A stretch of 64,000 bases of DNA from Astropecten irregularis. Its lineage: Eukaryota > Echinodermata > Asteroidea > Paxillosida > Astropectinidae. Positions 1 through 64,000 of this stretch are shown here, in pieces. A program made the position numbers and the translations under genes. Every line of letters starts with the position of its first letter. Position 1 is the stretch's first letter. Location of the stretch: assembly GCA_963971285.1 (NCBI GenBank), contig OZ020244.1, positions 8,184,001 to 8,248,000 on the forward strand. The letters are read 5' to 3'. The notes under the pieces are model-generated. The model ran no database searches, was not told the DNA's origin, and worked only from the letters and a program-made list of their open reading frames with translations.

Positions 1-3000
1 TCGCTGCCACCCTCCCAGTATCGTGAAGTCAGAGCCCACATACATGAGCTGCTTGAGGCTGGCGTCATACGGGAGAGCTCAAGTCCTTGGGCATCCCCAA
101 TCGTCGTAGTCCGTAAAAAGGACCAGTCTATCCGTCTCTGCGTTGACTACAGGCGAATCAATACAGTGACTGCGAAGAGCTCATTCCCCCTCCCTCGAAT
201 TGATGAATCTTTGCAGACGTTGGGCGGTGCCAAGTACCTGAGTGTGCTCGACTTAGCTTCAGGATACCACCAGGTGGCAATGGAGGAGCGTGATGTCAAG
301 AAGACAGCCTTTGTGACACCTTTCGGGCTGTTTGAGTACACGAGGATGCCTTTCGGCCTGTGTAACAGCCCCGCCACCTTTCAGAGACTCATGCAGCGTT
401 GCCTCGGTGACCAGGCACTAGACAGTGTGCTCATCTATCTGGATGACATCATCGTGTTCGCCTCCACCTTTGAACAACACCTCGAGCGGCTTGAGATAGT
501 GTTTTCACGTCTGCAACAGTATGGACTCAAGATCAAACCACAGAAGTGCAGCTTCTTCAGGCAGCAGGTGAAGTATCTCGGACACCTGGTAGTGGCTGGA
601 CAGGGTGTCAAGCCCGACCCCGAGAAGGTCTCTGCTGTGAAGGATTGGCCAGAACCTACCACCATAACTGAACTACGAGCGTTCCTGGGGTTCACGGGCT
701 ACTTCAGGAAGTTCGTTCGAGACTACTCGAGTATTGCAGGGCCTCTACTTGTCTACCTGAGAGGAGTGAATAGCAAGGAGAAGGCCAGAGGCGGGACAAA
801 GAGGGTGGAGTTTGATGAGGCAGCACGGGTAGCCTTCCAAGCGCTGAAGACTTCACTACTGAGGGCTCCTGTTCTAGCGTTTGCAGACTTTGAGCGACCA
901 TTCATTGTCGAGACGGATGCGAGTTCACTGGGACTGGGAGCGATCCTGTCACAACAGCAGGAAGACGGCTCACGCCGAGTCATCGCTTATGCGTCCAGGG
1001 CCCTCCGACCTGCCGAACGTAACGACAAGAACTATTCCTCGTTCAAGTTGGAATTGCTTGGAGTACGATGGGCCGTGTGTCAGGTTTTCAAGGATTATCT
1101 CATGGGTAATCAGTGCGTGGTGTACACCGACCATAACCCACTGAAGTATCTCGACACGGCCAACCTGAGCTGCACTGAATTACGGTGGGTACAACAACTT
1201 GCAGCATTTGACTTTCGACTCGAGTACCGGACAGGCAGAAGTAACTCAGCCCCAGATGCACTTTCAAGGCTGCCCAAGAAGTGCCCAAAGGATGAAATGG
1301 AGAACCAGGATGACAAGGTCAGTGAGTTGTCCTCTTGTGCAGTTCGAGCCAGCTGCGTGGGTCCTACCAGTGCAGGGACAGATGTTCCACCAGCCTTGGC
1401 CCACCAGATTCGAATTGCTAACCAGGAGGGTAGCCGATGTCTTCCTGGATACACCCCAGAGGAGCTTAGAAGGCTACAAGAGGAAGATGCTGTTCTGCGT
1501 CGAGTAATTGCATACGTTGAGAGGGGTAACAAGCCTTCTAGACAGGAGAGAGAAGATGACCCCCCTGATGTGAGCCTGGTCCTCAAGCACTGGGGCCAAC
1601 TGTTCCTGAAGGACGGTGTTTTGTTTCGCCGAACTACGCTATCGGGAGGAGAGCAGAGTGAGAGGTTGGTTACTCCTTCATGTCTAGTCAACCATATCCT
1701 GACATCCTTTCACAACGACATGGGACACTTCGGGGCGAAGAGAACTCTACGACTGATCCATCCCTTGTTCTTCTGGCTGAGGATGGAGACGACCGTCCAC
1801 GCCTGGTGTAGACAGTGTGAGAGATGTGCAGTGGCTAAACCGCCAACCAGACAGACTCGTCCACCTCTCGGAACACTACGAGCAACAGCTCCCCTAGAAG
1901 TGGTGGCCATGGATTTTACTCTCCTTGAACCATCGACAGACGGTTGCGAGAATGTCCTCATATTGACGGATGTCTTCACCAAGTTCACTTGGGCTGTACC
2001 CACCCGAAACCAGAAGGCGACAACCGTAGCTAAGGCGTTGGTGAAGCATCTCATTACCCCTTTTGGGGCCCCCCTTCGACTACATTCTGATAATGGAAGA
2101 TGCTTTGAGGCACAAGTGGTTGCAGAGCTGTGCAGAATCTACGGGATTGGACATTCACACACCACCCCCTATCACCCCCAGGGGAATGGTTTGTGTGAAA
2201 GGTTTAACAGAACCCTTCACAACCTACTCTCGACAATGCCTCCCCACAAAAAGGCCAGGTGGACTGAACACTTGCCATTCCTCGTCATGGCTTACAACAA
2301 CACAAAGCACAGCGCAACAGGATATGAGCCTTTCTATCTATTGTTTGGTAGGACTGCCAGGTTGCCACAGCACCTTCTCTTAAATGTTGAGCACCCGCAA
2401 ACTATGGGGAAAACCGTAGACTGCTATGTCAAGAAGCATCAGGAACGCCTGGAGGGAGCCCGGACACTAGCAGTTGCCAACATTGACAAGGCAGCAGACG
2501 CGAGAAAAGCACTGTACGACCGGCAGGTGTTCGAGAGGCCACTCAACACTGGCGAATATGTTCTGGTGAGGGACCGTGCCAACCGAGGACGAGCAAAGAT
2601 GAAGGACTTTTGGGAGCCTGAACCCTACATGGTGGTTGATCGTCCATACGAGGGCCAACCGGTCTACATCCTGCAAAACTCAAGGGGTCAACGGAAGGTA
2701 CTTCACCGCAGTGAGCTAAAACACTGCCCTTGGGACATTCCTGAGCCAAGTGAAGCTGACACCACCGACGAAACATCCCCTACCAGTGAGAGCGTTCTAG
2801 AGGACACAACCTCCTCTGATAGTCCTGAAGATGACTGGGGCAAGTTACTCACCCTGGCTCCGAACCGCCTTGGAGGCCTTGAAGCTCCAACTAAGGACAG
2901 AGTTCACAGCGACCCGCCCACGGTAGATCCCGCCCCACCGCAGTCAACCAGCCAGACACCCACCGCTGGTGGTTGTGACCCCCTTCTATCTTCAAAACCT

Positions 3001-3387
3001 GACGTATGTGAGGAGACGCATGATGCCAGTCTGCCCGTGGATGGTGCACAGCTGACAGCAGATGAGCCAGGGACATCGACTTTGCTGGTTGGTGACAACG
3101 CAGATGTTTCTGAGGATGTGCCCATGTCCAGCGTGGGAACACTTGATCCAGGCAACAGTACCGCTCCGTCACCCATTGATCCCGAGGACCTGAGCCCTCC
3201 CAGCGCACCGGCTCCTCCCACGGAAGTTGCAGCTGCTCCAAGCTCCATCCGTCGGTCGAGGCGCACTACCAAGGGAAAGCCACCTAACAGGTACAAATTC
3301 TCAGGGGTCGTTAGACTTCTGAACCGTGTCAAACAATTAGTAGCTCCGGAAACTGAACACGAGAGCACAGATGATTCTGACTACTGA
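1..3387 (+). CDS. pol: Ty3/gypsy pol polyprotein, 5' truncated by the window (RT-RNase H-integrase)
   Basis: The frame is open from base 1, so the start and any gag/protease lie upstream. Domains in order: the reverse transcriptase palm begins at base 1 (CVDYRRIN near 140-165) and has the catalytic YLDD at 436-447. RNase H has TDAS near 915 and YTDHNPL near 1125. The integrase HHCC zinc region spans about 1705-1830, and the integrase core has acidic residues near 1912 (MDFT), 2088 (SDNG) and 2197 (LCERFNRT). A long Pro/Ser/Asp-rich tail (about 2740-3387) ends in a basic RRSRR patch. The RT-RH-IN order is the usual Ty3/gypsy order. No frameshift or stop is seen, so the visible part could still encode enzyme. 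It would replicate the element in cytoplasmic particles and integrate cDNA. I do not assign a clade. Confidence 0.93.
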   Translation, partial: SLPPSQYREVRAHIHELLEAGVIRESSSPWASPIVVVRKKDQSIRLCVDYRRINTVTAKSSFPLPRIDESLQTLGGAKYLSVLDLASGYHQVAMEERDVKKTAFVTPFGLFEYTRMPFGLCNSPATFQRLMQRCLGDQALDSVLIYLDDIIVFASTFEQHLERLEIVFSRLQQYGLKIKPQKCSFFRQQVKYLGHLVVAGQGVKPDPEKVSAVKDWPEPTTITELRAFLGFTGYFRKFVRDYSSIAGPLLVYLRGVNSKEKARGGTKRVEFDEAARVAFQALKTSLLRAPVLAFADFERPFIVETDASSLGLGAILSQQQEDGSRRVIAYASRALRPAERNDKNYSSFKLELLGVRWAVCQVFKDYLMGNQCVVYTDHNPLKYLDTANLSCTELRWVQQLAAFDFRLEYRTGRSNSAPDALSRLPKKCPKDEMENQDDKVSELSSCAVRASCVGPTSAGTDVPPALAHQIRIANQEGSRCLPGYTPEELRRLQEEDAVLRRVIAYVERGNKPSRQEREDDPPDVSLVLKHWGQLFLKDGVLFRRTTLSGGEQSERLVTPSCLVNHILTSFHNDMGHFGAKRTLRLIHPLFFWLRMETTVHAWCRQCERCAVAKPPTRQTRPPLGTLRATAPLEVVAMDFTLLEPSTDGCENVLILTDVFTKFTWAVPTRNQKATTVAKALVKHLITPFGAPLRLHSDNGRCFEAQVVAELCRIYGIGHSHTTPYHPQGNGLCERFNRTLHNLLSTMPPHKKARWTEHLPFLVMAYNNTKHSATGYEPFYLLFGRTARLPQHLLLNVEHPQTMGKTVDCYVKKHQERLEGARTLAVANIDKAADARKALYDRQVFERPLNTGEYVLVRDRANRGRAKMKDFWEPEPYMVVDRPYEGQPVYILQNSRGQRKVLHRSELKHCPWDIPEPSEADTTDETSPTSESVLEDTTSSDSPEDDWGKLLTLAPNRLGGLEAPTKDRVHSDPPTVDPAPPQSTSQTPTAGGCDPLLSSKPDVCEETHDASLPVDGAQLTADEPGTSTLLVGDNADVSEDVPMSSVGTLDPGNSTAPSPIDPEDLSPPSAPAPPTEVAAAPSSIRRSRRTTKGKPPNRYKFSGVVRLLNRVKQLVAPETEHESTDDSDY

Positions 3388-3869
3388 ACTGTTGGAGGAA
3401 AGACACCTCCTGAACTGTAAATGGCTTAATTTCACCTAAGTTGTTGAGTCTGGCCAATGACAATCTATCAAGAATCTTCACACAGTTAGACATGATTCAT
3501 TGTTAAATTTTGCAACCAAATTCTAGTAAATATGAATGTTCGTGTTCTAGAAGGGAGACAGGATGTGCATTTGTAAGAGAGGATCTGTCTAGTGATTTCT
3601 CCAGAATGGAAAGACTTGACAAACTGTAGACTTGATTGGATTAGGGACAATTGTCGCTTTTCAACGCCTTGTTACCGTTGCATTTAAGTTTATGTTTGGC
3701 ATGTTGTAGAGTTAGAGTGTTAACCTTTTTGTATAAGCCTAACTCCACCTTAGGTCTCCACCAGTCGTCGGGGGCGACGACTCAATTGTTTTGGAAGATT
3801 GTGAGGATCAGGTAAACTTAAATGATTATTGGCGAAGTGCGTGACAGCGCCCTCAAGCGGTGACTTGCC

Positions 3870-3927
3870 ATTCCCCGAATGTGCTCGCTCCCATGCCGCT
3901 GGCCTGTGCACCGCTCGCTGATATTAG
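3870..3927 (+). repeat. 58-bp direct repeat, first member (partner 4628-4685)
   Basis: A 58-bp GC-rich segment starting ATTCCCCGAATG and ending GATATTAG occurs here and at 4628-4685, 758 bp apart and apparently identical. It lies in the gypsy 3' region. The first copy runs into GTAAAT, a splice-donor-like string. Both copies recur in the duplicated block at about 14611 and 15369. Confidence 0.85.
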
Positions 3928-4627
3928 GTAAATATCCTCGTTGTTTTTAGAATTATGTTTAATCAATTGTATAATCTCAGTAGTTCGGGGCCTCTTTTAT
4001 TGAATGATGTTATCGGGAAATAGTCGGGTTCGGGATTAAGGGGAATAAAATGGGTTTTTCGTTCAACTTTCTGTCAGTTACAAAATATAATGGAGGCCCT
4101 CTCGTGGTGAACTTGGGAAAGGGAATGTACGTGTATTACATTTTGACCTGGGCACCGTAGTAGAATTAACACAATTTTATAAGTCCCTCTTTTCGGTAAA
4201 ATAATGGTCTTTTGTGTAAAATGAATGCCCATGTTAAGTGTTGATTGTGATTTATTGGAATAATAGGAACAGACAATGGGAATTTCAGATGAATTGGGTT
4301 TAATCTCTTAAATTATTATTGGTTTATAGAGCAATCCTGTGCAACAGTAGATAATTGATTCACAGTCTCTTGTCTTTACTGTAAAGTGTGATTTATGGCT
4401 GTATAATGACAGATTGATTTATTGTTCCTGTCATCACTGCTAGTTTGGAAATTCTGAGCAAATGTAATTCTTAAGAATATAAGTTGGGAATTGTACTGTT
4501 AAACCTCGACTGCTTCTTATGGTAATTATGACTGGGATATTAGAACAATAGGGCCTCATTCACACGTAAATTCGTTTATGCTAATTGTATTTCTTTATTT
4601 TCTTCTTTTGTCTTTGTTAATTGTGGG

Positions 4628-4685
4628 ATTCCCCGAATGTGCTCGCTCCCATGCCGCTGGCCTGTGCACCGCTCGCTGATATTAG
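4628..4685 (+). repeat. 58-bp direct repeat, second member
   Basis: Same 58 bp as 3870-3927. The intervening 700 bp is AT-rich and shows no coding signal. Confidence 0.85.
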
Positions 4686-5687
4686 AATTAAAAACCAATT
4701 TGGTGGAGAGAATCCTCTGGTGTGCCGTGTGGGTTACCTTTGTGTTGAGTCACGCCCCACCCGGCCCCGCCCTTACATACAAAACATATGATGCTCGAAT
4801 GACTCAACTCTCCCCATACATGTACACTACGTATTTCACTGCACTGTGTGTATGGCATTCATAATAATGTCCGCGGATTGCGTGACTCGATCAAAACTTC
4901 GTTTATAATCTTCCCATAGACATTTTCATGTAAGACGTTTTATATATCGTTAAATACCAGCACCAAATATCAAAATGCTATCGATGTAGGTTGCCGTATT
5001 GTACGTCATTTTATGGGTCGCGTTAATATTAGCTATACATGTACAACTTAATTACTTGGGAAGAGTTGTATGGAAAAGTGCAATGATCCATAATTCTATT
5101 CAGTAGGCCTATTTATAGGCAAAATACAGTCAGCGTCGGCCCGACCTCGGCTGGACGACAATAGTTAGTGCACGCGGTGGTATTTACACGGCCGTTTCAT
5201 AGTGGCAACCACCATGCACCGGCAGACCACGGTCGGTGGATGGGCGCCGCTGCTGAGCCGCCGGCGGCCCGATGGCGTGGCTTGCGCACTGCACCTTGGG
5301 CCGGGACGTGATGTCCGACTGACCGTTTACTCAAAACTATATTTTTCCTCATAGACAAAGCACGTACGTCTTTTTTTAAATCATTTTCAAACAATTGTAA
5401 TAACACATAGAAGGAACGGCCGATCTCCTCAAAAATAGTGGGTTTGGGAAATAGAGGTTGGCGATTAATAATGAAGTCATGACAACTTCATCACTTAATC
5501 TTTTATAAATTTGTTCAATCTTTCCCACGCTACCCGATTGAAAATAATGATCATAGTAAAACATACGATGTGATGCTCGAGATACTCAATTTCTCAAAAC
5601 GTGTGTAAACATTGTTTACAGTATGTAAAACTTACATGTTCATTGTCGTATGTCTGTTGAGTGTTGCCTTTTCAGAATTATTCACAA

Positions 5688-5998
5688 AATGTTTGCGAGT
5701 TGACGTATTGTTTGCGAGTTGACGTAATGTTTGCGAGTTTACATAATGTTTGCGAGTTGACGCAATGTGTGCGAGTTGATGCAATGTTTGCGAGTTGATG
5801 TAATGTTTGCGAGTTGACGTAATGTTTGCGAGTTGACGTAATGTTTGCAAGTTAACACAATGTTTGCGAGTTGACGTAATGTTTGCGAGTTGACGTAATG
5901 TTTGCAAGTTGACGCAATGTTTCCGAGTTGACTGTTGTTTGCGAGTTGACGCAATGTTTGCGCGTTGACGAAATGTTTGTGAGTTGACGTAATGTTTT
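5688..5998 (+). repeat. 19-bp minisatellite (GTTTGCGAGTTGACGTAAT), about 16 units
   Basis: Tandem imperfect 19-mers with consensus GTTTGCGAGTTGACGTAAT and substitutions such as GACGCAAT and TTACATAAT. The second copy is at about 16429-16739. On the minus strand all frames are open (19 is not a multiple of 3), which creates spurious proteins rich in RQLANITST-type repeats. Confidence 0.92.
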
Positions 5999-6515
5999 CG
6001 AAAAAAGGATTTTGAGGGCATGATCGATGAAACAATTTTCGAGGGACCAAAACGATTTCCACATGAATACACAAAACATAAGTTCAACAATAACACATAA
6101 AGATTTTGATGACAGATAATGATGTTCATGTATGACGTACAAGAAAAGCCAACTTGCAGGCCGCGAGGTCTCGCATAAAAAATGCTACACGTACGGGGTG
6201 CGTGGACCGCACTGGTTATCACGGGCCCATGCCTCTGGCTGAATGCGTCGCAAGCCCCCACACGTGCTGTGTCTCCAGAGGTGGTAGGGCACCGGCATTT
6301 ACTGGTCTTTTACAAAATTACAAATTTGGCATGTAAATGTTACTTTATCGCGTTGGAAATTCTTAATTTTAAAAAGTAAATACTCAGGTCGAACTGCTAG
6401 CTTTGGCTAGCTTTGGTAAAAAGAAAAACTAGCGATTAAACAAAAAGTTATGTACTCCATTTTGTATAGTAAAAAAAGCTTTTGAACGAAGGGAAGTAAA
6501 ACTAACGCCTGATCG

Positions 6516-6551
6516 CGTGGGGTTTCTGAGTAAAGACTCAGAAAACCCACG
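6516..6551. repeat. 16-bp stem hairpin
   Basis: Arms CGTGGGGTTTCTGAGT and ACTCAGAAAACCCACG flank a 4-nt AAAG loop, with a single G-T wobble. It lies in the Helitron-like body and is duplicated near 17257. No gene is adjacent. Confidence 0.8.
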
Positions 6552-8307
6552 TGACTTACGGTTTTCCGTGTTTATCATGAAAACGGCTAAATTATACCGT
6601 TTATTTGTGTAAATGTTCTATTCTACTTTTGGAAGACCTTTCCAGTCATGAAAAAGGCATGCATTGGCGCCAAAAAGCGCCCACTAACTAGGCCGGCGTG
6701 TACCTTTAGCTTATAAATACATCTTACTAGATTGGAAGAGTTGTGTACGTATAAAAAAAACTGCAAGGATCCACAGACTTCGTACACGTATTTTGTTTAT
6801 GAACAGAGTTTTGTACGATTTGGTTATTTATAAAACATATGATGCCTTATTGAATCAATTCCCATATACACAACATGTATACGTCTTTTCCCTGTGTAAA
6901 ACATAGGATGAAATGTGATGTCCGATTGATTCAAAACTTCGTACATGCATACACTAACCGAAATGCTATCCATGTAGGCTGTGGGAATATTATATTGCAT
7001 GCAAACAATTGCAATGATCCACAGACTTAATCGTACATTTAAACAGCCGATTTTAACTTGGTCTGAAGTATGTCCTTATAGGGTAATTGTTGTCTCCTGA
7101 AACGTTTTGTCATCATGACGTTATCAGGTGTCAAATAACAAGCGATTTGAATTTAATAATCAAATTCTTCAAAAATCAATCAAGGGTTTGAGATAGTAAC
7201 TTGATTCTTTCAGCAAAAGTGAATGTTAGGCACGGTCTTTCTTTGTGACACATTAATTGACCTCTGTATGTGAGCTAGGATCATGATTTGTCCATATGAG
7301 GGATCCATTTCTAGTTATTTGTATAACATTTTATAATATTAATTTATAATAATTATCGTATGCGGAAAAGCCTTATGTGCTGTTTTCAACAGCCATAAAC
7401 TCAGTTGGCTTTTTCGCGCAAGCGAAAAGCCTTTATTTTTGTTCTGTTTTTTTTTTCTTCCTTCCTCTTCTTCCTCTTCCTCTTCCTGTCGCTTGAGTTA
7501 CAATAGACTTTTTCTGGGTGGCACTTTTGTCACTTTTAAACAGCCGATTTTAACCAAACTTGGTCTGAAGGTAGTTAACTTTGTACACAGATTACGTGAA
7601 TATGGTCGTGTACAAAACATAATTATGATGCTCGAATGACTCAACTCTCCCCATACATGTACACTGCACTGTTCGTACGCAATTCACTGCACTGTGTGTA
7701 GGGCATTCATAATAATGTCCGCGGATTGCGTGACTCGATCAAAACTTCGTCTATAATCTTCCCATAGACATTTTCATGTAAGACTTTTGATGTTTCGTTA
7801 AATACCAGCACCAAATGTCGAAATGCTATCGATGTAGGTTGCGGAGTATTGTACGTCATTTTATGGGTCGCGTTAATATTAGCTATACATGTACAACTTA
7901 ATACTTTGGAAGAGTTGTATGGAAAAGTACAATGATCCATAATTTTTTTTTTTGTACGTGGCAATAATGATCGGATCAATTTTACACATGAACAAATTAA
8001 ATTATGTCACGCCATTTCCCCTAGACTTTAGTGTCATCAGAGTGTTTTCATGTTCTTGATATAATTTTGTATAAATATTCTATTCCGTAGGCCTATTTAT
8101 AGGCAAAATACAGTCAGCGTCGGTACCAATGGGCCCGACCTCGGCTGCACGACCATTGTTAGTACACGCGGTGGTATTTACACGGCCGTTTCATAGTGGC
8201 AACCACCATGCACCGGCGGACCACGGTCGGTGGATGGGCGCCGCTGCTGAGCCGCCGGCGGCCCGATATGGCGTGGCTTGAGCACTGATGGGCCATGGGC
8301 CGGGACG

Positions 8308-9061
8308 CATATTTTTTATTTACACCGCAGCCTAGGGTATTTCGCTGTGGCAGTGTAGATTCATGCTTGAGAAGAGACTACAGCTGTTGCGATGCGCCAC
8401 ACAGTATTCCCCCATCACTGCAATGTAGCCAGTTAGTTACAATGCAAGAATTGAAACTTGACAAATACGTACGTCTAAACACTGTGATGCTCTCCAGCTC
8501 TGAATAAAATCGAGGATGAAAATATCAAGTATCAATCGTCAGCCTAGTTTTTAAATGAGTTATGAGTATGAGGTGTTGATCTGAGAATGACAATTAACGA
8601 TAACAGAAAAGATTTAAACTACGCCTCAAAAGAGTGCCGACAAAAAAGTACGAGTCAGAGCATAGAGCTAGGACTCAGAGCATGGATGTAGAATTAGGTC
8701 AGAGAAGTTACACGTTGGCACTTTGACTCGCCTAACATTCGTACTGTTATTTGTTGGGCCAAGCATAGATAAGTTGACCACACTCTGAGTACATTTTATA
8801 CATCACATTTACATGAACTGTACACGTGTGTTTTGTCGTGATTTGTACATTTCATTATAATTCCGTCTCCCACAACGTACAAAATTAGCAATACAGTGCA
8901 ATATGCACATTGCTTGTACAGTATGTCATGTACAGTACTAGTACACTGCAGCTACGGTATGGTAAGCGTGAGTAGCACACCACTTGTAGTCTCTTTTTCA
9001 AGCATGTATTTGCACTGTCACAGCGAAAAACCCTAGGCTGCGGTGTAAATAAAAAATACGC
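8308..9061. mobile_element. TIR element with 10-bp target duplication (Mutator-like MITE)
   Basis: Imperfect terminal inverted repeats of about 75 bp (TATTTTTTATTTACACCGCA at each end) bound a 754-bp non-coding body. The flanking direct repeat GGCCGGGACG occurs at 8298-8307 and 9062-9071. The uninterrupted site with one copy is seen near 48073. Long TIRs and a 9-10-bp duplication fit the Mutator superfamily, but there is no transposase to prove it. The second copy is 19050-19803. Confidence 0.75.
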
Positions 9062-9960
9062 GGCCGGGACGTGATGTCAGATTGACCGTTGACTCAAAAC
9101 TATATTTTCCCTCGTAGACAATGCACGTACGTCTTTTTTTATATCATTTTCAAACAAAATCTTACTAAACCAGAATTCCATCGATGTACATGTAAGTTGG
9201 TACGTAATGCATGTCAAAGTGTGTACGGTCCACGGCATGCTTCTGTCAAGTTCATGCCGTACAACAACCCGATTGACATGAAAATAATGGTCATAGTAAA
9301 ATGGTACGATGTGACTCAATTCCCCAAAATATGTGTAAAACATTGTATACAGTATGTAAAACTTACATATTTATTATTAAGTCTTTTTTTATATTATTTA
9401 CAAACCATAAAATCTTAACCGAAATGCTATCGACGTAGGTTGCGGAGTATTGTATGTCATTTCATTGGTGTTCTTAAGCTTATAAATACATCTTAATAGA
9501 TGAGTTGTGTAAGAGAAAACTGCAATGATCCATGGATTCGTACATGTGTTTTTGTTTGTGAACAGAGTTTTGTATGATATGGTGATGGTCATTTATAAAA
9601 CATACGATTTATTATTGAATCAATTCTCATATACACAACATATACGTCTTTTCCCTGTGTAAAACATATGATGACATGTAATGTCCGATTGATTCAAAAT
9701 ACAAAACTTCGTACATGCACACATGTTGCCAAACACGTAAATCTTTCATTTAAAAACGTGTAACGATCGATGTATGGCTGTGGGAACTTAGTTGTATGAA
9801 AAAAAATGCAATGATCCACAGACTTCGTACATGTGTCTTTGTTTGTGAACAGAGTTTTGTACTTGAAAATATGGTCATCTATGAAATATACGATGTGTAG
9901 TTGAATTAATTCAGAAATGCAAAAATTGTGCGTCACGTGACAGGGCCTTAAAGGGGCAAA

Positions 9961-10024
9961 CTTTATTATGCCAATTAAGTTTGAACAAACCCCAGAAGAA
10001 GCTCCTCATTTAAAAGAGGTAAGA
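9961..10024 (+). repeat. 64-bp direct repeat flanking a minisatellite block (partner 10411-10474)
   Basis: CTTTATTATGCCAATTAAGT and the following 44 bp recur at 10411-10474. The related element at 49032 has one copy with nothing inserted. The bracketed 386 bp is made of AATGATTTTGTATTCGC-type units, so the block appears to have been added together with a duplication of its flank. Also present at 29272 and 29722. Confidence 0.85.
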
Positions 10025-10410
10025 ATTTGCAAATGATTTTGTATTCGCAAAAAGATATCGCCTTCACGCAATCATTTGTCGTACACAATATGCGATTACG
10101 CAAAATAATTTTGTATTCGCAAAAGATTTTGTATTCGCACCTGATATCGCCTTCAAGAAAGTCGAAGAAGATCATCATTGACGAATATAAAATCATTTTG
10201 CATATTCGCATATGATATCGTCTTCGACAAATGTATACGAGAATGATTATGTACTGGCAAAAAATGATTTTGTATTCACAAATGATTTTGTATTCGCCAA
10301 TGATTTTCTGTTTGCAAATGAATTTGTATTCGCAAATGATTTTGTATTGGCTAATGATGTTGTATACGCTAATGATTTTGTATTCGCAAAACGATTTCGT
10401 GTCATTTGCA
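10025..10410. repeat. AATGATTTTGTATTCGC minisatellite block in both orientations
   Basis: Units of about 17 bp related to AATGATTTTGTATTCGC, many direct and some inverted (for example ATAAAATCATTTTGCATATTC near 10187), so the block can fold back. The same family occurs at 11262-11639, 29336-29721, 30572-30950, 45330-45412, 46735-46900 and 62445-62885. Apparent proteins with repeated FANDF/FANTKS strings are translations of it. Confidence 0.85.
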
Positions 10411-10576
10411 CTTTATTATGCCAATTAAGTTTGAACAAACCCCAGAAGAAGCTCCTAATTTAAAAGAGGTAAGAACGAGAATCAAAAACCTGAAGTAGCA
10501 TCTTATTAATAAAGCATGTAATTATATCATATGCAGAAAAGCCTTATGTGCGGTTTCCAACAGCCATAAACTCTAG

Positions 10577-11639
10577 TATTGTATTTGAGTTTGTTCTGTG
10601 GCCCATAGACTTTGTACACAGATTTTTCTCCGCGGCACTTTGGTTACTTTAAAACAGCTGATCTTAACCAAACTTGGTCTGAATGAAGTCCATATAGGGT
10701 AGTTGTCTCGCGAAACTTTTCATCATCATGACGTCAAAACTTGATTTTATATGATTTTTAAAAAAATATTTTATAGCCCGTTCACTTTGTACACAGATTA
10801 CGTGAACATGGTTGTTGCACAAAACATGAAGCTCGATCAATTTCCCATACACATATACAGTGTACATGTAGGCCTACGCGTACGCAATTCACTGTGTATA
10901 ACATACAATGCACATGTCCCATTGCGTGACACAAAACGTCGTTTACAACTTGCCATAGTTTGCACGTAAGTCCTTTTACATATCATTAAATACCAGCATT
11001 TAATTTTAATCGAAATACTATCAATGGGTCGTGTTAAGTATCAAACTATAATACTTGGGAAGAGTTTAATGGAAAAACTGAAATGATCCATCGAGTTTGT
11101 CTTTTTGTACGTGGTAATATGGTCAGCGCAGTTTTACACATGAAACAAGTAAATGTCACTTCCTTTGCCCTGGACTTTGTAGCTGTCTTTTTCTATACGT
11201 GGCAATCAGTTTAAGACTGAATTTCATGGAAGCAAATATGTTTCATGCAATCATGTTCTCCTAATGATTTGTATTCGCAAATAATTTCGTATTCACAAAA
11301 GATATCGTCTTCACGCAATCATTTGCATGTCGTAGACGATATGCGATTACGCAAAATGATTTTGTATTCGTAAATGATTTTGTATTCGCATATTCGTATT
11401 CGCAAATGATTTTGTATTTGCATCATGATATCGCCTTCAAGAAAGTCTAAGAAGCTCATCATTAACGATTACAAAATCATTTTGCGTATTAGCAAATGAT
11501 ATCGTCTTCGACAAATGAATACGCAAAATGATTACGTACTCGCATTTAATGATTTTGTATTCGCAAATGATTTTGTATTCGCTAATGATTTTCTATTTGC
11601 TAATGAATTTGTATTCGCAAATGATTTTGTATTGGCTAA
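10577..11639 (+). mobile_element. Helitron-like element, 5' portion, cut by the Polinton left end
   Basis: Begins after CTAG with TATTGTATTTGAGTTTGTTC; the same head follows CTAG at 29887 and 61755. It contains the TTTGTACACAGATTACGTGAAC body and ends in the 17-bp minisatellite, where the Polinton inserted after TTGGCTAA. In copy 1 the remainder is absent because the duplication junction intervenes. In copy 2 it resumes at 45330. Confidence 0.6.
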
Positions 11640-11902
11640 AGTAGTGTGATAATACCAATACTATTGCAAAATGAAAAATTGTGACATTTAGAACTATTAT
11701 TTTGCAATATTATTAGTATTATCAGTAGTGTGATTATACACCCCCATTTTTCCGCGTTATTTCTCAATATTCTTGGAAAATTGTAAAATGGGGAATTCCT
11801 CATTTATCCCCCGGTCATTGAACATTTTTGAAATGAAATCGGAAAAAAATGAAATAATAAAATAATATTATTTTTTATTATAATGAGAGAGAGAGAGAAA
11901 AC

Positions 11903-12286
11903 ATGATGAAAGAAAACCTAAAACCAACATATTTTGTAACTCAAAATTTTGAAAAATATAACGCCATCAACAAAAATGAGAATCATTATTACGGATTGTT
12001 TGAAAAGAAAAATTTAATCATCCATCCAGCCGTTAAAAATTCAATAAACGGAGTTGAAAATGCATCATCAACCATCACTTATAAACACGATAATAACGAA
12101 TGTAATTTAGTATTTATAATGCCACCCAGCTTTTGCCTCGGCATTTACGTCAATTATAAATTTCTCGAAACAAAAATTTGAGATAATGCAACGGGATATA
12201 AAATTTGTTACAGTTGGAACCAAAGAGAGATGACAAAAGATTTTGATGATATAAGAACGCAAGTGATCAAATTTATTAAAAATTAA
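11903..12286 (+). pseudogene. Polinton small gene with in-frame TGA
   Basis: ATG at 11903 gives 92 codons to a TGA at 12179-12181. The same frame then continues for 34 more codons (DNATGYKICYSWNQ...) to TAA at 12284-12286, so this looks like one 127-codon gene broken by a nonsense change. I do not recognise the family. It sits just inside the left TIR and codes inward. Duplicate at 31214-31597 has the same stop, so the mutation predates duplication. Confidence 0.6.
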
Positions 12287-12304
12287 AAAGAAACTTTACC
12301 AAAA

Positions 12305-12497
12305 ATGGCTACTAGCTTATTTACAAACATGGGTAAAGAATGTGAAAACCAATTTATCTCGAACTAAACACCACAGTAAAACAGATTATTGCGCTAGTAT
12401 TAGGTTTGAAGTAGAACAAGCCATTATCGCTTTAAAAGATAATCACCCTATTGATATCGATACGGATTTATCATTTGATATTGAAGACATTAACTAA
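12305..12497 (+). pseudogene. Small frameshifted Polinton gene
   Basis: ATG at 12305 opens MATSLFTNMG and soon stops near 12367. The +1 frame from about 12330 (WVKNVKTNLSRTKHHSKTDY and on) runs to TAA at 12495-12497 with an acidic end (DIDTDLSFDIEDIN). A single indel would explain the two pieces. The protein has about 60 residues and no known domain. Duplicate at 31616-31808. Confidence 0.5.
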
Positions 12498-12543
12498 AAT
12501 AAATTTTAAAATGTTATAAAACTTAAATATTAATAAACCAACA

Positions 12544-12575
12544 AAAACACCTTGTCTAATTAGACAAGGTGTTTT
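12544..12575. terminator. Perfect 32-bp palindrome between convergent Polinton genes
   Basis: The arms AAAACACCTTGTCTAA and TTAGACAAGGTGTTTT are exact complements with no loop. It lies in the 106-bp gap between a plus-strand gene ending at 12497 and a minus-strand gene ending at 12603, where transcripts from both sides would end. A bidirectional terminator or end-processing hairpin is an inference. The exact copy is at 31855-31886. Confidence 0.6.
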
Positions 12576-12602
12576 AATAACGTTATTTTTTTTTTAAACT
12601 AA

Positions 12603-13210
12603 CTATTTTAAATGTTTTTGTAAATAAACTAAAATTAACCCCCCAATACCGATTAACATAGCCCAAACGTGACCGGCTAAAAATCCCACCCCTTTACTCA
12701 AAAGATTAAACAACCAACTGGCGATACTCCCTAAAATACCCGGTAAAGCAACTAATAATTTACCTCCAATTTTTTTAAGTAAACTCGCTAAATTTTTTAA
12801 ATGCTCTTCCATCCATTCTTTTACACCACCCGATTTTGGTGGTGGCTTTGGATCGGGTGTTGGTGGTTTTTGGAGTAACCGCTGTGGCACCCCACCCACA
12901 GCCGCATATACTAATAAGGGTACTTATAGCCAAACTAAAAGCGGCTAAAATACTAACAACCGTCACACCCTGTTCTCTAAACAACGCTCTAATTTTTTCA
13001 ATTAAAGTTCTATCGGAATTTAAAATACTTCTTGCGAAAGAATAGGTAGACTCACACCTAACGCTTTAGAATATAATCTAAATACGCAAGAACCCATACT
13101 TTTTATCATTTCTTTACTCAGTTTAGCTTCATAATTTCTATACAACTTTTCTAGTTTTTCTTTATCAAGTTTTTCAATCTCATCAACTGAATATTCTTAA
13201 CATAAATCAA
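12603..13210 (-). pseudogene. Polinton hydrophobic membrane-type protein, frameshifted
   Basis: Read on the minus strand in pieces. The N-part (SVDEIEKLDKEKLEKLYRN near 13130-13190) leads to FREQGVTVVSILAAFSLAIS (about 12925-12984), then after a frame change a Pro-rich linker (PPTPDPKPPPK) and a C-part with KIGGKLLVALPGILGSIASW and GFLAGHVWAMLIGIGGLILV. At least two frame changes are needed. I recall proteins of this design near Polinton genes in invertebrates, but the role is unknown; a membrane-active protein is plausible. Copy 1 also has a TAA at 13197-13199 that reads AAA in copy 2. Duplicate at 31914-32521. Confidence 0.55.
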
Positions 13211-13218
13211 AAATAAGT

Positions 13219-13452
13219 TTGACTCAAGTTACCGATAAAGAACCATTAGACAATCCGATTCGTACGTTATATTGGATCGATCCTGGTCGTTATTCTATCG
13301 ATTATTTCAAAGATTTACTCAGAGATATAGAATGGTTAGAGATAGAACTAGATTATTACCCCATGCGACAAGACGGAAAGAAATATCAGACATTGACAAA
13401 TTTTATTTCTTTGTTTAGTACGGCCAGAGCATTTTATTACCAGATATATTGA
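13219..13452 (+). CDS. Hypothetical Polinton small protein, possibly partial
   Basis: A 77-codon frame with plausible protein composition (NPIRTLYWIDPGRYSIDYF, then DYYPMRQDGKKYQTLTNFIS). The first visible codon is TTG, so the real start is unclear and may lie in a broken upstream part. No family recognised. It ends 19 bp before the hairpin array. Duplicate at 32530-32763 with Val-to-Phe at codon 4. Confidence 0.45.
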   Translation: MTQVTDKEPLDNPIRTLYWIDPGRYSIDYFKDLLRDIEWLEIELDYYPMRQDGKKYQTLTNFISLFSTARAFYYQIY

Positions 13453-13471
13453 TTACCATAGGTAATTGCAT

Positions 13472-13808
13472 GTGTCTCCGATCGCTGCGAGTCGCGAAAC
13501 ACGGATTTTCCGGTCGCTGCGACCCGGGAAAATCACAACTCAATATATAACTCAACATCATAATCCAATTTGGCTTCCGGTCGCTGCGATCCGCGAAGCC
13601 CCATAACATTCCACAAGTGTAGGCCTACACATCAATTTTCCATTTGTTTCCGGTCGCTGCGATCCGCGAAACAACACAGTGCCAATAATTATTCCATGCC
13701 TTCCGGTCGCTGCGATCCGCGAAGGCCCAATTAATACATGTTTCAAATCCAAAAATGTGCAACTGTAACACCTTTAAGTTGGTCTCCGGTCGCTGCGATC
13801 CGCGAGAC
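13472..13808. repeat. Array of six hairpins with constant core and covarying arms (copy 1)
   Basis: Six hairpins at 13472-13502, 13504-13534, 13572-13600, 13644-13674, 13698-13726 and 13782-13808. The core is CGGTCGCTGCGATCCGCG, itself a stem (CGG/CCG and TCG/CGA) with a CTG loop and one bulge. The outer arms differ from unit to unit but are self-complementary each time: GATTTTCC/GGAAAATC, GGCTTC/GAAGCC, TTGTTTC/GAAACAA, GCCTTC/GAAGGC, GTCTC/GAGAC. Unit 1 is GTGTCTC/GAAACAC with one mismatch and a diverged core; unit 2 has a core variant. The spacers (1-55 bp) share no sequence. It lies between the Polinton gene and the Ngaro-like SGNH gene end. Confidence 0.9.
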
Positions 13809-14245
13809 AATCTTATATAATATACAAAGGCTGAGTCCCGGCGTAACTTGTGCCGTGGAATCATGTGCATGTATATGCATACCCATGCATGCATAACTAA
13901 AACAGTTTAAGCGTATATATAATATTGTTTAATGATTTCATTTAACCAGACAACTGGCATTAATGTCCATCTTCACTTAAGGCTTGACCAAGAGCAAGAT
14001 CAGTAAGGGAAAATTTGCACCAAAATATACTTTAAGTAAACATTTCGAGATGTTAAAATGCGGTAAATAAAAAGCCTTAATAGGGCTATGATGGCGTTCA
14101 GAATGTAATTCCGCCGAAACGGTCATTTATGACCGCCGCCAAATAGCCTATGAGGCCTTAAGGACGGTATACCCGTTCTCGGGAAACTAGGAATAAATGT
14201 ACGTAGAAACAGCAAGTGAAAGAGCCTGTCGAAAATTTTCAATTA
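13809..14245 (-). mobile_element. 3' flank of the Ngaro-like element, copy 1
   Basis: Non-coding apart from the last codons of the SGNH gene at the right edge (14187-14245). It contains GGTCATTTATGACC (14122-14135), a perfect short palindrome, and AT-rich sequence. Matches 33120-33556. I could not identify the split direct repeats expected for Ngaro. Confidence 0.5.
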
Positions 14246-14251
14246 AAATTT

Positions 14252-15518
14252 TGCAACCAAATTCTAGTTAATATGAATGTTCGTGTTCTAGAAGGGAGAC
14301 AGGATGTGCATTTGTAAGAGAGGATCTGTCTAGTGATTTCTCCAGAATGGAAAGACTTGACAAACTGTAGACTTGATTGGATTAGGGACAATTGTCGCTT
14401 TTCAACGCCTTGTTACCGTTGCATTTAAGTTTATGTTTGGCATGTTGTAGAGTTAGAGTGTTAACCTTTTTGTATAAGCCTAACTCCACCTTAGGTCTCC
14501 ACCAGTCGTCGGGGGCGACGACTCAATTGTTTTGGAAGATTGTGAGGATCAGGTAAACTTAAATGATTATTGGCGAAGTGCGTGACAGCGCCCTCAAGCG
14601 GTGACTTGCCATTCCCCGAATGTGCTCGCTCCCATGCCGCTGGCCTGTGCACCGCTCGCTGATATTAGGTAAATATCCTCGTTGTTTTTAGAATTATGTT
14701 TAATCAATTGTATAATCTAGGTAGTTCGGGGCCTCTTTTATTGAATGATGTTATCGGGAAATAGTCGGGTTCGGGATTAAGGGGAATAAAATGGGTTTTT
14801 CGTTCAACTTTCTGTCAGTTACAAAATATAATGGAGGCCCTCTCGTGGTGAACTTGGGAAAGGGAATGTACGTGTATTACATTTTGACCTGGGCACCGTA
14901 GTAGAATTAACACAATTTTATAAGTCCCTCTTTTCGGTAAAATAATGGTCTTTTGTGTAAAATGAATGCCCATGTTAAGTGTTGATTGTGATTTATTGGA
15001 ATAATAGGAACAGACAATGGGAATTTCAGATGAATTGGGTTTAATCTCTTAAATTATTATTGGTTTATAGAGCAATCCTGTGCAACAGTAGATAATTGAT
15101 TCACAGTCTCTTGTCTTTACTGTAAAGTGTGATTTATGGCTGTATAATGACAGATTGATTTATTGTTCCTGTCATCACTGCTAGTTTGGAAATTCTGAGC
15201 AAATGTAATTCTTAAGAATATAAGTTGGGAATTGTACTGTTAAACCTCGACTGCTTCTTATGGTAATTATGACTGGGATATTAGAACAATAGGGCCTCAT
15301 TCACACGTAAATTCGTTTATGCTAATTGTATTTCTTTATTTTCTTCTTTTGTCTTTGTTAATTGTGGGATTCCCCGAATGTGCTCGCTCCCATGCCGCTG
15401 GCCTGTGCACCGCTCGCTGATATTAGAATTAAAAACCAATTTGGTGGAGAGAATCCTCTGGTGTGCCGTGTGGGTTACCTTTGTGTTGAGTCACGCCCCA
15501 CCCGGCCCCGCCCTTACA
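14252..15518 (+). mobile_element. Duplicated gypsy 3' region/LTR
   Basis: Copy of 3511-4777 with a few substitutions; no open frame of interest. It is separated from any gypsy coding sequence, having been carried by the segmental duplication and not by its own insertion. Confidence 0.75.
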
Positions 15519-18146
15519 TACAAAACATATGATGCTCGAATGACTCAACTCTCCCCATACATGTACACTACGTATTTCACTGCACTGTGTGTATGGCATT
15601 CATAATAATGTCCGCGGATTGCGTGACTCGATCAAAACTTCGTTTATAATCTTCCTTTAGACATTTTCATGTAAGACGTTTTATATATCGTTAAATACCA
15701 GCACCAAATATCAAAATGCTATCGATGTAGGTTGCCGTATTGTACGTCATTTTATGGGTCGCGTTAATATTAGCTATACATGTACAACTTAATTACTTGG
15801 GAAGAGTTGTATGGAAAAGTGCAATGATCCATAATTCTATTCAGTAGGCCTATTTATAGGCAAAATACAGTCAGCGTCGGCCCGACCTCGGCTGGACGAC
15901 AATAGTTAGTGCACGCGGTGGTATTTACACGGCCGTTTCATAGTGGCAACCACCATGCACCGGCAGACCACGGTCGGTGGATGGGCGCCGCTGCTGAGCC
16001 GCCGGCGGCCCGATGGCGTGGCTTGCGCACTGCACCTTGGGCCGGGACGTGATGTCCGACTGACCGTTTACTCAAAACTATATTTTTCCTCATAGATAAA
16101 GCACGTACGTCTTTTTTTAAATCATTTTCAAACAATTGTAATAACACATAGAAGGAACGGCCGATCTCCTCAAAAATAGTGGGTTTGGGAAATAGAGGTT
16201 GGCGATTAATAATGAAGTCATGACAACTTCATCACTTAATCTTTTATAAATTTGTTCAATCTTTCCCACGCTACCCGATTTAAAATAATGATCATAGTAA
16301 AACATACGATGTGATGCTCGAGTGACTCAATTTCTCAAAACGTGTGTAAACATTGTTTACAGTATGTAAAACTTACATGTTCATTGTCGTATGTCTGTTG
16401 AGTGTTGCCTTTTCAGAATTATTCACAAAATGTTTGCGAGTTGACGTATTGTTTGCGAGTTGACGTAATGTTTGCGAGTTTACATAATGTTTGCGAGTTG
16501 ACGCAATGTGTGCGAGTTGATGCAATGTTTGCGAGTTGATGTAATGTTTGCGAGTTGACGTAATGTTTGCGAGTTGACGTAATGTTTGCAAGTTAACACA
16601 ATGTTTGCGAGTTGACGTAATGTTTGCGAGTTGACGTAATGTTTGCAAGTTGACGCAATGTTTCCGAGTTGACTGTTGTTTGCGAGTTGACGCAATGTTT
16701 GCGCGTTGACGAAATGTTTGTGAGTTGACGTAATGTTTTCGAAAAAAGGATTTTGAGGGCATGATCGATGAAACAATTTTCGAGGGACCAAAACGATTTC
16801 CACATGAATACACAAAACATAAGTTCAACAATAACACATAAAGATTTTGATGACAGATAATGATGTTCATGTATGACGTACAAGAAAAGCCAACTTGCAG
16901 GCCGCGAGGTCTCGCATAAAAAATGCTACACGTACGGGGTGCGTGGACCGCACTGGTTATCACGGGCCCATGCCTCTGGCTGAATGCGTCGCAAGCCCCC
17001 ACACGTGCTGTGTCTCCAGAGGTGGTAGGGCACCGGCATTTACTGGTCTTTTACAAAATTACAAATTTGGCATGTAAATGTTACTTTATCGCGTTGGAAA
17101 TTCTTAATTTTAAAAAGTAAATACTCAGGTCGAACTGCTAGCTTTGGCTAGCTTTGGTAAAAAGAAAAACTAGCGATTAAACAAAAAGTTATGTACTCCA
17201 TTTTGTATAGTAAAAAAAGCTTTTGAACGAAGGGAAGTAAAACTAACGCCTGATCGCGTGGGGTTTCTGAGTAAAGACTCAGAAAACCCACGTGACTTAC
17301 GGTTTTCCGTGTTTATCATGAAAACGGCTAAATTATACCGTTTATTTGTGTAAATGTTCTATTCTACTTTTGGAAGACCTTTCCAGTCATGAAAAAGGCA
17401 TGCATTGGCGCCAAAAAGCGCCCACTAACTAGGCCGGCGTGTACCTTTAGCTTATAAATACATCTTACTAGATTGGAAGAGTTGTGTACGTATGAAAAAA
17501 ACTGCAAGGATCCACAGACTTCGTACACGTATTTTGTTTATGAACAGAGTTGTGTACGATTTGGTTATTTATAAAACATATGATGCCTTATTGAATCAAT
17601 TCCCATATACACAACATGTATACGTCTTTTCCCTGTGTAAAACATAGGATGAAATGTGATGTCCGATTGATTCAAAACTTCGTACATGCATACACTAACC
17701 GAAATGCTATCCATGTAGGCTGTGGGAATATTATATTGCATGCAAACAATTGCAATGATCCACAGACTTAATCGTACATTTAAACAGCCGATTTTAACTT
17801 GGTCTGAAGTATGTCCTTATAGGGTAATTGTTGTCTCCTGAAACGTTTTGTCATCATGACGTTATCAGGTGTCAAATAACAAGCGATTTGAATTTAATAA
17901 TCAAATTCTTCAAAAATCAATCAAGGGTTTGAGATAGTAACTTGATTCTTTCAGCAAAAGTGAATGTTAGGCACGGTCTTTCTTTGTGACACATTAATTG
18001 ACCTCTGTATGTGAGCTAGGATCATGATTTGTCCATATGAGGGATCCATTTCTAGTTATTTGTATAACATTTTATAATATTAATTTATAATAATTATCGT
18101 ATGCGGAAAAGCCTTATGTGCTGTTTTCAACAGCCATAAACTCTAG
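15519..18146 (+). mobile_element. Helitron-like element, duplicate of 4778-7404
   Basis: Same content as 4778-7404, including the 19-bp minisatellite (16429-16739). The 3' end is better preserved here: GCTGTTTTCAACAGC hairpin at about 18120-18134 and CTAG at 18143-18146, followed by T and the next element's head. Confidence 0.6.
16429..16739 (+). repeat. 19-bp minisatellite, copy 2
   Basis: Unit-for-unit match to 5688-5998. Confidence 0.9.
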
Positions 18147-19049
18147 TTGGCTTTTTCGCGCAAGCAAAAAGCCTTTATTTTTGTTCTGTTTTTTTTTTCT
18201 TCCTTCCTCTTCTTCCTCTTCCTCTTCCTGTCGCTTGAGTTACAATAGACTTTTTCTGGGTGGCACTTTTGTCACTTTTAAACAGCCGATTTTAACCAAA
18301 CTTGGTCTGAAGGTAGTTAACTTTGTACACAGATTACGTGAATATGGTCGTGTACAAAACATAATTATGATGCTCGAATGACTCAACTCTCCCCATACAT
18401 GTACACTGCACTGTTCGTACGCAATTCACTGCACTGTGTGTAGGGCATTCATAATAATGTCCGCGGATTGCGTGACTCGATCAAAACTTCGTCTATAATC
18501 TTCCCATAGACATTTTCATGTAAGACTTTTGATGTTTCGTTAAATACCAGCACCAAATGTCGAAATGCTATCGATGTAGGTTGCGGAGTATTGTACGTCA
18601 TTTTATGGGTCGCGTTAATATTAGCTATACATGTACAACTTAATACTTTGGAAGAGTTGTATGGAAAAGTACAATGATCCATAATTTTTTTTTTTGTACG
18701 TGGCAATAATGATCGGATCAATTTTACACATGAACAAATTAAATTATGTCACGCCATTTCCCCTAGACTTTAGTGTCATCAGAGTGTTTTCATGTTCTTG
18801 ATATAATTTTGTATAAATATTCTATTCCGTAGGCCTATTTATAGGCAAAATACAGTCAGCGTCGGTACCAATGGGCCCGACCTCGGCTGCACGACCATTG
18901 TTAGTACACGCGGTGGTATTTACACGGCCGTTTCATAGTGGCAACCACCATGCACCGGCGGACCACGGTCGGTGGATGGGCGCCGCTGCTGAGCCGCCGG
19001 CGGCCCGATATGGCGTGGCTTGAGCACTGATGGGCCATGGGCCGGGACG

Positions 19050-19803
19050 CATATTTTTTATTTACACCGCAGCCTAGGGTATTTCGCTGTGGCAGTGTAG
19101 ATTCATGCTTGAGAAGAGACTACAGCTGTTGCGATGCGCCACACAGTATTCCCCCATCACTGCAATGTAGCCAGTTAGTTACAATGCAAGAATTGAAACT
19201 TGACAAATACGTACGTCTAAACACTGTGATGCTCTCCAGCTCTGAATAAAATCGAGGATGAAAATATCAAGTATCAATCGTCAGCCTAGTTTTTAAATGA
19301 GTTATGAGTATGAGGTGTTGATCTGAGAATGACAATTAACGATAACAGAAAAGATTTAAACTACGCCTCAAAAGAGTGCCGACAAAAAAGTACGAGTCAG
19401 AGCATAGAGCTAGGACTCAGAGCATGGATGTAGAATTAGGTCAGAGAAGTTACACGTTGGCACTTTGACTCGCCTAACATTCGTACTGTTATTTGTTGGG
19501 CCAAGCATAGATAAGTTGACCACACTCTGAGTACATTTTATACATCACATTTACATGAACTGTACACGTGTGTTTTGTCGTGATTTGTACATTTCATTAT
19601 AATTCCGTCTCCCACAACGTACAAAATTAGCAATACAGTGCAATATGCACATTGCTTGTACAGTATGTCATGTACAGTACTAGTACACTGCAGCTACGGT
19701 ATGGTAAGCGGTAGTAGCACACCACTTGTAGTCTCTTTTTCAAGCATGTATTTGCACTGTCACAGCGAAAAACCCTAGGCTGCGGTGTAAATAAAAAATA
19801 CGC
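19050..19803. mobile_element. Mutator-like MITE, copy 2
   Basis: Copy of 8308-9061. Its right target duplication GGCCGGGACG was itself split by Ginger1 (GGCCGG before, CCGGGACG after). Confidence 0.75.
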
Positions 19804-19877
19804 GGCCGGTGTCATGCCAAAAGGTGTCCGTTGCCAAATAGTGTCCGCGGAGCATGCGCAGTGGAGCGCAGTGAAGC

Positions 19878-19921
19878 GCGGACACTATTTGGCATGTATA
19901 TACATGCCAAATAGTGTCCGC
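19878..19921. repeat. 44-bp perfect palindrome of TIR-related sequence
   Basis: GCGGACACTATTTGGCATGT and the next two bases are followed by their exact complement, with no spacer. Each half is related to the inner part of the 39-bp TIR, so it looks like two TIR pieces placed head to head 30 bp inside the left end. Likely a transposase-binding or regulatory site. Confidence 0.9.
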
Positions 19922-20039
19922 TGCCAAAAAGTGTCCGAGCACAGCCCATATTATGCGTGCGCGCGTAATGGTGCTTTGCCTTCGTGACTACAGTAGGCCA
20001 CATACGTACAGGTGCAAGGTAGGATTCTCCTTTCTGATC

Positions 20040-20722
20040 AGTGTTCTATTATCTATTTTTGAATTTAAGTATATATATGAGGTAAAGGTTTAATGAGCAA
20101 TACGTATATTGCAGGAAGTATTTCTAAATCTTTTCGATGAACAGTTTTTGACGATCGCTATGTCTCGTCAGGAATGTGATGAAATTAGAGGCTTTGGGCA
20201 AAAGGTTGGGAAGTTATTACCGTAGTCTACTTATTAAAAATGCATATCAAAATACATGTAGTATTAACTTTTTAGTTTATATGATAAGTAATTATTTCGA
20301 CTTTTTTTCCCCTACATTAAAAGAGACACAGATTGTATTCAAAGTCGTATATTAGTTTTTATGTGTAAAAATATGCTTGGCATGCCTGACGCGTTGCGAT
20401 CCTGGCATGATCTTCATCGAAGGTTTTTCTTGAGCCTTAGATAAAGCTTTCTGGTAGGATGGAAACGTCATGCCCTCCTAACTATTTTTTAAATATATAT
20501 TTCAGGCCATTATTTACGTTGATGAGCAGCTTGCCTCACGGTTTAAAGCTTGTATTAAAATCATAATAAATACAAGAAATAAACTCCTGTAGTTTACATC
20601 AGCCAAGTGACAATATTGATAAAAAAAAAAAAAACAGAGTACAGTGTACCTGTATTTGGAAAGAATGGGACTTTTGACACGACTTAATTGTAATCTCCAT
20701 ATCAAGTTTTATTGTTTGATTT
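20040..20722. other. Ginger1 left non-coding arm
   Basis: AT-rich sequence lying 3' of the transposase gene. No coding signal, no RNA gene and no clear repeat beyond a poly-A run near 20621-20634. Confidence 0.5.
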
Positions 20723-21960
20723 GATTCCACTCCATCTTGACACTAACGGCAACTCACTATAAATTTAACCTTACAATAAATAACACAAAAATTAATAAAA
20801 TATCAAGCAACCAAAAATAAAAAAACAACGGGCAAGTTGGTTTCTGTAAGAATATGTGTAATGCGATGAGAAATAAAAATAGCACATAAAATAAATACTG
20901 GAAGACATTTTACATGAAATAAAAAGGCGGATTATTCAAGTATGATCATGCCCTTGCATAAATAAATTATATGTACATGTACATGTATAACCTTAGCAAA
21001 ACTAAAATATGTACAGTATATATGATTCCACTCCATCTTGACTCTAACGGCAAGTCACTATAAATTTAAACTTACAATGAATAACACAAAAATAAATAAA
21101 ATATCAAGCATATGTGTAATGCGATGAGAAATAAAAATAGCACATAAAATAAATACTGGAAGACATTTTACATGAAATAAAAAGGCGGATTATTCAAGCA
21201 TGCATGTGATCATGCCCTTGCATAAATAAATCATATGTAGATGCATAACCTTAGCAAAACTAAAATATGTATATATGATTCCACTCCCGTCTTGACACTA
21301 ACGGCAAGTCACTATAAATTTAACCTTACAATAAATAACAACAAAATTAATAAAATATCAAGCAACCAAAAATAAAAAACAACGGGCAAGTTGGTTTCTG
21401 TAAGAATATGCGATGAGAAATAAAAATAGCACATAAAATTATTCAAGTGTGATCATGCCCTTGCATACATGCATAACCTTAGCAAAACCAAAATATGTGG
21501 ATATGTGGATTGGTTTGCGGGAAACACCATGTAAGAACCGTTCGTACTTTCGCACTTCTCGTCAGGTCTCAACGTTGCGACTAGCCTGCTTTAGTCATCA
21601 TCGAGATTTTAGGCTGCGAAAGTACGAACGATTCTTATATGGTGTGTCCGCAAACCTTCCACATGACAATGGTCACCATGCACAGCCTCAATCCACTCCA
21701 TCTTGACGCTAACGGCAAGACAAGTTGTGTAAATTTAACCTTACAATAAATAACACAAAAATAAATAAAATAACAAACAACCAAAAACAAACAAACAATG
21801 GGCAAGTTGGTTTCTGTAAGAATGTGAGAATGCGTAATGCGATGAGAAATAAAAATAGCACATAAAATAATAAATAATGTGAAGCATGCATGTGATCCTA
21901 CCCTCAACGGCATTTACATGCACCGATACGAAAAAGGCAAATTATTCCAGCACGTGCTCA
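20723..21960. repeat. Four tandem units of about 250-300 bp in the Ginger1 3' region
   Basis: Units begin ATTCCACTCC...TTGAC at about 20723, 21024, 21277 and 21691 and share ATAAATTTAACCTTACAATAA and ATAGCACATAAAAT strings. They differ by indels, and the third unit carries a foldback insertion (21513-21655). Non-coding. Confidence 0.8.
21513..21655. mobile_element. 143-bp foldback/MITE inside Ginger1
   Basis: The ends GTTTGCGGGAAACACCATGT and its near-complement (ATATGGTGTGTCCGCAAAC) extend as arms of about 42 bp around a 60-bp centre. It interrupts one of the tandem units. No convincing target duplication was seen. Confidence 0.7.
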
Positions 21961-22137
21961 TACCCTTGCATAAATAAAATATAATAGAATTTGTATATTA
22001 CGGAGAAAACACCAATATGTGGGCAAGACAAAAAAAAACGACAATACGCATGCTACCATATACAACAAATAAAAAGACGATCTAGAGCTAGAAAAACACT
22101 AAGAAAGAACATGCAAACAGCGAAACGGGGAAAATGG

Positions 22138-25100
22138 CTAAGCACACTTTAAGCAACAGAATACAACAGACTTATCCGAAAAACAAAGAGATGGTAGTGG
22201 GTGGCAGGTTTCATGGTACCATTCATTGCATTTCTGGCACTGCACCATGTCATCCCGTCCTTCCGGCTGTCTGCAGAAGCAAAACACCTCCACCACTGTA
22301 GTTCGCTTTATGCCTCCACTTGCAGCTCGCTTGACCTGTAAATAAGGAAAAAATTCAACTTTTTTTGCCTGCAAGCAGGCTACAAAGTGCGGTCGCATGC
22401 CTCGCTGGTCCCAGCGGATGCACGCGGGATCCCTACCTGTGCACAAAGCATGAGCATTTGCAATTGCAAACAGGCCACAGTCTGCAACACCAACTTGCTG
22501 CTGCACTTTAACATGTTCAACTTCAATGAACTTTTCCTCAGTGTAGAGCAAAGCAGCAATAGTTGCCTTAAAGGCATCAGGCAAGGATACTCCTAAGCTG
22601 TCATACACCCTGACCTTGTTGGGTGCATCTACTCCAACATTAGACAGAGTGACCCAGTGGGAATTATGAATATTTACAATTTGGACAAATGGACCAACAT
22701 TGGTTACAACATAACCCCCTGCACTACCTGCATGCAGAGTCACAGCACTCTGAAACCCCTGGATGTCTGGGAATTGGGTAGACAGGCACGATTGAGCAAA
22801 GTCAATGTGCCCATCATTCAGCCACGAGCCATTGATGACGTCCTCCGAGTTGACATATTCTGGGGCCTTCTTCACGCACTTCGCTGGCTTTGGAATCCAG
22901 TCATCAGGTGCCGGTCTTTTCTCTAAATGACAAACAAATCAACAAATGAAAACGTATCGTAAATTTCAACCTTCTTCAGGAGACAATTCCATGATTATCA
23001 ATTAACTCCCCTATGTCATATGAAAATTGTCATCTTACCAATCTTGACAATTTCCACTTCAGCGTCGGCATCATCAACGGCATCTGTAAGATAATGTCAG
23101 ACGAACAAATTAAGGCCACATTTTCTTGGTGAATAAAAGACAGTGTTTGTGCTCCCATTGTCTTAACTGGCCACACCAATTTGACTTACCATTAGCATTG
23201 TGTGATGCAACGTCGCCATCATCAACGGCATCTCGGCAAGACTGCTGAATGGAATTACCTGTAAGATAATGTCAGACGAAAATATTAAGCCCACATTTTC
23301 TTGGTGAATGAAAGACAGTGTTTGTGCTCCCATTGTCTTAACTGGCCACACCAATTTGACTTACCATTAGCATTGGGTGATGCAACGTCGCCATCATCAA
23401 CGGCATCTCGGCAAGACTGCTGAATGGAATTACCTGTAAGATAATGTCAGACGAAAATATTAAGCCCACATTTTCTTGGTGAATGAAAGACAGTGTTTGT
23501 GCTCCCATTGTCTTAACTGGCCACACCAATTTGACTTACCATTAGCATTGGGTGATGCAACGTCGCCATCATCAACGGCATCTCGGCAAGACTGCTGAAT
23601 GGAATTACCTGTAAGATAATGTCAGACGAAAATATTAAGCCCACATTTTCTTGGTGAATGAAAGACAGTGTTTGTGCTCCCATTGTCTTAACTGGCCACA
23701 CCAATTTGACTTACCATTAGCATTGGGTGATGCAACGTCGCCATCATCAACGGCATCTCGGCAAGACTGCTGAATGGAATTACCTGTAAGATAATGTCAG
23801 ACGAAAATATTAAGCCCACATTTTCTTGGTGAATGAAAGACAGTGTTTGTGCTCCCATTGTCTTAACTGGCCACACCAATTTGACTTACCATCACTGCTG
23901 GAGATGCTGGAGTCAGTTTTGAAAGGTTTCACGTGCTCATACTGGACTTTCTTTTTCAGCTCCAGTTGCCCATCTGCAGTGCTGAGAGTGACGACATTGT
24001 TGTCACTGATGTGTGATATCCTGTAATGAGAGAAGAATGTGACATTGCTCGAAAATTTTAATTAGAGGCCAGTGACATTTCGGTCCTATATCCGCGAAAA
24101 AAAATTAACACCTGGACAATGCTCACGAAAATAATGGATGACCAAAACTTCCGCAATGTCTTCATACATTTCAGAATTATCAACTAACCTGTATGGTCCG
24201 AGCCAGTTTGGTTCCAGCTTACTCCCCTTGCGTCCGATCTTCCTGTAGTTCCTCTTTAGAACGAGCATGCCTTCTTCCAGCTGGAACACCTTCACATTTC
24301 TCCCCTTTCTCTTTGCATACGTTTTCTTGTCTTTGTCTTGAGCGGCCTTGATGTTTTCATTTACCTGTAGTGTGGGGATTCTAAATTTGTCAATGGTTCT
24401 GAGCTTATAATTTCTGACATTGGAATATAGATCAGCTAATAATCAGTACTTACCCGACACTTCACAGCTTCTACCTGCTCTGTCGCTATTCTGGCGAATT
24501 CTTCCAGCGTCTGGAAATCAGGAGTTTCCGGGTGTTCCTCCAGTGTTTTGTCTTCCTTCAGCTGAAATCAAAATTGAATATGAATGAACACAATTTTAGA
24601 AAGGACACATGAAACTTTAACATGTCTTCCCTGAACTATCAGGTCGCAGTAACCAGTTCAGCAAGCCCTTCCCCTTGGTTGTAGATAACATGACATCAAG
24701 TGATAGTAACTAACCTCGCAAGGTAATCTGGCTTCCCTGTTGTACAGCAAGAAAAACGGCGTGAACCTCGTCGAAGTTTGGACCGACGTCCTGTAGGCGA
24801 ACAGCACTGGGTCTGCATACAAAGAAATTGAGACAATGAGATCAGCACATAATAACACAGAATCAATCATGTTTAATTACTGTGGACATTTTTGACTGAT
24901 ATAGCCCGTGTTACCTAATATCAAAATTACCTAAATATTCCTCCCAGTCATCCTGATTCTCATTCACCAACTTGGCAATTGCTGTCTTCAGTGTCTGGTT
25001 CCACCGCTCGTCAAGGCCGTTGGTCTGAGGGTGGTATGCGGAGGACACACGGTGGCGAATGCCCCATCGCCTGTACAATTCCTCGGACAACTGCCAGGGA

Positions 25101-28100
25101 AATAATTATGGCAGATTGGTTACTGTAGGTAAAATTTTATTTTTGGATAATAAAGCACACCATACATGTCAAATTCTCATCTCTATCTCTACCTCTGATA
25201 ACACCTTCCCCGACACTAAAAAAAAGTACGTTAAATGATGTTTACAGTGACAAATCGTAACAAATTAAGGATGGCATACAATCATGTATGACATTGAACA
25301 TACGAGATTGAGCATGATGGGACGTGCATGGTTATGAATCCTCGAGACGAAATTGAAGTTAACCGCTTCAGAAATTGAATGAAAAAAGTTTTCAGATGTG
25401 CGGAAAACCTATATTATGAATTCATCAAAAAATGTATGTTACTTTTCCTTCAAACGTGTGTCAAATTGTCTTTTACCTGGTTACAGAATTCCCTTCCCTG
25501 GTCAGAGAGGCAGTCCTTCGGGGCACCATGTCTGTAAAGAGGGCATTACAATTTTATGAGTCAAATAGGCAGATTTAAGTTGAAACACATCCAAGTACAT
25601 GTATACCAGTATATAGGCCTATAAAGGCTATACAACTTATAAGAATGCACCCACCTGTAAAATAAAGTTGCAAGACACTTGGCAACACTCTCGGCGTCCT
25701 TTCGAGGTATCGGCATCGCCTCGGGCCACTTGGTGTAGTAATCGGTAACAGTCAGGACATACCGATTACCAGCCTTCGATTCCTTGAACGGGCCGATGAG
25801 ATCGATGCCTACCATCACCCAGGGACCAGTCACGGGAATGGGATGAAGCTCTGGAGCAGCAGTTTTGATTTTCTCCATCCCCTGGCATTTGGTGCATTGT
25901 TGAATCTATTATTGAAATGAGCAGATACAAATTATCAGGACATAGAATGGCATGCGACTTTGGTTTTTATAGAGGAGCAGATTATAAACTTCACTCAAAG
26001 AAGAATTCTGCAATGTCAAAAATGAAATGTTGCAAAGTTCGTTGATTCCAGTATGGTTAATTCCTAATAGTTATGGAGCTGTACTGAATGTCATTTTAAA
26101 AGTTGGAGATATTGGTTTCGTTTTAACAAAACTTTCCCTTCAAGCAAACACTAAATCACGCAAGATTTTAAACTTTTCCATGCTTCATCACAAACACTCA
26201 ATCACGCATGAATCAGGACTGCCACGCAGGAGAGCAAGGGAATAGTAACAAGTAGGTAGATTAACGGCGCCGACAAAAGGAAAGTCAAATGCAAGTGGAG
26301 GTAGGCAAGATCAATAGAGGATGGCGATAAATTCAATGATGCAGGCATGCGGCTATACAATGAATATGTGAATGACGGGTTAATAGTGAAGTGGGATATA
26401 GGTATTTTGGGGGAGAGTTGGAGATTTGGACCAGTTACGGGAATGGGCTGAAGCTCTGGAGCAGCAGTTTTGATTTTCACCATCTCCTGGCATTTGGTGC
26501 ATTGCTGAATTTATTATGGAAATGAGCAGATACAAATTATCAGGACAGAGGATGTTATCCTTATGAAGCTTTCCAATGTTATATAAGTTACTCCCGCCCG
26601 TTCATAGTTACAAAAAGACCTCATCCCTCAATCAAACTTGAGTTGCAGAACATTTTTGAGGGGTTTATATACGACGGACTAGAAGAGGAAAAATTGTCAA
26701 CGCAACAGTGCATGCATCAGGAGTTCAGGGCTGACAGGCAGGCGAACAAAAGGATAGTAACAAGTAGGTAGATTAACGGCGCCGACAAAAGGAAAGTCAA
26801 ATGCAAGTGGAGGTAGGCAAGATCAAAAGAGGATGGTGATAAAGGGGGGTGATGGTGCAGGGGGATGATGCGGGCAATGCGGCTATATAAGAAATATGTG
26901 AATGAATAGGTTGATAATGATGTGGGATATATATATAGGTAGCAATTATTTGGGGAGAGTTGGAGATTTGGATACACAATTAAGGCTAACAAATAAGTGG
27001 TAGAAAAAACGATACTGTTGTCAGTAATGACTTACCCACTCATTAACATCTTTCACTATTGACCGCCAGTAGAACCGTGCCTCTATCTTCAGGAGGGTCT
27101 TTTTCTGTCCAAAATGACCACCGAATGCTGAATCGTGGCACTCCCCGAATATCTCTCTTCGTCTTTCCCCATCAAAAACAACAAGTCTGTTCTCTTCTCC
27201 TCGCTTCCCGCGGTAGAAGAGCTCGTTGCCTGCAAGTTAGTCAATAAGATAGTGATAAAATAATGCCAGAAACGCGAAGGAATTTCCAAACATTGACAAT
27301 GACAACGATTGGCTTTACTGATAAATGTGGATGACCGTCGTTCTGCTATATATTTTACGGACCCATATTTTCAGGTCATTATTTTGGCTGATGAGCAGTT
27401 TGCAGCAGTTTGTTACTTGTATATTTTAAAATCATTATAGCCCCAGTTAACTTGGATGGCCCCTTGTTGTAAATCGGCCTTTTAATGCCATTATTGACCG
27501 TGTTTCTGGTACTTTCAGTAGACATCGGAGTATAATAATTAAGACATTGGTTGTACCTAAAATATGATGGGTTGACCGAATGTTGAAAACGCAAAATTGG
27601 CGTTCGTGTAGGATACTCTGTACTTTTAGAATAGGCCTACAGTAGACGTTTAGGAGTAACTCACAAGACAGCAAGAGTTGCTTAAATACTGCCTAATTCC
27701 CTGTTCAGATGAGAAGTTTTATCGAAATGCATAAAAACCGACACATTTTCATCACTAAGACATTGGTTGTACCTAAAATATGATGGGTTGACAGAATGTT
27801 GAAAACGCAAAATTGGCGTTCGTGTAGTGATACTGTACTTTTAGAATAGGCCTACATACAGTGGACGTATAGGAGTAACTCACAAGACAGCGGGAGTTGC
27901 TTAAATACTGCCTAATTCCCTGTTCAGATGAGAAGTTTATCGAAATGCATAAAATCCGACACATTTTCATCACTACTTCTTGAAAAAATTGAAATGGCCT
28001 TCATGACATACCTTCTCGTTTGAAGTTTTTAGCGAATCTTCGAATACTTCGCTGCTGGTTGACGCACATCTCAGCAGGATAGCCACCCTCCGACAGAAAA

Positions 28101-28159
28101 TGAAAAACATCCTCCAAGGAAACACTTGATTTTACATTAGGATTCTCGATATTCGCCAT
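22138..28159 (-). CDS. Ginger1 transposase: DD35E integrase, GPY/F, Ulp1-like protease and PHD finger (15 exons)
   Basis: Exons 28159-28012, 27229-27036, 25905-25655, 25531-25477, 25090-24931, 24812-24715, 24561-24454, 24364-24189, 24020-23890, 23783-23715, 23608-23540, 23433-23365, 23258-23190, 23083-23039 and 22922-22138. All introns are GT-AG, phases agree and the sum is 2,427 nt (808 residues plus TAG). The first in-frame ATG after an upstream stop is 28159. The HHCC zinc region is residues about 75-121. The integrase catalytic residues are D149 (GIDLIGPF), D208 (LSDQGREF) and E244 (NGLDERWNQ), exactly DD35E. A GPY motif is in exon 8 (NWLGPYR). Exon 15 has a Ulp1/C48-type protease (SHWVTLSN His, VYDSLG Asp, VADCGLFAIA Cys) and a C-terminal PHD finger (FCFCRQ to CCLKC). 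It would cut and join the TIRs in the nucleus; the PHD may read histone tails. Apparently intact. Confidence 0.9.
23084..23889 (-). repeat. 175-bp tandem array: one 69-nt exon and its intron amplified fourfold
   Basis: The intron start CTGTAAGATAATGTC (plus strand) recurs at 23084, 23259, 23434, 23609 and 23784, exactly 175 bp apart. Four 69-nt exons (23 codons, phase 1 on both sides) lie between, encoding NSIQQSCRDAVDDGDVASPN-type repeats. Exon 14 (23039-23083) shares the DAVDD core and is probably a diverged fifth unit. Units are nearly identical (one G/T difference in the last), so amplification is recent or homogenised. Confidence 0.93.
25943..27035. repeat. Duplicated blocks in Ginger1 intron 2, with a fossil copy of the exon 3 start
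   Basis: 26430-26545 repeats the 5' part of exon 3 and its acceptor side (25827-25945) with substitutions. CGGCGCCGACAAAAGGAAAG and the following ~190 bp occur at about 26266 and 26781. The fossil exon copy keeps VKIKTAAPELQPIPVTGP but runs into unrelated sequence, so it is not usable as an exon. Confidence 0.8.
27541..27980. repeat. Tandem duplication (about 215 bp) in Ginger1 intron 1
   Basis: AAGACATTGGTTGTACCTAA starts at 27541 and 27756, and about 200 bp following match with small indels. Non-coding. Confidence 0.85.
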
Positions 28160-29887
28160 AATGTGGTCTTTTACGTACTTTTTGACAATAACTTTGAGAC
28201 GTCTTACTAGGCGAAGAGACAGGCACTCAATAGGACGCACGCTAAGCTCGGACACTATTTGGCAAGCTTGAATAATTTCGCATAATTATGTGACGTCAAG
28301 GACGCATAGCCAATCAAATCCCAATATGCTAATTAGCGGACACTATTTGGCAACGGACACCTTTTGGCATGACACCGGGACGTGATGTCAGATTGACCGT
28401 TGACTCAAAACTATATTTTCCCTCGTAGACAATGCACGTACGTCTTTTTTTATATCATTTTCAAACAAAATCTTACTAAACCAGAATTCCATCGATGTAC
28501 ATGTAAGTTGGTACGTAATGCATGTCAAAGTGTGTACGGTCCACGGCATGCTTCTGTCAAGTTCATGCCGTACAACAACCCGATTGACATGAAAATAATG
28601 GTCATAGTAAAATGGTACGATGTGACTCAATTCCCCAAAATATGTGTAAAACATTGTATACAGTATGTAAAACTTACATATTTATTATTAAGTCTTTTTT
28701 TATATTATTTACAAACCATAAAATCTTAACCGAAATGCTATCGACGTAGGTTGCGGAGTATTGTATGTCATTTCATTGGTGTTCTTAAGCTTATAAATAC
28801 ATCTTAATAGATGAGTTGTGTAAGAGAAAACTGCAATGATCCATGGATTCGTACATGTGTTTTTGTTTGTGAACAGAGTTTTGTATGATATGGTGATGGT
28901 CATTTATAAAACATACGATTTATTATTGAATCAATTCTCATATACACAACATATACGTCTTTTCCCTGTGTAAAACATATGATGACATGTAATGTCCGAT
29001 TGATTCAAAATACAAAACTTCGTACATGCACACATGTTGCCAAACACGTAAATCTTTCATTTAAAAACGTGTAACGATCGATGTATGGCTGTGGGAACTT
29101 AGTTGTATGAAAAAAAATGCAATGATCCACAGACTTCGTACATGTGTCTTTGTTTGTGAACAGAGTTTTGTACTTGAAAATATGGTCATCTATGAAATAT
29201 ACGATGTGTAGTTGAATTAATTCAGAAATGCAAAAATTGTGCGTCACGTGACAGGGCCTTAAAGGGGCAAACTTTATTATGCCAATTAAGTTTGAACAAA
29301 CCCCAGAAGAAGCTCCTCATTTAAAAGAGGTAAGAATTTGCAAATGATTTTGTATTCGCAAAAAGATATCGCCTTCACGCAATCATTTGTCGTACACAAT
29401 ATGCGATTACGCAAAATAATTTTGTATTCGCAAAAGATTTTGTATTCGCACCTGATATCGCCTTCAAGAAAGTCGAAGAAGATCATCATTGACGAATATA
29501 AAATCATTTTGCATATTCGCATATGATATCGTCTTCGACAAATGTATACGAGAATGAATATGTACTGGCAAAAAATGATTTTGTATTCACAAATGATTTT
29601 GTATTCGCCAATGATTTTCTGTTTGCAAATGAATTTGTATTCGCAAATGATTTTGTATTGGCTAATGATGTTGTATACGCTAATGATTTTGTATTCGCAA
29701 AACGATTTCGTGTCATTTGCACTTTATTATGCCAATTAAGTTTGAACAAACCCCAGAAGAAGCTCCTAATTTAAAAGAGGTAAGAACGAGAATCAAAAAC
29801 CTGAAGTAGCATCTTATTAATAAAGCATGTAATTATATCATATGCAGAAAAGCCTTATGTGCGGTTTCCAACAGCCATAAACTCTAG

Positions 29888-30950
29888 TATTGTATTTGAG
29901 TTTGTTCTGTGGCCCATAGACTTTGTACACAGATTTTTCTCCGCGGCACTTTGGTTACTTTAAAACAGCTGATCTTAACCAAACTTGGTCTGAATGAAGT
30001 CCATATAGGGTAGTTGTCTCTCGAAACTTTTCATCATCATGACGTCAAAACTTGATTTTATATGATTTTTAAAAAAATATTTTATAGCCCGTTCACTTTG
30101 TACACAGATTACGTGAACATGGTTGTTGCACAAAACATGAAGCTCGATCAATTTCCCATACACATATACAGTGTACATGTAGGCCTACGCGTACGCAATT
30201 CACTGTGTATAACATACAATGCACATGTCCCATTGCGTGACACAAAACGTCGTTTACAACTTGCCATAGTTTGCACGTAAGTCCTTTTACATATCATTAA
30301 ATACCAGCATTTAATTTTAATCGAAATACTATCAATGGGTCGTGTTAAGTATCGAACTATAATACTTGGGAAGAGTTTAATGGAAAAACTGAAATGATCC
30401 ATCGAGTTTGTCTTTTTGTACGTGGTAATATGGTCAGCGCAGTTTTACACATGAAACAAGTAAATGTCACTTCCTTTGCCCTGGACTTTGTAGCTGTCTT
30501 TTTCTATACGTGGCAATCAGTTTAAGACTGAATTTCATGGAAGCAAATATGTTTCATGCAATCATGTTCTCCTAATGATTTGTATTCGCAAATAATTTCG
30601 TATTCACAAAAGATATCGTCTTCACGCAATCATTTGCATGTCGTAGACGATATGCGATTACGCAAAATGATTTTGTATTCGTAAATGATTTTGTATTCGC
30701 ATATTCGTATTCGCAAATGATTTTGTATTTGCATCATAATATCGCCTTCAAGAAAGTCTAAGAAGCTCATCATTAACGATTACAAAATCATTTTGCGTAT
30801 TAGCAAATGATATCGTCTTCGACAAATGAATACGCAAAATGATTACGTACTCGCATTTAATGATTTTGTATTCGCAAATGATTTTGTATTCGCTAATGAT
30901 TTTCTATTTGCTAATGAATTTGTATTCGCAAATGATTTTGTATTGGCTAA
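29888..30950 (+). mobile_element. Helitron-like element, 5' portion, duplicate of 10577-11639
   Basis: Continues after the Polinton at 45330-47114, where its CTAG terminus is at 47111-47114. It contains the 17-bp minisatellite in both orientations (30572-30950). Confidence 0.6.
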
Positions 30951-31213
30951 AGTAGTGTGATAATACCAATACTATTGCAAAATTAAAAATTGTGACATTT
31001 AGAACTATTATTTTGCAATATTATTAGTATTATCAGTAGTGTGATTATACACCCCCATTTTTCCGCGTTATTTCTCAATATTCTTGGAAAATTGTAAAAT
31101 GGGGAATTCCTCATTTATCCCCCGGTCATTGAACATTTTTGAAATGAAATCGGAAAAAAATGAAATAATAAAATAATATTATTTTTTATTATAATGAGAG
31201 AGAGAGAGAAAAC

Positions 31214-31597
31214 ATGATGAAAGAAAACCTAAAACCAACATATTTTGTAACTCAAAATTTTGAAAAATATAACGCCATCAACAAAAATGAGAATCATTAT
31301 TACGGATTGTTTGAAAAGAAAAATTTAATCATCCATCCAGCCGTTAAAAATTCAATAAACGGAGTTGAAAATGCATCATCAACCATCACTTATAAACACG
31401 ATAATAACGAATGTAATTTAGTATTTATAATGCCACCCAGCTTTTGCCTCGGCATTTACGTCAATTATAAATTTCTCGAAACAAAAATTTGAGATAATGC
31501 AACGGGATATAAAATTTGTTACAGTTGGAACCAAAGAGAGATGACAAAAGATTTTGATGATATAAGAACGCAAGTGATCAAATTTATTAAAAATTAA
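31214..31597 (+). pseudogene. Polinton small gene with in-frame TGA, copy 2
   Basis: Copy of 11903-12286; the TGA falls at 31490-31492 in the same codon. Confidence 0.6.
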
Positions 31598-31615
31598 AAA
31601 GAAACTTTACCAAAA

Positions 31616-31808
31616 ATGGCTACTAGCTTATTTACAAACATGGGTAAAGAATGTGAAAACCAATTTATCTCGAACTAAACACCACAGTAAAACAGATTAT
31701 TGCGCTAGTATTAGGTTTGAAGTAGAACAAGCCATTATCGCTTTAAAAGATAATCACCCTATTGATATCGATACGGATTTATCATTTGATATTGAAGACA
31801 TTAACTAA
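31616..31808 (+). pseudogene. Small frameshifted Polinton gene, copy 2
   Basis: Copy of 12305-12497 with the same frame break. Confidence 0.5.
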
Positions 31809-31854
31809 AATAAATTTTAAAATGTTATAAAACTTAAATATTAATAAACCAACA

Positions 31855-31886
31855 AAAACACCTTGTCTAATTAGACAAGGTGTTTT
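31855..31886. terminator. Perfect 32-bp palindrome, copy 2
   Basis: Identical to 12544-12575, again between convergent genes. Confidence 0.6.
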
Positions 31887-31913
31887 AATAACGTTATTTT
31901 TTTTTTAAACTAA

Positions 31914-32521
31914 CTATTTTAAATGTTTTTGTAAATAAACTAAAATTAACCCCCCAATACCGATTAACATAGCCCAAACGTGACCGGCTAAAAATCCCAC
32001 CCCTTTACTCAAAAGATTAAACAACCAACTGGCGATACTCCCTAAAATACCCGGTAAAGCAACTAATAATTTACCTCCAATTTTTTTAAGTAAACTCGCT
32101 AAATTTTTTAAATGCTCTTCCATCCATTCTTTTACACCACCCGATTTTGGTGGTGGCTTTGGATCGGGTGTTGGTGGTTTTTGGAGTAACCGCTGTGGCA
32201 CCCCACCCACAGCCGCATATACTAATAAGGGTACTTATAGCCAAACTAAAAGCGGCTAAAATACTAACAACCGTCACACCCTGTTCTCTAAACAACGCTC
32301 TAATTTTTTCAATTAAAGTTCTATCGGAATTTAAAATACTTCTTGCGAAAGAATAGGTAGACTCACACCTAACGCTTTAGAATATAATCTAAATACGCAA
32401 GAACGCATACTTTTTATCATTTCTTTACTCAGTTTAGCTTCATAATTTCTATACAACTTTTCTAGTTTTTCTTTATCAAGTTTTTCAATCTCATCAACTG
32501 AATATTCTTTACATAAATCAA
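31914..32521 (-). pseudogene. Polinton hydrophobic membrane-type protein, copy 2
   Basis: Copy of 12603-13210. It lacks the extra stop of copy 1 (AAA here) but keeps the frame change near 32200-32230 between the hydrophobic N-part and the Pro-rich linker. Confidence 0.55.
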
Positions 32522-32529
32522 AAATAAGT

Positions 32530-32763
32530 TTGACTCAATTTACCGATAAAGAACCATTAGACAATCCGATTCGTACGTTATATTGGATCGATCCTGGTCG
32601 TTATTCTATCGATTATTTCAAAGATTTACTCAGAGATATAGAATGGTTAGAGATAGAACTAGATTATTACCCCATGCGACAAGACGGAAAGAAATATCAG
32701 ACATTGACAAATTTTATTTCTTTGTTTAGTACGGCCAGAGCATTTTATTACCAGATATATTGA
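32530..32763 (+). CDS. Hypothetical Polinton small protein, copy 2
   Basis: Copy of 13219-13452. The coding frame may originally have continued past the Ngaro insertion, but no join is obvious at 38230. Confidence 0.45.
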   Translation: MTQFTDKEPLDNPIRTLYWIDPGRYSIDYFKDLLRDIEWLEIELDYYPMRQDGKKYQTLTNFISLFSTARAFYYQIY

Positions 32764-32782
32764 TTACCATAGGTAATTGCAT

Positions 32783-33119
32783 GTGTCTCCGATCGCTGCG
32801 AGTCGCGAAACACGGATTTTCCGGTCGCTGCGACCCGGGAAAATCACAACTCAATATATAACTCAACATCATAATCCAATTTGGCTTCCGGTCGCTGCGA
32901 TCCGCGAAGCCCCATAACATTCCACAAGTGTAGGCCTACACATCAATTTTCCATTTGTTTCCGGTCGCTGCGATCCGCGAAACAACACAGTGCCAATAAT
33001 TATTCCATGCCTTCCGGTCGCTGCGATCCGCGAAGGCCCAATTAATACATGTTTCAAATCCAAAAATGTGCAACTGTAACACCTTTAAGTTGGTCTCCGG
33101 TCGCTGCGATCCGCGAGAC
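32783..33119. repeat. Six-hairpin array, copy 2
   Basis: Position for position the same as 13472-13808 (offset 19,311), with all arms intact. Confidence 0.9.
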
Positions 33120-33497
33120 AATCTTATATAATATACAAAGGCTGAGTCCCGGCGTAACTTGTGCCGTGGAATCATGTGCATGTATATGCATACCCATGCA
33201 TGCATAACTAAAACAGTTTAAGCGTATATATAATATTGTTTAATGATTTCATTTAACCAGACAACTGGCATTAATGTCCATCTTCACTTAAGGCTTGACC
33301 AAGAGCAAGATCAGTGAAGGAAAATGTGCACCAAAATATACTTTAAGTAAACATTTCGAGATGTTAAAATGCGGTAAATAAAAAGCCTTAATAGGGCTAT
33401 GATGGCGTTCAGAATGTAATTCCGCCGAAACGGTCATTTATGACCGCCGCCAAATAGCCTATGAGGCCTTAAGGACGGTATACCCGTTCTCGGGAAA

Positions 33498-34085
33498 CTA
33501 GGAATAAATGTACGTAGAAACAGCAAGTGAAAGAGCCTGTCGAAAATTTTCAATTAAAATTTGAGAACTTGCATCAGTGAGATGCACGCCATCTGGCATG
33601 TAGTGGTTGCTGTTCCACTCGATCTGGGGATGGTGGATGACACCACCTGGCGCACCCCGCATGAGGTTGTTCACACCACGATTTATGGCCCGTCGGGCTC
33701 GCTCAACCTTGTGTTGGCGGAGTGCGCCAGTGTAGCTGACCCTTGGTAAAATGTCCGACCAAAACATGACAGCCTGAGGCAACAAGGTCCTCGTGACTGT
33801 CAAAACGTTTTTTATCAAGTCGGACACTATTAATTTGGGAAGCCTCCCCAGATCGTTTGAGCCAACATGAATTATTATCATGTGTGGCTTCTTGTCTTCT
33901 GCAATCCAACATGCATGTAGGTGGTCGTTAAACCGCCCCAAGGTGAGGCCTGCCTTGCCCAGCCAGCGGACATCCACCAGCTCTCGCAAAAGATCGCCAG
34001 CCCACGTGTCTGCTACCCGGGAGGTCCAATGAACGAAGGAGTCCCCGACCACCCACACCAGAGGCTTGTATGCCGGTCGCACCAT
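33498..34085 (-). CDS. SGNH/GDSL-type hydrolase of the Ngaro-like element
   Basis: ATG at 34085, 195 residues, no internal break. Family blocks are visible: VVGDSFVHW near residue 15 (nucleophile Ser in GDS), GKAGLTLG near residue 44 (Gly), HVGSNDLG near residue 73 (GxND) and MPDGVHLTD near residue 168 (Asp and His of the triad). The length fits compact SGNH esterases. Such hydrolases are known in Ngaro-type tyrosine-recombinase retrotransposons, where the role is unclear. It is the 3'-most gene. Its last ~20 codons are also in duplication copy 1, so the duplication breakpoint lies in this gene. Confidence 0.8.
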   Translation of the reverse strand: MVRPAYKPLVWVVGDSFVHWTSRVADTWAGDLLRELVDVRWLGKAGLTLGRFNDHLHACWIAEDKKPHMIIIHVGSNDLGRLPKLIVSDLIKNVLTVTRTLLPQAVMFWSDILPRVSYTGALRQHKVERARRAINRGVNNLMRGAPGGVIHHPQIEWNSNHYMPDGVHLTDASSQILIENFRQALSLAVSTYIYS

Positions 34086-34178
34086 AGCTCATATTCATAA
34101 ACGGAAGGAAACAGAAATGGAAATAAACCCATGAGAAGGACCCACAATTGAAAAGACTAGCAAAGTCAATATAGCCTA

Positions 34179-35117
34179 TTAGCGAGAAAGTTCAGGTGCA
34201 ATACGAATATAACGGCGAAACACGCCCGACCGTCAGCGACCCATCCTTTGTATGTCTTGTTCTGAAATTCCAGCCATAGCAGCAGACGTGGCTGCGCCAA
34301 TACGAAAGGAATGTGATGTAAAGCGGGGGTCGTGTACACCAATGAATTGCAGGGACCGTTTTAATATTGATGTGAATTGATATCGAGTCAAGGGCGAACC
34401 ATCAAAGTGAGATAAAAAATGGTTATGATTTGCTGAGCTGTCGCGCAAATATTGCGTTGCGGAAAGGACCGGGCACAACAAAATTTCACCATTGGAGACA
34501 GAGGGAATGCATAATACACAGCCCCGGCCAAATTGATCCGTCTTGGAAAAACGGACATTAACTTCCAGAACGCCCCCAGTAGGAAGATGTCTAAGTGTGA
34601 CATCTGACCTCTTTAAAGGGGAACTCGCATTACGGGATGGCGCAGTAAGCTCCCCCACGCGCATAAAACCGAAAAATGCCAAAAGAAAGGCTACACGGAA
34701 CAGTAACGCTTCAAACTGATTGGTACAAACAGACTGCAATGCAGGAATAATACGACGGAGAAGGTCAAATGTAATAGGACGTCGTGTATCCCGACGGCTG
34801 TTACGTCGTCGACAACCAGCTATTAACAACCGTCTGACAATGAAATGCTGGGTTATATCTGGCAAACTATGTAGACGTAAAGTACAAGCAATTCCCGTAA
34901 CATACGATGTTATTGTTGCAGGAGAATAACTATTAACAGACATAAATGCAATAAATTGAACAAGTTGGTGTAAGGAATAATGAGAATCAGGAGAACTTAG
35001 TCCATGATGGGAAACAAACCAACAAAAGAAATTCCAAGCACGTTGGTAAAGCGAATGAGTGTGGGGAGCGACAGAATCTACTAGGAGGCCGTGAACTTCA
35101 AGCCGAAGTCGTTCCAG
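34179..35117 (-). pseudogene. Tyrosine recombinase of the Ngaro-like element, nonsense before the catalytic Tyr
   Basis: The frame overlaps the end of the RT gene (open from at least 35117) and has its first ATG at 34943, so it was probably reached by frameshift or reinitiation. Box I Arg is in FGFMRVGEL and box II in HSFRIGAAT. A TGA at 34233-34235 falls right after RMGR, where relatives usually carry Trp. The frame then continues past a Tyr codon (34209-34211, in RRYIRI) to TAA at 34179-34181. The stop therefore removes the nucleophile Tyr. Its job would be integration of circular cDNA without target duplication. Confidence 0.85.
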
Positions 35118-36946
35118 AGATCTGGGGGCAAGGGTGTCATACTGGGGTCTGCCTTGGGCGCCAACTGGAAGAATTTCTTCATCTGTAGGCGCGATAATGA
35201 ATCTGCGATAGAGTTAGCAATGCCGGGAACATGACGTGCTTTAAATGTAATATTCAATGTCAAACAACGGACAACAAACATTCGGACCAGTTGCATAATA
35301 TGCGGACAGCGAGAAGTCTGACGATTAATTATAGCCACTACTGCTTCATTATCCGTCCAGAAGATAACTCGCTTATTCTGCAACGTAAGGCCCCATAATT
35401 GAAGTGCAAAGACAATTGGGAAAAATTCAAGGAAAGCAATGGAAAACTTCCTTGAACGAATCTCTATGGGCCATCTACCGTGCGTCCATTTACCATTAAA
35501 GAATGCACCAAAGCCTATTTCTGCTGAAGCGTCTGTAAACAAATGCAAATTATCACTTGAATGCCAAACGTCCTCAGGGAAAATGAGCGCACCATTAAAA
35601 TGTGCCAAGAATTGCCTCCATACCAACATGTCAGCACGGGCCCCCGAAGAAATACGGACTCGATGGTGTGGCTTTTGAACGCCAGTAGTCAAGTCAAACA
35701 AACGACGCAAAAAAGCGCGACCAGGACGCACAGCCTTACAAATAAAATTCAAACTGCCTAACAGTGACTGGAGCTCCCGTAGTGTAAGTTTGTGTTTGCC
35801 TAAAGCAGAATCTAATTTCATCAAAATCGAAGCTAGTTTGTTCGATGGAATCAAAATTTTCTGACTGACAGTATCTATCGCTAAACCAAGAAAAGTGATG
35901 AGAGTGGCTGGCCCTTCTGTTTTGTCCATGGCCAAGGGAACCCCAAACTCCTTACATAATACTGTAAAGGACTGAAGTGCACGAGCACAGTCCAGGGACT
36001 GAGCACTACCAACAAAAAAGAAATCGTCAAGGTAGTGTATGATGTTATCTGACACTGCCACTTTGCGAGCACAATATTCAAGGAAAGAGCTAAAGCGCTC
36101 GAACGTTACACAAGATATAGAACAGCCCATTGGCATACATTTATCATAATAATATGACCCATTGACGCAGAAACCTAACAGATTAAAGTCATGCGGGTGC
36201 ACTGGTAATAATCGGAACGCTGACTTAATATCTGATTTTGCCATAAGGGCACCGGTACCTAGGCGAGAAACTAAGGTAACAGCATCATCAAAACTGGTAT
36301 AATTAACAGCAGTAAGAGATGGGTCAACAGAATCACCAATAGGGGAGGATAGATTGTAAATCAAGCGAAACTGACCCGGTGTTTGTTTTGGTACTAGACC
36401 AACAGGAGAACAACGCAAATCCGGCAAGGGGGGGGGGGGGGGGGGGGGGCTGGAATAAGGCCCAGCAACGCGGCCCAAACGCACCTCACGGGCAATTTTG
36501 TCAAGTAACAGTGTGTGATTTTCACGTGCTGATAATAGATTACGAGCCGAGGAACTGACACGTGGCCCGGAATAACCCAAACGAAACCCGTAAGTGAAAC
36601 CATCTATTCATGCAAGTGCATCTTGTTGTGCTGGGTATGAGCGGAGAAAGGGAATCATTCTACTTAGAATTATTGGGGTTGGCAAGTGTGGTTGAGTTGG
36701 CTGTACTCCGCGCACCGCGGGAACTACCCCTGCAAGTATTGGCGGAGTGGCCAAGGGACATGCATGCGGAACATTTGTGCAAGAATCGACAGGCCGGTCG
36801 GAGGCGTTGACCGCGGTTGAAATCGAAACAGATACCGACGGTGGTGGATCGCTGATCTTGGGAAGAGGCACGAAAAGTGCCGGCGCGCTGCTGAATAGGC
36901 TTAGAGGAGAAGGGACGAAAATTATGTTGGGCCGGGGGGCCAACAA
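35081..36946 (-). pseudogene. Reverse transcriptase-RNase H of the Ngaro-like element, in-frame TGA
   Basis: The frame begins inside gag (36946 onward), meets TGA at 36608-36610, then is open to 35081. RT: GLVPKQTPGQFRLIYNLS, KSDIKSAFRLLPV and the catalytic YLDDFFFV (about 36030). RNase H: LFTDAS near 35537, LEFFPI and WTDNEA. It ends in a DSLSRL motif and LKFTAS. A run of 22 G (36428-36449) codes for polyproline near the N-terminus and is a slippage hazard. No methyltransferase follows, which with the SGNH gene supports Ngaro over DIRS1. Confidence 0.85.
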
Positions 36947-37805
36947 GCGTTAGCCACAACTCTGCGTCAATGCTAGCCCATGAACGCGCCGGCATCCGTG
37001 CTTGCCGTAAGCGAAACTGAATATCATAGTCCCACCAACCAAAACCTACGCGGCGAAAGGCAGCGGACCTGATAGTATCGGCATATTTGAGCAACTGACG
37101 CGCACGGTCCGGCTGGCGCATCAGGTAAATAGATGTAAAAATTAAGAACGCCGACGTCCACTGCTCGATGGACGTAATACGCGCATTGGGGGTATGAGGC
37201 CGAATTTGCCATGCAGGTGACTCTTGAGAACCGACCATCAGCACACAATCGCTGGAAGAATACGGACCCAAACTGGTACGAGCCGGCCGTAGTAAAGAGC
37301 CGAATTCAACGAATTCGCCATTCCAAATTTTGTCGCGAATTTGTTGTGGAACCCCCAATCCCAGGTCATCGCAGACGCTTGTTAAAGCCGATTGAGAATG
37401 GTCAAGTGAAGATGCGGGTTGAACGGACAGAGGTGGCATGTTGATGGGCAAAGTAGCCTGGCTAGTACTAGTGCTGGACAAAGTGGTAGTGGTAGCTGGA
37501 AAATTATTATTGGTCAAAGTAAGTGAAGGACTGAACGGATTTAACTCACCCAATCCCGATGCGACGGGTTGAGGCAGAACAGGATCGGTAGAACCAGGGG
37601 GGCCCGGCACCATCGAAGGGCCAGCCGAAGAAGTGCCTGTAGCTGACGGTAAGGTCGGCGGTGGTCCAACCACCGAGGCATCAGACGCCGACGTGGACAC
37701 GGGAGCTTCGGCCGGCCCAGGCCGAACGGTGCGAGGCCTCCCCCGCGTCCTCCTTCCCTGGAGGACCGGTCCAGTTGATGTCCTCTTACTTTTTGACTTA
37801 GGCAT
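36660..37805 (-). CDS. gag: Gag-like protein of the Ngaro-like element
   Basis: The first good ATG is at 37805 (MPKSKSKRTS), giving 381 codons. Order: basic N-terminus, long Pro/Ser/Thr-rich stretch, a conserved middle (LGLGVPQQIRDKIWNGEFV; then IEQWTSAFLIFTSIYL), an FDFNRG region and a C-terminal CX2CX4HX4C zinc knuckle (CSACMSLGHSANTC). This layout matches gag proteins of DIRS/Ngaro elements, which bind RNA and form particles. Its C-terminal part overlaps the start of the RT frame. Confidence 0.75.
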   Translation of the reverse strand: MPKSKSKRTSTGPVLQGRRTRGRPRTVRPGPAEAPVSTSASDASVVGPPPTLPSATGTSSAGPSMVPGPPGSTDPVLPQPVASGLGELNPFSPSLTLTNNNFPATTTTLSSTSTSQATLPINMPPLSVQPASSLDHSQSALTSVCDDLGLGVPQQIRDKIWNGEFVEFGSLLRPARTSLGPYSSSDCVLMVGSQESPAWQIRPHTPNARITSIEQWTSAFLIFTSIYLMRQPDRARQLLKYADTIRSAAFRRVGFGWWDYDIQFRLRQARMPARSWASIDAELWLTLVGPPAQHNFRPFSSKPIQQRAGTFRASSQDQRSTTVGICFDFNRGQRLRPACRFLHKCSACMSLGHSANTCRGSSRGARSTANSTTLANPNNSK

Positions 37806-38230
37806 CACGTTAACACACAATTAAGTTGTATATTATATTCAATTGAAATGAATAAGAGCAATAAAGTAACAACTTAAATAAATTGAAGAATTTAGCACAG
37901 AGAGTATAACTAAAAAACGGCGAATAAGATAGGAACAAGCTAGGTCTCAAAAATAATTTTTGTTAAGAACCGCACAACCGACTGGCTAAACTGCTCGGAC
38001 AAAAGTGAGTGATCATTCACTAGGGTTCTGGCTATATTGACCGTCCATCTACATGTAGTATTCCGATTAATTAACTCAGTCCAGTCTTTCTGACTACAAC
38101 CATTATTTATGATCACTAGCTGGAATACCACCACTGTGGCCAGAACCGCAAGGCCTTGGGAGGCTAGTTCCGGACCTTGCAATAAGAAACCATCTTGGGG
38201 GCAATAAACTCTTTGAAGCAACATGTGCCT
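37806..38230 (-). other. Ngaro-like 5' region
   Basis: Upstream of gag on the minus strand; AT-rich near the start codon. It includes a 98-codon open stretch (38233-37940) with composition that could be protein, for which I have no homology. The junction with Polinton sequence is near 38230. Expected terminal direct repeats were not recognised by eye. Confidence 0.4.
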
Positions 38231-38625
38231 CAAAGGGATTATAATGAGTCAAAAATTACAATAACAAACAACTCCGATAGTCATTATTTAGTTTTAGACC
38301 CATCTATTAAAAAATTATTAGGTTTTAGTTATTCCGAGTTATCAAGAGGTGAATATGTAGGTTATTATAAAAACGTAGAACGAGTGTACCATCTTTGTTA
38401 TGAACAAATCGAGAAAGAAAAAAATTTGTATAACGGAAACCCCTGTTGTCTTTTAGCCATCGTTCCGATCATAGAAACTGACTACGATCCTGCCCCCTTT
38501 TTATACTTTAAACTTAAATCTCAATTAAAGCAACTTGTGAATGATCACGTTTAGTTTACGGGATTGCGAAGGTAAAATTATTAATAATCGAGGAAGAGAA
38601 CTTATTTTAGATGTAGAAATTTATT
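38231..38625 (+). pseudogene. Polinton accessory gene, frameshifted
   Basis: Open from the Ngaro junction (TITNNSDSHYLVLDPSIKKL, later VGYYKNVERVYHLCYEQIEK) to TAG at 38552-38554. The adjacent frame then gives FSLRDCEGKIINNRGRELIL to TAA at 38623-38625, so one indel splits a protein of about 130 residues. The N-terminus may be lost to the Ngaro insertion. The RGRELILD ending resembles a virion-type protein end I associate with Polintons; the function is unknown. Confidence 0.5.
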
Positions 38626-38659
38626 AATTTAAAAAAAAAAGTTTTTGTTATTATTTAAA

Positions 38660-39381
38660 ATGACGAAAACGATTACGAATGCGAATACAAGCGCTATAAG
38701 TTCAGCGGGGCCCACTATAAATCTTTATCCACAGTTACCTCCTAAACCAGACCCGGTTGATACAACCGATGTAAGTAAAATCTATAGACTACAAAAAATA
38801 GAAAGCATTAAATCCCAAATAGCCAAGAGAGGGATAACAGAGAAAGACAATATAAAAAGATTAAAAGAATTATAACCGCGATTCATTACGTAGAAACTGG
38901 CATGGGTTTAGTCAGTGGAGTTTCAGCGGGTATGAGTATCCCCTCACTTTTAGGGGTAATAACAGCACCAGTGGGATTGGTTTTATCCGGTATGACCATA
39001 GGAGTGTGTAGTATGATGATGGGGCTAAAATATGTATCAAAAAGATTAACGTATAAAACTAAAAAACACGATCAAATACGAACATTAGCCGATGCTAAAC
39101 TTAACACGATAGAAGAATACGTGTCAAAAGCTATCGATGATGGTGATATCTCGCACGAAGAATTTTTATTAATCACTGCGGAACTAAAGAAATTTAACGA
39201 ACTTAAAGAAAAAATTAGAAGTAAAACAGCAACCGCGCTTAAGCAAAATCAAGACATCGAAGCGCAGGTTAAAAACAAAGTAGAAGAGAAATTAGCCGAA
39301 CAATTGGAGAAGCAAAAAAAAGATCTTATCGCAAAACTTAGAGAAATTAGAGTTCACGAGAGAACGAGTCTTATTAGATAA
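38660..39381 (+). pseudogene. Polinton coiled-coil/membrane protein, frameshifted
   Basis: Two frames make one protein. The ATG at 38660 gives a Pro-rich N-part and helix (PQLPPKPDPVDTTDVSKIYR) to TAA at 38873-38875. The neighbouring frame enters near 38850 (IITAIHYVETGMG) and runs to 39381 with a Gly-rich hydrophobic segment (GVITAPVGLVLSGMTIGVCS), then KKHDQIRTLADAKLNTI and a long charged coiled coil. Proteins of this design are common beside PolB genes in invertebrate Polintons, with no known role. Confidence 0.55.
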
Positions 39382-39396
39382 TGAACAGCCACCTAA

Positions 39397-42300
39397 TTAC
39401 ACGGTTGCCACGGCGCCGCCTATAGAGTAGTGCTCATAAGCCAAAGTGTCAATTCCATTAGATAGGATATATCTTTTTCCATCATAAGGACTCAATGAAG
39501 TTTTGGTTTTCACTTGCGTATAAATTTGATGTTTGTTAGATTGAATTATATTCATTTGATGTTCTTGAGATTTTTTATTTTTTAAACAATTATAAAAATT
39601 TTCAAAGTTAATATTTTTTTCAGTCACGGTTTTTGTTATACCTTTAATTTTTTTAACCTCTTTATCATCTTGTATTAAGATCACATACATTTTTGATCTT
39701 AAACAAATGGCTTGTTTTACTACTTGACCACCGTATTCATCTTTCATTTTTCCAACTACTTTTTTGTTTTTGGGGTCAAATAAAGGGTGAGTGGGTAAAT
39801 AATTAGATAGATCGTAAAGTTCTGAGTCTCGTTTAATATCCTCGTAAACATCGTTGGTTTTAACGATCAATAATAAACTATCGGTATCGGTATACATGAG
39901 ATATATGTTTTCGTTATATTTTTTCTTCAAATGATTATAATAAAAGTCGAACATAAAAGATTTGCTTAAATCTAATATACTCACTCCACAATAGATGGGT
40001 TTATTTAAATACGTTTTTTCTCTATACCTTTAAAAAAAAAACCTATATTAGAATATGTAAATTTAGTCGATGTTTTATAATTAGGTTTGGATGCTAGTTT
40101 TAATACTTTTTTTACCGATAAATCGCTATCATCGTCTATAATAATATTTCCATCTATTCTATTTCGAACATTTTCCATTGTTTTACCAAAAACGGAATTG
40201 TTCATGAGTTTAAAAAAATCTTTTTCAAAATCTGATTTGGCCATTTTTCTGAGTTGTGTATTTTTATCAATGTAAGACCGCATCCAAGGTTTTTGCTTAA
40301 ATCGTAAAACACGATGTACGCGCGTGAGTTTTAATCCTAGTTGTAAATACAGTTTTAACGTTTTATAATATATGACATATTTTTTACGAGGTCCTAAATG
40401 AGCGATGAGTCTGTCATCTCGCGAGGCTTTTTCTCCGTGAGATAACAATTCTTTTTGATAAGGGCTCAACCGTTCAGCCGATACGGTTATGTTCTCTGGG
40501 GCTAAGGGTAAGTCGATGTGTAAGTCGTGAAGCTCTTTAGGATAGTCTAGATCTACTTCCAACGTAAATCCGTGGTCGTTGTCATCAGCTAAACCTAAAA
40601 TGTGATCGGTCGTAAAGTTAGCGACTTGGTCATCGGTTAACCATTTAAAATCACCGTAGGGTAACGATTGACTCATTGCCCAACCGTATAAATTGTTAGC
40701 GTCTAAATAAAGTAAATAAGAAGATTCTTCCTTAGGGTCGTAATCTTTTAAATATTTATTGTTGGCTTTGTGATGCCTACAACTTCCGACGCTAGAATAA
40801 CCACCTCTTTTACCTTTTTCAAAAAATAAATATCGTTCGATATCGGTTAAAAGTTCTAATTCTATTTTAGAATACAGTAACAAAGCATCCCAAGACAATC
40901 CCGGTGCCGTGAGATATTTCGCTGGATCTAAACGATAGTTTTTCTTACAAACGGATCTAAAGTTTTGAAACACATCAGCGAGTAACAACGTATCAGTGGT
41001 CACGTATAAGTCGTGATAATCACCTAGAGTTTTACAGTTGAAAGTTTTCCAAACCAACTCCGCGTGAGTATATTCTTCTTCTGTAATACCTTTGAGTTTT
41101 ATCTTACTATAAAACTTTTCAATGGGTGGTAATTGAGTTTCCTTAAATCTGTCAAAGGAATCCATATATTCGTACGGATAGCATCCCTTTTTTAATAAAA
41201 GATCAACATCGGTCGTATTATACGCTTTAAAATGTTTTCTAAATAAATTAAACACGTCTTTAGGGCAAGCAGCGACTAATTTTTCTAAGGAAGAGTTCAT
41301 AAAATTTAACGAATCTATAAAACAGAGTTGACCTATACTAATACTTATGTATTTTTCCGAGTTTTGAGGACTACAAAATATATTACTGAATACGTTTTTT
41401 TCCTTTTGATAATAATTTAATATACTTAAAACCTCTTTTAGTTCATCGATTTTTACATTTATTTTTTCATCGATTATTTTTTAGTTTTGGATTAATTAGT
41501 TTTATTTTTTCTCTCTTACAACGTTCGCTTTTGATTGCTTTTTGGTTAATTTTTATATTAAGTTTCTTATCGAATGTAACCCCGTATTTTTCTTCAAACG
41601 TTTTTATTTTTGAATTATCGCCTTTTCTTATATTTCGACGAAACTCGTTAAAAATTTCACGTTTTTCTTTTACGTATCTAATTTTTTCGCGGAGTTTTAT
41701 TTCTCGCGTTTCGAGTTTTTCTTTATACGTTTCGATTTTTTCTATACGCGTTTTGATTTTTTCTATACGCGTTTCGGGTTTTTTTATTTTATTATTTAAC
41801 ATTTCGACTCAAGCGCTTACCCCCTGCATGATCAAATGACCGTCGTTATTTTTTAAATTATGAAAAATAACCGGTATTTTTGTGCGAGTTGTTACTTTAA
41901 GTTTTAAGTTACAATAATCGTGTGCAACTCCTCTAAATTTACCCGTGATGTGGCAGTGATCTCTAACTTTTCTAAATTTATTAATTTCTTTACCGCATTC
42001 TAAACACAAAAAATCTGTATAACCTTTACTGTTCGTGACCGTGTTTTTTTCTTTTTCGGTTTCGGTTTCATCAGGTATCTTACATTTACAATGTAAAAAA
42101 GAACTTGGATATATTTCCTATTCACAAATCCAACACTTGTTACTCATCATTAATGATTCGTTGACCTCTTCGATCGCTTTAGGATTATTAAATATTTGTT
42201 TAATTTCACGTTGTTCAAAGAACAATGAATTAATTAAATGCTCGCTAGCGTTACACCCTCTATAGGTTTTTTGCTTCATTAGTTTTCCATCAAATCTTAC

Positions 42301-43930
42301 CACAACGTAAGAATAACCGCTGGGTTTATGAACGCTCAACTTTTGAGTTTTTTTTCATCTTTTCTGCATTGTGTTTTTCTAAAATACATTCAAAATCCGC
42401 GTAAATCACAAACGGTGCATCTTGAAAAATTTTTAAGTTTTTAAATTTTAAATTATTTTTATCTTTTTCTGGAAGGATGACTATTGAAGGATGATCGGTT
42501 AATCCTTGACATATTACATGGTGAATTTGTAATGTTTGCGGCGTATAAAAATGAGATAGACATCTGTAACAAAAATATAATTTATGTCCATCTTTACTTT
42601 TACCATTGCTAAATAGAGCCGAAAAATTCTTAATCCAACAATAGTGCTTTTTTATTATTTTTTTCCTTCTTCTACTTCTCTAGTAAATAATAATAGATTT
42701 ATGTGAATATCGTACATTTCTTCAGAGATATATAATGGATAAGGAAATTCTTTTTTTTCATCATTACAATCTAACCCAAACACGTAAATATTTAAATTAT
42801 TTTGTTTTTCTATTTTAGGAATCTGCTTTAAAGGTGTTGGAAAATCTATACCGGTAAAGTCTAACCCATCATTTAACTTATAGGTGGTGGTTCTTGCTTC
42901 CATAATTTGATATTTAGGATTGTTCTTTTTCTTTTCTTTGATTTTATCCTTGTATAAACCTAACGCAGATCTGATAGCCCATCTAACGCATTGATCGTCT
43001 TTATTTTGTACGTTAACAACGGCCTTTTTTATATTTAATAAATGGCGTAAGTTCAATATAAGAACTACCAGCAACATTAGTATATTTAATAAAGTTCATA
43101 TAAAACGCTAATATTTTATTTAAAGTTAAACCCGAGGGTCCAAAATCTTTTGATTCCACTACATTTATTAGCTCGTTAAAAATTTCATTAACCTTTTCTG
43201 TTATTTCAGCTTCCCTTAAAATAAGATGTTGATTGGATGGAAAAGTAAATTCATATAATGTATCATCTGATTCTTTTATATATTCGAGTTTTATCCTAAA
43301 TTCAAGCTTAAATTGCCCCTTTTCTCTAAAGATCTTTGTTACTTCTTTAATCATATTTTTACGATGATGTATAAAAAATGTATTTAGATCGGAATATTGT
43401 CTTTGCAGAATTATTTCTAAATTTATAAGATTACTACGAAAAGATTTCACTTGTTTCCAGTTTGTCGCTTCACGAATTTCCTCCGATGATAAATTTTCTT
43501 TAATCGTTTTGATAAAATCTCGTTTTAATACTTGCCCTCTTTGACCCGATGGAACAACATTGAGGTGAAATTTTCTAGCTAATTCTCCAAGTTCTTGATT
43601 AGTTTTGTTTTAAATTTTTAAATTGATTTTGGGACGCTTTAATCGCTTTAATATATTCACGCCTAGTGTGATCGAGTTTGTTAGACAAATTTAACCTAAT
43701 ATTATTATCTTGAACATATTTTTTTAATTTTAAATAATCCCATCTTTTATACCCACTCGGGGTGGGTTGTATGCGTGTAATAGCATTTATATATTCACTT
43801 TTAGTATAATCCGTTTTTTGGATCTTCTATTGGAATTTTGGTTTCTTCAACAAAATGTTTTAAGTTATCTTTTTTCCAATGGCTAAACCCCTTTGCAATA
43901 ATTAGCCGATGACTCGTTGCTTGTTCAGTC
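39397..43930 (-). pseudogene. polB: Protein-primed family B DNA polymerase (Polinton PolB), multiply frameshifted
   Basis: Minus-strand pieces in order: N-terminal region 43450-43013 and 43077-42655 (GLDFTGIDFPTPLKQI); exonuclease motif with APFVIYADFECILEK near 42380-42420; a Cys/His region 42009-41809 (VRDHCHITGKFRG) and FHNLKNNDGHLIM; a Lys/Glu-rich insert 41802-41467; then polymerase 41370-40005 with motif A LYLDANNLYGWAM (about 40700) and motif B KLMNNSVFGKTMEN (about 40190). After a frame change in an A-run near 40020, 40014-39397 carries motif C YTDTDSL (about 39895). The catalytic motifs survive, but several frame changes and stops make it non-functional. It would replicate linear element DNA using a terminal protein primer. 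Confidence 0.85.
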
Positions 43931-44029
43931 ATTATCCTTTTATTATAATATAAAATAATATTCGTGAAATAACCACAAGGGAAACTGACTGAGTTATTTT
44001 AAGTCATTGAAAAGTGAACAAAGAAAAAT

Positions 44030-44102
44030 TGACTGGAGCGGGATTCGAACCGGCGACCTCCTGAATACCGTACAGGCGCTCTACCAACTGAGCCATCCAG
44101 CC
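44030..44102 (-). tRNA. tRNA-like sequence, minus copy of an inverted/tandem array
   Basis: 73 nt fold as a cloverleaf: acceptor GGCTGGA/TCCAGTC (one G-T), D-arm GCTC/GAGC, T-arm with one mismatch. The A-box (TGGCTCAGTTGG) and B-box (GGTTCGAATCC) are intact, so Pol III could transcribe it. The anticodon loop is ACGGTAT: position 33 is C, not U, and one stem pair is T-T. It would read GGT (Thr) if counted strictly. Better called tRNA-like until scored. Confidence 0.6.
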
Positions 44103-44375
44103 CTATGTTGGTGGTGACCCCAAAAGTCAACTATCTTGTTCGTTTGGCAGTCAGAAGCCATAAAACCACGCACACACCGCCACACCCCAGGGATCGTTTC
44201 AATGATACACGCAACAATGCTGCAACCTGGGAACGGCACATGGGGGATCACTCAAAGAGGATACGGCTTTTTAATTAATATATTCAGTCAGTTTCCCTTG
44301 TGGTTATTTCACGAATATATTAATTAAAAAGCCGTATCCTCTTTAAGTGATCCCCCATGTGCCGTTCCCAGGTTG

Positions 44376-44575
44376 NNNNNNNNNNNNNNNNNNNNNNNNN
44401 NNNNNNNNNNNNNNNNNNNNNNNNNNNNNNNNNNNNNNNNNNNNNNNNNNNNNNNNNNNNNNNNNNNNNNNNNNNNNNNNNNNNNNNNNNNNNNNNNNNN
44501 NNNNNNNNNNNNNNNNNNNNNNNNNNNNNNNNNNNNNNNNNNNNNNNNNNNNNNNNNNNNNNNNNNNNNNNNNNN
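44376..44575. other. Assembly gap, 200 N
   Basis: Exactly 200 N inside the tRNA-like repeat unit. In the neighbouring complete unit the two flanks are joined by about 16 bp (after CCCAGGTTG, before TATCATTGAAACG), so either the true gap is tiny or whole units are missing. Open frames through it are meaningless. Confidence 0.95.
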
Positions 44576-44680
44576 TATCATTGAAACGATCCCTGGGGTG
44601 TGGCGGTGTGTGCGTGGTTTCATGGCTTCTGACTGCCAAACGAACAAGATAGTTGACTATTGGGGTCACCACCAACATAG

Positions 44681-44753
44681 GGCTGGATGGCTCAGTTGGT
44701 AGAGCGCCTGTACGGTATTCAGGAGGTCGCCGGTTCGAATCCCGCTCCAGTCA
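44681..44753 (+). tRNA. tRNA-like sequence, plus copy 1
   Basis: Identical 73 nt to the minus copy at 44030-44102. Upstream flank GGGGTCACCACCAACATAG and downstream CAATTTTCTTTGTTCAC are also repeated. Confidence 0.6.
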
Positions 44754-45001
44754 ATTTTCTTTGTTCACTTTTCAATGACTTAAAATAACTCAGTCAGTTT
44801 CCCTTGTGGTTATTTCACGAATATATTAATTAAAAAGCCGTATCCTCTTTGAGTGATCCCCCATGTGCCGTTCCCAGGTTGCAGCATTGTTGCGTGTATC
44901 ATTGAAACGATCCCTGGGGTGTGGCGGTGTGTGCGTGGTTTCATGGCTTCTGACTGCCAAACGAACAAGATAGTTGACTATTGGGGTCACCACCAACATA
45001 G

Positions 45002-45074
45002 GGCTGGATGGCTCAGTTGGTAGAGCGCCTGTACGGTATTCAGGAGGTCGCCGGTTCGAATCCCGCTCCAGTCA
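45002..45074 (+). tRNA. tRNA-like sequence, plus copy 2
   Basis: Same 73 nt, 321 bp after copy 1. The unit ends 20 bp before the Polinton right TIR (45095). Confidence 0.6.
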
Positions 45075-45329
45075 ATTTTTCTTTGTTCACTTTTCAATAA
45101 AATAATATTATTTCATTTTTTCATTTTTTTCATTTCATTTCAAAAATTGTCAATGACCGGGATAAATGGGGAATTCCCCATTTTGCAATTTTCCAAGAAT
45201 ATTGAGAAATAACGCGGAAAAATGGGGGTGTATAATCACACTACTGATAATACTAATAATATTGCAAAATAATAGTTCTGAATGTCACAATTTTTCATTT
45301 TGCAATAGTATTGGTATTATCACACTACT

Positions 45330-45770
45330 GCTTATGATGTTGTATTCGCTAATGATGTTGTATATACGCTAATGATTTTGTATTCGCTAAATGATTTTGT
45401 GTCATTTGCATAATGATGTATCCTCAAAAGCACTGTTCTCCAACGTCATCATAATGATGTCATCGTATGTATAACTGAATGACAGGGGCTCTATTATAAT
45501 CCTGCAACTAAATTGGGTTAAACCAATTTCTACATTGAGACATGGTCACAGATGAGATTACGTGAAAATATGGTCATGTACAAAACATTTGACGCTCAAT
45601 TCCCCATTCACTGTACGTACGTAATTCACTGTGTATGACATACATGTGTATGTACATGTACATGTACATGTAATGTCCGAGTGCGTGACTCATGCGCGGT
45701 TCTACGGGGGGCTAGGGGGGTGCTGTAGCGACCCCCCCCCCCCGTCCCCCCAAAAAAATTTGTCTAGCCC

Positions 45771-45801
<31 letters not shown>

Positions 45802-47114
45802 AATGCAAGTGAAAAATAAAATCTTGAAAATACTTGATTTTTCTCAGTTATTAAGCGCCAATTACATACAAAACGCGTTGTGTGGCCTATAATGTGCATG
45901 TTTTTCGACCCTTAATAAGACATAGCAGAAGCGAGTGTCTAGCCCCCCCAAAAAATAATGGTTTTAGCCCCCCAAAAATTTTGGCTCTAGAACCGCGCTT
46001 GGCGTGACTCAAAACTTCGTTACAACTTGCCATACACATTTTGCACGTTAGTCTTTTTATATAATCATTAAATACCAGCACCAAATCTTAATCGAAATGC
46101 TATTGATGTAGGGTTGCTCTGAGTACGTGAAAATATTGGTCATTAAATAAAACATACGATTTAAACAACATAAATGCAAGGCGCGTTGAATTGGTTGATT
46201 GCCTGGATTATACATGCCACATTTTCATTCTTTTCCTTATCATAGTTAATCTGCCAGCGTAAATGCTGTTTTTTGACAAGACAACCACGCACGCGCAGCA
46301 ATCTACTTATACCGTTTTAATAGTAATGCATGATTCAGTGTTCCGAGCGCACGGTTTTGAATGGCGCCCTCTTTTGATTAAAACGAGATTCTGCGGTGGT
46401 GTCAGTATTATTATTTTGCACATCTTTTATTGAAATGTGGGAAGACGGAAAGTCTTATATTAAATACTAGCACCACCATCAATAATAGGAATACTATCGA
46501 TGTAGGTTGCGGAGTATTGTACGTCATTTTATGGGTCGTGTTAAGCTTATACATGTGCAACTTAATACGGAATATGGAAAAACTGCAATGATCCATTGAC
46601 TTTGTCATCTTTCAAGTGGCAATTTGACGTTTTACATATGAACAAAAGTCACGTCCTTTTCCCCCTAGACTTTGTAGCATATCTTATCCTGTTCTATACG
46701 TGGCAATAAGTATATAAGACTGAAGTTCAGTATTCACTAAATGATTTCATATTCACTAAATGATTTTATTTTCGCAAATGATTTTATATTTTCAAATGAT
46801 ATCATCTTCATGAAATCATTTGGCGAAGACGATATCATTAATTTGTGAATACAAAAAATTATTTTGTATTCGCTAATGATTTTGTATTCACGATTGGTTT
46901 CGCATCATGATGTCATAATATGTCAATTGCAATGACAATGTCCTCAATCAGGGGCTCAACCCTGCACTAAGTAAATGGTTAATACTTAAGTTTTCTAAAT
47001 TGAAACAATATGTCTTAATCAAACAAAATCAGCGATGTGTATTTAATTTGAGAAATATTTTATATCATATGCGGAAAAGCCATGTGTTCTGTTTTCAACA
47101 GACACCACCTCTAG
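45330..47114 (+). mobile_element. Helitron-like element, 3' remainder after the Polinton
   Basis: Resumes in the 17-bp minisatellite, contains body sequence (TTTGTAC, AAATACCAGCACCAAATCT) and a 309-bp TIR element, and ends GCGGAAAAGCC, a CTGTT-TTC-AACAG hairpin and CTAG at 47111-47114. Confidence 0.6.
45693..46001. mobile_element. 309-bp TIR element with homopolymeric C/G tracts and 10-bp duplication
   Basis: The ends GCGCGGTTCTA and TAGAACCGCGC are inverted. GCGTGACTCA is duplicated at 45683-45692 and 46002-46011, and related uninterrupted sites read GCGTGACTCAAAAC. Runs of C at 45732-45743 and 45768-45790 dominate the left half. Confidence 0.7.
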
Positions 47115-49199
47115 TTGGCTTTTCCGATTTTAGTCGGAAAAGGGATTGCTTTTGTTCTGATTTTTGGGGGTTTTTACGCGCAAGCGAAAACCCTTTCTTT
47201 TTGTTCTGTTTTTTCTTTTTTCTTCTTCTTCCATTTTCATTTCCCATAGACTTTACACAGGGGCATTCTACACGCCACTTTGGTCCAATCTTAACCAAAC
47301 TTGGTCTAAAGGAAGTCCATACAGGGTAGTTGTCTCCCGAAACTTTTCGACATCATGACGTCATGACTTGATTTTATATGAATTTTTAGATATTTCTCAC
47401 AGCCCGCTAACTTTGTACACAGATGTACAAAACATATGATGCTCGAATGACTCAACCGTCTCCCCATACATGTACACTGCACTGTATATGTGTATGGCAT
47501 TCATAATAATGTCCGCGGATTGCGTGACTCGATCAAAACTTCGTTTATAATCTTCCCATAGACATTTTCATGTAAGACTTTTTATATATCGTTAAATACC
47601 AGCACCAAATATCGAAATGCTATCGATGTAGGTTGCCCTATTGTACCTCATTTTATAGGTCGCGTTAATATAAGCTATACATGTACAACTTAATACTTGG
47701 GAAGAGTTGTATGGAAAAGTGCAATAATCCATAATTTGTTTTTTTGTACGTGGCAATATGATCAGTTTTACACATGAACAAATTCAATATGTCACGCCAT
47801 TTCCCCTAGACTTTAGTGTCATCAGAGTGATTTCATGTTCTTGATATAATTTTGTACAAATATTATATTCCGTAGGCCTATTTATATGCCAAATACAGTC
47901 AGCGTCGGTCCCCCCTCGGCCCGACCTCGGCTGGACGACCATTGTAAATACACGGTGGTACACGGCCGTTTCATAGTGGCAACCACCATGCACCGGCAGA
48001 CCACGGTCGGTGGATGGGCGGCGCTGCTAAGCCGCCGCCGGCCCGACGGCGTGGCTTGCGCACTGGGTCATGGGCCGGGGCGTGATGTCCGATTGATCGT
48101 TGACTCAAAACTATATTTTCCCTCATAGACAATGCACGTGCGTCTTTGTTTATATCATTTTCAAACAAAATCTTACTAGACCAGAATTCCATCGATGTAC
48201 ATGTAAGTTGGTACGTATTGTATGTCAAAGTATGTACGGTCCACGGCATGCTCCTGTCAAGTTCATGCCGTACAACAATTAACTTATTGGTTTTTTTCTC
48301 ACGCTACCCGATTGACATGACAATAATGGTCATAGTAAAATAGTACGATGTAACTCAATTCCCCAAAACATGTGTAAAACATTGTATACAGTATGTAAAA
48401 CTTACATGTTTATTGTCATAGACAATGCATGTAAGTCTTTTTTTAAAATATTTATATTTCCAAACCATAAAATCTTAACCGAAATGAAATCGACGTAGGT
48501 TGCGGAGTATTGTATGTCATTTCACGAGTGCTCTTAAGCTTATAAATACATCATAACTTGAGTTGTGTAAGAAAAACTGCAACGATCCATGGATTCGTAC
48601 ATGTGTTTTTGTTTGTGAACAGAGTTTTGTATGATATGGTCATTTATAAAACATACAATGTGTTCAGTACTTCAGTATTGAATCAATTCCCATATACAAA
48701 ACATGTACGTCTTTTCCCTGTGTAAAATATATGATGACATGTAATGTCCGATTGATTCAAAATACAAAACTTCGTACAGGCATACATGTTGCCATACACG
48801 TAAATCTTTCATTTAAAAACGTGTAACTATACCGATATCGATGTAGGCTGTGGGAACTTAGTTGTATGAAAAAATTGCAATGATCTTCAGACTGCGTACA
48901 TGTGTTTTAATTTGTTTGTGAACAGAGTTTTGTACTTGAAAATATGGTCATCTATGAAATATACGATGTGTAGTTGCATTAATTCAAAAATGCAAAAATT
49001 GTGCGTCACGTGACAGGGCCTTAAAGGGGCAAACTTTATTATGCCAATTAAGTTTGAACAAACCCCAGAAGAAGCTCCTCATTTAAAAGAGGTAAGAACG
49101 AGAATCAAAAACCTGCAGTAGCATCTTATTAATAAAGCATGTAATTATATTATATGCGGAAAAGCCTTATGTGCTGTTTCCAACAGCCATAAACTCTAG
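47115..49199 (+). mobile_element. Helitron-like element family A, the cleanest complete copy (2,085 bp)
   Basis: Head TTGGCTTTTCCGA-TTTTAG-TCGGAAAAGG (hairpin) follows the previous CTAG. A second head-like motif (ACGCGCAAGCGAAAA) lies at about 47176. The 3' end has GCGGAAAAGCC near 49155, GCTGTTTCCAACAGC and CTAG at 49196-49199. It holds the single-copy form of the segment that is duplicated at 9961/10411. No genes. Confidence 0.65.
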
Positions 49200-49489
49200 T
49201 TTCTTTTTTCTTTTTCTTGTCGTTTGAGTTACCATAGGTTTTTGTCGGCGGCACTTTGGTCACTTTTAAACTGCCGATTTTTACCAAACTTGGTCAGAAG
49301 GAAGTCCCTATAGGGTAGTTGTGTCCCGAAACTTTCCGCCATCATGACGTAATCAGGGGTCACGTGACAAGCGATTTGAATTTAATAATCAAAATCTTTA
49401 AAAATCAACAAAAAATCAACGGTTTGAGATATTAAGTTGATTCTTTCACTAAAAGTGATTGTTAGGGTAGGGTCTTTCTTTGTGACACA

Positions 49490-49776
49490 TTGCTTGACCT
49501 CTGTGACCTCTACTTCCGGTTAAACAGGAAGTAGTTCCTCATTTAAAAGTGGTAGGAGCTATGATCATGATTCTTTCACCAATAGACAATGTTAGGCAAG
49601 GTCTTTCATGTGTGACACATTGCTTGACCTCTGTGACCTCTACTTCCGGTCAAACAGGATGTAGCTCCTTATTTTAAAGTGGTAAGAGCCATGATCATGA
49701 TTCTTTTACCAATAGACAATGTTAGGCAAGGTCTTCCATTTGTGACACATTGCTTGACCTCTGTGACCTCTGCTTC
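49490..49776 (+). repeat. 130-bp minisatellite, left part
   Basis: About two units of the array that resumes at 56522. Each unit carries GACCTCTGTGACCTCT, ACTTCCGGTCAAACAGGAAG (ACTTCC/GGAAGT inverted), CATTTAAAAGTGGTAAGAGC and ATGATCATGATTCTTTCACC. Confidence 0.85.
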
Positions 49777-49780
49777 CTGT

Positions 49781-50650
49781 TGTTAAGAGATTCTATACTT
49801 TTAAGTCTTTGTTTTATTTATGAATGTTTAAGTCTACTAAAAGTTAAATGACTTTAAGGCGAATGTCCAAAATGCTTATGTAAATGTTTCTTTGTATGGC
49901 CATTCTATAACACGGCGAGCAGAAACTCATGAATTATTTCAGTTAACGGGCGAGCAGAGAACCGTATACGGAGAACCGATAAGTTATTCTTTAGAACTGA
50001 ACTGGCTCAAGCGTTCCTGGTATGCGGGCCTGCTACATTGTACTCACCGTGGTATAAAAACGAACAAGTCTTAAGGTGTGTCTACTCATCCCCTGACATC
50101 GGGACTGCAAGTTGCACGATCGTGCCTACTTCACCTGAAGTTCCCCGAGAGGCACGTTTTTGAGAACCGGAGGCCGGGACGCTGCGGTGAGGCACTGGCC
50201 TTGCTCTCACCTCGTCGGAGCAGCTGTTGCTTTAACACGGAGACCGTGTTGCCTGGTCCGGTTGGCCGTATCATCGGACGTTTGACTCGCCACCGAGTTA
50301 ACGGTGTGGAGTCATGCCAGCAATTTTTCGGGGCGCCTTCACGCTATTTGTTGACGTGGATCGAACTGTGTTTTCTCCGACGTGCCACCTTTCGACATCC
50401 ATGAACTGGACACTTTTGCGTTACAGTTTTCTAATTTCACAAGGTTTCTGCTCGCCCTCATTTTTGATCACGGTAAAACCATTTCTTTGTCATACAGTTT
50501 ATTTTAATGAAAGTGCATTATTATTTAATAAAGTAGTTATAAGTAGTTTGACGTAAATCCGTTTACAGCGTACCATTCATTTTCTGTTGCGTCTCCTTTC
50601 CGAGGGGATCGACTCACTTATTTATTTACCTTTTGGTTCGGGTCGTAACA
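49781..50650 (+). repeat. 5' LTR (870 bp)
   Basis: Starts TGTTAAGAGATTC and ends GGTCGTAACA. A TATAAAA at 50053-50059 could drive transcription, and AATAAA at 50527-50532 could serve polyadenylation. It lacks the 118-bp segment found in the 3' LTR; TTTTTC stands in its place near 50323. Confidence 0.93.
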
Positions 50651-50652
50651 AT

Positions 50653-50670
50653 TGGGGGCTTGTCCGGGAG
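50653..50670 (+). other. Primer-binding site, tRNA-Pro type
   Basis: TGGGGGCTTGTCCGGGAG, 2 bp after the LTR, resembles the complement of the tRNA-Pro 3' end used by many retroelements (TGGGGGCTCGTCCGGGAT), differing at two positions. It primes minus-strand cDNA. Confidence 0.8.
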
Positions 50671-50811
50671 ATTAGAACCGAGAAAAAGAAGATGAAACTA
50701 AAGTAATATGTAAGACTATATGACATGGTGACGCTGTTCAAACGTGTTTTCGTTCTGATTTATAGATGTTGATTGTTGTATTTGATTTGTTGTATTTGTA
50801 TGTAATTACTG

Positions 50812-52098
50812 ATGACTATGGCTAGTTCGTTTGATGTAAATGCCTTTTTAAGTACTGAAGATCTGTCTATGCTTAATCTAGAAAAATTGAAAAAGGCGGA
50901 ACTTCGACTAGTAGCTGATCATTTAGATTTGAAACTTTCTTCTAATGTCCGTAAAGCTGAGTTAGTCCATGCAATCGCATGTAAGTTAAAATTAGTTCAT
51001 GCTACAGATTCCTTGACGGGCCAAGAACGCATTGAGTTAGCTAAATTTGAATTAGAAAGGTATAACTTAAAGCTTAAGGAGAAGAGAGAGGAGATGGAAT
51101 TTGAGTTGAGAAAACTTGATATGGAGCATCAGCATAAGTTGGTTGAGATAGGTGCAAAAGGGCAAGGCAAACATGGGGATAAATCGAATAACGATTGTGA
51201 CATATTGAAGAATATAAGATTAGTCCCTAAGTTCAACGAAAAAGATGTTGAATCTTATTTCGTATCTTTTGAAAAGATTGCCCACCGTCTCATGTGGCCT
51301 GAGTCTTTGTGGACGTTGTTACTCCAGAGTGTACTAGTTGGGAAAGCTTTAGAGGTTTACTCTGCGCTTTCCGAGGAACGGTCATGTGAATATGAATCAG
51401 TCAAGACGGCCATTCTTACGGCATATGCTCTTGTGCCTGAGGCTTATCGGCAAAAATTTCGCCGCCTAAGCAGAAACTCTGGGCAAACGTTTCTAGAGTT
51501 TGGCAGAGAAAAAGAAAGTACTCTTGACCAGTGGTACCGATCTCTAAAAATTGAAAAGAGTTTTGAAAATGTCAGGGAAACTGTATTAATCGAAGAATTT
51601 AGGAATAGTGTTCCTGTAGAAATCAGATTCTATTTAGATGAGCATAAAGTTATGCGTCTAAGCGAGGCAGCTAAAATGGCCGATGAGTATGAGCTGACTC
51701 ATTCGTTTTCGAAGAATAACTTGGCACCACATAAGACTTGGGCTAAGAATAAAAAAGTCATTTACCATAAGGGTGAAAGAAATAGAGGTCATAAGAATAT
51801 CCCTAAGGATGATGACAGTAAAGTAGATGAAGCGCAGCAGGAGGTCTCAACTGACCATTCTGGAGCGATCATTTGCCATCATTGTCATAAAAAGGGCCAT
51901 GTTAAATCTAAATGTTGGAGGTGGAAAAGAGACATGAAACTAGAACCTGGACAGTCAAAGCCGGTTGCCTTGGTCAGTACTAACATAACTTCTGAGAAAT
52001 CTTTGTCAGTTTTGAAAGACACCAATGACGTTTTAGTTAGGGTACCAGAGGTATATAGAGATTTTGTTTCAGAGGGTTTAGTTAGTTTCCTTACATAA
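50812..52098 (+). CDS. gag: Gag of the Gmr1-like retrotransposon
   Basis: 428 residues; ATG at 50812 is the best early start, and the first bases after the LTR are leader. The N-terminus (LEKLKKAELRLVADHLDLKL) resembles a SAP-like helix pair, then a charged coiled coil (about 80-125) and a capsid-like middle (FNEKDVESYFVSFEKIAHRL; YRQKFRRLSRNSGQTFLEF). A CX2CX4HX4C zinc knuckle lies at 355-368 (CHHCHKKGHVKSKC). Gag packages the RNA and forms particles. The stop at 52096-52098 lies in the overlap with the pol frame, so pol is probably made as a fusion. Confidence 0.9.
   Translation: MTMASSFDVNAFLSTEDLSMLNLEKLKKAELRLVADHLDLKLSSNVRKAELVHAIACKLKLVHATDSLTGQERIELAKFELERYNLKLKEKREEMEFELRKLDMEHQHKLVEIGAKGQGKHGDKSNNDCDILKNIRLVPKFNEKDVESYFVSFEKIAHRLMWPESLWTLLLQSVLVGKALEVYSALSEERSCEYESVKTAILTAYALVPEAYRQKFRRLSRNSGQTFLEFGREKESTLDQWYRSLKIEKSFENVRETVLIEEFRNSVPVEIRFYLDEHKVMRLSEAAKMADEYELTHSFSKNNLAPHKTWAKNKKVIYHKGERNRGHKNIPKDDDSKVDEAQQEVSTDHSGAIICHHCHKKGHVKSKCWRWKRDMKLEPGQSKPVALVSTNITSEKSLSVLKDTNDVLVRVPEVYRDFVSEGLVSFLT
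52082..52098 (+). promoter_or_regulatory. Candidate +1 translational frameshift window between gag and pol
   Basis: The two frames overlap only from 52082 to the gag stop at 52096. The gag codons here are AGT TTC CTT ACA TAA. CTT (52090-52092) followed by A lets a Leu tRNA move to TTA in the +1 frame, as on CTT-AGG in yeast Ty1. Inferred from layout only. Confidence 0.45.
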
Positions 52099-55000
52099 TG
52101 GAGAGGGAGATAAACATTCCGTAACCATTTTACGAGATACCGGGGCGGCACAGTCGCTCATGCTCACTGATGTTATTCCACTGCCTTCATGTAGCTCAGA
52201 GAAAGGTTATGTACTGATTCAGGGTATTGGAGGGGAATATGTGTCGGTACCTTTGTATAAGATTAAGTTAGAATCTGACTTAGTAAATGGTACGGTAGTT
52301 GTAGGTTTAGTAGCATCACTTCCTGTTGATGGTGTTACCCTTTTGTTGGGGAATGACCTAGCTGGCGGTAATGTTGTTCCCTTATCACCTCATGTAATGA
52401 ATGAGCCAGTAATGGAAACTAAAACAGAAAGCCTACAGGAGGAACATCCGGGAATTTTCCCTGGGTGTGTAGTGACAAGATCGCAGTCTCGTAGGGCAGG
52501 AGAGGATATTAAGCATCCTAACCCATTTGTAGATGAATCTGATGTTAGATTGTCTGAAACTTTTATGGGCAACTTAGGTAGGGAAGTAGATATTGACAAA
52601 TCCAAGGACCCCCTGCAGTTTAGTCGAAACTCATTGATTAAAGAGCAGTATGATGACACCAATTTAAAGAATTTAATAGATAAGGCATTGACCGTGGACG
52701 AATCCACTCAAGTTCCTGAATGCTATTATATAAGGTCGGGTGTTTTGATGAAAAAATGGAGACCCCCTGATAGTCCCGCTGACGAAGAGTGGAGAGTATT
52801 GCATCAAATTGTAGTACCTCCATGTTATCGCGAGAAAATTCTGAGGTTGGCCCACTCGGTTCCTGTTGCAGGACATTTGGGGATCCGAAAAACATATGCT
52901 AGAATAACACAACACTTTTATTGGCCTAAATTGCATAAGGATGTTGTAGAGTTCTGCAAAACCTGTCATGTTTGTCAAATGATAGGGAAGCCACAGCCGA
53001 CCATTAGTCCGGCCCCTTTGATTCCTATTCCTGCGTGTGATGAACTTTTTAGTAAGGTCTTGGTAGATTGTGTAGGTCCACTACCGAGAACTAAGTCTGG
53101 TTATAACTTTCTGTTGACAATCATGGATATCACCACTCGATTCCCAGAAGCAATTCCTCATAAGAGAATTACAGCGCGGGTGGTTGTAGAGGCCCTTGTA
53201 CAATTCTTTACTAGGTATGGGCTGCCGAAAGAAATACAGTCCGATCAAGGCTCAAATTTTATGTCAGGAGTGTTTCGACAAGTTATGCAAGAACTAGGAA
53301 TTCGGCAACTCACATCCTCAGCATATCATCCTCAATCTCAGGGAGCTCTAGAAAGATATCACCAGACACTTAAAACTATGCTTAGAGCCTATTGTTTGGA
53401 GTATCCGGAAGATTGGGATAAGGGTATATCGTTTGTCCTGTTCGCAGCTAGAGATATGACTAATGAGTCCACGGGATTTACCCCTTTTGAATTGGTTTAT
53501 GGACATGAAGTTAGGGGCCCTCTAAAACTAGTGAAAGAGAGATTTCTTGATGAAACACAGGATATTAATCTGTTAGATTTTGTGTGCACATTCAAAGAGA
53601 GACTTTCGAAGGCCTGCAAGATGGCCAGTGAGAACCTGAAAACTTCTCAACAAAATATGAAGGCCCAGTTTGACAAAAAGTCGAAGACGCGTCGCTTTAA
53701 GCCTGGCGATAAAGTTCTTATGTTGTTACCTGTTACAGGAGAACCACTTTCTGCAAGGTTTAGTGGGCCCTATCAGATAGAGAAGAGACTTAATGAGGTT
53801 AATTATGTAGTGAACACTCCAGATAGGAAAAAACGTAAGAGAGTGTGTCATGTTAACATGCTCCGATGTTATTTTGAACCTAATAGACCCGTTGCTGTAC
53901 TATCTGTACCAACTGAGAATGGTGGTCAAAGTAACCACGAGACAGAACATGATCCAGAAGTTGTAGGGTCCGAGATGAATGTATTGTCAACGAAAATGTC
54001 CAACTCTGAAATTATGAACAATTTGGACAGTGCATTTCTGTATTTACCAGACACTTTGAAAAGTGACATAGTTAAACTGATTAAAGAACATAAATCACTG
54101 TTCTCAGATGAACTCGGTAGTACAGCAAAAGCCACTCATGATGTTGATGTAGGTGACAGTACGCCCATTAAGCAGCACCCTTACAAACTAAATCCTGGGA
54201 AATTGAAGTTAGCCAGGGATGAAATACACTACATGCTAGAGCATGATCTAATCGAGCCAAGTAAGAGCAGTTGGAGTTCCCCGATTGTGCTAATACCTAA
54301 ACCAGATGGGTCACAAAGGTTTTGCATTGATTATCGTAAAGTAAATGCCATAACCAAAACTGACTCCTACCCAATCCCTCGAATTGAGGATTGTTTAGAT
54401 AGGGTAGGCAAGGCCAAATTTGTTAGTAAAATAGACCTACTAAAGGGATATTGGCAAGTTCCATTAACGGAGAGAGCCAAGGAAATATCAGCCTTTGTAA
54501 CACCTGGCGGGTTGTATCAATGTAAGGTCGTGCCTTTTGGCATGAAAAACGCGCCGGCTACCTTTCAAAGGTTAATGAATGAAGTAATATCTGGTCTGGA
54601 CAATTGTGCTGCTTACATTGACGATGTCATGGTGTATAGTGATACTTGGGATGACCATTTGAGGCATTTAGCCAACCTTTGTGATGCTCTCACACAGGCT
54701 AACCTAGTTGTAAATTTAAAGAAAAGTGAGTTTGCAAAAGATCATGTTACATATTTGGGGCATGTGGTTGGCCAAGGTCAAGTATCACCGCGACAAGCCA
54801 AGATTGAAGCCATAATGAATCTACCTATTCCAACAACCAAACGAGAGTTACGTAGAGTAATTGGAATGATAGGATTCTATCGCAAATTTGTGAGAAACTT
54901 CAGTGAAGTAATAGCTCCCTTGACAAATTTACTTAAAAATGGCGTGAAGTTCGTATGGACAGACTCCTGTCAAAGAGCCTTTGACCAACTTAAGGCAGTA

Positions 55001-55417
55001 TTGATGAATAAACCTGTATTACGGGCTCCGAATTTCAACCGTCCATTTAAGATGGCTGTTGACGCCAGTGATATTGGAGTTGGGGCTGTTTTACTCCAAG
55101 ATGATGACAGTGATATCGAGTGTCCAGTTAGTTATTTCTCTCGAAAATTAAACAGACACCAACAAAGGTATTCTACAGTAGAAAAGGAATCCTTGAGTTT
55201 AATTTTGGCATTGCAACATTTCGAGATATATGTAATAGGCAGTATTGGGGAGGTAATTGTATATACCGACCACAACCCTTTGGTTTTTCTGGATAAATTT
55301 AAGACCAAAAACCAGAGGCTGTTCCGTTGGAGCCTCCTTTTGCAGCCCTATTCCTTGAAATGTGTTCACATTGCCGGCAAAAGGAATATTATTGCCGACG
55401 CTTTATCCAGAACTTGA
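52082..55417 (+). CDS. pol: Pol of the Gmr1-like retrotransposon: protease-integrase-RT-RNase H
   Basis: Open in the +1 frame relative to gag from 52082 (after TAG at 52079-52081) to TGA. The protease active site RDTGAAQS is at 52133-52156, upstream of the first ATG (52160), so initiation there would destroy it; frameshifting is favoured. Counting from 52160: protease flap and GNDLAGG about 55-75, integrase HHCC about 230-272 (HLGIRKTYARITQHFYWPKL), integrase DDE near 302 (VDCVGP), 361 (SDQGSNF) and 397 (ALERYHQ). RT is about 660-880 with YIDDVM near 819, RNase H about 960-1085 (VDASDIGVGA, YTDHNPL, ADALSRT). Integrase before RT is copia order in a gypsy-type sequence, the hallmark of the Gmr1 group. 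No break is seen. Confidence 0.93.
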   Translation, partial: LVSLHNGEGDKHSVTILRDTGAAQSLMLTDVIPLPSCSSEKGYVLIQGIGGEYVSVPLYKIKLESDLVNGTVVVGLVASLPVDGVTLLLGNDLAGGNVVPLSPHVMNEPVMETKTESLQEEHPGIFPGCVVTRSQSRRAGEDIKHPNPFVDESDVRLSETFMGNLGREVDIDKSKDPLQFSRNSLIKEQYDDTNLKNLIDKALTVDESTQVPECYYIRSGVLMKKWRPPDSPADEEWRVLHQIVVPPCYREKILRLAHSVPVAGHLGIRKTYARITQHFYWPKLHKDVVEFCKTCHVCQMIGKPQPTISPAPLIPIPACDELFSKVLVDCVGPLPRTKSGYNFLLTIMDITTRFPEAIPHKRITARVVVEALVQFFTRYGLPKEIQSDQGSNFMSGVFRQVMQELGIRQLTSSAYHPQSQGALERYHQTLKTMLRAYCLEYPEDWDKGISFVLFAARDMTNESTGFTPFELVYGHEVRGPLKLVKERFLDETQDINLLDFVCTFKERLSKACKMASENLKTSQQNMKAQFDKKSKTRRFKPGDKVLMLLPVTGEPLSARFSGPYQIEKRLNEVNYVVNTPDRKKRKRVCHVNMLRCYFEPNRPVAVLSVPTENGGQSNHETEHDPEVVGSEMNVLSTKMSNSEIMNNLDSAFLYLPDTLKSDIVKLIKEHKSLFSDELGSTAKATHDVDVGDSTPIKQHPYKLNPGKLKLARDEIHYMLEHDLIEPSKSSWSSPIVLIPKPDGSQRFCIDYRKVNAITKTDSYPIPRIEDCLDRVGKAKFVSKIDLLKGYWQVPLTERAKEISAFVTPGGLYQCKVVPFGMKNAPATFQRLMNEVISGLDNCAAYIDDVMVYSDTWDDHLRHLANLCDALTQANLVVNLKKSEFAKDHVTYLGHVVGQGQVSPRQAKIEAIMNLPIPTTKRELRRVIGMIGFYRKFVRNFSEVIAPLTNLLKNGVKFVWTDSCQRAFDQLKAVLMNKPVLRAPNFNRPFKMAVDASDIGVGAVLLQDDDSDIECPVSYFSRKLNRHQQRYSTVEKESLSLILALQHFEIYVIGSIGEVIVYTDHNPLVFLDKFKTKNQRLFRWSLLLQPYSLKCVHIAGKRNIIADALSRT

Positions 55418-55532
55418 ATTAATTTAAGGTTCGATAAATGTCTTATGAAGAGATAAGGGCAGGTCTAAACAAAGTTAAAAGATAAGTGAAAAGAATTTTC
55501 CCTATGAAAATTCTTTTTCTTTGAGGTGGAAG

Positions 55533-56517
55533 TGTTAAGAGATTGTATACTTTTAAGTCTTTGTTTTATTTATGAATGTTTAAGTCTACTAGAAGTTAAA
55601 TGACTTTAAGGCGAACGTCCAAAATGCTTATGTAAATGTTTCTTTGTATGGCCATTCTATAACACGGCGAGCAGAAACTCATGAATTATTTCAGTTAACG
55701 GGCGAGCAGAGAACCGTATACGGAGAACCGATAAGTTATTATTTAGAACTGAACTGGCTCAAGCGTTCCTGGTATGCGGGCCTGCTACATTGTACTCACC
55801 GTGGTATTAAAACGAACGACAAGTCTTAAGGTGTGTCTACTCATCCCCTGACATCGGGACTGCAAGTTGCACGATCGTGCCTACTTCACCTGAAGTTCCC
55901 CGAGAGGCACGTTTTTGAGAACCGGAGGCCGGGACGCTGCGGTGAGGCACTGGCCTTGCTCTCACCTCGTCGGAGCAGCTGTTGCTTTAACACGGAGACC
56001 GTGTTGCCTGGTCCGGTTGGCCGTATCATCGGACTTTTGACTCGCCACCGAGTTAACGGTGTGGAGTCATGCCAGCAAGCAGGCAGACCTGCCTGCGTAC
56101 CTGATGGAAGTTCCCTCATGGAGATGTCCGTTGCCGAGGCGTGGATCCGGAGCAGCTTGCAGAGTGTAGACCGCAAACCTAACCTGGAGGTCGACGGGGC
56201 GCCTGCACGCTATTTGTTGTCGTGGATCGAACTGTGTTTTCTCCGACGTGCCACCTTTCGACAACCATGAACTGGACACTTTTGCGTTACAGTTGTCTAA
56301 TTTCACAAGGTTTCTGCTCGCCCTCATTTTTGATCACGGTAAAACCATTTCTTTGTCATACAGTTTATTTTAATGAAAGTGCATTATTATTTAATAAAGT
56401 AGTTATATTTAGTTTGACGTAAATCCGTTTACAGCGTACCATTTATTTTCTGTTGCGTCTCCTTTCCGAAGGGGATCGACTCAATTATTTATTTACCTTT
56501 TGGTTCGGGTCGTAACA
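55533..56517 (+). repeat. 3' LTR (985 bp)
   Basis: Same ends as the 5' LTR but longer: 56078-56195 has no counterpart there. It contains GCAGGCAGACCTGCCTGC, a near-palindrome, at its left edge. The TATA string is TATTAAAA here. AATAAA at 56393-56398. Confidence 0.93.
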
Positions 56518-56521
56518 CTGT

Positions 56522-57330
56522 CAAACAGGAAGTAGCTCCTCATTTAAAAGTGGTAAGAGCTATGATCATGATTCTTTCACCAATGGACAATGTTAGGCAA
56601 GGTCTTTCATGTGTGACACATTGCTTGACCTCTGTGACCTCTACTTCCGGTCAAACAGGAAGTAGCTCATCATTTAAAAGTGGTAAGAGCTATGATCATG
56701 ATTTTGTCACCAATAGACAATGTAAGGCAAGGTCTTTCCTTTGTGACACATTATTTGACCTCTGTGACCTCTACTTCCGGTCAAACAGGAAGTAGCTTCT
56801 GATTCAAAAGTAGTCAGAGCTAGGATCATGATTATTTCGTCAAAATTCAAGTTTTTGCAAGGTCTTTCTTTGTGACACAAATATGGCCAATTCACGAGAG
56901 TTTATGATTAAAGGTGCAAACTTTAAAGGTATTTGTGACACATTGCTTGACCTCTGTGACCTCTACTTCCGGTCAAACAGGAAGTACCTCCTCATTTAAA
57001 AGTAAGAGCTATGATTACGATTCTTTCACCAAAAAACAATGTTAGGGAAGGTCATTCATTTGTGACTCATTGCTTGACCTCTGTGACCTCTACTTCCGGT
57101 CAAACAGGAAGTAGCTCATCATTTAAAAGTGGTAAGAGCTATGATCATGATTCTTTCACCAAAAAACAATGTAAGGGAAGGTCTTTCATTTGTGACACAT
57201 TACTTGACCTCTGTGACCTCTACTTCCGGTCAAACAGGAAGTAGCTTCTGATTCAAAAGTAGTCAGAGCTAGGATCATGATTCTTTCGTCAAAATTCAAG
57301 TTTTTGCAAGGTCTTTCTTTGTGACACAAA
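56522..57330 (+). repeat. 130-bp minisatellite, right part
   Basis: Continues 49490-49776 after the LTR element. Contains a higher-order duplication: the block ending in ATGGCCAATTCACGAGAGTT occurs at about 56882 and 57332. Confidence 0.85.
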
Positions 57331-57497
57331 TATGGCCAATTCACGAGAGTTTATGATTAAAGGTGCAAACTTTAAAGGTATAAAACATAAGATCATAATC
57401 AACTGTCTTTGTGTGTATATGGTTTTGCCAATTTTTTTTCAATAAAAGCGGAAACGGAAAAGCCTTGTGTTCTGTTTTCAACAGACACAATCTCTAG

Positions 57498-60017
57498 TTA
57501 GGTGTTCGGGTTCAAGCCGAACACCTATTGTAATTGTTCGAGTTTTTTTTTTTGTTTTTTTTTTTGTCTTCTTCCCAAACTTGTCAGCAGGACTTCTATA
57601 TGACAGTAACAAGATATTGACTTGAAACTTAGTGGGAACTTCGGTCATGATGCCAAGTTGTATTTAGAAGATTGACGTCATGATGACGTCAACGGGTATC
57701 AAATTACACCCGTTTTTAGGAAAAACTTTGGTGCTTTATAACTTGAGAACCACATGACCTATGATTTTGATATTGACATATGTTACTCAACACGTGAATG
57801 TCAACAATTATTAGGTGTTCGGGTTCAAGCCGAACACCTATTGTTATTGTTCGAGTTTTTTTTTTTATTTTTTTTATTTTTATTTTTTTTCCCCCAAACT
57901 TGTCAGCAGGACTTCTTGGTCACAGGTACAAGATATTGACATGAAACTTGGTGGGAACTTTGGTCATGATGTCAAGTTGTATTTAGAAGACTGACGTCAT
58001 GATGACGTCATCGGGTATCAAATTACACGCGTTTTTAGGAAAAACTTTGGTGCTTTATAACTTGAGAACCACATGACCTACGATTTTGATATTGACATAT
58101 GTTACTCACCACATGAATCTGAACAATTAATATATTCAATGTTGTGTACAAATGACCTTCACTTCCGGTGTTACCGGAAGTTGAACTTTGACTCAAAATA
58201 ACTCAAAATCGGAAAGGTTTTGGGCACATACAATTGCTTGGCAAAAAGATAGAGTAGGTCTTAGGCTTTCAGAAAATATAAACGATGACGTCATACGGGC
58301 TGTATAGCGCCCTCTACGGTGGATTAAAGATATACAGTGATTACGTAATCCAAAAGTAAACAACGGATTTCCGCCAAATTTGGTGAGTTTGAAGCACTAT
58401 TGCACCCTGACATATGTGTGAAGTTTTAAATCTATTACGTCATTCAACCGGAAGTTATGCGTTTTTAAAGGAAATATTATGTAATTATTCAAATACTGTT
58501 TATTTAGTAATTACATGACGTACATCAGTGCAAATTGCAAATTGTTTACACTGTACGCATTCGATAATTTCTGCAAATTTTCAGTTGTTTGTGATTAACT
58601 AAACGGAAGTTATCGTTCGGGCAATTTTACATTATTTAAAGGTGACACGATTTTCTATACGCTATCAGTCAGTGTACATGTGCGAATACACTGTGCAATC
58701 AGCATGATCAGTACTTGCTCAGTCACACAATAATTATGCCATACACGCGTTCCATCAAACATTCAGTACGAAATGAGACCCCGAACACCTAGTGGTTGTT
58801 CCCACAACCACAATGTCTAGTTATATTCAGTGTTGTGTACAAATGACCTTCACTTCCGGTGTTACCGGAAGTTGAAGTTTGACTCAAAATAACTCGAAAA
58901 CGGAAGGATTTGGGCACAAAAAACCTTAAGTGGTAAAAGATAGAGAAGGTCTTGGGCTTTCAGAAAATATAAACAATGACGTCATGCGGGCTATATAGCG
59001 CCCTCTACGGTTGATTAAAGACATGCAGTGATTACGTAATCCGAAAGTAAACAATGAATTTCCGCCAAATTTAGTAGGTGTAAAGCACTAATGTACCTCG
59101 ACATGTATGTGAAGTTTATAATCTGTGACGTCATTCAACCGGAAGCTCTTTTAAAGGGAAAATTACTGAATTATTCCAATACTGTTTACTCAGTAATTAC
59201 ATGAGTACATCAGTGAAAACTGCTTGTAATGTGATTACAAGAGACTCTGATTAGTACCAGATGGCAGTCATTGCAAGGTGATTGGAATGTGCTTCATTAC
59301 ATTGTCTCAGTGGAAACACATGATAGCCTCAACACAGGAGTTCGATACACCTCATACACTTTTAAACAGTCAATTTTAACCATACAAAGGCCCAGACAAA
59401 GTTCTTACAGCGTTGATTTGAAGTGAACATTTACGGCATCTTTTGATTTTATATGAATTTTTTAATATTTCTCACATTGTGTTACGTGAAAATATGGTCA
59501 TGTACAAAAAATATGATGATCGATTGACTCTTTTTCCCATACACTATATATGTACAAAAATTGTACATAATTCACTGTGTAGAACATGTACATGTACATG
59601 TAATGTCCAATTGCGTGACTCAAAACTTTGTTAACATCTTGCTATAGATATTTGCACGTAAATCTTATTATATATCATTAAATACCAGCACCAAATCTTA
59701 ATCGAAATGCTATCGATGTAGGTTGCGGAGTATTGTACATCATTTTGTCAAATGACAATGTGTTCCATAAACACTGCAACTAAATCCATGGGCTAAAAGT
59801 AAGTTTTTTTACGTTGAGATATGGTCACTTTTAAACCATATGTCTTAATCAAACAAAATAAAAACTGCAAGATATTTACATCATATTCAAAATTTAGTGT
59901 GTATTTCAATATGCCATTGTATGAGGATGAGCGACAATTGACCACATACGTTCCAACGTAACTTTTATGTTCACATAACAGTTCCACCACGTAATGAGAC
60001 CCCGAACACAAGTCTAG
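57498..60017 (+). mobile_element. Helitron-like element family B, outer copy (split by an inner copy)
   Basis: Head TTAGGTGTTCGGG-TTCA-AGCCGAACACCT, a strong hairpin, directly after CTAG 57497. The 3' end has ACCCCGAACAC at about 59998 and CTAG at 60014-60017. The pieces 57498-57810 and 58821-60017 belong together. Non-coding; tracts such as CTTCCGGTGTTACCGGAAG and repeated TGACGTCA motifs occur in both copies. Confidence 0.7.
57811..58820 (+). mobile_element. Helitron-like element family B, inner copy nested in its relative
   Basis: Starts TTAGGTGTTCGGG and ends with CCCCGAACACC, the hairpin GTGGTTGT-TCC-CACAACCAC and CTAG at 58817-58820. The outer copy is interrupted after CAACAATTA and resumes TTATATTCAGTG; the inner copy's own uninterrupted equivalent reads CAATTAATATATTCAATG (about 58125). 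Confidence 0.75.
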
Positions 60018-60246
60018 TTTCTTTTTCTTGTCGTTTGAGTTACCATAGGTTTTTGTCGGCGGCACTTTGGTCACTTTTAAACTGCCGATTTTTACCAAAC
60101 TTGGTCAGAAGGAAGTCCCTATAGGGTAGTTGTTCGCCGAAACTGTTCGTGATTGTGACGTCATCAGGTGTCACGTGAGCAGCGATTTGAATTTAATAAT
60201 CAAAATCTTTAAAAATCAACAACAAATCAACGGATTGAGATATTAA

Positions 60247-60622
60247 AGGCATTGCATACGTTTGGTAATGACTCTGAAAATTCATGGCAATAAAAACTTA
60301 CTTGGTGAGAAGTACAGCTGCTTTGGGTAGTATAATGCATATTGAGAAACGTTCAATTCGAAGTACCACGGTTATGGAAAAATATGTCACTTTTTATCTC
60401 CAAAAATTATGAATCTGAGAAGCGTTATGGCCGTAACGCTTCTCAGCCATTGGCTTACTGTTATCTGGCGTGAAATAACCGCTCTAGTTTGTCGCCAAAA
60501 TCTCACAAACGCTACCACCTTTTGAATTGAAACTTTCACAGGTTAGTTTTATGGTATATATATACAATTATATTGGTTTGAAACAAACAATAGGCTCGAA
60601 TTACCAAACGTATGCAATCCCT
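60247..60622. mobile_element. 376-bp TIR element in a TTAA site (Kolobok- or piggyBac-type MITE)
   Basis: Ends AGGCATTGCATACGTTTGG and CCAAACGTATGCAATCCCT are inverted over about 24 bp. TTAA flanks it at 60243-60246 and 60623-60626, and the empty site GATATTAAGTTGATTC is at about 49429. AGG-starting ends favour Kolobok. An internal perfect hairpin (CTGAGAAGCGTTA/TAACGCTTCTCAG) lies at about 60416-60447. Confidence 0.8.
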
Positions 60623-60639
60623 TTAAGTTGATTCTTCCA

Positions 60640-61575
60640 ACAAAAGTGATAATTAGGCAGGGTCTTTCTTTGTGAAACATTGCTTGACCTCTGTGACCTC
60701 TACTTCCGGTCAAACAGGAAGAACACCTCATTTAAAAGTGGTAAGAGCTATGATCATGATTCTTTCACCAAAAAACAATGTTAGGGAAGGTCTTTCATTT
60801 GTGACTCATTGCTTGACCTCTGTGACCTCTACTTCCGGTCAAACAGGAAGTAGCTCATCATTTAAAAGTGGTAAGAGCTATGATCATGATTCTTTCACCA
60901 AAAAACAATGTTAGGGAAGGTCTTTCATTTGTGACACATTACTTGACCTCTGTGACCTCTACTTCCGGTCAAACAGGAAGTAGCTCCTCATTTAAAAGTG
61001 GTAAGAGCTAGGATCATGATTCTTTCACCAATAGACAATGTTAGGCAAGGTCTTTCATTTGTGACACATTGCTTGACATCTGTGACCTCTACTTCCGGTC
61101 AAACAGGAAGTAGCTCCTCATTTAAAAGTGGTAAGCGATACGATAATGATTCTTTCACCAATAGACAATGTTAGGCAAGGTCTTTCATTTGTGACACATT
61201 GCTTGACCTATTTGACCTCTACTTCCGGTCAAACAGGAAGTAGCTTCTCATATAAAAGTGGTTAGAGCTATGATCATGATTCTTTCACCAATAGACAATG
61301 TTAGGCAAGGTCTTTCATGTGTGACACATTGTTTTACCTCTGTGACCTCTCCTTCCGGTCAAACAGGAAGTAGCTCCTCATTTAAAAATGGTAAGAGCTA
61401 TGATCATGATTCCTTTACCAATAGACAATATTAGGCAAGGTCTTTCATTTGTGACACATTGCTTGACCTCTGTGACCTCTACTTCCGGTCAAACAGGAAG
61501 TAGGCTCCTAATATAAAAGTGGTGAGAGCTATAATCATGATTCTTAAGTCAATAGACGATGTTTGGCAAGGTCTT
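60640..61575 (+). repeat. 130-bp minisatellite, about seven units
   Basis: ACTTCCGGTC starts at 60831, 60961, 61091, 61221, 61351 (C for A) and 61481, exactly 130 bp apart. Same family as 49490-49776 and 56522-57330. Confidence 0.93.
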
Positions 61576-62444
61576 TCTTTGTCACACAAATATGACCAAT
61601 TCACGTGAGTTTATGATTAAAGGTGCACACTTCAAATGTATAAAACATAAGATCATAATCAACTGTCTTTGTGTGTAAAAGGTTATGACAATTTTTTCAA
61701 TAAAAACGGAAACGGAAAAGCCTTGTGTTCTGTTTTCAACAGACACAATCTCTAGTATTGTATTTGAGTTTGTTCTGTGGCTCATAGACTTTGTACACAG
61801 ATTTTTCTCCGCGGCACTTTGGTTACTTTTAAACAGCCGATCTTAACCAAACTTGGTCTGTATGAAGTCCATATAGGGTAGTTGTGTCTCAAAACTTTTC
61901 ATCACCATGACGTCAAAACTTGATTTTATATGATTTTTTAAAATATTTATCAAACTAGCCCGTTCACTTTGTACACAGATTACGTGAACATGGTCGTTGT
62001 ACAAAACATGAAGCTCGATCAATTCCCCATACACTATCCACAGTGTACATGTAGGCCTACGTACGTACGCAATTCACTGTGTATAACATACAATGCACAT
62101 ATCCGATTGCGTGACACAAAACGTCGTTTACAACGTACGTGCCATGGTTTGCACGTAAGTCCTTTTACATATATCATTAAATACCAGCATCAGATCGATG
62201 GGTCGTGTTAAGTATCGAACTGTAATACTTGGGAAGAGTAAGATGGAAAAACTGAAATGATCCATCGAGTTTGTCTTTTTGTACGTGGCAATTTGGTCAG
62301 CGCAGTTTTACACATGAAACAAGTAAATGTCACGTCCTTTGCCCTTGACTTTGTAGGCGTCTTTTTCTTTACGTGGCAATCAGTTTAAGACTGAATTTCA
62401 TTACGAAAAAAATATAATTTATGCAAATGCATGTTCTCCAAATG

Positions 62445-62885
62445 GTTTGTATTCGCAAATGATTTCGTATTCGCAAAAGATATCGTCTTCACGCAATCAT
62501 TTGTCGTAGACGATATGCAATTACGCAAAATGATTTTGTATTCGTAAATGATGGTGTATTCGCATATGAATTCGTATTTGCAAATGATTTTGTATTCGCA
62601 TCATGATATCGCCTTCAAGAAAGTCTAAGAAGATCATCATTAACGAATACAAAATCATTTTGCGTATTAGCAAAATGATATCGTCTTCGACAAATGAATA
62701 TGCAAAACGATGACGTACTCAATACATGATTTTATATTCGCAAATGATTTTGTATTCGCTAATGATTTTCTATTTGCAAATGAATTTGTATTCGCAAATG
62801 ATTTTGTTTTGGCTAATGATGTTGTATTCGCTAATGATGTTGTTTAAGCTAATGATTTTGTATTCGCAAAATGATTTCGTGTCAT
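62445..62885. repeat. AATGATTTTGTATTCGC minisatellite, uninterrupted copy
   Basis: Direct and inverted units around a TATCGCCTTCAAGAAAGTCT centre. Serves as the empty-site reference for the Polinton insertion (GGCTAATGATGTTG near 62814). Confidence 0.85.
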
Positions 62886-63028
62886 TTGCATAATGATGTA
62901 TCCTTAAAAGCACTCAGGTTCTCAACGTCATCATAATGATGTCATCGTATGTCCAAGTGAATGGCAGTGTTTTCAACAGCGCTCCGCACTAATGACGTCA
63001 CAAAATCCCCGGATGTCAGACAAACATT

Positions 63029-63780
63029 GGGCCGTATGCATAAAAAGTAGCAATTGCTTGTACTAGCCTTTTACTTGAATCCGTATGCATTAAAATAAGT
63101 CATTGCTTGCAAGCAAAAGCTTTTGCTAGCAAGCACAAGCAATAGCTTGCGGACAGCAAGCAATTGCTTAAAGATAAGCAATTGCTATAGAAAACGTATG
63201 CATAAAACTAACCTTTTGCTTGCTCTTATGAGCAATTGCTTACGTTTTTTGAAGCTCCGTCATACCAGCTTGAGCTCTTGCTTAATCATGATGTTTGCGT
63301 TTATTCATCGTGTTCATGATCGTAAGAGAAACCCCGAAAATGTAAAGGAGTAGAATAAATCGAGAAGAAAAGCTCCAGCGACCTATCGCAAATTATTCTG
63401 TTTGTGTTTTGTTTCCGCTCTTGTCTTCATTTGTTTTTCATCTATCCTTTTGCCAATACTGGTCATGATTTTTGGTCTTTGCCTGCTATAGAGCTTGTAT
63501 GAGTGTTAGGCATCCTGTACTGATCGCCTCCCCACCACGTTACATATTACGTAACCCGCCCTTGCTCTCCCATGAATGGTGTTCACGCCGGCGTGGCGTC
63601 CTTATTGTTGAAACCTCAAGCAATTGCCTGCTGAAAGCAAGCAAAAGGGTTAAGCAGAAGCAAAAGTGTATGCATACGGATTTAAGCAATTGCTCGAGCT
63701 TGATCTTTTGCCTGACAAGCAATTGCTTGTGCTTGAAGCTTGTGCTTGCAAGCAATTGCTACTTTTTATGCATACGGCCC
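63029..63780. mobile_element. 752-bp TIR element packed with AGCAATTGCT palindromes (Harbinger-like MITE)
   Basis: Perfect 32-bp ends starting GGGCCGTATGCATAAAAAGT, duplicated ATT at 63026-63028 and 63781-63783. Many AAGCAATTGCTT or AGCAATTGCT palindromes lie inside both ends. No transposase. The 3-bp duplication and GGGCC ends suggest PIF/Harbinger, although ATT is not the usual TWA. Confidence 0.75.
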
Positions 63781-64000
63781 ATTGTCTCACACACGTACTG
63801 TTAATGTTCGTCTGAGATCCGGTGCTATTTTTAGCGCAAGTGCGGAGCGCTATTAGGGGCTCTATTAACCATGCAACTAAATGGGTTGAACTAATTACTA
63901 CATTGAGCTAGACATGGTCACTTTTAAACCATGTCTTAATAATCAAACAAAATACGTGATGTGTGTTAATTTGAGAAATATTTTATATCATATGCGAAAA

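Follow-up and report, generated by a model that had tools for sequence, protein, structure and literature searches.

Ngaro elements are known with their split repeats, with a hydrolase, and inserted into Polinton-like elements (PMC8547959, PMC4157794 and PMC9210276, in the parts consulted). In amphibian Ngaro, the consulted part of PMC9210276 places an SGNH hydrolase after the recombinase, as in the element described here. In Cafeteria, Ngaro is inserted into Polinton-like DNA (virophages; PMC8547959, consulted part), which is probably also the situation in our locus. Likewise, the gene order and the A and B repeats are common to known Ngaro elements and to the family studied here. The word "hairpin" is absent from the main text of PMC8547959 and PMC4157794, and the consulted part of PMC9210276 contains neither "stem" nor "secondary structure". 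In the literature searched, which included part of PMC2632668 and had most subscription papers and Repbase outside it, we found no account of hairpin arrays in Ngaro. Within this scope, the arrays in Ngaro B repeats are undescribed so far, which is not proof of novelty.

Hairpin clusters are known from other systems. The transferrin-receptor 3' UTR holds clustered iron-responsive elements, with a fixed recognition part, a bulge, free stems and irregular spacers. The iron-responsive element has a CAGUGN apical loop with a C bulge. Our array resembles this cluster in having several hairpins in a 3' region. Nevertheless, its sequence is different, the transferrin receptor is a host gene and the two are unrelated; the comparison concerns only the way of working. 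An iron-responsive element cluster was rejected, because the array has other apical loops and no Rfam match. Smaug recognition elements, stem-loops on a non-specific stem (PMC4053848, in the part consulted), are also similar to the arrays. However, the motif in our locus has no CNGG loop, and its conserved part is in the stem, around the bulge. Smaug recognition elements were rejected as well, with 0 CNGGN0-4 tip loops in the B repeat of this family. In sponge mitochondria, repetitive elements bring many small hairpins into animal non-coding DNA (PMC2800124, in part). There the stems are conserved and the loops vary, according to the same part of that source; in our array, it is the basal stem that changes, with compensation, and the hairpins belong to a retroelement. 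A mobile hairpin of the mitochondrial type was rejected. The array region has no Rfam match at E values up to 5, and three arrays from elsewhere in the genome (L305, L307 and L282) have none at E values up to 1. A known Rfam RNA was rejected, since no covariance model matches the array.

We analysed a window of 64,000 nucleotides from Astropecten irregularis (contig OZ020244.1, positions 8,184,001 to 8,248,000). An array of six hairpins occupies 13472-13810, on the minus strand. Unit 1 (13472-13502) is the last of the array in the RNA sense. It is followed by unit 2 (13504-13534), unit 3 (13571-13601), unit 4 (13644-13674), unit 5 (13697-13727) and unit 6 (13780-13810), which is the first in the RNA sense. 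The start-to-start steps are 32, 67, 73, 53 and 83. The first-pass annotation had reported a core repeated six times, with variants in the first two units, and this proved correct. Units 3-6 share the exact 20-base core; unit 2 has two mismatches in it and unit 1 has three. Its claim that the arms differ and remain complementary in each unit was also confirmed. In the outer arms of the six units, 26 of 30 positions are Watson-Crick pairs, against a mean of 7.8 and a maximum of 20 in 100,000 random 3'-arm draws from the same region. Among the 720 re-assignments of the 3' arms between units, only the true one reaches 26. Both sides have changed in 6 of 13 pairs. Outside the arms, the sequence gives no sign of a shared origin, since 300 of 1000 random sets align equally well; the annotation had noted unrelated spacers. 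A CRISPR array, already discarded by the annotation, was rejected: the spacers are irregular, and the host is a eukaryote with a genome of 475.7 Mb, not a prokaryote.

Each unit folds into a basal stem, a one-base bulge, the CGG/CCG pairs, a second one-base bulge, a small apical stem and a loop of three bases. Unit 2 differs in that its bulges are fused into one of two bases. Folded alone on the plus strand, unit 1 barely beats its own shuffles (z -0.61); on the minus strand it does better (z -2.22). The arm mismatch noted earlier in this unit is a C.A on the plus strand. On the minus strand it is a G.U pair.

These six hairpins lie within a Ngaro retrotransposon (a tyrosine-recombinase element), in its B repeat. 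The window contains one such element at 32662-38242, with the layout A1-ORFs-single B, 97.8% identical to the complete copy L261 over the matched length. All its features are on the minus strand. The A1 repeat (37943-38242) has the 300 bp common to the A2 of complete copies. The gag-like ORF (36660-37820) is assigned by position only, with no confident Pfam match. The ORF at 35081-36607 encodes a reverse transcriptase (RT) and RNase H (Pfam RVT_1, 3.4e-12). The tyrosine recombinase ORF is at 34233-35213 (Pfam Phage_integrase, 2.8e-05; 24.4 bits, just under the curated cut-off of 27.1). In the RNA sense, the GDSL/SGNH hydrolase ORF (33498-34088) precedes the B repeat by about 70 bp. The B repeat (32664-33426, 763 bp) carries an array and is single here, where complete copies have B1 and B2. 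RT/RNase H and a tyrosine recombinase without an rve integrase are the combination by which Ngaro is recognised, and Pfam found no rve domain in the four ORFs of the element. A methyltransferase-like domain, a DIRS/PAT trait, had no match in the general Pfam scan of the ORFs searched. By eye, the recombinase ORF has an in-frame stop within the conserved C-terminal catalytic region. Since it ends early in this part, the window copy is probably non-autonomous. Within this copy alone no split repeats were found, because it has one A1 and a single B, as though B1-A2-B2 had collapsed. An inverted repeat at 33119-33138/37826-37845 scored 26, against a maximum of 24 in 20 shuffles, and was dropped.

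These positions correct one part of the first-pass annotation and support another. The array does not lie between Polinton and Ngaro coding regions, as it had been placed; it lies inside the Ngaro B repeat. The tie to Ngaro, near the 3' (cDNA) end, is right. A Polinton terminal inverted repeat was rejected, because the array is in the Ngaro B repeat and is repeated in direct orientation. The ORF pieces that flank the element (to 32661 and from 38243) have relatives side by side in the locus L271 (8460-8615 and 8610-8946). Therefore, the window Ngaro was inserted inside one gene. We take the interrupted gene and its neighbours to be of Polinton type (penton-like, PolB), with no Pfam match. Genes that we take to be of Polinton type contain or adjoin Ngaro elements of two different families, at 32446-38554 of the window and at 5792-8946 of L271. 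A third locus, L261, has a weak match in its flank (55% over 47 amino acids).

The array is present twice in the window because a segment of 10.7 kb is tandemly duplicated. In self-comparison of the window, the first copy of the segment spans about 3505-14251 and the second 14246-33562, and they are 99.7-99.8% identical. The second is split by an insertion of 8.5 kb (19810-28374). An ORF within this insertion (22138-22938) encodes an Ulp1-type protease domain and then a PHD finger. The second array (32783-33121, minus strand) is identical to the first over 371 compared bases. The copy of the B repeat around the first array (13353-14115, minus strand) has 3 differences. The array at 13472-13810 lies in the duplicated 3' end of the window Ngaro element. 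The two arrays share one duplication history and therefore are not independent.

We searched the genome of the same species (475.7 Mb, 168 contigs). It holds the core in many arrays, frequently as pairs about 1272 bp apart; across families, the spacing of paired arrays is about 1.27-1.36 kb. We fetched 14 loci (L257-L270) to compare their layout. Six of them (L260, L261, L262, L264, L265 and L266) show the full A1-ORFs-B1-A2-B2 order. L258, L259 and L267 have B1-A2-B2 or part of it, in elements truncated or cut by the fetched stretch. As in the window copy, the B is single in L257 and L263, and L268, L269 and L270 are diverged copies. In L261, in the element sense, A1 begins at 1281, B1 is at 6083-6847, and A2 precedes B2 (7356-8120). 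Its hairpins occupy about bases 305-645 of the 765-bp B, with one set in B1 and one in B2. Thus, complete copies have two arrays and twelve hairpins. The B1/A2 junction of L261 is GGGGTAATAA/TCCC, more than 100 bp from the hairpins. Most copies of the family are 97-99% identical, arms included. Identical arms in other copies had been named as a sign against covariation. They are found within the family; the covariation between units and between families still stands. One family has arrays every ~1272-1276 bp, six times at C1:11139400-11145789 and four times at C23:4596405-4600244 of this genome (G000), as though B-A repeats had been tandemly amplified.

A general motif, TTCGCGG-N4-24-CGACCGGAA, was derived from the neighbouring second array in L267. 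It has 111 exact matches in the 475.7 Mb, and the motif written backwards has 0. Grouping the 100 matches listed gave 31 loci. Thirteen of these have a same-strand Ngaro RT match within about 6 kb, where RT matches come from the 85 of 650 first-look candidates that were scored. Six more, L269 included, have paired arrays at ~1.3 kb. The other 12, one of which is the first array of the window, have no neighbouring RT match or paired array. In all, 19 of the 31 loci show one of these two signs of a Ngaro and 12 show neither.

By their apical loops, the loci that we read fall into four families, with 4 to 7 units per array where counted. The window family has the loop ATCGCAG. The second family is found on C28, C9 and C19. 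Its member L271 shows, by eye, hydrolase-, recombinase-, RT- and gag-like ORFs, and its own array is just 3' of the hydrolase-like ORF. Over 2.3 kb of coding DNA, this family shares 67% of its nucleotides with L261, and its RT was confirmed at 67% amino acid identity. The third has TAACGTTGGT and other loops, with a 793-bp repeat at 1353 bp spacing in L305; among the 85 of 650 candidates that were scored, no RT was assigned to it. The fourth has GTAGCCTA and other loops, an RT with 75% amino acid identity and a hydrolase-like ORF in L283. The second and third families align at 72% over their arrays. In the array interval of the window-family B (about bases 305-645), only one piece of ~31 bp aligns with another family. 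The remaining matches are outside this interval, and the motif is kept nonetheless. At least four families in the genome carry such arrays, which have one motif in common: 5'-(N)3-UUC-G-CGG-[variable apical loop]-CGA-CCG-GAA-(N')3-3'. It comprises a basal helix of six base pairs with covarying outer pairs, a one-nucleotide bulge, three near-invariant G-C pairs and the conserved CGA. The core described as fixed is so only inside the window family; between related families, the apical loop varies too.

We then considered the structure of these units across families. Twelve loci gave 89 unit occurrences, of which 61 are distinct (20, 22, 11 and 8 in the four families). These units are related, with two of the four families aligning over their arrays as given above. 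They were picked by the motif only (at most 3 mismatches in 16 bases), ignoring arm pairing. Basal pairs 1-3 overlap this motif, and pairs 4-6 are outside it and independent of the choice of units. Pairs 4-6 are formed in 162 of 183 cells, whereas shuffles of the 3' arms give a mean of 117.8 and a maximum of 135 (10,000 shuffles). Pair 4 is U-A in 52 of 61 units. Pair 5 is not formed in 8 of the 61 units and pair 6 in 11, and the pairing declines past pair 6. With the compensatory changes between families, these values uphold the constrained, covarying structure of the first-pass annotation.

The imperfect pairs are not symmetric between strands. Among the 366 cells of pairs 1-6 there are 317 Watson-Crick, 23 G.U, 3 A.C and 23 other combinations. 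Because A.C in the sense strand is G.U in the antisense, the count is 23 G.U in sense versus 3 in antisense; counting each family, position and kind a single time gives 11 versus 3. The structure therefore looks like that of sense RNA. These strand-specific G.U pairs point to hairpins that act as RNA in the sense of the element.

An alignment was built with 51 units (50 distinct), omitting ten of the 61 with an apical loop longer than 10 nt or more than 2 mismatches. It has 94.4% paired cells. Both sides are changed in 37 cells, against a shuffle mean of 10.1. The covariation score is 0.297 versus 0.142 in shuffles, a value reached by 0 of 500. On the other hand, two counts do not stand out: that of doubly changed pairs (4, matched by 109 of 500 shuffles) and that of further pair types (14, matched by 45 of 500). 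On a 41-unit subset, RNAalifold returned the same nine pairs unaided. In single-sequence folding, 50 of 61 units have z below -1 (60 shuffles each; mean z -1.84). The minimum-energy folds retain five or all six basal pairs in 47 of 61 units, all of the CGG/CCG pairs in 49, and two or more apical pairs in 39. The 51-unit alignment can be used as a model to seek the hairpin module in other genomes.

The diverged copies of the window family do not show clear extra conservation of hairpins over spacers. In L270, the motif changed by 8.7% and the spacers by 7.6%. In L268, the values are 2.2% and 4.9%. L269 has 22.5% and 29.9% in its first array, and 27.8% and 27.4% in the second. Such equal change is as expected for dead copies, yet it gives no support for function. 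L269 and L270 have some broken arms. In L269, an additional hairpin also stands between two units, and the second array contains a fused unit. It means that units come and go.

To our knowledge, how DIRS and Ngaro elements recognise their own RNA and reach circular DNA is little understood. For this self-recognition and for the passage from RNA to circular DNA, the array offers a concrete, testable candidate signal. The hairpins are probably a working part of the RNA of the element. We give an about even chance to repeated protein-binding hairpins on Ngaro RNA, with Gag or RT as the first candidate. Within the 3' region of this RNA, the array would provide a set of equivalent hairpins for a protein to dock on. 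The basal stem and the apical loop may be required only for the shape of the conserved bulged middle, and this middle, with its CGA, would be the part read by the protein. Since the array is part of the element, moves with both of its B repeats and is preserved in sense, the most likely reader would be Gag or RT of the element itself, which would select the template RNA or package it. Several weak sites on one RNA could result in avidity. Viral packaging signals are structured sites of genome RNA bound by capsid or nucleocapsid proteins (PMC11499389, in part); for Ngaro they are a candidate analogy only.

A host RNA-binding protein would be the next choice of reader, for export, stability or translation. 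It might be recruited to control export, decay, translation or localisation, or it might serve host silencing of the element. Hairpin clusters in which the recognition part is fixed and the stems vary freely are a typical form of host regulatory elements, and the CUGG-loop arrays of two other Ngaro families, described below, fit the Smaug consensus. Nevertheless, the window motif has neither an Rfam match nor any CNGG hairpin in its B repeat, and we consider this reading rather unlikely. The place of the array, in terminal repeats, and the tyrosine recombinase of the element would also suit single-stranded DNA: folded sites on Ngaro cDNA, used by the recombinase or the RT in circle formation or integration and comparable in principle to folded integron attC sites. 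Folded recombination sites likewise show bulges, a conserved structure and free stem sequence. However, the sense excess of G.U pairs (23 versus 3, or 11 versus 3 when collapsed) is not predicted for DNA, over 100 bp separate the array from the end of B, which in L261 is the B1/A2 junction given above, and one crossover needs no multiple copies. Such a role of the DNA seems improbable. From the recombinase-binding or cDNA-end structure suggested at first, the nearness to the 3' (cDNA) end remains, and the sense bias disfavours the recombinase site.

It is very unlikely that a tiny mobile hairpin enters B repeats and copies itself with local sequence in the inverted arm. By eye, L269 has one hairpin absent from L261 and L270 at an otherwise alignable place; by eye as well, a deletion of ~36 nt at a two-base repeat also accounts for these states, and the fused unit in its second array indicates loss between units. 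Units 3-6 do have identical cores and unrelated arms. Nevertheless, the U-A at pair 4 (52 of 61) shows that arms are not simply copied target DNA. The 12 of 31 listed loci without a Ngaro tie would suit a mobile hairpin, against the 19 with a Ngaro RT or paired spacing. We find it hardly credible that the array is a neutral, decayed tandem repeat with no function. The near-identical arms among copies of a family and the lack of clear extra conservation over spacers in diverged copies agree with neutrality. In contrast, there is no common origin beyond the arms (300 of 1000 random sets align equally), and between families the arms stay paired with changes on both sides.

We also sampled distant Ngaro families, in four stretches of 1.4 kb taken 3' of RTs with 54-57% identity (L331-L334). 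The bulged hairpin motif was not seen in L332, L333 and L334, nor in L331, which covers only ~300 bases past the hydrolase and is too short to count. Two of the stretches contain, 3' of the RT, hairpin arrays of another class, which has a CUGG loop: one at 696-912 of L332 (G000:C28:9021100-) and one at 495-666 of L333 (C27:1632500-). There are 9 CUGG-loop hairpins in sense in L332 and 3 in L333, with 0 in antisense and shuffle maxima of 3 and 2. The L332 array is a plain 26-bp tandem repeat, and L334 shows no hairpin array. Hairpin arrays could be a general, fast-evolving part of tyrosine-recombinase retroelements, an undescribed RNA module in B repeats that is read by the element or by a host defence factor. 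Lineages would then have swapped hairpin classes (bulged CGCGG/CGACCGG versus CUGG loops). We hold this wider view tentatively and with some doubt.

Beyond this genome, the searches covered phage records, viral contigs and one scan of prokaryote genomes with the narrow core. The array had no match in phage records. The exact core gave 5 single matches in IMG/VR and 9 in prokaryote genomes, by eye without paired arms. Two close loop motifs occur at least 618 times in IMG/VR, in at least 246 loci plus the window; among the matches listed, only the window has two or more good same-strand hairpins. The general motif was found in 21 IMG/VR loci, with one match each and no array, and the model had 7 weak matches in 7 loci. 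No relatives of the Ngaro RT or of the Polinton PolB were confirmed in IMG/VR.

Other repeats are present in the window. At 50806-55417 there is a Gypsy-type element with a SCAN-domain ORF, whose pol ORF has the integrase before the RT. This order is known from Gmr1-like elements. The only Rfam matches of the window are three tRNA-Thr (GGT) at 44030-45074. Inverted and direct repeats surround them, with masked bases adjoining, and they are probably tRNA-derived repeats.
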